Positions 1 to 33,639 of a stretch of 33,639 nucleotides of DNA are shown piece after piece (the first letter of the stretch is position 1; every line of letters starts with the position of its first letter). The notes beneath the pieces were generated by a model, which made no database searches, was not told the DNA's origin, and saw nothing but the letters and a program-made list of their open reading frames with translations. The DNA is from Gammaproteobacteria bacterium. Its GTDB lineage: Bacteria; Pseudomonadota; Gammaproteobacteria; GCA-001735895. The DNA lies in NCBI GenBank assembly GCA_029864185.1, contig JAOTTY010000007.1, positions 1 to 33,639 on the forward strand, read 5' to 3'. A program made the position numbers and the translations under genes.

Positions 1-1982
1 GCATACTCGGCGTCGGCATCGGCCTTGAGCAGCACCGGGTCGGCGAGCCATTTTTCCATTTCGTCGATGCGCCGCGTAATCGTGCGCACGTCGCCGTAAC
101 CCTCGCTGATCATCCACTTGAACATCGTGATGTTCGAATTCATGTACTCGATGATCGGTTCCTTGTCGAGCTTGACGGTGCAGCCCGAGGCGGAGCGCTC
201 GGCCGACGCGTCCGACAACTCGAAGGCCTGCTCGACCTTGAGCCGCGGCAGGCCCTCGATTTCGAGCACGCGTCCTGAAAAAACGTTTTTCTTGCCCTGC
301 TTCTCGACCGTCAGCAGGCCGCGCTGTATCGCCGCGTAGGGAATCGCGTTCACCAGGTCGCGCAGCGTGATTCCAGGCTGCATCTCGCCCTTGAAACGCA
401 CCAGCACCGATTCCGGCATGTCCAGTGGCATGACCCCGGTGGCGGCCGCGAACGCGACCAGCCCGGAGCCCGCCGGAAACGAAATCCCGATCGGGAAGCG
501 GGTATGCGAATCGCCGCCGGTGCCGACGGTATCGGGCAACAGCATGCGGTTCATCCACGAGTGGATCACGCCATCGCCGGGACGCAGCGAGATGCCGCCA
601 CGGTTCTGCATGAAATCAGGCAGGGTGTGATGGGTGACGACGTCGACCGGTTTCGGGTACGGCGCGGTGTGGCAAAAAGACTGCATCACCAGGTCCGCGG
701 AAAAGCCGAGGCAGGCGAGGTCCTTGAGTTCGTCGCGCGTCATCGGTCCGGTGGTGTCCTGCGATCCGACCGTGGTCATCTTCGGTTCGCAGTACATGCC
801 GGGCCGCACGCCGGGCAGGCTGCAGGCCTTGCCCACCATTTTCTGCGCCAGCGTATAACCCTTGCCGCTATCCTCGGTCGCCTGCGGCTTTTCGAACAGG
901 TCGGACTCGCCCATGCCGAGCGCCTTGCGCGCGCGGTCGGTCAGGCCGCGACCGATGATCAGCGGGATACGACCGTCGGCGCGCACTTCGTCCTGCAGCA
1001 CGTTGGTGCTGAGTTCGAAGCGGGTAATCACCTCGTCGCTGTCATGGCGCGTGACCCTGCCTTCGTAGGGATAAATGTCGATCACGTCCCCCATGTTCAG
1101 TTGCGACACGTCCATTTCGATCGGCAGCGCGCCCGCGTCTTCCATCGTGTTGAAGAAAATCGGTGCAATCTTGCCGCCGAAGCAGTAGCCGCCGTTGCGC
1201 TTGTTCGGTATGTAGGGAATGTCCTCGCCCATGTGCCACAGCACCGAGTTGGTCGCCGACTTGCGCGACGAGCCGGTGCCGACCACGTCGCCGACGTAGG
1301 CGAGCGGATGTCCCAGCGTCTTGAGTTCCGCGATTTTTTCGAGCGGCCTGTCGGTCAGGCCGTCGCGTGGATTTTTCAGCATCGCGAGCGCGTGCAGCGG
1401 AATGTCGGGGCGCGACCAGGCGTCCTGCGCCGGCGACAGGTCGTCGGTATTGGTTTCGCCCGGCACCTTGAACACGGTAACCGTGATCTTGTCGGCGAGC
1501 CTGGGCTTGCTGGTAAACCATTCGGCGTTGGCCCAGGACTCGAGCACCTGCCTTGCGCTCAGGTTGCCGGCCTCGGATTTCGCAACCACGTCGTGAAAGG
1601 CGTCGAATACCAGCAGCGTATGGGACAACGCGGCAACCGCGGCGGGCGCGGTCTCGTCGTCGTCGAGGCAGGCAATCAACGGTTCGATGTTGTAACCACC
1701 GAGCATGCTGCCGAGAATCTCGACCGCTTTCACCTTGTCGATCGAAGGCGACGACGCCTCGCTACGCGTAATCGCGGCTAGGAAACCCGCCTTGACGTAG
1801 GCGGCTTCGTCTACCCCCGCCGGTACGTGCCGGGTCAATAACTGAAGCAGGTAGTCCGCCTCGCCGGCGGGCGGATTCTTGAGCAGTTCGACCAGGTCGG
1901 CGGTCTGCTGCGCGTCTAGCGGCTTCGGCGGAATGCCCTGTTCGGCGCGCTCGGCCGTGTGTTCGCGGTATGCCTGTAGCAT
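1..1982 (-). CDS. acnB: Aconitate hydratase B (partial, C-terminus beyond left edge)
   Basis: Bifunctional aconitase of the TCA cycle; AcnB enzymes interconvert citrate and isocitrate and can also hydrate 2-methyl-cis-aconitate in the methylcitrate cycle. The first 660 residues are visible and begin [16 protein letters not shown], very close to E. coli AcnB. The N-terminal HEAT-like region (about 1-160) contains [17 protein letters not shown]. The swivel domain contains [20 protein letters not shown], which is typical of AcnB and not AcnA. The three [4Fe-4S] cysteines, expected around residues 710-772 in this family, lie outside the window and cannot be checked. The ATG at 1982 is the family start; a weak purine-rich GAAGAG precedes it. 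It lies 45 nt downstream of gltA on the same strand, so the two are probably co-transcribed. Confidence 0.96.
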
Positions 1983-2027
1983 TTGAAATTCTCTTCGGTC
2001 AGTCGAATAAAATAAGTTGCGGTCCGA

Positions 2028-3338
2028 TCAGCGTTTTTCAATCGGCAGGTAATCGAGATCGATGGCGCCGGTATAGAGCTGGCGCGGACGCCCGATCTTG
2101 GCTTCGTGATCCGACATCATCTCGCTCCACTGCGAGATCCAGCCGATGGTGCGCGCCATCGCGAAGATCACGGTGAACATGTTCATCGGGATACCCATCG
2201 CGAGGAAAATGATACCCGAGTAAAAATCGACGTTCGGGTAGAGATTACGCTCGACGAAGTAATCGTCGTGGAGCGCAACCTGTTCCAGCGCCATCGCGGT
2301 ATCCAGCAGCTTCTGCTGTTCGGACGAGGCTTCCATGTCGTTCAGCAGCTTGTGGCAGATTTCGCGGATCAGCCTGGCGCGCGGATCGTAGTTCTTGTAG
2401 ACGCGATGGCCGAATCCCATCAGGCGGAAGGAATCGTTCTTGTCCTTGGCGCGATCGACGAAAGTCTGCAGCGGCTTGCCCGACTCGTTGATGTCGATCA
2501 GCATGCGTACCACCGCTTCGTTGGCGCCGCCATGCGCCGGCCCCCACAACGCGGCGATACCCGAGGCTACCGCGGCGAACGGATTGGCGTCGGAGCTGCC
2601 GGCGAGTCGTACCGTCGAGGTCGACGCGTTCTGCTCGTGGTCGGCATGCAGGATCATGATCAGGTCCAGCGCCTTGGCCAGCAGCGGGTCGGGCGTATAT
2701 TCCTCGGACGGCATCGAAAACATCATGTAGAGGAAGTTTTCGGTATAGCTCAGCGAATTGCGCGGGTAAACGAAAGGCTTGCCGTTGGCGTAACGGTAGC
2801 TCATCGCGGCGATGGTGGGCATTTTCGCGATCAGACGGTAGGCGGTAATCATGCGGTGCTCTTCGTTATGGATATCCATGTGGTCGTGGTAGAACGCCGC
2901 GAGTGCGCCGACGCAGCCCACCATGATCGCCATCGGGTGCGCGTCGCGGCGGAAACCGGAGAAAAACCGGATCATCGCTTCGTGCAGCATCGTGTGCTGG
3001 GTGACGGTGTTGATGAAATAATCCAGTTCCTCTTTTTTCGGCAGCCGGTTGTTAAGCAAAAGAAAGCAAACTTCCAGGTAGGAACTCTGCTCGGCCAGCT
3101 GTTCGATCGGGTAGCCGCGGTACTGCAGCACGCCCCTGCCGCCGTCGAGAAACGTGATCGCGCTGGAGCAGCTCGCGGTCGACATGAACCCGGGGTCGTA
3201 GGTGAAATACCCGAGCTCCTTGTAGAGCTTGCCGATATCGATCACCTTGGGACCAGCGGTTGGCGTGTACATCGGCAAGGTGACTTGCTTACCTGTGGTG
3301 TTGTCGGTAATGGTTACGGTTTCGGTTTCGCTGCTCAT
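2028..3338 (-). CDS. gltA: Citrate synthase, hexameric type II
   Basis: Condenses oxaloacetate and acetyl-CoA to citrate. The 436-residue length and N-terminal beta-rich extension ([15 protein letters not shown]) fit the NADH-sensitive gram-negative type. The catalytic residues are in their usual motifs: His in [10 protein letters not shown], His in [14 protein letters not shown], and Asp in [10 protein letters not shown]. The dispersed [10 protein letters not shown] motif is also present. The ATG at 3338 has an AGGAA ribosome site about 8 nt upstream. It is the first gene of a gltA-acnB pair reading left. A second, smaller citrate-synthase homologue (prpC) lies nearby on the other strand and is distinct in length and motifs. 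Confidence 0.97.
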
Positions 3339-3667
3339 AGAATTTCCTCAATGTGTCTGCGTCTGCCATGTCGACTGGAATTGTATTTTTTGGTGTCGAC
3401 AGGTTCCAGCCTGCTCTACTGCTGGACTGGCCGGACGGGGCGAAGGCTAAATATACCTACTATTGGATAAAGCCGCTAACACTCTAGCCTATTATTGAGT
3501 TTATTTATTCTGAAAATTAATTCTCGGATCCCGCATAAACACTGACTCCAGGCTCCAGGTTCCCTGGACAGGGCGAAAGGTCGTCGCGTTAATTGTTGAC
3601 AATTTATCTGGATTTCTGCATATTTTCGCCAAATTCGTTGTTTATTAGCTTTGATTGTTGACAATTT
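3339..3667. other. Divergent intergenic region between gltA and the prp regulator
   Basis: This 329-base stretch separates gltA (minus) from the prp regulator (plus). It holds a minus-strand TATATT (3450-3455) that could be a gltA -10, although I see no good -35 for it. There is also a small inverted repeat TCCAGG-TTC-CCTGGA at 3554-3568, and at its right end the two regulator-type palindromes annotated separately. The right third is much more AT-rich than the surrounding genes. I see no small gene with a convincing ribosome site; a 62-codon minus-strand frame at 3476-3664 has no recognisable features. Confidence 0.6.
3592..3624 (+). promoter_or_regulatory. Promoter of the prp operon with embedded operator
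   Basis: Palindrome ATTGTTGACAAT (3592-3603; arms ATTGT and ACAAT around two bases) contains a perfect -35 hexamer TTGACA at 3596-3601. Exactly 17 bases downstream is CATATT (3619-3624), a 4-of-6 match to the -10 consensus, putting the start of transcription near 3631. A regulator bound here would block the -35, so autorepression is likely. The operator role is inferred from symmetry and from its recurrence at 3654 and near the second GntR gene. Confidence 0.6.
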
Positions 3668-3669
3668 AT
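3654..3669 (+). promoter_or_regulatory. Second copy of the prp operator, overlapping the start codon
   Basis: An identical 16-base ATTGTTGACAATTTAT occurs at 3592-3607 and 3654-3669, offset by 62 bases (about six helical turns). The second copy runs into the ATG of the regulator gene (3668-3670). A protein bound here would sit about 23-40 bases downstream of the predicted transcription start, a position suited to a roadblock or to looping with the first site. Confidence 0.6.
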
Positions 3670-4360
3670 GCCTGAAATCCTTTTAAATCCTGCAGACAGC
3701 CTCGAATCGACCACGCTGGCGCGACGCACCTTCGACAGCATCAAGGCCGATATCATCAAGGGCGAGCTGGCGCAGGGCACCAAGATCGTCGAATCCGATC
3801 TCGCGCTGAAATACGGCATCAGCCGCGGCCCGCTGCGCGAGGCGATTCACCGCCTCGAGCAGATCAAGCTGATCGTGCGCATTCCACACGCCGGCTCGCG
3901 CGTGGTGACGCTGGATCTCAAGATGATGGAAGACATCTATGTCGCGCGCGAGGCGCTCGAGGGCATGGCGGCGCGTCTCGCCGCACGCCTGATGCCCGAT
4001 ACCGAAATCAGGGCGCTGTCGGCGCTGCTCGACCAGCACGAAGCGGCGATCGGCGAGACCGAGGGCAAGGCTTATTTTCAAAGCGAGGGCGATATCGATT
4101 TTCATTACCGCATTGCCCGCGCAAGCCAGAATCAGTGGATACTGGATAATTTGAACGGCGAGCTATACCAGCTGATACGCATGTGCCGGCGCCAGTCGGG
4201 ACAGGTCCCGGCGCGCGCGCAGACGGCGCTGGATCAGCACCGCCAGGTGGCGACCGCGATCGCGCGACGCGACGCGGAGCTCGCCGAACTGCTGATGCGC
4301 CGCCATATCAGCGGCGCCTGGGAAATCGTTAGGAAAATACTCGAGGAACAAAATGACTGA
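3668..4360 (+). CDS. GntR-family (FCD subfamily) regulator of the methylcitrate operon
   Basis: DNA-binding repressor-type protein of 230 residues. The N-terminal winged helix-turn-helix (about 20-75) has the subfamily motif [17 protein letters not shown]. The C-terminal all-helical FCD ligand domain (about 90-225) contains [14 protein letters not shown] and [15 protein letters not shown], where His residues of the usual metal site fall. It is the first gene of the prpBCD operon and overlaps prpB by 8 nt, so it is very probably the local propionate or methylcitrate-responsive regulator (inference). The ATG at 3668 is the only reasonable start because a TGA in frame lies at 3659-3661. No Shine-Dalgarno is visible; the region before the ATG is the second operator. 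Confidence 0.9.
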
Positions 4361-5240
4361 GCATAACTCGCCCGGAAGAAAACTACGCGAGGCCGTGGCC
4401 GCAAATAATCCGCTGCAGGTCGTCGGCGCGGTCAATGCCTACAGCGCAATCATGGCGCAGAAATGCGGGCACCAGGCCCTCTACCTGTCGGGCGGCGGGG
4501 TCGCCGCGTGCTCGCTCGGCATCCCCGACCTCGGCATCAGCACCCTCGCCGACGTGCTCGAGGACGCACGCCGGATCACCGCCGCAAGCAGCCTGCCGCT
4601 GCTGGTCGACGTCGACGTCGGCTGGGGCGGCGCCTTCAATATCGCGCGCTGCATCCGCGAAATGCTTCGCGCCGATGTCGCCGGCGTGCACATCGAGGAC
4701 CAGGTTATGCAAAAGCGCTGCGGTCATCGGCCCAACAAGGCGATCGTGTCCAGCGCGGAAATGGTCGATCGCGTGAAAGCCGCGGTCGATGCGCGCAGCG
4801 ACGACGCTTTCGTCATCATGGCGCGCACCGACGCACTCGCGGTGGAAGGCATGAATGCCGCGATCGAGCGCGCCCAGGCCTGCGCCGACGCCGGCGCCGA
4901 CATGATCTTCCCGGAGGCGATGACCGAGCTCGACCAGTACCGGCAATTCGTCGAGGCGGTGCCGGTGCCGGTGCTGGCCAACATCACCGAGTTCGGCGCG
5001 ACGCCGTTGTTCACCGTCGAGGAGCTGGCCTCGGTCGGCCTCAAGCTCGCGCTGTACCCGCTCAGCGCGTTCAGGGCCGCGAGCCTCGCGGCCCTGAACG
5101 TTTACCGGCACATACTGACGGACGGCACCCAGCAAAACGTCGTCGACAGCATGCAAACCCGCATGGAGCTGTACGACTTTCTCGATTACCACGATTACGA
5201 ACAAAAACTGGATAACTTATTCAGCGAGGAGACATCATGA
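4353..5240 (+). CDS. prpB: 2-methylisocitrate lyase
   Basis: Cleaves 2-methylisocitrate to pyruvate and succinate, the last step of the methylcitrate cycle. The 295-residue protein aligns end to end with E. coli PrpB from memory: [20 protein letters not shown] near the N-terminus, the catalytic-loop [28 protein letters not shown], and [16 protein letters not shown]. The catalytic Cys is in KRCGH. It starts inside the end of the regulator gene (8-nt overlap) and ends in an ATGA overlap with prpC, so the operon is translationally coupled. Confidence 0.97.
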
Positions 5241-6385
5241 ACGACAAACCAGGATTCAAACCCAAGAAATCGGTCGCGCTGTCAGGCACCACGGCCGGTA
5301 ATACCGCTATCTGTACCGTCGGCCGAACCGGCAACGACCTGCACTACCGCGGTTACGATATTCTCGATATCGCCGAGCAGTGCGAGTTCGAGGAAGTCGC
5401 CTACCTGATCGTGCATGAAAAACTGCCGACGCGCGACGAACTTGCGGCTTACAAGGCGCGCCTGAAGGCGTTGCGGGATATCCCGCACGAGGTCAAGACC
5501 GTGCTCGAGCAATTGCCCTCAAGCACTCACCCGATGGACGTCATGCGCACCGGCTGCTCCGCGCTCGGCTGCATGATGCCGGAAGACGCGGATCACAACG
5601 CCGAAGGGGCGCGCAACCTCATCGATCGCCTGATGGCCTGCTTCGGCTCGATGCTGGTTTACTGGTATCACTACAGCCATCACGGCAAGCGCATCGAGCT
5701 GGTCACCGACGACGATTCCATCGGCGGGCATTTCCTGCACCTGCTGCACGGCGAGAAGCCGCGCGAATCCTGGGTGCGGGCGATGCATATTTCACTGACC
5801 CTCTACGCCGAGCACGAGTTCAACGCGTCGACCTTCACCGGACGCGTCGTCGCCGGCACCGGCTCCGACCTTTATTCCTGTATCACCGCCGCGATCGGCG
5901 CGCTGCGCGGTCCCAAGCACGGCGGCGCAAACGAGGAAGCGTTCAGGATTCAGTCGCGCTATGGTTCGGCCGACGAGGCCGAGGCCGATATCCGCGAGCG
6001 CGTCGCCAACAAGGAAATCGTCATCGGCTTCGGCCACCCGGTTTATACCGTCAGCGATCCGCGCAACGAGGTCATCAAGCGGCTTGCGAAGGAGCTGTCC
6101 GAGGAAAACGGCGACAGGCTGATGTTCGACGTGGCCGAACGCCTCGAATCGGTCATGTGGGAGCTGAAGAACATGTTCCCGAACCTCGACTGGTTTTCCG
6201 CGGTCTCCTACAACCAGATGGGAGTGCCGACAGATATGTTCACCCCGCTATTCGTCATCGCACGCACCTCCGGCTGGGGCGCGCACGTGGTCGAGCAGCG
6301 CATCGACGGCAAGATCATCCGGCCGTCGGCGAATTACGTCGGCCCCGAAAACCTAGAATTCATCCCGATCGAACAAAGGAAATAA
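5237..6385 (+). CDS. prpC: 2-methylcitrate synthase
   Basis: Condenses propionyl-CoA with oxaloacetate. At 382 residues it has the short form typical of PrpC, without the N-terminal domain present in GltA at 2028-3338. Citrate-synthase catalytic motifs are intact: His in [12 protein letters not shown], His in [14 protein letters not shown], and Asp in [34 protein letters not shown] is the methylcitrate-synthase form of the substrate loop. A 4-nt ATGA overlap with prpB and a 3-nt gap to prpD place it in the middle of the operon. Some citrate synthases use both acyl-CoAs, but context favours PrpC. Confidence 0.96.
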
Positions 6386-6388
6386 CCC

Positions 6389-7843
6389 ATGAGCAAAGCC
6401 GCCGTACTGGACGCCAGCCGTCCCGATTTCGACAAGGTCATCCAGGATATCGTCGATTATGTCCTCGAATATGACGTCACCCGATCCGACGAGGCGATGC
6501 AGACCGCGCGCTACGACTGGATGGACAGCATGGGTTGTGCGCTGCTGGCGCTCGGCTACCCGGCCTGCACCCGCCTGCTGGGGCCCATCGTACCCGGCGC
6601 CGATATGCCGGGCAGAGGCGCGCGCGTGCCCGGCACCGCGTACGAACTCGATCCGGTGCGCGCGGCGTGGAACATTGGCGCGATGGTACGCTGGCTCGAT
6701 TACAACGACACCTGGCTGGCGGCCGAGTGGGGTCACCCGTCGGACAACCTCGGCGCGATCCTGGCGCTGGCGGACTATTTGTCGCGCAAACGGGTCAGCG
6801 AAGGCGGGGCGCCACTTAGCATGCGCGACGTGCTGATCGCGATGATCAAGGCGCACGAAATCCAGGGAGTGCTGGCACTCGAAAATTCATTCAACCGGGT
6901 TGGCCTGTGCCACGTGATGCTGGTGCGGATCGCGTCGACCGCGGTCACCGCGCAGATGCTGGGCTGCAGTCGTGACGAATGCCTGAACGCGGTCTCCCAC
7001 GCCTGGCTCGACGGTTCTTCTTTGCGCACCTATCGCCACGCGCCCAATACCGGATCGCGCAAATCCTGGGCCGCGGGCGACGCATCGTCGCGCGGCCTGT
7101 TTCTCGCGTTTACCGCGCTGCGTGGCGAAATGGGATACCCATCCGCGATCACCGCGCCGACCTGGGGCTTCCAGGACGTGCTGTTCGGCAAGAAACCGCT
7201 GGCCTTCACCCAGGGTTACGGCACTTACACGATGGAAAATATCCTGTTCAAGATTTCGTTTCCGGCCGAGTTCCACGCGCAGACCGCGGTCGAGGCGGCG
7301 GTAAAACTGCACCCCGAAGTGGTCGGGCGGCTCGACGAGATCGACCGCATCGTCATCAAGACCCAGGAATCCGGGGATCGAATCATCAACAAGACCGGCC
7401 CGCTGGATAACCCGGCCGATCGCGATCACTGCATCCAGTACATGGTTGCGATCGGGCTGCTGGAAGGCGATCTGCAGGCCGAACATTACGAGGACGGCGT
7501 CGCCGCCGATCCCCGCGTCGACGCGTTGCGGGAAAAAATGGAGGTCAGCGAAGACGAGCGTTTCACACGCGAGTACCTCGAGCCCGACAAGCGCGCGATC
7601 GGCAACTCGCTGCAGATTTTCTACAGCGACGGCAGCTGCAGTGACGAGGTCGTGGTCGACTACCCGGTCGGACACCGGCGGCGACGCGACGAGGGCATCC
7701 CGCTGTTAAAGGCCAAGTTCGAGCGTTACCTGCGCGGTCATATCAACGCCAAGAAGGCGGGGCAAATCCTCGCCATCTGCGCCGACCAGCAAGCCTTCGA
7801 GGCCACCAGCGTCACGCGCATGATGGAACTGCTGCAGCCCTGA
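6389..7843 (+). CDS. prpD: 2-methylcitrate dehydratase
   Basis: Dehydrates 2-methylcitrate to 2-methyl-cis-aconitate, independent of iron-sulfur clusters (MmgE/PrpD family). Its 484 residues match the usual PrpD length of about 483. Recognisable blocks are [19 protein letters not shown] near residue 110, [20 protein letters not shown], and [20 protein letters not shown]. It is the last gene of the operon. No prpE (propionyl-CoA synthetase) and no acnD/prpF pair follows, so rehydration of methylaconitate must be done by an aconitase such as the adjacent AcnB, and propionate activation by an enzyme encoded elsewhere. It converges on the kinase gene with only 17 nt between stop codons and no evident terminator. 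Confidence 0.96.
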
Positions 7844-7860
7844 AATCCGGGGATCGAGGG

Positions 7861-9612
7861 TTAAGTCTTCTGTCCCTGGATTTCGTCGGCGCTATTTTCA
7901 TCGATGCAGCGGGCAATCAGCGCGATCAGTTCATCGGGTTCGAAGGGCTTGGAGACATGGTGGTTCATGCCGATTTCGAGACTTTTCTTGCTGTCTCCCT
8001 CGAGTGCGTGCGCGGTCATGGCGATAATCGGCATCGACTCGTACCTGCCGCCCATGGCGCGAATCTTTCGCGTCGCCTCGTAACCATCCATTATCGGCAT
8101 CTGGATATCCATCAGGACCAGGTCATAGTGCTCGCGCTGTAACTGCTCCAGCGCGTCGGCGCCGTTAACCGCAACGTCGATATCGGCGCCGCTTTCCTCG
8201 AGTATTTCCAGTACGATCATCTTGTTGATGTCGTTGTCCTCGGCCACCAGGATACGACGGCCGCTCAGGATCGCCGGGGCATGGTCGCCCCGGTACTCGG
8301 CGCTGAACGCAAGCTTGTAAACGATATCCATGACGGTCGTGTAGAGACGCGAATGCGATATCGGCTTGTACAGCCGAACATCGGCGCTACCGTCCTCGCC
8401 CTGCCGGTTCTGCGGCACCAGGTGCACGAAACGCGTGTCCCTCCAGTGCGAGCTATTGCGCAGCCGGTCGATCAGTTCGTTGACTGCCCCCTCCGATTCG
8501 GTCTGGTCGATAATCAGCAGGTCGCAGGGCCGCAGTTCGGCCAGGTCGAACTTTTCCTCGACGTCGTAGTCGAGTTCCTGGATCGCGCTGATTTTCCAGT
8601 GCGCGAGCATTTTGCGTATCGTGCTGCGCTGCAATTCCAGCGGGCTGAGTATACCGACGCTCAGCTCCTGCAGGGCTTGCGGGGGATTCCAGTCGTATAT
8701 CTCGCGGTATTCGTCATCGACACGCAAACGAAAGTAAAACCGACTACCCTCGCCGGGCCTGCTGTCGATGCGTAACTCGCTGCCCATTGCCTTGACGAGG
8801 CGACGGCAACTATTTAAACCGAGACCCAGCCCGCCCAATAGCGGCTCCTGCACGTCATCGATCAAATCCGGCGATTGCAGCAGCTTTTTTTGCTTGTCTG
8901 GATCGATCCCTTTGCCGGTATCCCTGACCCCGATTTCCACGCTCCCGTCACCGCTACTCACGTAGGCGACGATCAGGCCTTTACTGGTATACCTGATCGC
9001 GTTGTTCAACAGGTTGTTCAGCACCTGGCGCAGCCTTAGCGCATCGCCCCTGATTCGATGGGGAATATCGGGGTCAACGTCGCAGACCAGCTCCAGGCCC
9101 TTGTCGAGAGCCTCGGGTGCCAGGATACTGGCGACATCCTCGATCACCTCGGCCAGGTTGAAATGCTCCGACGCGATCAACAGGGCATCGGTTTGCAGAC
9201 GAGACGAGGAGGTCACGTCGTTGATGATAGCGAGCAGCATTTTGGCAGAGTTGGTGGCGGTATCGACGTAGCGCTGCTGGTTACGATCCAGACCTGTGCG
9301 TTTGAGCAGGTGCATGACGCCGAGTATGCCGGACAGCGGCGTCCGTATCTCGTGACTGATGTTGGCCGAGAATTCCTCCCGGGCGATGTCGGTACCCTGG
9401 ATTTTTTGCTCGGACCGGTTGAGCATTTCGCGCTGCCTGAGCAATAAATACAGTGCGATAGCCAGCAGGCCACCAAATGCCAGGCTGATTATGAATCGCT
9501 GGGCAGCGCTCAAGGCAGCCGGATCTGCACCGGCCCACAGGGCGCCGAGAACCAGAAAAACCAGGAGACAAACGGCACAGATTATTAGTCTTTTTTTCTC
9601 CGTCATTGTCAC
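7861..9612 (-). CDS. Membrane-bound hybrid sensor histidine kinase
   Basis: A 583-residue BarA-like kinase. Two membrane helices (about 8-28 and 38-58) are separated by only a short loop, so there is no real periplasmic sensor domain. HisKA follows with the phospho-acceptor in FSANISHEIRTPLSG (His87). The ATPase domain has N box RLRQVLNNLLNNAIRYTS, G1 DTGKGIDPDK and G2 GLGLGLNSCRRL. A degenerate receiver-like stretch (about 310-440; DLLIIDQTES) comes next, then a complete receiver (452-575) with phospho-acceptor in LVLMDIQMPIMDGYEA (Asp502) and Lys in HVSKPFEPDE. No Hpt domain is present. It lies 12 nt after the phosphoribosyltransferase, so the two are probably co-transcribed. The start may be GTG 9612 or ATG 9606; neither has a strong ribosome site. 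The signal is unknown. Confidence 0.92.
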   Translation of the reverse strand: MTMTEKKRLIICAVCLLVFLVLGALWAGADPAALSAAQRFIISLAFGGLLAIALYLLLRQREMLNRSEQKIQGTDIAREEFSANISHEIRTPLSGILGVMHLLKRTGLDRNQQRYVDTATNSAKMLLAIINDVTSSSRLQTDALLIASEHFNLAEVIEDVASILAPEALDKGLELVCDVDPDIPHRIRGDALRLRQVLNNLLNNAIRYTSKGLIVAYVSSGDGSVEIGVRDTGKGIDPDKQKKLLQSPDLIDDVQEPLLGGLGLGLNSCRRLVKAMGSELRIDSRPGEGSRFYFRLRVDDEYREIYDWNPPQALQELSVGILSPLELQRSTIRKMLAHWKISAIQELDYDVEEKFDLAELRPCDLLIIDQTESEGAVNELIDRLRNSSHWRDTRFVHLVPQNRQGEDGSADVRLYKPISHSRLYTTVMDIVYKLAFSAEYRGDHAPAILSGRRILVAEDNDINKMIVLEILEESGADIDVAVNGADALEQLQREHYDLVLMDIQMPIMDGYEATRKIRAMGGRYESMPIIAMTAHALEGDSKKSLEIGMNHHVSKPFEPDELIALIARCIDENSADEIQGQKT

Positions 9613-9624
9613 AGCGGAGCCCGG

Positions 9625-10182
9625 TTACCCGAACAAGTCAAGAATATTTCGGAGGTCCTTCTTCCCTGACCCTATTTCGGCGGCCTTTAGACCGGCAAGC
9701 TCGTGAGGAAACACCAGCCATTCCTCGCTCTCGTGCAGGAAATAGTCGGGTTCGAACTTGACACAGTTTTTCGACGGCTTGTACCACGGGCAGGCAACGC
9801 GGATGTCGGATGGCGTATTAAGCCGCGATTGTTTCCTGATCGCCTTGATCAGCGCATCGACGCTGCGCCCCGAGTCGAACACGTCGTCGACGATCAGGAG
9901 GCGATCGTCGGCATCGGCATTTTCGATCAGGTAGTGCAATCCGTGCACCCTGATTTTCTTGGCCTGCTTGTTGATGCCATAGTAGGACGAGGTGCGTACC
10001 GAAATGTGGTCGGTCTCGACATTCCTGAATTCGAAGTACTCCTGCACCGCGATGCCGACCGGGGTTCCCCCGCGCCAGATGCCGACGATAAACTCCGGGT
10101 GAAATCCGTCCTGGTATATCTGGTGCGCGAGTCGAAAAGAATCCTCTAGCAATTGTTGTGCGGTAATATAAACCTTGTTCAC
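9625..10182 (-). CDS. Phosphoribosyltransferase, hypoxanthine/xanthine-guanine type (COG2236-like)
   Basis: Type I PRTase of 185 residues that probably salvages a purine base with PRPP. The PRPP-binding loop LLIVDDVFDSGRSVDAL is canonical, and an early GIWRGGTPVGIAVQEYF block provides the pyrophosphate loop. RTSSYYGINKQAKKIRVHG is the flexible hood region of this family. I chose the GTG at 10182 (VNKVYITAQQLL) because an AGG-rich stretch lies about 6 nt upstream and it matches where the family begins. An upstream ATG at 10224 would add 14 residues rich in Cys and Arg that do not look like the family. Its neighbour downstream is the hybrid kinase, and upstream lies the end of the purine operon. 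Base specificity cannot be read from sequence. Confidence 0.85.
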   Translation of the reverse strand: MNKVYITAQQLLEDSFRLAHQIYQDGFHPEFIVGIWRGGTPVGIAVQEYFEFRNVETDHISVRTSSYYGINKQAKKIRVHGLHYLIENADADDRLLIVDDVFDSGRSVDALIKAIRKQSRLNTPSDIRVACPWYKPSKNCVKFEPDYFLHESEEWLVFPHELAGLKAAEIGSGKKDLRNILDLFG

Positions 10183-10380
10183 GAAAACCTGCCTGCCCCG
10201 TACCGAGGCACAATTCTGGCACAAGCCTCCCTGCTGGGCCAGCTCCCAGTCTCCTCGTTTTGCACCTGGGCACTGGTTCCGGCTTCAACTCGTGACCGAG
10301 GTCGCCTTAGACCGGGCCAGGGCCCGTGACAGCCGGGGTCAGCCCGGGTGTTTTCCGATCAATTTCAATTCGATCCTCAT

Positions 10381-10418
10381 AAAAAAACGGCTCTGACCCC
10401 CCCCCTTGCAAGGAACCG
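10381..10418 (-). terminator. Probable rho-independent terminator of the purine operon
   Basis: Read on the minus strand just after the allA stop, CGGTTC (10418-10413) can pair with GAGCCG (10393-10388), including one G-U pair, and is followed at once by seven T residues (10387-10381). The loop contains a further palindrome CCTTGCAAGG and a run of nine G (C9 on the plus strand, 10397-10405). The T run and position support termination. The long loop makes it untypical. Confidence 0.5.
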
Positions 10419-10433
10419 CGGGGACATTCTGGG

Positions 10434-10931
10434 TCAGGGGAGCGCGAGCAGCGGCTGGTCGGAATCGGGGATGTGGAAATCGACGCAGTTATCGTCGGGG
10501 GAATCGCGGTCGACGCAGACGAAGCGCATTGCCGCGTAAGGAGTCAGCAGCACATGATGCCAGGTGCCGGCATGGTAGTTGATGCCCTGCCGTCCATTGG
10601 TGACGAAGGCCTGCAGGCCGTCAGGAGCCGGGCCCGCGGCGCTGACCACGACGATGAACGGCGTGGCGTCGAGCGGGATAAAAGCCTGGCTGCCGTGCGG
10701 GTGGAATTCCATGTGATCGACCCTGCGTGGCAGGTCGAACCTGCGACTCGCCACCAGGCTAATCACCGCGCGCGCGTCGGCGCCACCCAGCTCGACGCCG
10801 GCCAGCGCGTGGAAGCGATCGGCCATGCCGTTGTTGATCGGGTAGGATTCCCTGCCCTCGAATTCGATGACATCGCCGAAGGCCGCGAATGCGGCACGCG
10901 ACAGCGGTTTGACCTCGAGCACGTCAGCCAT
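10434..10931 (-). CDS. allA: Ureidoglycolate lyase
   Basis: Splits (S)-ureidoglycolate into glyoxylate and urea, the final step of the pathway encoded here. The 165-residue cupin-like protein matches AllA: the opening LSRAAFAAFGDVIEFEG, then MEFHPHGSQAFIPLD, VTNGRQGINYHAGTWHHVLL and a terminal RDSPDDNCVDFHI. The His residues in the second and third motifs fit the active site. It is the last gene of the long minus-strand purine operon, overlaps alc by 8 nt, and is followed by a terminator candidate. Confidence 0.95.
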   Translation of the reverse strand: MADVLEVKPLSRAAFAAFGDVIEFEGRESYPINNGMADRFHALAGVELGGADARAVISLVASRRFDLPRRVDHMEFHPHGSQAFIPLDATPFIVVVSAAGPAPDGLQAFVTNGRQGINYHAGTWHHVLLTPYAAMRFVCVDRDSPDDNCVDFHIPDSDQPLLALP

Positions 10932-11919
10932 GGATTCTGCCCATCAGCCGCACGCGGCTGAGCCCTCCGTCCGGATAGATATTCAGGCGCACATGGCTGA
11001 CCCTGCCCAGGCTTTGCACCTCGTCGCCAAAGCGGTGTTCGCTATCCATCCGTAGTTTCTGCGGCGGCAACAACTCCTGCCAGAACTGGCTTTGGGTGAC
11101 GATCGAAGCGACCGTTCCGGCGCTGACCTGCGCCGCCTGCAGCGAGCAGCGCTCCGGGTAATTGCCCTTGAAATGCGCGGTATCGATGAGCACTTCGGCG
11201 ATTTCACCGGGATGCCCGAGCTCGATGATGCACCAGTCGTTGCCGGGTTCGCGCCGGCGCCGGGTTTCCCAGCCGTCGCCCATGTTGATGCCGCGGCCCG
11301 GGTTGAGCAGGTTCGCGGCGGCGCCGAAATGAGCGTCGTTCCAGGCGATCGCGCGGGCGCCAAGTTCGACCGCGGCCAGGTTTTGCGAGGCTTTCTTGTC
11401 GAGCGCATCGACGTCGCTGACCACCCTGCCGTGGATGCGTAAGCGCGCAATACCGCCATCCGGGTATATGTTCAGGCGTACGTGGCTGAAACAGCCCGCG
11501 TTTTCGATGGTGAAATAATGGTGGCTGTTGCCCTGCAGGCCGGTCGATTCGATCAGCGTGATCCAGTCGCTCGAATCGTCGGGCAGGCCGGCGCTGAAAC
11601 AGGCTTCCAGCGATGCCGCCGGCGGGTAGTTGCCGGTAAAGTGCGTGGTGTCGATATCGACTCCCTTGATTTCGCCGGGCAGGCCGAGCTTGACGATCGC
11701 ATGATCGTAGCCGCCGTCGCGACGCCGGCGTGTTTCCCAGCCGTCCATCCACTTGCCGTTGTCATCGAACTTGCCGTCGAGGAATACCGGTGCCGCGGGG
11801 CTGAGCATGCGGCTGCACTCGGCGAAAAAGTCGTCGCTGCAGGAAACGATTTTCGCGCCCAGACGCGGCTGCGCGAGATTGATCCAGCGATTGATGAAAT
11901 CGGGGGTTTGTTCAGTCAT
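10924..11919 (-). CDS. alc: Allantoicase
   Basis: Hydrolyses allantoate to ureidoglycolate and urea. The 331-residue protein contains two tandem allantoicase repeats, each marked by GWETRRRR (about residues 60 and 225) followed by LGxPGEI, a DT-HF motif and a GNYP motif. The longer reading frame starts upstream at 12000, but the ATG at 11919 has an AAGGAC ribosome site seven bases before it and gives the family N-terminus (FINRWINLAQPRLGAKIV). It begins inside the stop region of the deaminase remnant (8-nt overlap) and overlaps allA by 8 nt, so it probably depends on translational coupling at both ends. Confidence 0.95.
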   Translation of the reverse strand: MTEQTPDFINRWINLAQPRLGAKIVSCSDDFFAECSRMLSPAAPVFLDGKFDDNGKWMDGWETRRRRDGGYDHAIVKLGLPGEIKGVDIDTTHFTGNYPPAASLEACFSAGLPDDSSDWITLIESTGLQGNSHHYFTIENAGCFSHVRLNIYPDGGIARLRIHGRVVSDVDALDKKASQNLAAVELGARAIAWNDAHFGAAANLLNPGRGINMGDGWETRRRREPGNDWCIIELGHPGEIAEVLIDTAHFKGNYPERCSLQAAQVSAGTVASIVTQSQFWQELLPPQKLRMDSEHRFGDEVQSLGRVSHVRLNIYPDGGLSRVRLMGRIHG

Positions 11920-12277
11920 GATAGTGTCCTTTGCTTGCGGCCCGCTGCAGCAGCCGCGCCTGTTGATTATGTTGCTGCACCAGCGAGTCGAGATCAACAC
12001 CGACGATGTGCCCCTGCTCGATGACGATGCGGCCGTTGATCAGCGACAGCCAGGCGCTCGCCGGGGCGCAGGTCAGCAGAATCACGCCGCCCCCGGCATC
12101 GATATAACGCTCCGGCTCCGGCCCGGATGCCGCAATGCCGGCGCGAATTCCGCCGCTGCTGCTGCCGATCCGCCCGATCACGTGGTCACGAATCAGGATC
12201 GCCCCGTTACCGATTTCACGACACTCGCCATCCATGGTCACCGGCATCTCGGCATTGTCTATCGGCATTAGCGGCAC
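11912..12277 (-). pseudogene. Internally deleted remnant of an 8-oxoguanine deaminase (amidohydrolase)
   Basis: An open frame of 121 codons from GTG 12277. Residues 1 to about 66 resemble the N-terminus of 8-oxoguanine/hydroxyatrazine-type deaminases: a strand pattern around VTMDGECREIGNGAILIRD, then ERYIDAGGGVIL where the family has its IDA-x-G-x-VVLPG strand. Residues from about 68 resemble the family's extreme C-terminus (CAPASAWLSLINGRIVIEQG, then VDLDSLVQQHNQQARLL). The roughly 330 residues between, including the HxH metal site and all other catalytic ligands, are missing. The joint is in frame near 12072-12082. The stop codon overlaps the alc start by 8 nt. It cannot be an active deaminase. 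It may be a decaying gene kept for coupling, or a small beta-sandwich protein. Confidence 0.75.
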
Positions 12278-12305
12278 GCGATCTCCCGTCCGCGGCTTCT
12301 GGTCG

Positions 12306-12351
12306 GATCAAAAACTACGCGCTCAGGATCGTCGACCTGATCAAAAATTAC
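12306..12351. repeat. Short imperfect direct repeat between guaD and the deaminase remnant
   Basis: GATCAAAAACTAC (12306-12318) and GATCAAAAATTAC (12339-12351) match at 12 of 13 bases and are offset by 33 bases. They occupy the 97-nt gap after the guaD stop, one of the few non-coding spots in the operon. Function is unknown; it may be a duplication scar. Confidence 0.5.
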
Positions 12352-12374
12352 CGGGGGATGCGTAGGCGGTGGCA

Positions 12375-13706
12375 TCAGGTGTTGCGGGAGTACTGGCGCT
12401 TGCCCATGACATGGGTGGCCTGCACGCAGCGGTCGTCGCCGAGCATCATCAGCGCGAACAGGCGCTCCTCCAGCGTCGACGCGTTTTCCATGCGGCATTG
12501 CATCAGCTCGGTGGCGCCGAGATCGAGCACCACCAGGTCCGCCTCCTTGCCGACACCGAAGTTGCCGATCCTGTGATCGAGGTAGAGCGCCTGCGCCGCG
12601 CCCAGCGTCGCCAGGTAAAACGCCTTCAGCGGCGACAGTTGCTGGCCTGCCAGCTGGCAAACCTTGTAGGCCTCGGCGAGCGTCTGCAGCATGCTGAAAC
12701 TGGTGCCGGCGCCGACGTCGGTGGCGACCCCGACGCGGATACCCTGCTCGCGCGCATCGTCGAGGCTGAACAGGCCGCTGCCGAGAAACAGGTTCGAGGT
12801 CGGGCAGAACGCGATCGCGGCACCGCTCGCCGCCATGCGCTCGCGGTCCTGCCGATCGAGGTGAAGACAATGGCCGTAAATCGAGCGCGGACCCAGCAGG
12901 CCGAAGCTGTCGTAGACGTCGAGATAGCTGCGGCTATCGGGGAACAGCCTGGCCACCCAGTCGACCTCGTCGCGGTTTTCAGCCACATGCGACTGCAGGT
13001 ACAGGTCCGGCTGCTCGGCGAGCAGCTGGCCGCAGACCTCGAGCTGTGCCGGGCTCGAGCAGGGCGCGAATCGTGGCGTCACCGCGTAATGACAGCGCCC
13101 CTTCAGGTGCCAGCGCCTGATCAGTTCGGAGCAGTCACGGTAGCTCGACGCAGCGCTGTCGCAAAGCGCTTGCGGGGCGTTGCGATCCATCATGACCTTG
13201 CCCGCAACCAGGCACAGGTCGCGTTGCTGCGCCTGTTCGAAAATCGCGTCCACCGATTGCGCGTGCACGGTCGCGAAGACCGCGCCGCTGGTGGTGCCGT
13301 TGCGCAGCATTTGCTCACAGAAAAACGCGGCGATCCTGTCGGCATGCTCACGCTCGGCGAATTTCATCTCGGTGGGATAAGTGTATTGCCGCAGCCAGTC
13401 GAGCAGTTGCAGGCCGTGACTCGCGATCATTTCGGTTTGCGGGTAATGGGTATGGGTATCGATAAAACCGGGCATCACCAGCCGCCCGCTGTAATCATAC
13501 AGGCAGGAACCGTCGGGCAGGAAATCGATCCAGTCGGCGGCCGGCACCAGCTGCCGGACGCGACCCTGCTTCAGCAGCAGCAGGCCGTCCTCGATATATT
13601 CCACGGCGTCGCCGCTGTTGTCGGGATCGGACAGGAAATGCACGAAATCCGCGCGGATCGCGGTATCGCACGAATCATTGTCCAGCGGCGCGGGAACGAC
13701 CGACAT
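12375..13706 (-). CDS. guaD: Guanine deaminase
   Basis: Zinc amidohydrolase converting guanine to xanthine. The 443 residues match E. coli GuaD closely: metal ligands in GFIDTHTHYPQTEM (His85 and His87), VMMDRNAP, AVTPRFAPCSSP, QSHVAEN (His), YGHCLHL (His), FCPTSNLFLGSGLFSL and ATDVGAGTSFSMLQTLAEAY (Asp). GNFGVGKEADLVVLD closes the beta-sandwich. All expected residues are present, so it should be active. It starts 5 nt after puuD. It provides the guanine branch into xanthine for the XdhABC enzyme of the same operon. Confidence 0.97.
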   Translation of the reverse strand: MSVVPAPLDNDSCDTAIRADFVHFLSDPDNSGDAVEYIEDGLLLLKQGRVRQLVPAADWIDFLPDGSCLYDYSGRLVMPGFIDTHTHYPQTEMIASHGLQLLDWLRQYTYPTEMKFAEREHADRIAAFFCEQMLRNGTTSGAVFATVHAQSVDAIFEQAQQRDLCLVAGKVMMDRNAPQALCDSAASSYRDCSELIRRWHLKGRCHYAVTPRFAPCSSPAQLEVCGQLLAEQPDLYLQSHVAENRDEVDWVARLFPDSRSYLDVYDSFGLLGPRSIYGHCLHLDRQDRERMAASGAAIAFCPTSNLFLGSGLFSLDDAREQGIRVGVATDVGAGTSFSMLQTLAEAYKVCQLAGQQLSPLKAFYLATLGAAQALYLDHRIGNFGVGKEADLVVLDLGATELMQCRMENASTLEERLFALMMLGDDRCVQATHVMGKRQYSRNT

Positions 13707-13711
13707 CGCGA

Positions 13712-14902
13712 CTATTGCTGCTGCAGCTGCGCGTACCAGGCGGCGACGACGGCGCGTTCCGCATCGGTCATCCCGGTCAGGTTACCGATCGGCATGTAGC
13801 GGGACTGCACCGTGGTCGCGATGCGCGTGGCGTTAGTGGTAATCTGCTCGGGGGTTTCCATGACCAGGCCCAGAGGCGCTTCGGCAAAGCCGGGCTGGGT
13901 TGGATGGCTGGCGTGGCAGGCGACGCAACGGGTCGCGATAATCCCGGACACCCGCGCCGTGCTGACGTCGCCGCTGGTCGCCGTGTCGACCGCCTTCGGG
14001 CTCAGGTACCAGACCATCGATAGCAACAGCACGGCGGCTACCGCCGGCAGCGCCAGCTGCGCGCCGCCACCGTGGCGCTGCACGAAGTACTGCCTGATCA
14101 GGACGCCGGCGAGCATGATGAACACCAGCACCAGCCAGCCGTGTTGATGGCTGTAGGTCATCGGGTAATGATTGCTGATCATGATGAACAGCACCGGCAG
14201 CGTGAAATAAGTGTTGTGCACCGAGCGCTGCTTGCCGACGATGCCGGGTTCGGTATCCGGCGTTTCACCGGCGCGCATCTGCGCGACGATTCTCTTTTGC
14301 CCCGGGATGATATGAAAGAAGACGTTGGCCGCCATGATGGTACCCATCATGGCACCAACGTGCAGGTAGGCCGCGCGCGCGCTCAGCAGCTGAAACAGGC
14401 CCCAGGCCACCGCCGCGACGAGCACGAAAATAATCGATGCGAGCAGCACGTCGCTGCCCCGCAGCGCCCTGCACAGCATGTCATAGAAGATCCAGCCGGC
14501 GACGATAACGCCGAGGCTGATCGCGATCGCGCCCGTAACCGACAGGGGCATGACCCGGCTGTCGATCAGGTAGCTGCTGGCACCGAACCAGTAGACCACC
14601 ACCAGCAGCCCGAAACCCGACATCCAGGTGGTGTAGGCTTCCCATTTCGACCAGTGCAGGTGTTCCGACAGGGGTTCAGCCACCGGTCCCAGCAGAAATT
14701 TCTGGCTCTGGTATACGCCGCCACCATGCACCGCCCACAACTCGCCGGTAACGCCGCGCTCCGTATCCTGGGCACGCGCGGGCTTGCGCAGCGAGCTGTC
14801 GAGCATGACGAAATAAAACGACGCGCCGATCCAGGCCACGCCGGCGACAAAGTGCAGCCAGCGCAGCAACAGGTTGAGCCAGTCGAGCAGGTATGCTTCC
14901 AT
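13712..14902 (-). CDS. puuD: Membrane urate hydroxylase with C-terminal cytochrome c domain
   Basis: Oxidises urate to 5-hydroxyisourate in the inner membrane, passing electrons to the respiratory chain instead of making peroxide. The 396-residue protein has about eight to nine hydrophobic helices in residues 1-300 (e.g. RWLHFVAGVAWIGASFYFVM) carrying WAVHGGGVYQSQKF, FFHIIPGQKR and SVHNTYFTLPVLFIMISNHY, all PuuD hallmarks. A c-type cytochrome domain follows with CVACH (326-330) and a likely axial Met370 in RYMPIGNLTGMT. It fills the urate-oxidase slot of the operon, which has no soluble uricase or HpxO. The 60-nt gap after the binding protein gene shows no clear promoter. Confidence 0.96.
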   Translation of the reverse strand: MEAYLLDWLNLLLRWLHFVAGVAWIGASFYFVMLDSSLRKPARAQDTERGVTGELWAVHGGGVYQSQKFLLGPVAEPLSEHLHWSKWEAYTTWMSGFGLLVVVYWFGASSYLIDSRVMPLSVTGAIAISLGVIVAGWIFYDMLCRALRGSDVLLASIIFVLVAAVAWGLFQLLSARAAYLHVGAMMGTIMAANVFFHIIPGQKRIVAQMRAGETPDTEPGIVGKQRSVHNTYFTLPVLFIMISNHYPMTYSHQHGWLVLVFIMLAGVLIRQYFVQRHGGGAQLALPAVAAVLLLSMVWYLSPKAVDTATSGDVSTARVSGIIATRCVACHASHPTQPGFAEAPLGLVMETPEQITTNATRIATTVQSRYMPIGNLTGMTDAERAVVAAWYAQLQQQ

Positions 14903-14962
14903 CGATATTCGCGTTATCCGGCGGGCCGACGGGCGGGTAAGGACGCGCCCGCCCCCCTCGCT

Positions 14963-16042
14963 CTAGTTGGGAATCTTGCTGACCACGCCCTGCAGGTAGT
15001 AATTCATCTTGTTGAGCTCATCGTCGGTCATGTTCTTACCGGCCGGGACGATGGTTTTTCCGCTCTGGTCGATCACCGGGCCGGCAAAGGGATGCAGCGT
15101 GCGCTCGGTCAGCTGCTTTTCCATATCCCTGATCCGATTCTGCAGATCTTCCGGGATCGCCTTGTTCATCGGCGCCAGCTTGATCATGCCACGCGGGTAG
15201 CCGCCCCAGACGCTGGTCGGCGTCCAGCTTCCGGCGAGTACTTCCTTGACCGTCTTGACGTAGTAATCGCCCCACAGGTGGGTGGTCGCGGTCAGATGCG
15301 CGTTCGGGCCATACTTGGACATGTCGGAGTGGTAACCAAAGGCGTAGATGCCTTCGTCCTCGGCGGTCTGCACCACCGCGGTCGAATCGGTATGGTGCGT
15401 GATCACGTCGGCGCCCTGCGATATCAGCGTCCCCGCCGCCTGGCGCTCCTTACCCGGGTCGTACCACGAGTTGACCCAGATCACGCGCAGCTCGGCCTTG
15501 GGATTGACGCTGCGTGCGCCCTTGATGAAGGCGTTGATGCCCTGCAGCACCTCGGGGATCGGAAACGCCGCGACGTAGCCGAGCACGTTCGATTTGGTCA
15601 TTTCACCGGCGATGACTCCCGTCAGATAGCGGCCTTCGTAAAAGCGCGCATTGACCAGCCCCATGTTCTTGCCGAGCTTGTAGCCCGTGACATGGACGAA
15701 GGCCGTTTTCGGAAAGCTTTTGGATACCTTGAGCATGTAGTTCATGTAACCGAAGCTGGTGGCAAAGATTACCTTGTCGCCGCGCTTGGCCATCTCGCGG
15801 ATCACGCGCTCGGCGTCGGCGCCCTCGGCAACATTCTCGACGTATTTCGTTGTCGCGCCGGTTTCCTGCTCGACCTGCAGGCGGCCGAGGTTGTGCTGGT
15901 AGGTCCAGCCGGCGTCGCCGATAGGGCTAACGTAAACGAAGCCGACGTTGTCGGCTGCCTGGCTGGCGCCGCCGAACATTACCGCCAGCGCGATGATCGC
16001 GGCCAGCGGCAGCCTGGTTATCAGTGTCTTTGTAACAGTCAT
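14963..16042 (-). CDS. BMP/PnrA-type ABC transporter substrate-binding protein
   Basis: Periplasmic binding protein of the BMP family, which bind nucleosides and related purines. An N-terminal export signal (about 1-29: LPLAAIIALAVMFGGASQA then AD) lacks a lipobox, so it should be soluble. The mature part has the family blocks VGFVYVSPIGDAGWTYQHN, ATSFGYMNYMLKVS, YEGRYLTGVIAGEMTKSNVLG and GADVITHHTDSTAVVQ. I chose the ATG at 16042 because a GGGAGGG ribosome site lies about 7 nt upstream; a TTG six bases earlier is less likely. It is the fourth gene of an importer cassette (ATPase, two permeases, binding protein) embedded in the purine operon. Substrate is inferred from context to be a purine, nucleoside or ureide. 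Confidence 0.92.
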   Translation of the reverse strand: MTVTKTLITRLPLAAIIALAVMFGGASQAADNVGFVYVSPIGDAGWTYQHNLGRLQVEQETGATTKYVENVAEGADAERVIREMAKRGDKVIFATSFGYMNYMLKVSKSFPKTAFVHVTGYKLGKNMGLVNARFYEGRYLTGVIAGEMTKSNVLGYVAAFPIPEVLQGINAFIKGARSVNPKAELRVIWVNSWYDPGKERQAAGTLISQGADVITHHTDSTAVVQTAEDEGIYAFGYHSDMSKYGPNAHLTATTHLWGDYYVKTVKEVLAGSWTPTSVWGGYPRGMIKLAPMNKAIPEDLQNRIRDMEKQLTERTLHPFAGPVIDQSGKTIVPAGKNMTDDELNKMNYYLQGVVSKIPN

Positions 16043-16127
16043 TGCCAAACCCTCCCGGGGTTATTGTTTCAAGTTAGTCTAGGGGTGTTGCTACCATGGT
16101 TATATGCCCTCGGTGATTAACCCTGGC

Positions 16128-17060
16128 TTAAGCTTCCGGCCTGAAGGGCTGCCCCAGCGAAACCGGCGCATTGAGGCGCACCGTGTTCTGGTCGCGCGAG
16201 ATGATCACCAGTACGATGATGGTCGCGAGGTAAGGCAGCGCCGACAGGAACTGCGACGGGATACTGATATCGAGATCCGAACCCTGCACGAATAGCTGCA
16301 CCACCATGACGCCGCCGAACAGGTAAGCACCGACCAGCACCCGGAACGGTCTCCAGGTGGCGAAAACGACCAGCGCGATCGCGATCCAGCCGCGCCCCGC
16401 GACCATGCCCTCGACCCACAGCGGCGTATAAAAAACCGACAGGAAGGATCCGCCGATGCCGGCCATCGCGCCGCCGAAAATAGTCGCGAGGTAACGGATG
16501 CGGATCGCGTGATACCCGATCGAATGCGCGGACGTCGGCGACTCGCCTACCGCGCGCAGCACCAGCCCGGGGCGGCTGCGATATAGAAACCAGACGATAC
16601 CAGCGAACAGTAGCCACGAAAAATAGACCAGCGCCTGCTGGTTGAACAGCGCTGCACCGATGACCGGTAAATCGGCCAGCAGCGGGATCCGTATCGCGCC
16701 CACGGTCGGCAGTATTTCCGACTCGTAGGGTTTGCCGATAAACGCCGACAGGCCGACACCGAGAATCGATAACGCGAGGCCGCTGGCGACCTGGTTGCCC
16801 AGCAGCGTCAGCACGACGATCGCGAAAATGAACGACATCGCGGCGCCGGCCGCCATTCCGGCGAGCACGCCGAGCCAGGGATTGCCGCTGTGCAGCGTGA
16901 CCGCGAATCCGGCGATCGCGCCCATCGCCATCATGCCCTCGGCGCCGAGATTGAGCACGCCCGATTTCTCGGCGATCAGCTGCCCCAGCGCGACGATGAT
17001 CAGCGGCGTGCCCGCGACCACGGTCGCGAACAATATCGAGCTGACGATAGACCCGTCCAT
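16128..17060 (-). CDS. ABC transporter permease (nucleoside/purine type), second subunit
   Basis: Integral membrane permease of 310 residues (BPD_transp_2 family, as in NupQ/YufQ and RbsC). It has about eight to ten hydrophobic segments and the family motif LIAEKSGVLNLGAEGMMAMGAIAGF near residue 30, then GYHAIRIRYLATIFGGAMAGIGG, the cytoplasmic ATPase-coupling loop. It starts at the ATG that shares one base with the stop of the preceding permease (TGATG, 17060), so the two are translated together. The gap to the binding-protein gene downstream is 85 nt. Confidence 0.92.
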   Translation of the reverse strand: MDGSIVSSILFATVVAGTPLIIVALGQLIAEKSGVLNLGAEGMMAMGAIAGFAVTLHSGNPWLGVLAGMAAGAAMSFIFAIVVLTLLGNQVASGLALSILGVGLSAFIGKPYESEILPTVGAIRIPLLADLPVIGAALFNQQALVYFSWLLFAGIVWFLYRSRPGLVLRAVGESPTSAHSIGYHAIRIRYLATIFGGAMAGIGGSFLSVFYTPLWVEGMVAGRGWIAIALVVFATWRPFRVLVGAYLFGGVMVVQLFVQGSDLDISIPSQFLSALPYLATIIVLVIISRDQNTVRLNAPVSLGQPFRPEA

Positions 17061-18127
17061 CAGGCCAGCGCCTCCTTCCAGCGTATACGGTAGTTGATGA
17101 ACACATCGGAGCCGAGCAGGAACATCAGCAACATGCCCTGGAACACGTTCGAGATCGACGACGGCAGATTCAGGTACTGCTGCGCCTGTTCGCCGCCGAG
17201 GTATAGCAGGGCCATCAACAGGCTGGCGAAGAAGATGCCGACCGGGTTCAGGCGCGCGACGAAGGCGACGATGATCGCGGCAAAACCGTAGTTATTGGAG
17301 ACATGGTCGGTGATCTGGCCCATCGGCCCGGCGACCTCGGACATGCCGGCGATCCCCGCCATCGCGCCGCCGCTCATCAAACCGATCCAGATCATGCGCT
17401 TCGCCGAAAAACCGGCGTAGCGCGCGGCGTCCTTCGCGTAGCCCGCGACCTGCATCTGGAAACCCGCAAAACTGCGGAACATGAAAACATAGCCGACCAG
17501 CAATGCGCCCAGCGCGAACATGAAGGCGATATTGAGGCGCGTGCCCTCGACCAGGATGGGCAGCAGCGCCGAATCCTCGAACAGCCGCGATTGCGGGAAG
17601 TTGAAGCCGTCCGGATCCATCATCGGGCCGTGCACCAGCCACGACACCAGCAGCTGCGCGACGTAGACCAGCATCAGCGACACCAGGATTTCATTGGTGT
17701 TGAAAACGGTTTTCAGCAGGGCCGGGATAGCCGCCCACAGCATGCCGCCGATACCGCCGGCGATCACCATCAGGACCAGTACGTGCGCGCCACCTTCCGA
17801 GCCGTAAAAATACAGTGCGATAGCGCTGGCGCAGACGGCGCCGACGATGAGCTGCCCCTCGGCGCCGATATTCCAGACGTTGGCGCGAAATCCTACCGCG
17901 AGTCCGATCGCGCACAGCATCAGTGGCGTCGCTTTCAGCAATAGCTCGGATAAGCCGTACAGGTCGCTGATCGGGTTGATGAAAAACACCGTGAAACCCT
18001 CGATCGGGTTCTTGCCCAGAAAAGTGAACAGCAGCAGGCCGCCGACCAGCATCAACAGCACCGCGATCAGCGGCGATGCGTAGGACATCGCCAGCGAAGC
18101 CTCGGGGCGCCGCTCCAGCCTAAGCAT
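17060..18127 (-). CDS. ABC transporter permease (nucleoside/purine type), first subunit
   Basis: Membrane permease of 355 residues pairing with the next gene. It has about nine to ten hydrophobic segments, with the family blocks GFRANVWNIGAEGQLIVGA near residue 80 and KRMIWIGLMSGGAMAGIAGM, the coupling loop. The reading frame is open to 18169, but the ATG at 18127 is the sensible start. It overlaps the ATPase stop by 8 nt (ATGCTTAG) and the skipped upstream residues are Arg- and Pro-rich, unlike the family. Confidence 0.92.
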   Translation of the reverse strand: MLRLERRPEASLAMSYASPLIAVLLMLVGGLLLFTFLGKNPIEGFTVFFINPISDLYGLSELLLKATPLMLCAIGLAVGFRANVWNIGAEGQLIVGAVCASAIALYFYGSEGGAHVLVLMVIAGGIGGMLWAAIPALLKTVFNTNEILVSLMLVYVAQLLVSWLVHGPMMDPDGFNFPQSRLFEDSALLPILVEGTRLNIAFMFALGALLVGYVFMFRSFAGFQMQVAGYAKDAARYAGFSAKRMIWIGLMSGGAMAGIAGMSEVAGPMGQITDHVSNNYGFAAIIVAFVARLNPVGIFFASLLMALLYLGGEQAQQYLNLPSSISNVFQGMLLMFLLGSDVFINYRIRWKEALA

Positions 18128-19676
18128 GCGCCTGCGCTCCGGCGGCCGGGGCCCGCTCCCACATGCCACTCATCCACACCCCGATTTCATCGATACTGGT
18201 ATCGGCGAGCTGTCTGGCAGGCGACATCCGGCCGTTGGCGATGACCGCGATGCGGTCGGAAATCTCGAACAGCTCCTCGAGTTCTTCCGAGATCACCAGG
18301 ATCGCGGTGCCGTCGTTGCGCAGGTCGATCAGGCGCTGACGGATAAACGCGGCGGCGCCGACGTCGACGCCCCAGGTGGGTTGCGCGACCACCAGCATCT
18401 TCGGCGCCAGCAAGATCTCCCTGCCCATGATGAACTTCTGCAGGTTGCCGCCCGACAGCGAGTTGGCGGCGTGCTCTTCACCGCCGCACTTGACGTTGAA
18501 GTCGTCGATACAGCGGCGCGCAAACTGCGCAACGCGGTCGAACTGGATCATGCCGCGCCTGAGCATGCCGGCATGATGCGCGGTCAGCAACGCGTTTTCG
18601 GTCAGCGACATGCGCGGTACCGCGCCGCGACCGAGGCGCTCCTCGGGCACGAATCCCATGCCGTTGCGGCGGCGCTGATCGGGCAGGTCGCGCCCCGAGG
18701 GCTTACCGCAAATGACGATCGCGTCGGCGTCGGTGACGGGTTTTTCGCCCGACAACGCGTACAGGAGTTCCTGCTGGCCGTTGCCGGACACGCCGGCGAT
18801 GCCGAGGATTTCGCCGGAACGAACCTCGAGCTCGATCTCCTGCAAATCGGTGCCGAAAGGATCGTCCGACGGCTTCGACAAGCGCCTGAGCTGCAGGCGC
18901 ACCTCGCCCAGCTCGACCGGCGCATCGTGTTCCGGCACCGGCAGTTCCTTGCCGATCATCAGGCTCGCCATCGACTTCGGCGTTTCCTCGGAGGGGATGC
19001 AATGACCGGTTACCTTGCCGTCGCGCAGCACCGTGGCGACGTGGCACAGTTCCTGAATTTCGTCGAGCTTGTGGCTGATGTAGAGGATGCTGCAGCCTTC
19101 CGCGGCAAGCTGGCGCAGCGTATCGAACAGCTTGCGTACCGCCTGCGGCGTCAGCACCGAGGTCGGCTCGTCCATGATCAGCAGCCTCGGGTTCTGCAGC
19201 AAGCAGCGAATGATTTCGACGCGCTGGCGCTCGCCCACCGACAGCGCGTGTACCAGGCGCTGCGGATCGACCGGCAGCCCGTAGCGATTCGACACCTCGG
19301 TAATCTCGCCCGCCAGCTGCTTCAGGTCCTGCCTGCCGGGTAGCGCCAGTGCGACATTTTCGACGACGTTCAGCGTCTCGAACAGCGAAAAATGCTGGAA
19401 AACCATGCCGATGCCAAGACTGCGCGCATGCGCGGGATTGTCGACATGAACCAGCTCGCCTTCCCACTTCATCTTTCCGGCGTCGGGTTTGGCGACGCCA
19501 TAGATCATTTTCATCAGGGTCGATTTTCCGGCGCCGTTTTCCCCTAAAACGGCGTGGATCTCGCCTTTCCTGACGGTCAGCGAAACGTCCTCGTTGGCGA
19601 TGACCGACGGATAGATCTTGGTGATGCCCTCGAGTTCGAGCCGTAACCCGTTGACGCCATCCTGCGCGGATGTCAT
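18120..19676 (-). CDS. ABC transporter ATP-binding protein, tandem type (purine/nucleoside importer)
   Basis: Energises the importer. The 518 residues form two ATPase domains. The first has Walker A GENGAGKST (45-53), signature LSVGERQRVEI and Walker B LLIMDEPTS. The second has the relaxed Walker A of this subfamily (GIAGVSGNGQQEL), signature LSGGNLQKFIMGRE and VVAQPTWGVDVGA, where the usual Walker B aspartate-glutamate pair is replaced; both changes are normal for RbsA/NupO-like proteins. The ATG at 19676 has a GGGGGGAG ribosome site and overlaps the xdhC stop by 4 nt (ATGA). The ATP site that works is probably only the first. Confidence 0.94.
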   Translation of the reverse strand: MTSAQDGVNGLRLELEGITKIYPSVIANEDVSLTVRKGEIHAVLGENGAGKSTLMKMIYGVAKPDAGKMKWEGELVHVDNPAHARSLGIGMVFQHFSLFETLNVVENVALALPGRQDLKQLAGEITEVSNRYGLPVDPQRLVHALSVGERQRVEIIRCLLQNPRLLIMDEPTSVLTPQAVRKLFDTLRQLAAEGCSILYISHKLDEIQELCHVATVLRDGKVTGHCIPSEETPKSMASLMIGKELPVPEHDAPVELGEVRLQLRRLSKPSDDPFGTDLQEIELEVRSGEILGIAGVSGNGQQELLYALSGEKPVTDADAIVICGKPSGRDLPDQRRRNGMGFVPEERLGRGAVPRMSLTENALLTAHHAGMLRRGMIQFDRVAQFARRCIDDFNVKCGGEEHAANSLSGGNLQKFIMGREILLAPKMLVVAQPTWGVDVGAAAFIRQRLIDLRNDGTAILVISEELEELFEISDRIAVIANGRMSPARQLADTSIDEIGVWMSGMWERAPAAGAQAHA

Positions 19677-20524
19677 GTTCTCCCCCCAATGCAACCGGTA
19701 ACTTTATTATTGGTTTGTTTCTGGTTATGCGCCCGATCGTATACCTGCAGGATTTCGGCGGCAACCGAAATCGCGATCTGTGCCGGCTGCTTGCCGTCGA
19801 TGCCGCGGATTCCGATCGGGCAGGTCATACGCGCGAACTTTTTCGGATCGACGCCGCGGCGCCGCATGCGCGTTTCGAAATTGCGGCGCTTGTTGCGCGA
19901 GCCGATCAGGCCGAAATAGATAAAATCGTCGCGTTGCAGTATCTGCTCGCAGAGGCGCTGATCGAGCCCGTGGTCGTGGCTCATGACGAGGAAACAGGCG
20001 CCGGCCGGGGCGGCGTCGATTTCCGCCTCGGGCGTGTCGGTACAAACCGTCGTCACTCCTGGCGGCGGCTTTTGCGGCAGCATGTCGTCGCGCGTATCGA
20101 TCCAGCGAATATCGACAGGCAGGTCCCGCAGCACGCGCACCAGCGCGCGGCCGACGTGACCGGCGCCGAACAGGTACAGGTCGATCGCGCCCTCGTCGAT
20201 CGCCGCCCTGCCCCAGTCGCTGTGCCCGTCCAGCCTTTCGAACATCAGGTTTACCAGCCCGCCGCAACACTGGCCGAGGCCGGCGCCGAGCGGAAAACGC
20301 CGCAGCCCGCCGTCTTCGCCGGCCTCGAGCTGGTTGCGCGCGATGCGGCAGGCCTGGTACTCGAGGTTACCGCCGCCGATCGTGCCGTAGAGCCGATCCG
20401 CGGTCACGATCATTTTTGCGCCGGGCTCGCGCGGGGTCGAGCCGACGATCGAATCGACGCTGACCAGCACCGCCGCTGTGCCGGCGCGGCGCAGCGACTC
20501 GAGCGTTTGCTGCCAGTCGCTCAT
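19673..20524 (-). CDS. xdhC: Xanthine dehydrogenase maturation factor XdhC
   Basis: Accessory protein that binds molybdenum cofactor, aids its sulfuration and inserts it into XdhB; not part of the mature enzyme. The 283-residue protein has the N-terminal XdhC/CoxI domain with SVDSIVGSTPREPGAKMIV, GTIGGGNLEYQ and the conserved cysteines of GLGQCCGGLVNLMFE (about residues 81-95). A C-terminal Rossmann domain has LYLFGAGHVGRALVR and YFGLIGSRNKRRNFE. It overlaps xdhB by 4 nt (ATGA) and the ABC ATPase gene by 4 nt, placing enzyme maturation and transport in one coupled transcript. Confidence 0.96.
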   Translation of the reverse strand: MSDWQQTLESLRRAGTAAVLVSVDSIVGSTPREPGAKMIVTADRLYGTIGGGNLEYQACRIARNQLEAGEDGGLRRFPLGAGLGQCCGGLVNLMFERLDGHSDWGRAAIDEGAIDLYLFGAGHVGRALVRVLRDLPVDIRWIDTRDDMLPQKPPPGVTTVCTDTPEAEIDAAPAGACFLVMSHDHGLDQRLCEQILQRDDFIYFGLIGSRNKRRNFETRMRRRGVDPKKFARMTCPIGIRGIDGKQPAQIAISVAAEILQVYDRAHNQKQTNNKVTGCIGGRT

Positions 20525-22841
20525 GCGACCCCCGCGCGCACCGCATCGATCGCGTCGAGGATCGCTTCCGGGGTCGCCGGCGCGCGCAACGGCGGATTGA
20601 TGCGATTACCGGCGAGGCTGGCGATCGCGTCGCGAATCGCGAAAAACACCGAGAAGGGCAGCAACAGGGGCGGCTCGCCGACGGCCTTGGAGCGCATTAT
20701 CGTATCCCTGGCGTTGGGATTCTGGTAGAGCCGCGTATGGAAGCTGACCGGGCAATCGGCAACGGTCGGAATCTTGTAGGTCGATGGCGCGTGCGTGGTC
20801 AGCCTGCCGCGCTCGTCCCAGCACAATTCCTCGCTGGTCAACCAGCCCATGCCCTGGATATAGGCGCCTTCGACCTGGCCGATATCGATCGCGGGATTGA
20901 TCGAGTTGCCGGCGTCGTGCAGGATGTCGGCGCGCAGCAGCCTGAATTCACCGGTCAGCGTATCGACGACCACTTCGGATACCGCGGCGCCGTAGGCGAA
21001 ATAATAAAACGGGCTGCCCTGCATCCTGTCACGATCCCAGTTCAGTCCCGGGGTCTTGTAGAAGCCGTCTGACCAGAGTTGCACGCGGTTTTCGTAAGCC
21101 TCCACGACCAGCTCCGTGAACGACATTTCGGTGCCCGCGCAGCTGACCACGTCGTCCGCGAAACAAACCTCGTCCGGCGCGGCGCCGAACTTGTCGGCGA
21201 CAAACTCCGCCAGCCGGTTGCGGATCTGGCGCGCGGCGTCCTGTGCTGCCTTGCCGTTCAGATCGCTGCCGGTCGACGCCGCGGTGGCGGAGGTATTGGC
21301 GACCTTGCTGGTGTCGTTTGCGGTCGCGCGCACCCGCGCGAGACCGATGCCGAGTTCGAGCGCAACCACCTGCGATACCTTGGTATGCAGGCCCTGACCC
21401 ATCTCGGTGCCGCCGTGGTTTACCAGCACGCTGCCGTCGGTATAGACGTGCACCAGCGCCCCTGCCTGATTGAAATGGACGACGTTGAAGGAGATCCCGA
21501 ACTTGACCGGGGTCAGCGCCAGCCCCCTGCGCAACACCGGGTTATCGCGATTGAACTCCATGACCGCGTCGCGTCGCGCGTAGTAGTCGCTGCTTTGTTC
21601 GAGTTCGGCCACCAGTTCGTGGATGACGTTGTCCTCGACGAGCTGCCCGTAAGGCGTGGTGTTGCGGAAGTCGTTGTCGTAGAAATTGAGCTTGCGCACC
21701 TGCTGCGGGTCCTTGCCGAGCTCGCGCGCGATATTATCGATGATGTACTCGATCGCAAACGCGCCCTGCGGGCCGCCGAAACCACGAAAGGCGGTGTTCG
21801 ACTGCGTGTTGGTTTTCACACTGAGTGCGTCGATCGCGACGTCGCCGAGGTAATAGGCATTGTCGAATGGCAGACCGCGCGCGTCACCACCGGCCCAGTC
21901 AGGTCCGCCGAAAACCCCGCCTGTGCGGCCATCTCGATTTTTACCGCCTGGATCAGGCCCTCGTTGTCGTAACCGACCTCGTACTCGAAGTCGAAACCGT
22001 GACGCTTGCCGGTGATCATCATGTCGTCGTCGCGGTCTAGCCGCAGCTTGACCGGGCAGTTCAGCCGAAAGGCGGCGACGGCGGCGATGCAGGCGAATAT
22101 CGCCGATTGCGATTCCTTGCCGCCGAAGCCACCGCCCATGCGGCGCATTTCCACCACGACCTGGTTGAAATCAAGCCCCAGCGCGTGCGCGACGACGTGC
22201 TGCATTTCGGTCGGGTGCTGGGTCGAGCACCACAGGTGAAAACAACCGTCTTCCTTGGGCGCGACGTAGGAAATCTGGCCTTCGAGATAAAACTGTTCCT
22301 GCCCGCCGACGGAAATCTCGCCTTTCATACTGCGTTGCGCCTGCGCCAGCGCCTTGTCGGCATCGCCGCGGCGCAGCCGCATCGGCGGCAACACCCAGGA
22401 CTGTTGGCGTTTGCCGTCGGCGATATCGAGGATCGCCGGCAGCACCTCGTAGTCGATCCGCGCCAGCCTTGCGGCCTTGCGCGCCGCCGTTTGCGAGTCC
22501 GCGACCACCGCGAATATCGGTTGCCCGATATATTGAACCAGTCCGTCGGCGAGGATCGGGTCGTCGGCGAGGATCGGTCCGCAATCGTTACGACCCGGGA
22601 TATCGGCCGCGGTGATCACCGCGACTACGCCCGGCGCCGACCTGACGGCCTCCAGATCGACGCAGCGTATATTCGCATGCGCCTGCTCGCTCAGCCCGAG
22701 CGCGATGTAACGGGTGCCGGCAAGCTCGGGGATGTCGTCGACGTAGGCCGCTTCACCGGCAACGTGCAGCGCCGCCGATTCGTGCGCCACCGAGTTTCCC
22801 GGTGCCGTCTCGCGCGCCTGCTGCCTGGTTCGGTCTTCCAT
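20521..22841 (-). pseudogene. xdhB: Xanthine dehydrogenase molybdopterin subunit, split by a single-base frameshift
   Basis: Molybdopterin subunit that hydroxylates hypoxanthine and xanthine. Two frames carry it: 22841-21816 (341 codons; MRRMGGGFGGKESQSA) and 21819-20521 (FRGFGGPQGAFAIEYI and SKAVGEPPLLLPF, which hold cofactor-binding residues and the catalytic Glu). Frame one is family-like through FSADLTGPVVTRAVCH and then breaks. The other frame resumes with DNAYYLGDVAIDALSVKTNT. Adding one base between CATTC and GACAAT (plus-strand 21861-21868) would restore a 773-residue XdhB, the expected length. The 3' frame has only a GTG with no ribosome site, so it is probably not made separately. 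Every other operon member looks intact, so either this is a recent mutation or a sequencing/assembly error. It overlaps xdhA by one base. Confidence 0.88.
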
Positions 22842-24295
22842 CAGTCGCTAACCGCAAACACGCTGACAGCGCTCGCATCGAGCGCCTGCCCGGGTCGGGT
22901 TTCGAGGTAAAAACGATGCAGCAGGTTGGCAGTGGTGCGCGCGCGGTATGCGGCGCTGGCGCGCATGTCGGAAAGCGGTGTGAAATCCTCGCCCAGTTTT
23001 TGCATCGCGGTAACCATCGTGGGCTCGTCCCAGCGCTCGCCAGCCAGGTAGGCCTCGGTCAGGCGGGCGCGTTTCGGTATCGCCGCCATGCCACCCAGCG
23101 CGATACGGATCTCCGCCACGACGCCGCCATCGAGGCGCATCGCAAAGGCCGCGCAGACCGCGGAGATGTCCTGGTCGTAGCGCTTGCTGAGCTTGTAGCA
23201 ACGCACCTGCATATCGCGACGCGGTAACGGAACCCGGATCGCCTCGATGAATTCGCCCGGTTGCAGCGCGTTTTTCATGTAGTCCAGATACAGTTCCTCG
23301 AGCGCAAGCTCACGCTTAGCGTCGCCGCGGCGTAACCGCACCCGGGTATCGATCGCGATCAGCGCCGGCATCGAATCGCCGATCGGCGAGCCGTTGGCGA
23401 CGTTGCCGACCAGCGTGCCGGCGTTGCGTACCGGGATCGACGCGAAGCGGCGAAACATTTCACCGAACTCGGGGTAGTGTTCCGCGAGCGCGTCGAAGGC
23501 GTCGGCGAGCGTTACCGCGGCGCCGATCTCGATGCCATCGGCCCCGACTCTGACTTGTCTCAAGGCATCGATATTGCCCAGGTAAACGATCGCGGGCAGT
23601 TCGCGCAATTGCTTGGTGACCCACAGACCCACATCGGTGCCTCCCGCCAGTAACTGCGCATCCGGATTATCGTGGTAGTACGCTGCGAGTTCATCGATCG
23701 TCAAAGGTGCGAAGTAGCTCGCCTGCCGATGCCTTAGCGACAGGCTCTGCTCGCGCCGCAGCCCGCGCAACTGCGCGATCAATTTCTGTACGTCCGGCCT
23801 GACCACGGGATACTCGTGCATGTGCAGGCAGGCATCGATGATCGGCCGATAACCGGTGCAGCGGCACAGGTTGCCGGACAACGCGTCGTCGATCTCAACG
23901 CGCGACGGCCTCTTGCGATGCTGGTACAGAGCAAACATCGACATGATGAATCCGGGGGTACAGAAACCGCACTGCGAGCCGTGATGATCGACCATGCTTT
24001 GCTGCACCGGGTGCAGGCTGCCATCGGCCGCCTTCAGCGATTCGACCGTGAACAGCGCCTTGCCGTCGAGCGTCGGCAGAAACTGGATGCAGGCGTTGAC
24101 CGCGCGGTAGCGCAGCCCATCGCCGTCGAGTTCGGCGACGACCACGGTGCAGGCGCCGCAATCCCCCTCGGCGCAACCTTCCTTGCTGCCGACGCGGCGC
24201 AGGTCCTCGCGCAGGTACTGCAGTACGGTGCGGGTGGGATCGAAATCGGCGATTTCGATCTTTTTACCGTCGAGCAGGAATCTCACGCGATCCAC
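22841..24295 (-). CDS. xdhA: Xanthine dehydrogenase small subunit (2Fe-2S and FAD)
   Basis: Carries electrons from the molybdenum site to NAD. The 484 residues include a plant-type ferredoxin domain with cysteines in GCAEGDCGACTVV (41, 46, 49) and NACIQFLP (69). The second [2Fe-2S] domain has SQCGFCTPGF (109, 112) and GNLCRCTGYRPI (144, 146). An FAD domain follows with QLLAGGTDVGLWVT and RNAGTLVGNVANGSPIGDSM, then a C-terminal CO_deh_flav domain. All cluster ligands are present. It lies 42 nt after uraH and its TGA shares a base with the xdhB ATG (TGATG). Confidence 0.97.
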   Translation of the reverse strand: MDRVRFLLDGKKIEIADFDPTRTVLQYLREDLRRVGSKEGCAEGDCGACTVVVAELDGDGLRYRAVNACIQFLPTLDGKALFTVESLKAADGSLHPVQQSMVDHHGSQCGFCTPGFIMSMFALYQHRKRPSRVEIDDALSGNLCRCTGYRPIIDACLHMHEYPVVRPDVQKLIAQLRGLRREQSLSLRHRQASYFAPLTIDELAAYYHDNPDAQLLAGGTDVGLWVTKQLRELPAIVYLGNIDALRQVRVGADGIEIGAAVTLADAFDALAEHYPEFGEMFRRFASIPVRNAGTLVGNVANGSPIGDSMPALIAIDTRVRLRRGDAKRELALEELYLDYMKNALQPGEFIEAIRVPLPRRDMQVRCYKLSKRYDQDISAVCAAFAMRLDGGVVAEIRIALGGMAAIPKRARLTEAYLAGERWDEPTMVTAMQKLGEDFTPLSDMRASAAYRARTTANLLHRFYLETRPGQALDASAVSVFAVSD

Positions 24296-24337
24296 GCGTT
24301 ACCTGCCGATATCCAGGATCCTGGAGAGGTATTCATA

Positions 24338-24688
24338 TCAACTGCCCCGGTAGGTCGAATAGCTCCACGGCGAGACCAAGAGCGGCACGTGGTAGTGCTG
24401 GTTGGCGTCGGCGATGCCGAAGCGGATGACGACCTCGTCGACAAACGGGGGCTCTGGCAACTCGTCATGGCGAGCGCGGAAATAATCGCCGGCCTGGAAC
24501 ACGAGTTCGTAAACGCCGCTGGCGAAGGCCGCGTCGTCGAGCAGCGGCGAGTCGAGGCGTCCGTCGGCGTTGGTACTGACCTCGGCGATGAGCCTGCGTT
24601 CGGGGCGCAGGCTGAACAACGCCACGCCAACGCCGCTGGCGGGGCAGCCCGCCGCGGTGTCGAGTACGTGTGTAGTTAGCCTCCCCAT
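24338..24688 (-). CDS. uraH: 5-hydroxyisourate hydrolase (transthyretin-like)
   Basis: Opens 5-hydroxyisourate to OHCU after PuuD. The 116-residue protein ends in the family's diagnostic tetrapeptide YRGS (WSYSTYRGS). It starts with MGRLTTHVLDTAAGCPASG, where His of THVLD is catalytic, and also has TNADGRLDSPLL (Arg) and NQHYHVPLLVSPWSYS (His). The frame is open to 24745, but the ATG at 24688 gives the family start with an AGGGG about 9 nt upstream. No signal peptide is present, so it is cytoplasmic. It is the first gene of the long minus-strand purine operon; the operator pair lies 50-83 nt upstream. Confidence 0.96.
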   Translation of the reverse strand: MGRLTTHVLDTAAGCPASGVGVALFSLRPERRLIAEVSTNADGRLDSPLLDDAAFASGVYELVFQAGDYFRARHDELPEPPFVDEVVIRFGIADANQHYHVPLLVSPWSYSTYRGS

Positions 24689-24737
24689 CTGCAACACCCC
24701 TCTTCGTCGATGCGCTAAAATCGCACTAAAAGTAAGA

Positions 24738-24779
24738 ATTGTCAACAGTTTGTTAAAATATTGTTAACAATTTGATAAT
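24738..24779. promoter_or_regulatory. Divergent promoter region with paired operators for the purine cluster
   Basis: Two palindrome half-pairs, ATTGTCAACAGT (24738-24749) and ATTGTTAACAAT (24760-24771), lie 22 bases apart, two helical turns. On the minus strand the first contains a perfect -35 TTGACA (24745-24740) facing uraH, though the -10 17 bases on is weak (GATTTT). On the plus strand GATAAT (24774-24779) is a good -10 for the regulator gene. The second palindrome overlaps its -35 region. Binding of the GntR protein here would control both directions at once (inference). Confidence 0.6.
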
Positions 24780-24812
24780 CATGCTACACTCCACGGCACT
24801 TCTGATCGAGCA

Positions 24813-25541
24813 ATGCGAGACATGCCAGCGCAAATCGAAAAAACCGCCAGCGGGAGTCTCAGCGAAGACGACGTGCTGCGCCAGATCGAGCAGGCTGTGC
24901 TCGATCACCGGTTACCGCCGGGGACCAAGTTGAAGGAGGTCCAGTTGGCAAACCTGTTCGGCGTAAAGCGTGGAATGATCCGTAAGGTCCTGACCCGCCT
25001 CGCTCACTCCAGGCTCGTCGACCAGACTCCAAATCGCGGGGCGACCGTTGCGAGACCCTCGGTAAAGGAAGGCCAGGACCTGTTCGCGGCACGGCGCGCA
25101 ATCGAATCCGCCATCCTCGAAACACTGATCGCGCGCTGCGACGAACAGATGCTTTCCCGGTTGCGCAAAATGCTGGAGCGCGAAGCAAAAGCCTACCGGC
25201 GCGGCGATTCGGAAAAGGCGCTTGCGCTCTCGGTCGATTTCCACCGCCAGCTGGCCGCGCTCGCCGGAAACGGCGTGCTCGAGGCTTTCCTCAACGATAT
25301 CATTCGCCGCACTCCGCTGGTGATCCTTACCCATCTCGGCGACGACGAGCAGAACCGCTGCCGCAATCGCGAACATGCCGAAATCGTCGAGGCGATCGAA
25401 CGGCGCGATACGCGCCGGGCGGTCAAGGTCATGCACCAGCACCTGCTGCATATCGAGAGCAAGATAAGGCACAAGCCCGAGGCGCGAAAGGCCGACCTGG
25501 CAACGCTGCTGCGCCAGCAACCCGAAGCGGCGGCGACTTGA
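24813..25541 (+). CDS. GntR-family (FCD subfamily) regulator of the purine/urate cluster
   Basis: Repressor-type protein of 242 residues. The winged helix-turn-helix (about 20-75) reads LRQIEQAVLDHRLPPGTKLK then LFGVKRGMIRKVLTRL, with the recognition helix unlike the usual RxxVREAL pattern at one side. The FCD domain (about 90-225) contains SVDFHRQLAALAGN and RNREHAEIVEAIERRDTRR, carrying likely metal-site His residues. It diverges from uraH across the operator pair and heads puuE-uraD, which it overlaps by 4 nt (TTGA), so it most likely senses a pathway intermediate. ATG 24813 and ATG 24822 are both possible starts. Confidence 0.88.
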   Translation: MRDMPAQIEKTASGSLSEDDVLRQIEQAVLDHRLPPGTKLKEVQLANLFGVKRGMIRKVLTRLAHSRLVDQTPNRGATVARPSVKEGQDLFAARRAIESAILETLIARCDEQMLSRLRKMLEREAKAYRRGDSEKALALSVDFHRQLAALAGNGVLEAFLNDIIRRTPLVILTHLGDDEQNRCRNREHAEIVEAIERRDTRRAVKVMHQHLLHIESKIRHKPEARKADLATLLRQQPEAAAT

Positions 25542-26461
25542 ACGACTATCCGCGCGACATGATCGGTTATGGCGGCAGCCCGCCGCATGCGCAATGGCCC
25601 GGTCGGGCACGCATCGCGCTGCAGTTCGTACTCAACTACGAAGAAGGCGGCGAGAGCAGCGTGCTGCACGGCGATCCGGGATCGGAGCGCTTCCTCTCGG
25701 AAATCATCGGCGCGGAGAGTTACGCGGCGCGCCACATGAGCATGGAATCGGTTTACGAATACGGTTCGCGCGCGGGTGTATGGCGGCTGCTGCGCGAATT
25801 CGGCGCGCGTGGCCTGCCGCTAACGGTATTCGCGGTGGCGATGGCGTTGCAGCGGCATCCCGAACTCGCCACCGAACTCGCCGGCCTGGGCCACGAAATC
25901 GCCTGCCACGGGTTGCGCTGGATCCATTACCAGAACGTGGACCAGGCGATCGAACGCGAGCACATGGAACAGGCGCTGGAGATCATCGAGGGCCTGACCG
26001 GCATCGCGCCGCAGGGCTGGTACACCGGGCGCGATTCCCCCAACACGCGCCGGCTGGTGGTGGAACAGGGTTCGCTGTTGTACGACTCCGACTACTACGG
26101 CGACGACCTGCCGCTGTGGACCCCGGTCACGACCGAAAGTGGCAGCCGCAGGATGCACCTGGTGATTCCCTATACGTTGGACGCGAACGACATGCGCTTC
26201 GCCACCGCGCAGGGTTTCAACAGCGGCGAACAGTTTTATCGATACCTCTGCGACAGCTTCGACGTGCTCTACGCGGAAGGCGACGAAGCGCCGAAAATGA
26301 TGTCGGTTGGCCTGCATTGCCGCCTGGTAGGCAGGCCGGGGCGTTTCCGCGCGCTGCAGCGCTTCCTCGACCACGTGCAGTCGCACGACCGGGTCTGGAT
26401 CTGCCGGCGCGTCGATATCGCGCGCCACTGGATGGAGCGGCATCCGCCGCGCAGCGCGTGA
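25538..26461 (+). CDS. puuE: Allantoinase, cofactor-independent PuuE type
   Basis: Hydrolyses allantoin to allantoate. A polysaccharide-deacetylase-fold protein of 307 residues that replaces the zinc amidohydrolase AllB. Diagnostic stretches are YPRDMIGYGGSPPHAQWPG at the start, LQFVLNYEEGGESSVLHGD, EIACHGLRWIHYQNV, GWYTGRDSPNTRRL and DSDYYGDDLPLW. I take the TTG at 25538 as the start: it gives the family N-terminus (NDYPRDMIGYGG) and overlaps the regulator's TGA by 4 nt. The next ATG (25559) would cut conserved residues. Confidence 0.96.
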   Translation: MNDYPRDMIGYGGSPPHAQWPGRARIALQFVLNYEEGGESSVLHGDPGSERFLSEIIGAESYAARHMSMESVYEYGSRAGVWRLLREFGARGLPLTVFAVAMALQRHPELATELAGLGHEIACHGLRWIHYQNVDQAIEREHMEQALEIIEGLTGIAPQGWYTGRDSPNTRRLVVEQGSLLYDSDYYGDDLPLWTPVTTESGSRRMHLVIPYTLDANDMRFATAQGFNSGEQFYRYLCDSFDVLYAEGDEAPKMMSVGLHCRLVGRPGRFRALQRFLDHVQSHDRVWICRRVDIARHWMERHPPRSA

Positions 26462-26468
26462 GCCGGTC

Positions 26469-26981
26469 ATGGGCGTAGGCATCGACGAAATCAATAATTG
26501 CAGCCAGGCCCGCTTCATCGAGCTGCTCGGCGCGGTTTTCGAGCATTCACCCTGGGTCCCCGAGCAGGTTTATGCACAGCGCCCATTCGGCTCGCGCGAC
26601 GACTTGCACCAGGCCATGGTCGACGCGGTCGGGCGCGCGACCGAAGAAAACCGCAGGGCCTTGCTGTGCAGTCACCCCGAGCTTGCCGGCACGGAAGCCG
26701 CATCCGGCACGCTGACCGACGCGTCGCGGCGCGAACAGGCGGGCGCCGGGCTCGACCAGTGCAGCGCGGACGAACTGCGCCGCCTGCAAACGCTGAACCG
26801 GGCCTATCGCGAGCGCTTCGGTTTCCCGTTCATCATCGCCGTGACCGGACTCGACAGGCACCAGATCCTCGCCGCGCTGGAGCGCCGGCTCGGCAATGAC
26901 GCCGCGCAGGAATTCGATACCGCGCTCGGCGAAGTCGACAAGATAGCGCGCATTCGTATCGACAAGCTGATCGATGAGTAG
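26469..26981 (+). CDS. uraD: OHCU decarboxylase
   Basis: Decarboxylates 2-oxo-4-hydroxy-4-carboxy-5-ureidoimidazoline to (S)-allantoin, keeping the stereochemistry needed downstream. The 170-residue helical protein has the catalytic His in LLCSHPELAG (His69), the family opening INNCSQARFIELLGAVFEHSPW, and LQTLNRAYRERFGFPFIIAVTG. The C-terminus RIRIDKLI is typical of the family. It lies 7 nt after puuE and overlaps the next gene by 8 nt, so the UDG-like protein downstream is translationally coupled to it. Confidence 0.96.
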   Translation: MGVGIDEINNCSQARFIELLGAVFEHSPWVPEQVYAQRPFGSRDDLHQAMVDAVGRATEENRRALLCSHPELAGTEAASGTLTDASRREQAGAGLDQCSADELRRLQTLNRAYRERFGFPFIIAVTGLDRHQILAALERRLGNDAAQEFDTALGEVDKIARIRIDKLIDE

Positions 26982-27738
26982 TATCGATACGCTGATCGGT
27001 CGATCCGGCGCGCACGACGAATGGAAAGGAATTCTCGAGGCGTCGCTGGCCAGGCTCGATCCCGCTTACCTCGAATCGCTGCTGCGGGACGACAGCTGGC
27101 TACCGGGCCCCGATCGCCTGCTCGCCGCTTTCCGGCGGGATCGCACGGGCCTGCGCTACCTGCTGATCGGTGAATCGCCCTACCCGCGCCGCGAGTCGGC
27201 AAACGGCATTGCGTTCTTCGACGCCGCGGTCGACCAGCTGTGGAGTGCAACGGGTTTGAGCAAGGCTGTCAATCGCGCCACGTCGCTGCGCAACATCGTC
27301 AAGACGGCGCTGCTGGCCGAGGGCCGTCTGGGCCGGGATGCGACCGGCAAAATCACGCAACCGGCAATTGCCGCGCTCGACAAGCGCGCAATGGTCCAGT
27401 CACTACCGGGGCTATTCGACAACCTGGAGCGTGCCGGCTTCCTGATGTTGAACGCGACCCCGGTGCTGCACCCCCTGCGCAAGCCGGCGGTCGAGGCGCG
27501 CTGCTGGCAGGAATTCCTTTCACGCCTGCTGGAACTGATCGCGCACCAGACGGAGCATCGGGTCACGCTGCTGCTGTGGGGCAGGATCGCTAACCTGGTC
27601 GAGGCGATGCCGGCCAGCCGGCGCCTCACCCGCCTGGTCTGCGAGCACCCCTACAACGTCTCGTTTATCGACAATCCCGATATGCTGCGCCTGTTTGCGA
27701 AGCTCCGGATCCTCGGACGTCATACGACCGACAAATAG
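26974..27738 (+). CDS. Uracil-DNA-glycosylase-fold protein of unknown function
   Basis: A 254-residue protein whose motifs fall in the order and spacing of family 1 UDG (Ung): YLLIGESPYPRRESANGIAF (63-81) for the water-activating loop, FLMLN (156-160) for the strand ending in the uracil-reading Asn, LLLWGRIAN (199-207), and CEHPYNVSF (223-231) for the HPSPLS loop with its His225. The Asp of GQDPYHG, which activates water in Ung, is replaced by Ser68; the preceding Glu67 recalls the GEAPG motif of family 4/5 enzymes. The DNA-intercalating Leu loop after the second His is also altered. It overlaps uraD by 8 nt and ends the divergent purine operon. It could be a divergent glycosylase, or a non-DNA protein using a UDG fold to bind a pyrimidine- or ureide-like ligand. 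The fold call is good; function is unknown. Confidence 0.72.
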   Translation: MSSIDTLIGRSGAHDEWKGILEASLARLDPAYLESLLRDDSWLPGPDRLLAAFRRDRTGLRYLLIGESPYPRRESANGIAFFDAAVDQLWSATGLSKAVNRATSLRNIVKTALLAEGRLGRDATGKITQPAIAALDKRAMVQSLPGLFDNLERAGFLMLNATPVLHPLRKPAVEARCWQEFLSRLLELIAHQTEHRVTLLLWGRIANLVEAMPASRRLTRLVCEHPYNVSFIDNPDMLRLFAKLRILGRHTTDK

Positions 27739-27832
27739 CCATTCACGCCGGAAAGTTCCCCCCAGTTTGCTCCTAAGAAGACAGTCTCGAGTCGAATCAG
27801 GAAAATTGACCCAATCCGACACGCCTATTCAT

Positions 27833-27856
27833 TATATTGCTCGATATATTGCTCGA
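27833..27856 (+). repeat. Perfect 12-base tandem duplication upstream of the TRAP genes
   Basis: TATATTGCTCGA occurs twice back to back, immediately before the TRAP promoter candidate at 27863. The unit length is not a full helical turn. It could be a tandem activator site or a slippage product. Confidence 0.7.
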
Positions 27857-27862
27857 TCATTC

Positions 27863-27904
27863 TTGACTCAGATCAAGTGACCCTTATTATTCTGGCCATA
27901 GACT
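27863..27904 (+). promoter_or_regulatory. TRAP-operon promoter with an FNR/Anr-like box
   Basis: TTGACT (27863-27868) and TATTAT (27885-27890) form a sigma70-like pair with a 16-base spacer. The same -35 lies inside TTGACTCAGATCAA (27863-27876), which matches the FNR/Anr consensus TTGAT-N4-ATCAA at 9 of 10 positions. If transcription instead used TAGACT (27899-27904) as -10, the box would sit near -41.5, the class II activation position. Both readings are inference. Confidence 0.5.
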
Positions 27905-27938
27905 AGCGTGCAAACCATAACAACCTGAGGCGGTAATA

Positions 27939-28904
27939 ATGAAAAAACAAACCATATTCGCGAGCGTACTGGTCCTGCTCGCATCTGCAATCGCATTCCC
28001 GGTGACTTCCCTGGCGAAGGAAAAGATCGTGTTTAGCGGCGGCCCGGCCGGAGGAACCTTCCAGGTGGTCGCCAACGCGATGCAGGTATTCAAGCCGATG
28101 AAGGCATCCAAGGATTTCAGGGTCAGGGCCCAGTCCTCGGCCGGTTCGGTCGAAAACCTGCGCAAGGTGAATTCGGGCAAGGCGCAGATGGGCGTGGTTT
28201 ATTCCGGCCATGTCTACCTCGGCAGAAACGGCAAGATGAAGAACGACCCCGACAAGTATGAAGACGTCATGGCGGTGGCCTGGCTCTACGGCGCCCCGGC
28301 ACAACTGGTCGTGCGCAAGGATTCGGGCATCAAGAGCACCCGGGACCTGGTCGGCAAGAAGGTCGGCGTGGGCAACGCCGGGTCCGGCGCCTTCGCGAAC
28401 TGCGAACTGTTCTTCACCCACATGGGCGTATGGGACAAGATCGAGCGTAACGCGATGGGCTACAACGATGCGGCGCAGGCCTTCGGCAACAACCAGCTCG
28501 ACGCCTTCTGGCTGTTTACCGCCTTTCCGAGCGGCGCGGTCATCATGGCGGCGCAGACCAACGATATCGAGCTGGTCAATCTCGGGCAGGATGCGGATAG
28601 CAGTGGTTTCTACGACCAGTATCCCTACTTTTCCAAGATCAACGTGCCGGCAGGTACCTATCGCGGGGTCGATTACGAGAGTCCGTCGTTCCAGGATTCG
28701 GCGCTGTGGGTGGCCAATTCGAAAGTCACCGAGGACACCGTCTACAAGATGCTGTCGATGATTTACAGCGAAGAAGGCCTGGCGCACATGAAGGAGCAGA
28801 AGAAAACCTTCAAACTCATGAGCCTGGACACCGGCACGCAGGGCGTGGTCACGCCCTGGCATCCGGGCGCGGTCAAGTTCTGGAAAGAAAAGGGTATGAT
28901 GTAA
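27939..28904 (+). CDS. TAXI-family TRAP transporter substrate-binding protein
   Basis: Periplasmic solute receptor of 321 residues. The signal peptide covers about 1-26 (TIFASVLVLLASAIAFPVTS then LAKEK). The mature protein has the TAXI blocks VFSGGPAGGTFQVVANAMQ, RAQSSAGSVENLRKVNSGKA (the substrate carboxylate-binding region), QMGVVYSGHVYLG, KVGVGNAGSGAFANCELFF and DAFWLFTAFPSGAV. A GAGG ribosome site sits 8 nt before the ATG. A hairpin follows its stop, then the fused permease. TAXI systems mostly import carboxylic acids or amino acids. The ligand here is unknown, but placement between the purine and bhc genes allows a C2-C4 acid. Confidence 0.93.
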   Translation: MKKQTIFASVLVLLASAIAFPVTSLAKEKIVFSGGPAGGTFQVVANAMQVFKPMKASKDFRVRAQSSAGSVENLRKVNSGKAQMGVVYSGHVYLGRNGKMKNDPDKYEDVMAVAWLYGAPAQLVVRKDSGIKSTRDLVGKKVGVGNAGSGAFANCELFFTHMGVWDKIERNAMGYNDAAQAFGNNQLDAFWLFTAFPSGAVIMAAQTNDIELVNLGQDADSSGFYDQYPYFSKINVPAGTYRGVDYESPSFQDSALWVANSKVTEDTVYKMLSMIYSEEGLAHMKEQKKTFKLMSLDTGTQGVVTPWHPGAVKFWKEKGMM

Positions 28905-28915
28905 CACCAAAATAA

Positions 28916-28938
28916 GAGGGCAGGTTTTCCCTGCCCTC
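28916..28938 (+). terminator. Hairpin between TRAP receptor and permease genes (attenuator or RNA-stabilising)
   Basis: Perfect 9-bp inverted repeat GAGGGCAGG-TTTTC-CCTGCCCTC, starting 12 nt after the receptor stop. No T run follows, so full termination is unlikely. Such hairpins between binding-protein and permease genes usually protect the upstream mRNA and let the receptor be made in excess. Confidence 0.65.
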
Positions 28939-29014
28939 GCGCCCGGGATGGCTCGATCGAACGCCGCCAGTGAGCGGGGTCGATAATAAAAAAACTGAAG
29001 CGGAGGGAGTTGTC

Positions 29015-30763
29015 GTGCGGGTAGACGAAATGAACAAGGTCGAACAGGTAATGTTCGACGTCATGGCCCTGGGCCTGGTGCTGTTTTATTCCTATTCGGC
29101 CGTGATCGCCCCGGCCGCCACCCAGTATCATCGCGGCATCTACGTGGTCGCAACCTACATGCTGGTGTTCCTGGTCTATCGACTCAAGAGTCCGATCGGG
29201 CGTCTGGTCGACTACGCGCTGATTATCGTTTCCGTCGCGACGCTGGGTTACTGGATTCTAAATTTCGAAGTCATCAACTACCGGGCCGGGGCCGAGACCG
29301 AGCTGGACAAGTGGATCGCCGTGGTCGGCGTGCTGGTCGGTATCGAGGTGGCGCGCCGGGTAGTCGGCAGCGCCTTCGTCATTATCGGCACGGTGATGCT
29401 GATCTACGGCGTATACGGCGAATACGCGCCCGAGCTGATCTCGCACGCGGGTGACACTTTCCCCGACTTATGCACCAGTATCTTCTACAAGAGCGACGGC
29501 GTTTTCGGCATCATGGCCAACGTGCTGGCAACCTATATCATCCTGTTCGTGTTTTTTGGTGCCTTTCTCGAAAAATGCGGGGCGCAACGCTTCTTCATCG
29601 ACTTCCCGCTCGCCGCGGTCGGTCACAAGATTGGCGGTCCGGGCAAGGTATCGGTAATCGCCAGCGGGCTGTTCGGCTCCATCTCCGGCAGCGCCATAGC
29701 CAACACGGTGTCCACCGGCGCGTTTACCATTCCGATGATGAAAAAGGCGGGCTTCCAGCCGCACGTGGCGGGCGGCATCGAACCGGCTGCGTCGATCGGG
29801 GGCATGTTCATGCCGCCGATCATGGGCGCCGGCGGTTTCATCATGGCGGAGATGACCGGCGTGCCCTATTCGCAGATCATGCTGGTGGCAATCTTTCCCG
29901 CCTTCATGTATTTCTTCAGCGTGTTCATGATGGTTCACTACTACGCCAAGAAGCACAATATCGTCGGCGAGAAAAGCGAAAACAAGGCCATGGATATTCT
30001 AAAATCGGAATGGTTTTACGTCCTGCCGCTGGTCGCGATCACGATCCTGATGCTGATGGGTTACTCGCCGGGATTTTCCGCGATCATCGGCATGGTGACC
30101 TGTATCGCGGTCAGCTGGGTGCGCAAGGAAACGCGTATCGACCTCAGGGGTTTCGTCGGCGCGTCGCGCGCGGGCGCCGAGGCGAGCCTGAAGATAGGCG
30201 CGACCGTCGGCGTGATCGGCATCATCATTGGCGTGTTGACCTATAGCGGGCTGATCCTGACCTTTGCTGACATCGTCATCGAACTCGCCGACGGCCGGCT
30301 CTACCTGACCATCATCCTGATCGCGCTGGCCTCGCTGATCCTCGGCATGGGCGTCCCGGTGACCGCCGCCTACCTGATCACGGCGGTGGTCGCGGTACCG
30401 GCGCTGACGCACCTCGGCGTCAACGAGATCGCCGCGCACATGATTGTTTACTGGCTGTCCCAGGATTCGAATATCACGCCGCCGGTCTGCATCGCTGCAT
30501 TTGCCGGGGCGACCATCGCCAAGGCCAACATGTGGGCGACTTCCTGGGTCGCTTTCAAGATGGCCAAGTTTCTGTACCTGGCGCCATTCCTGTTCGGCTA
30601 CGTGCCGGGCTTTTCGCTGGACGGTACCGCCACCGATATCGCGATAACCTTCGTGCTGATCTTTTTCGGCACCTGGCTTTATAGCTGGCTGCTCAGCGGC
30701 ATCTGGATGAGCTGGTTCAAGAAAGAAAAATCCCCCGAAGCGATCAAGTCCGAGGTCGAGTAA
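29015..30763 (+). CDS. TRAP transporter fused permease (DctQM type)
   Basis: Integral membrane permease combining the small 4-helix (DctQ) and large 12-helix (DctM) subunits in one chain, the usual partner of TAXI receptors. The first 150 residues hold the small-subunit helices. The large part has GLFGSISGSAIANTVSTGAF, IEPAASIGGMFMPPIMGAGG, LASLILGMGVPVTAAYLITA and QDSNITPPVCIAAFAGATIA, the last being the second half of the inverted-repeat transport core. I chose GTG 29015 because GGAGGGAG lies 5-6 nt before it; a GTG at 28970 in the same frame has no ribosome site and adds a hydrophilic tail. Length from 29015 is 582 residues. Confidence 0.93.
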   Translation: MRVDEMNKVEQVMFDVMALGLVLFYSYSAVIAPAATQYHRGIYVVATYMLVFLVYRLKSPIGRLVDYALIIVSVATLGYWILNFEVINYRAGAETELDKWIAVVGVLVGIEVARRVVGSAFVIIGTVMLIYGVYGEYAPELISHAGDTFPDLCTSIFYKSDGVFGIMANVLATYIILFVFFGAFLEKCGAQRFFIDFPLAAVGHKIGGPGKVSVIASGLFGSISGSAIANTVSTGAFTIPMMKKAGFQPHVAGGIEPAASIGGMFMPPIMGAGGFIMAEMTGVPYSQIMLVAIFPAFMYFFSVFMMVHYYAKKHNIVGEKSENKAMDILKSEWFYVLPLVAITILMLMGYSPGFSAIIGMVTCIAVSWVRKETRIDLRGFVGASRAGAEASLKIGATVGVIGIIIGVLTYSGLILTFADIVIELADGRLYLTIILIALASLILGMGVPVTAAYLITAVVAVPALTHLGVNEIAAHMIVYWLSQDSNITPPVCIAAFAGATIAKANMWATSWVAFKMAKFLYLAPFLFGYVPGFSLDGTATDIAITFVLIFFGTWLYSWLLSGIWMSWFKKEKSPEAIKSEVE

Positions 30764-30802
30764 TTCGTCTCCCGGTGGAGGCAATTAAAATCGGTACCCG
30801 AA

Positions 30803-30867
30803 GGCGGCGTCCCCGCCGCCTCCACGGGTAAGCCGCGAACCTCGAGAATGCGCCGCGACGGCGCATT
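30803..30867. other. Two hairpins after the TRAP permease
   Basis: GGCGGCG-TCCC-CGCCGCC (30803-30820) and AATGCGCCG-CGA-CGGCGCATT (30847-30867) are perfect inverted repeats lying 40 and 84 nt after the permease stop. Neither is followed by a T run. Either could be an RNA 3' end structure for the TRAP transcript. The rest of the 277-nt gap to the receiver gene shows no gene and no clear promoter. Confidence 0.5.
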
Positions 30868-31040
30868 GATCGACGAAAATAAACCGGGCATCTCCGGACC
30901 CGGTCCGGGACTAACCGGTCGAGCGCCGTAGACCGAATCCGCATCGTCATCCAGGCGCAATCCCGGCGAAGGGCGAAAAATATTCCGTTCCGCGTCCGTT
31001 CTTAAGCCAATCTTCAGGCTTATCGGCTAAAAATCCGGTG

Positions 31041-31898
31041 ATGAAGGCGTTACTGATCGAAGATCCGGCCAGGCCGGAGACCTCCCTCGGTGTGGGCCTG
31101 CGCGATCAGGGCTACGCGGTCGATGCGGTCGCGGATGGCCTGCAGGCGATCGTCTGCGCGTCGCAGCAATGTTACGACATCATTATCCTGGACCTGATGC
31201 TGCCCAGGGAGTCCAGCCTGCGGGTACTGCATGAAATTCGCGAGTCCGACCGGGAGGTCGAAATCCTGATCCTGTCGACGCCCGATCAAATCCACGACCG
31301 CGTTACCGCGTTGATACAGGGCGCCGACGACTACCTGGTGAAACCTTTTTCCTTCGACGAACTACACGCGCGCATTCAGCAGTTGCTGCGACGCAAGGCA
31401 AAGTGGCAACCGCCCGCTGTCGCAGACCTGGAAGCCGAAAACCCGCGGCGCTACCAGGACAGCCTGATCGGCAACCTGCTCGACCTGTGTGGCACCGAAT
31501 GCGATGAGATCGAGCTGGTGATCAGCGAAGTAAGGCTTGCCAATATGCTGCAACGCGTATGCGCGTCGCTCCAACGGGTGACCGCGAACAAGCAGGTCTC
31601 GCTGCGGCAGCCCGCCGGCAGGCTGCCGACCCTGCTGGTCGATGCCAGGTGGATGGAGCATTTGCTTTCGAGTCTGCTGTTCGATGCGATTGCGCATAGC
31701 CCCACCAACGCGGAAATCTCGATCCGCGTAAGCCGGGACCGTGATCGCTGCCGCATCGACATCGAAAGCGAAGCAGACCGGGCTTTCGATTTGACGCTGG
31801 CCAAAACCTACGGCGACTACCTGAACCTCGGCGTCGGCAGCCGTTTCGGCGAGAACAGGCGTCACCGCGTATCCGTTTCGAACATCAAGATTGTCTAG
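31041..31898 (+). CDS. Receiver domain fused to a degenerate histidine-kinase ATPase domain
   Basis: A 285-residue signalling protein. The receiver (about 1-115) is complete: acidic pair in LLIEDP, phospho-acceptor Asp51 in IIILDLMLPRE, Ser79, and Lys101 in GADDYLVKPFSFDEL. In place of a DNA-binding domain, residues about 135-285 follow the linker and ATPase plan of histidine kinases: LIGNLLDLCGTECDEIEL is like the end of a HisKA helix, and WMEHLLSSLLFDAIAHSP is the N box. The N-box Asn positions are Ser211 and Asp215, and no G1 DxGxG motif remains, so ATP binding and kinase activity are unlikely. No phospho-accepting His is visible. It probably acts as a protein-protein relay. ATG 31041 is preferred over GTG 31038; neither has a good ribosome site. 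Confidence 0.82.
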   Translation: MKALLIEDPARPETSLGVGLRDQGYAVDAVADGLQAIVCASQQCYDIIILDLMLPRESSLRVLHEIRESDREVEILILSTPDQIHDRVTALIQGADDYLVKPFSFDELHARIQQLLRRKAKWQPPAVADLEAENPRRYQDSLIGNLLDLCGTECDEIELVISEVRLANMLQRVCASLQRVTANKQVSLRQPAGRLPTLLVDARWMEHLLSSLLFDAIAHSPTNAEISIRVSRDRDRCRIDIESEADRAFDLTLAKTYGDYLNLGVGSRFGENRRHRVSVSNIKIV

Positions 31899-31963
31899 AT
31901 TATTCGACCGCAATCGGGCAACCTTTGCCGAATCGACGGTTGCTAACAGGACAACACCTCCGT

Positions 31964-32914
31964 ATGAATATCCCGGATTTCGAAGACGTGTGCGCGGCGC
32001 ATGCACGCATCCTTCCCTACATCCATCGCACCCCGGTGCTGACGTCGAGCTACCTGAACCATTTGAGCGGCGCGGAACTCTTTTTCAAGTGCGAAAACCT
32101 GCAAAAGGTCGGCGCCTTCAAGGCCCGCGGCGCCTGCAACGCGGTGTTTGGCCTGAACGACACCGACGCCGCCCGGGGCGTCGCCACGCATTCGTCGGGC
32201 AATCACGCGGCCGCGCTCTGCTACGCCGCCGCGGAGCGCGGCATCGACGCGACCGTGGTGATGCCGCGCAACGCGCCGGCCGCGAAGCAGGCGGCGGTGC
32301 GGAGTTATGGCGGCAGGATCGTCGAATGCGAGCCGACGCAGGCGGCGCGCGAGGCCGCGCTGGAGCGCGTGGTCGGCGCAAACGGGGCCGATGTCGTGCA
32401 CCCCTACGACGACCCCCGCGTGATTGCTGGCCAGGGCACCTGCGCGCTGGAACTGGTCGAGGACATCGATGACATCGACGCCGTGGTCGCGCCGATTGGC
32501 GGCGGCGGCCTGATCTCCGGCACCTGCCTGGCGCTATCGAAACTCGCGCCGCAAACCCGGATCTATGCCGCCGAACCGAAGAACGCCGACGACGCCTACC
32601 GTTCTTTTCAGGCGGGCGAAATCGTGCTGCAGGATGCACAGCAATCGGTCGCCGACGGGCTCAGGACCAACCTGAAGCCGCTCACCTGGCATTTCGTTTC
32701 GCGTTACGTGGCGGATGTCCTGCTGGCCAGCGAAACGGAAATTCTCGACGCGATGTACCTGACCTGGGAACGCATGAAGATCATCATCGAACCCTCGTCG
32801 GCGGTGCCGCTGGCAGTAATCCTGAAAAACCGGGAGCTGTTTCGCGGTCAGCGTGTCGGCGTGATCATCACCGGGGGCAATGTCGATATCAGGCACTGCC
32901 CCGGCTGCAAGTAA
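31964..32914 (+). CDS. bhcB: beta-hydroxyaspartate dehydratase-like PLP enzyme
   Basis: Fold type II PLP enzyme of the serine/threonine dehydratase family, 316 residues. PLP lysine is Lys53 in KVGAFKARGA, the cofactor phosphate loop is GGGGL (179-183), and the substrate loop is SSGNHAA (77-83). The closing ITGGNVDIRHCPG and IEPSSAVPLAVILKN resemble BhcB of the beta-hydroxyaspartate cycle as I remember it, and the next gene resembles BhcC, the aldolase that makes its substrate. In that cycle BhcB converts erythro-beta-hydroxyaspartate to iminosuccinate. It could instead be a threo-3-hydroxyaspartate ammonia-lyase or a biosynthetic threonine dehydratase without the ACT domain. ATG 31964 gives the family start; an upstream ATG at 31925 adds 13 unrelated residues. 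Confidence 0.82.
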   Translation: MNIPDFEDVCAAHARILPYIHRTPVLTSSYLNHLSGAELFFKCENLQKVGAFKARGACNAVFGLNDTDAARGVATHSSGNHAAALCYAAAERGIDATVVMPRNAPAAKQAAVRSYGGRIVECEPTQAAREAALERVVGANGADVVHPYDDPRVIAGQGTCALELVEDIDDIDAVVAPIGGGGLISGTCLALSKLAPQTRIYAAEPKNADDAYRSFQAGEIVLQDAQQSVADGLRTNLKPLTWHFVSRYVADVLLASETEILDAMYLTWERMKIIIEPSSAVPLAVILKNRELFRGQRVGVIITGGNVDIRHCPGCK

Positions 32915-32937
32915 ACGGACCCCGGAGCCCGCTAACC

Positions 32938-33639
32938 ATGACTGAGGAAAACGACAAACCCGTCGTCGGATTGCACATACCGGCATCGGTCGGCATGGAA
33001 TTGTCGCAGGTATGCACGCCCTCCCTGATCGTCGATCTCGACGCCTTCGAGGCCAACGTCGCGCTGCTGCGCCGGCGGCTCGAGGCCTTCGGCGTGCGCC
33101 TGCGCGCGCATGCCAAGACGCATAAGTCCGTCGACATCGCGCGCTACCAGGTCGAGCACGGTGGCGCCTGCGGTATCTGCTGCCAGAAGGTATCCGAGGC
33201 GGAAGTGATGGTCGCGGGCGGAATCACCGATGTGCTGGTCTCGAACCAGGTCGTCGACCCGCGCAAGATCGATCGTCTTGCGGCCATCGCCGCCAGGGCA
33301 AGGATTCTGGTATGCGTCGATGATCTGCACAATATCGAAGACCTGTCGGCCGCCGTCAGCCGACACGGCGGCGTCATCGAGTGCCTGGTCGAAATCGACT
33401 GCGGCGCCGGCCGTTGCGGCGTCGAACCGGGCGGCCCCGCACTGGCGCTCGCGCAACGGATCGACGCCAGCACGGGTCTGAAATTCGCCGGCCTGCAGGC
33501 CTACCAGGGCGCAGCACAGCATATCCGCGACTTCAGCGCACGCCGCGCCAGTATCGATGCGGCGATCGAGCAGACGCGCGGCACGGTGTCGCTGCTCGCG
33601 GCAGGTGGCCTGGAATGCGCGATCGTTGCCGGCGCCGGC
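32938..33639 (+). CDS. bhcC: beta-hydroxyaspartate aldolase-like PLP enzyme (partial, runs off right edge)
   Basis: First 234 residues of a fold type III PLP enzyme of the D-threonine aldolase/DSD1 family. PLP lysine is Lys60 in LRAHAKTHKSVDIARYQ. CGICCQKVSEAEVMVAGGI, LVSNQVVDPRKIDRLA, VDDLHNIEDLSAAVSRHG, VEIDCGAGRCGVEPGG and LQAYQGAAQH match BhcC of Paracoccus closely from memory. BhcC condenses glycine with glyoxylate to erythro-beta-hydroxyaspartate. It follows bhcB by 23 nt. The catalytic metal ligands near the C-terminus lie outside the window. A D-threonine or D-3-hydroxyaspartate aldolase is the alternative. Confidence 0.82.
   Translation, partial: MTEENDKPVVGLHIPASVGMELSQVCTPSLIVDLDAFEANVALLRRRLEAFGVRLRAHAKTHKSVDIARYQVEHGGACGICCQKVSEAEVMVAGGITDVLVSNQVVDPRKIDRLAAIAARARILVCVDDLHNIEDLSAAVSRHGGVIECLVEIDCGAGRCGVEPGGPALALAQRIDASTGLKFAGLQAYQGAAQHIRDFSARRASIDAAIEQTRGTVSLLAAGGLECAIVAGAG

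Follow-up and report, generated by a model that had tools for sequence, protein, structure and literature searches.

A probable DNA-repair glycosylase of the Nitratifractor-UNG type, with Glu-Ser in motif 1, encoded behind uraD in a gammaproteobacterial urate locus

The window, the whole 33,639-nucleotide stretch of gammaproteobacterial DNA that was analysed, carries a set of urate-catabolism genes together with a gene for a protein of the uracil-DNA glycosylase (UDG) superfamily. The latter comes at the end of a compact series of genes in the order gntR, puuE, uraD, glycosylase. The features of the locus are as follows:

10434..14902, minus strand: urate oxidase (Urate_ox_N), guanine deaminase, allantoicase and ureidoglycolate lyase
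14963..19694, minus strand: ABC transporter (BMP-type substrate-binding protein, permeases and ATPase), adjoining the purine genes
20521..24295, minus strand: xdhA and xdhB, xanthine dehydrogenase, with xdhB frameshifted
24338..24745, minus strand: hiuH, 5-hydroxyisourate hydrolase of the transthyretin family (PF00576), divergent
24813..25541, plus strand: gntR, GntR/FCD-type regulator, first gene of the run, overlapping puuE by 4 nt
25538..26461, plus strand: puuE, allantoinase (TIGR03212, 1.6e-153)
26469..26981, plus strand: uraD, OHCU decarboxylase (TIGR03164, 1.3e-58)
26974..26981, plus strand: 8-nt overlap of uraD and the glycosylase gene, which starts inside the last uraD codons
26974..27738, plus strand: UDG-superfamily glycosylase of the Nitratifractor-UNG type, 254 aa, with motif 1 GESPYPR
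27169..27189, plus strand: motif 1 GESPYPR, residues 66-72, with invariant Glu67, and Ser68 at the Ung Asp position
27214..27216, plus strand: Phe81, at the base-stacking position (role assigned by analogy with Ung and UdgX); identical in all 100 homologues
27451..27453, plus strand: Asn160, at the position for uracil recognition; identical in all 100 homologues
27643..27657, plus strand: EHPYN, residues 224-228, with invariant His225; the Ung counterpart is HPSP

The uraD and puuE assignments are firm, and the overlap with uraD described in an earlier note on this DNA is real. Candidates for the steps of the purine route are all present, even with the glycosylase left aside. On the 3' side of the glycosylase gene lies a TAXI-TRAP transporter, preceded by promoter-like sites (consensus matches only). 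The xdhB gene (20521-22841, minus strand) is divided between two reading frames, with a break near 21816-21870, and occupies one frame in five relatives; either the frameshift is genuine or it stems from an error in assembling this contig. Elsewhere in the window, a 425-aa open reading frame at 504-1781 (plus strand) is without a Pfam or NCBIfam match.

The UDG fold proposed in the earlier note is borne out both by profile and by structure. The 254-aa protein matches PF03167, the Pfam UDG family, with E=1.1e-7, which exceeds the gathering score, and a predicted structure superposes on UDGs; profile match and fold together place the protein in the UDG superfamily. The AlphaFold model has a pLDDT of 87 and a pTM of 0.85, with low confidence in the loop at residues 75-81, beside motif 1. 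Canonical Ung models give matches below cut-off only (TIGR00628, 39.3 bits against a cut-off of 185.75). The closest solved protein is 5X3G/5X3H, named in the structure library as the UNG of Nitratifractor salsuginis (phmmer 7.4e-47, residues 5-247, 39% identity), and this is also the best structural match of the model (Z 30.7, rmsd 1.7 Å over 245 residues), compared to Z 14-16 for canonical Ungs. The Nitratifractor enzyme acts on uracil and is insensitive to Ugi. The window gene is under purifying selection, with dN/dS of about 0.11-0.27 (Nei-Gojobori) against and among close homologues; since GESPYPR is also invariant in the window's family, neither gene nor motif is a product of chance.

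All the Ung-like motifs that had been read from the sequence are confirmed: GESPYPR and EHPYN as listed above, ANGIAF at residues 76-81, FLMLN at 156-160 and LLLWG at 199-203. In an alignment to solved Ungs, E67-S68 fall on Gln-Asp, which puts Ser68 at the Asp position with Glu67 beside it, as the note had stated; this pattern is found clade-wide and is not private to the window gene. None of 100 aligned proteobacterial homologues has the motif-1 Asp; they come from the window's family, a second family (f72), the Legionella order, a single genus in another class, and additional gammaproteobacteria. Residue 67 is Glu in all 100, residue 68 is Ser in 69 and Gly in 31, and Pro69, Tyr70, Pro71, Arg72, Phe81, Asn160, His225 and Pro226 are unvaried. 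(Three 'GWLPGPD' entries in the motif counts are an artefact of the search pattern.) Only four columns of this alignment are at least 97% conserved but unlike the Nitratifractor UNG, E67 among them. In Ung, the Tyr of motif 1 (Tyr70 here) narrows the pocket for pyrimidines, while textbooks give the Asp as the catalytic residue of family 1; activity in the window protein could therefore be low or its specificity different. Going by the aligned residues, the clade appears to carry a family-4-like motif 1 inside a family-1-like protein.

What does the position behind uraD signify? In the window's family, 35 of 41 genomes have the glycosylase gene, and uraD is immediately upstream in 27 of the 34 testable ones, i.e. 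the carriers less G028, in which the gene lies at a contig end. Seven genomes break the link. In G003, G007 and G019, uraD was not detected and an ABC transporter lies beside the gene, along with xdhA remnants in G007; in G014 the gene directly follows gntR, with xdhA nearby and uraD/puuE on another contig; in G032 it faces guanine deaminase. In G037 (locus L029) and G040 (L025), the gene comes after queE, of the 7-deazaguanine pathway, and not after uraD. Because genomes of this family without uraD still have the gene, it persists when uraD is lost. Mapped on the tree, the uraD-neighbour label requires eight changes.

Other lineages have other neighbours. In the Legionella order, so named because the Legionella adelaidensis plasmid copy groups inside the clade on the tree, ubiG is directly downstream in all 30 loci fetched. 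The gene abuts or overlaps ubiG in every one of these loci (L114-L143), so that the two are coupled just as closely as the glycosylase and uraD are in the window. In the second family, 20 of 31 loci have uvrB upstream in the same orientation, and radA and ylqF take this place in one locus each; at locus L087 (2361-3735) the homologue is flanked by uvrB on one side and on the other by a series of genes among which is the one for the XTP/dITP diphosphatase RdgB. None of the window's urate genes was matched near the homologues examined outside the window's family. The earlier note had named a lack of association with purine genes across genomes as the finding that would tell against it; such a lack is what is seen outside the window's family, while inside the family the association is there. 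Its suggestion of a housekeeping enzyme carried along is supported. We infer that the gene's occurrence behind uraD reflects operon organisation in a single bacterial family and is not the sign of a ureide role.

The gene is common in some groups and rare elsewhere. Carriers make up 116 of 140 genomes in the Legionella order and 99 of 116 in the second family, compared to 5 of 398 in a phylum-wide draw (window's genome included) and 4 of 385 in the class of G123. A scan of genome contigs for the gene returned close relatives only. No homologue was found in the phages searched, and plasmids yielded one clear homologue, that of L. adelaidensis; the Nitratifractor protein gave weaker plasmid matches.

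Canonical Ung, called by TIGR00628 above cut-off, was not found in 33 sampled carriers of several families, nor in 21 more. In the Legionella order, it is present in 5 of 116 carriers versus 16 of 24 non-carriers (Fisher p=2.5e-11, by a test that ignores kinship); gene and Ung thus exclude each other there largely, although partially. Carrier and non-carrier states occur side by side inside the genera g548 and g551 of this order and g511 and g543 of the second family. The signal is weak in the second family, where Ung was found in just 2 of the 12 non-carriers tested and the other 10 are without it, and in the window's family no Ung was found in carriers or in the six non-carriers tested. Among Legionella-order genomes at least 97% complete, the gene occurs with a family-4-like gene in 72, without Ung or family 4 in 13 and with Ung in 4, while 8 have Ung alone, 3 have family 4 alone, and none is without all three. 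'Family-4-like' here denotes any gene other than canonical Ung that matches PF03167 strongly (E below about 1e-22), with a TIGR00758 check in few genomes; since PF03167 overlooks many members of the clade, other divergent UDGs may also go undetected. Ung and the family-4-like gene nearly exclude each other in this order too (G081, G948-G1086), both being present in 2 of 21 Ung carriers, and the pattern between gene and Ung may therefore partly stem from that exclusion. Other glycosylase genes are present in the window's genome itself: one of family 4, divided between two contigs, another that is family 4/5-like with the motif GLAPG, and one for a hypoxanthine-DNA glycosylase (TIGR04274).

The idea that non-carriers have a canonical ung at the locus where carriers have the gene was considered and rejected. 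Queries with ubiG, uraD, puuE, gntR, xdhA, ylqF, queE and the transporter ATPase gave no tblastn match in ten ung regions (up to about 2.5 kb on each side), so replacement does not seem to have occurred in place.

Taken together, the window protein is probably a uracil-DNA glycosylase of DNA repair that belongs to the family-1-like, Nitratifractor-type clade, overlaps in function with Ung and works without its Asp, and its linkage to uraD is probably an operon habit of the lineage. A repair glycosylase of this kind would account for the fold, the retained pocket, the replacement pattern and the uvrB and radA neighbours. Those DNA-repair neighbours count in favour of a repair role; ubiG and uraD are uninformative in this respect. 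The clade seems able to replace standard Ung. Weighing against exclusion as support for this are the five genomes that have both genes and the non-carriers of the second family and the window's family, which mostly or all are without Ung. The protein would be active on uracil. The base would be flipped out of the DNA and the uracil bound via Asn160, Phe81 and the motif-1 backbone, with His225 stabilizing the departing uracil anion. Glu67, as in family 4 (GE[A/G]P), may assume the electrostatic or water-positioning work of the Asp. Through its operon position after uraD, the glycosylase would presumably be expressed together with the purine genes.

Loss of the motif-1 Asp, and the acceptance of either Ser or Gly at position 68, might instead point to a DNA-binding or regulatory protein without glycosylase activity, such as a damage sensor. 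However, all other pocket residues are invariant, as is a Glu67 that looks compensating; in family 4 enzymes, Ala or Gly in this place is compatible with function (PMC10359453); and the partial exclusion with Ung suggests a common function. We consider a regulatory role unlikely. A different substrate is conceivable as well: a lineage-specialised DNA glycosylase for products of purine deamination or oxidation (xanthine, hypoxanthine, 8-oxoguanine) would for that reason be co-expressed with purine catabolism, or, in a version restricted to the window's family, the Asp-less enzyme would handle base damage from high purine flux or from the peroxide of urate catabolism. Other UDG families do excise hypoxanthine or xanthine (PMC8307549), and the idea stays alive because the window's family retains the gene among purine genes even without uraD beside it (G014, G007, G003, G019, G032). 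On the other hand, relatives elsewhere with GESPY or GEGPY have the same pocket residues but no purine neighbours, Tyr70 never varies, the genome already has its hypoxanthine-DNA glycosylase, and location is the sole pointer to oxidised or deaminated purines. The general form of this proposal appears quite improbable, and the version for the window's family has a comparably small chance of being right.

The earlier note had also entertained a UDG-fold hydrolase for nucleosides or ureides, which would here belong to the urate pathway. The one argument for this is that the gene lies directly behind uraD and that the two are kept as neighbours in the window's family, but each step already has its candidate (xdh, urate oxidase, hiuH, uraD, puuE, allantoicase, ureidoglycolate lyase), homologues with the same site lie beside ubiG, uvrB or radA with no urate genes nearby, and in the window's family the gene outlasts uraD. 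Neither such a hydrolase nor another enzyme tied to urate chemistry is supported, and we regard the hydrolase as very improbable.

The superfamily as such is already known, and RefSeq labels one member of the clade a 'uracil-DNA glycosylase family protein'. A full-text literature search for GESPY/GEGPY returned nothing on UDGs, and no paper was found that joins a UDG with uraD and allantoin, or that deals with the GE[S/G]PY clade, of which an earlier description is possible (Li 2017 and Lucas-Lledo 2011 lay outside the search). Most sampled genomes of two bacterial families harbor a member of a clade in which the rest of the Ung-like site is retained, with Glu-Ser or Glu-Gly for Gln-Asp, and which in the Legionella order occurs where Ung is missing. 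If active, these proteins would be a natural experiment on a family-1-like UDG that works without the Asp, with a motif like that of family 4, and would explain how species without Ung and family 4 handle uracil in DNA. They also call for caution in deriving function from operon position, since the uraD, ubiG or uvrB neighbour varies by lineage.

How does the window protein compare with the known types? With canonical family 1 Ung it has in common the fold, the Phe, Asn and His of the pocket and the Tyr of motif 1; unlike Ung, it has no motif-1 Asp and has EHPYN in place of HPSPLS, and it shows neither GQDPY with the catalytic Asp nor a TIGR00628 score at the cut-off. The likeness to family 4 UDGa, whose motif is GE[A/G]P (PMC10359453; PMC10776899), lies in motif 1, with Glu at the Ung Gln and a small residue at the Ung Asp (PMC10359453). 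Family 4, however, has Gly after the motif Pro (GE(A/G)PG) where the window protein has Tyr, and with two Cys only, the window protein does not have the four-Cys 4Fe-4S ligand set; TIGR00758, the family 4 model, gave no match to it. UdgX, in which the motif-1 Glu adds to uracil excision (PMC10359453; PMC10776899), is defined by a GEQPG motif and a KRRIH loop with the cross-linking His (PMC10359453), both absent from the 254-aa sequence. L. adelaidensis WP_058461681.1, the member labelled in RefSeq, has GESPYPR and 41% identity to the window protein; ubiG follows its gene, there is no link to urate genes, and the record reports no function. The Nitratifractor salsuginis UNG (5X3G, 5X3H; Li et al.) has in common with the window protein whole-length homology, the Tyr/Phe/Asn/His pocket and EHPYN. 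It retains Gln-Asp in motif 1 (GQDPYPR), whereas in the proteobacterial clade of the window protein this pair is Glu-Ser or Glu-Gly; with E67-S68 in place of Gln-Asp, the window protein is thus a variant and not a standard member of this unconventional, Nitratifractor-type branch of family 1.
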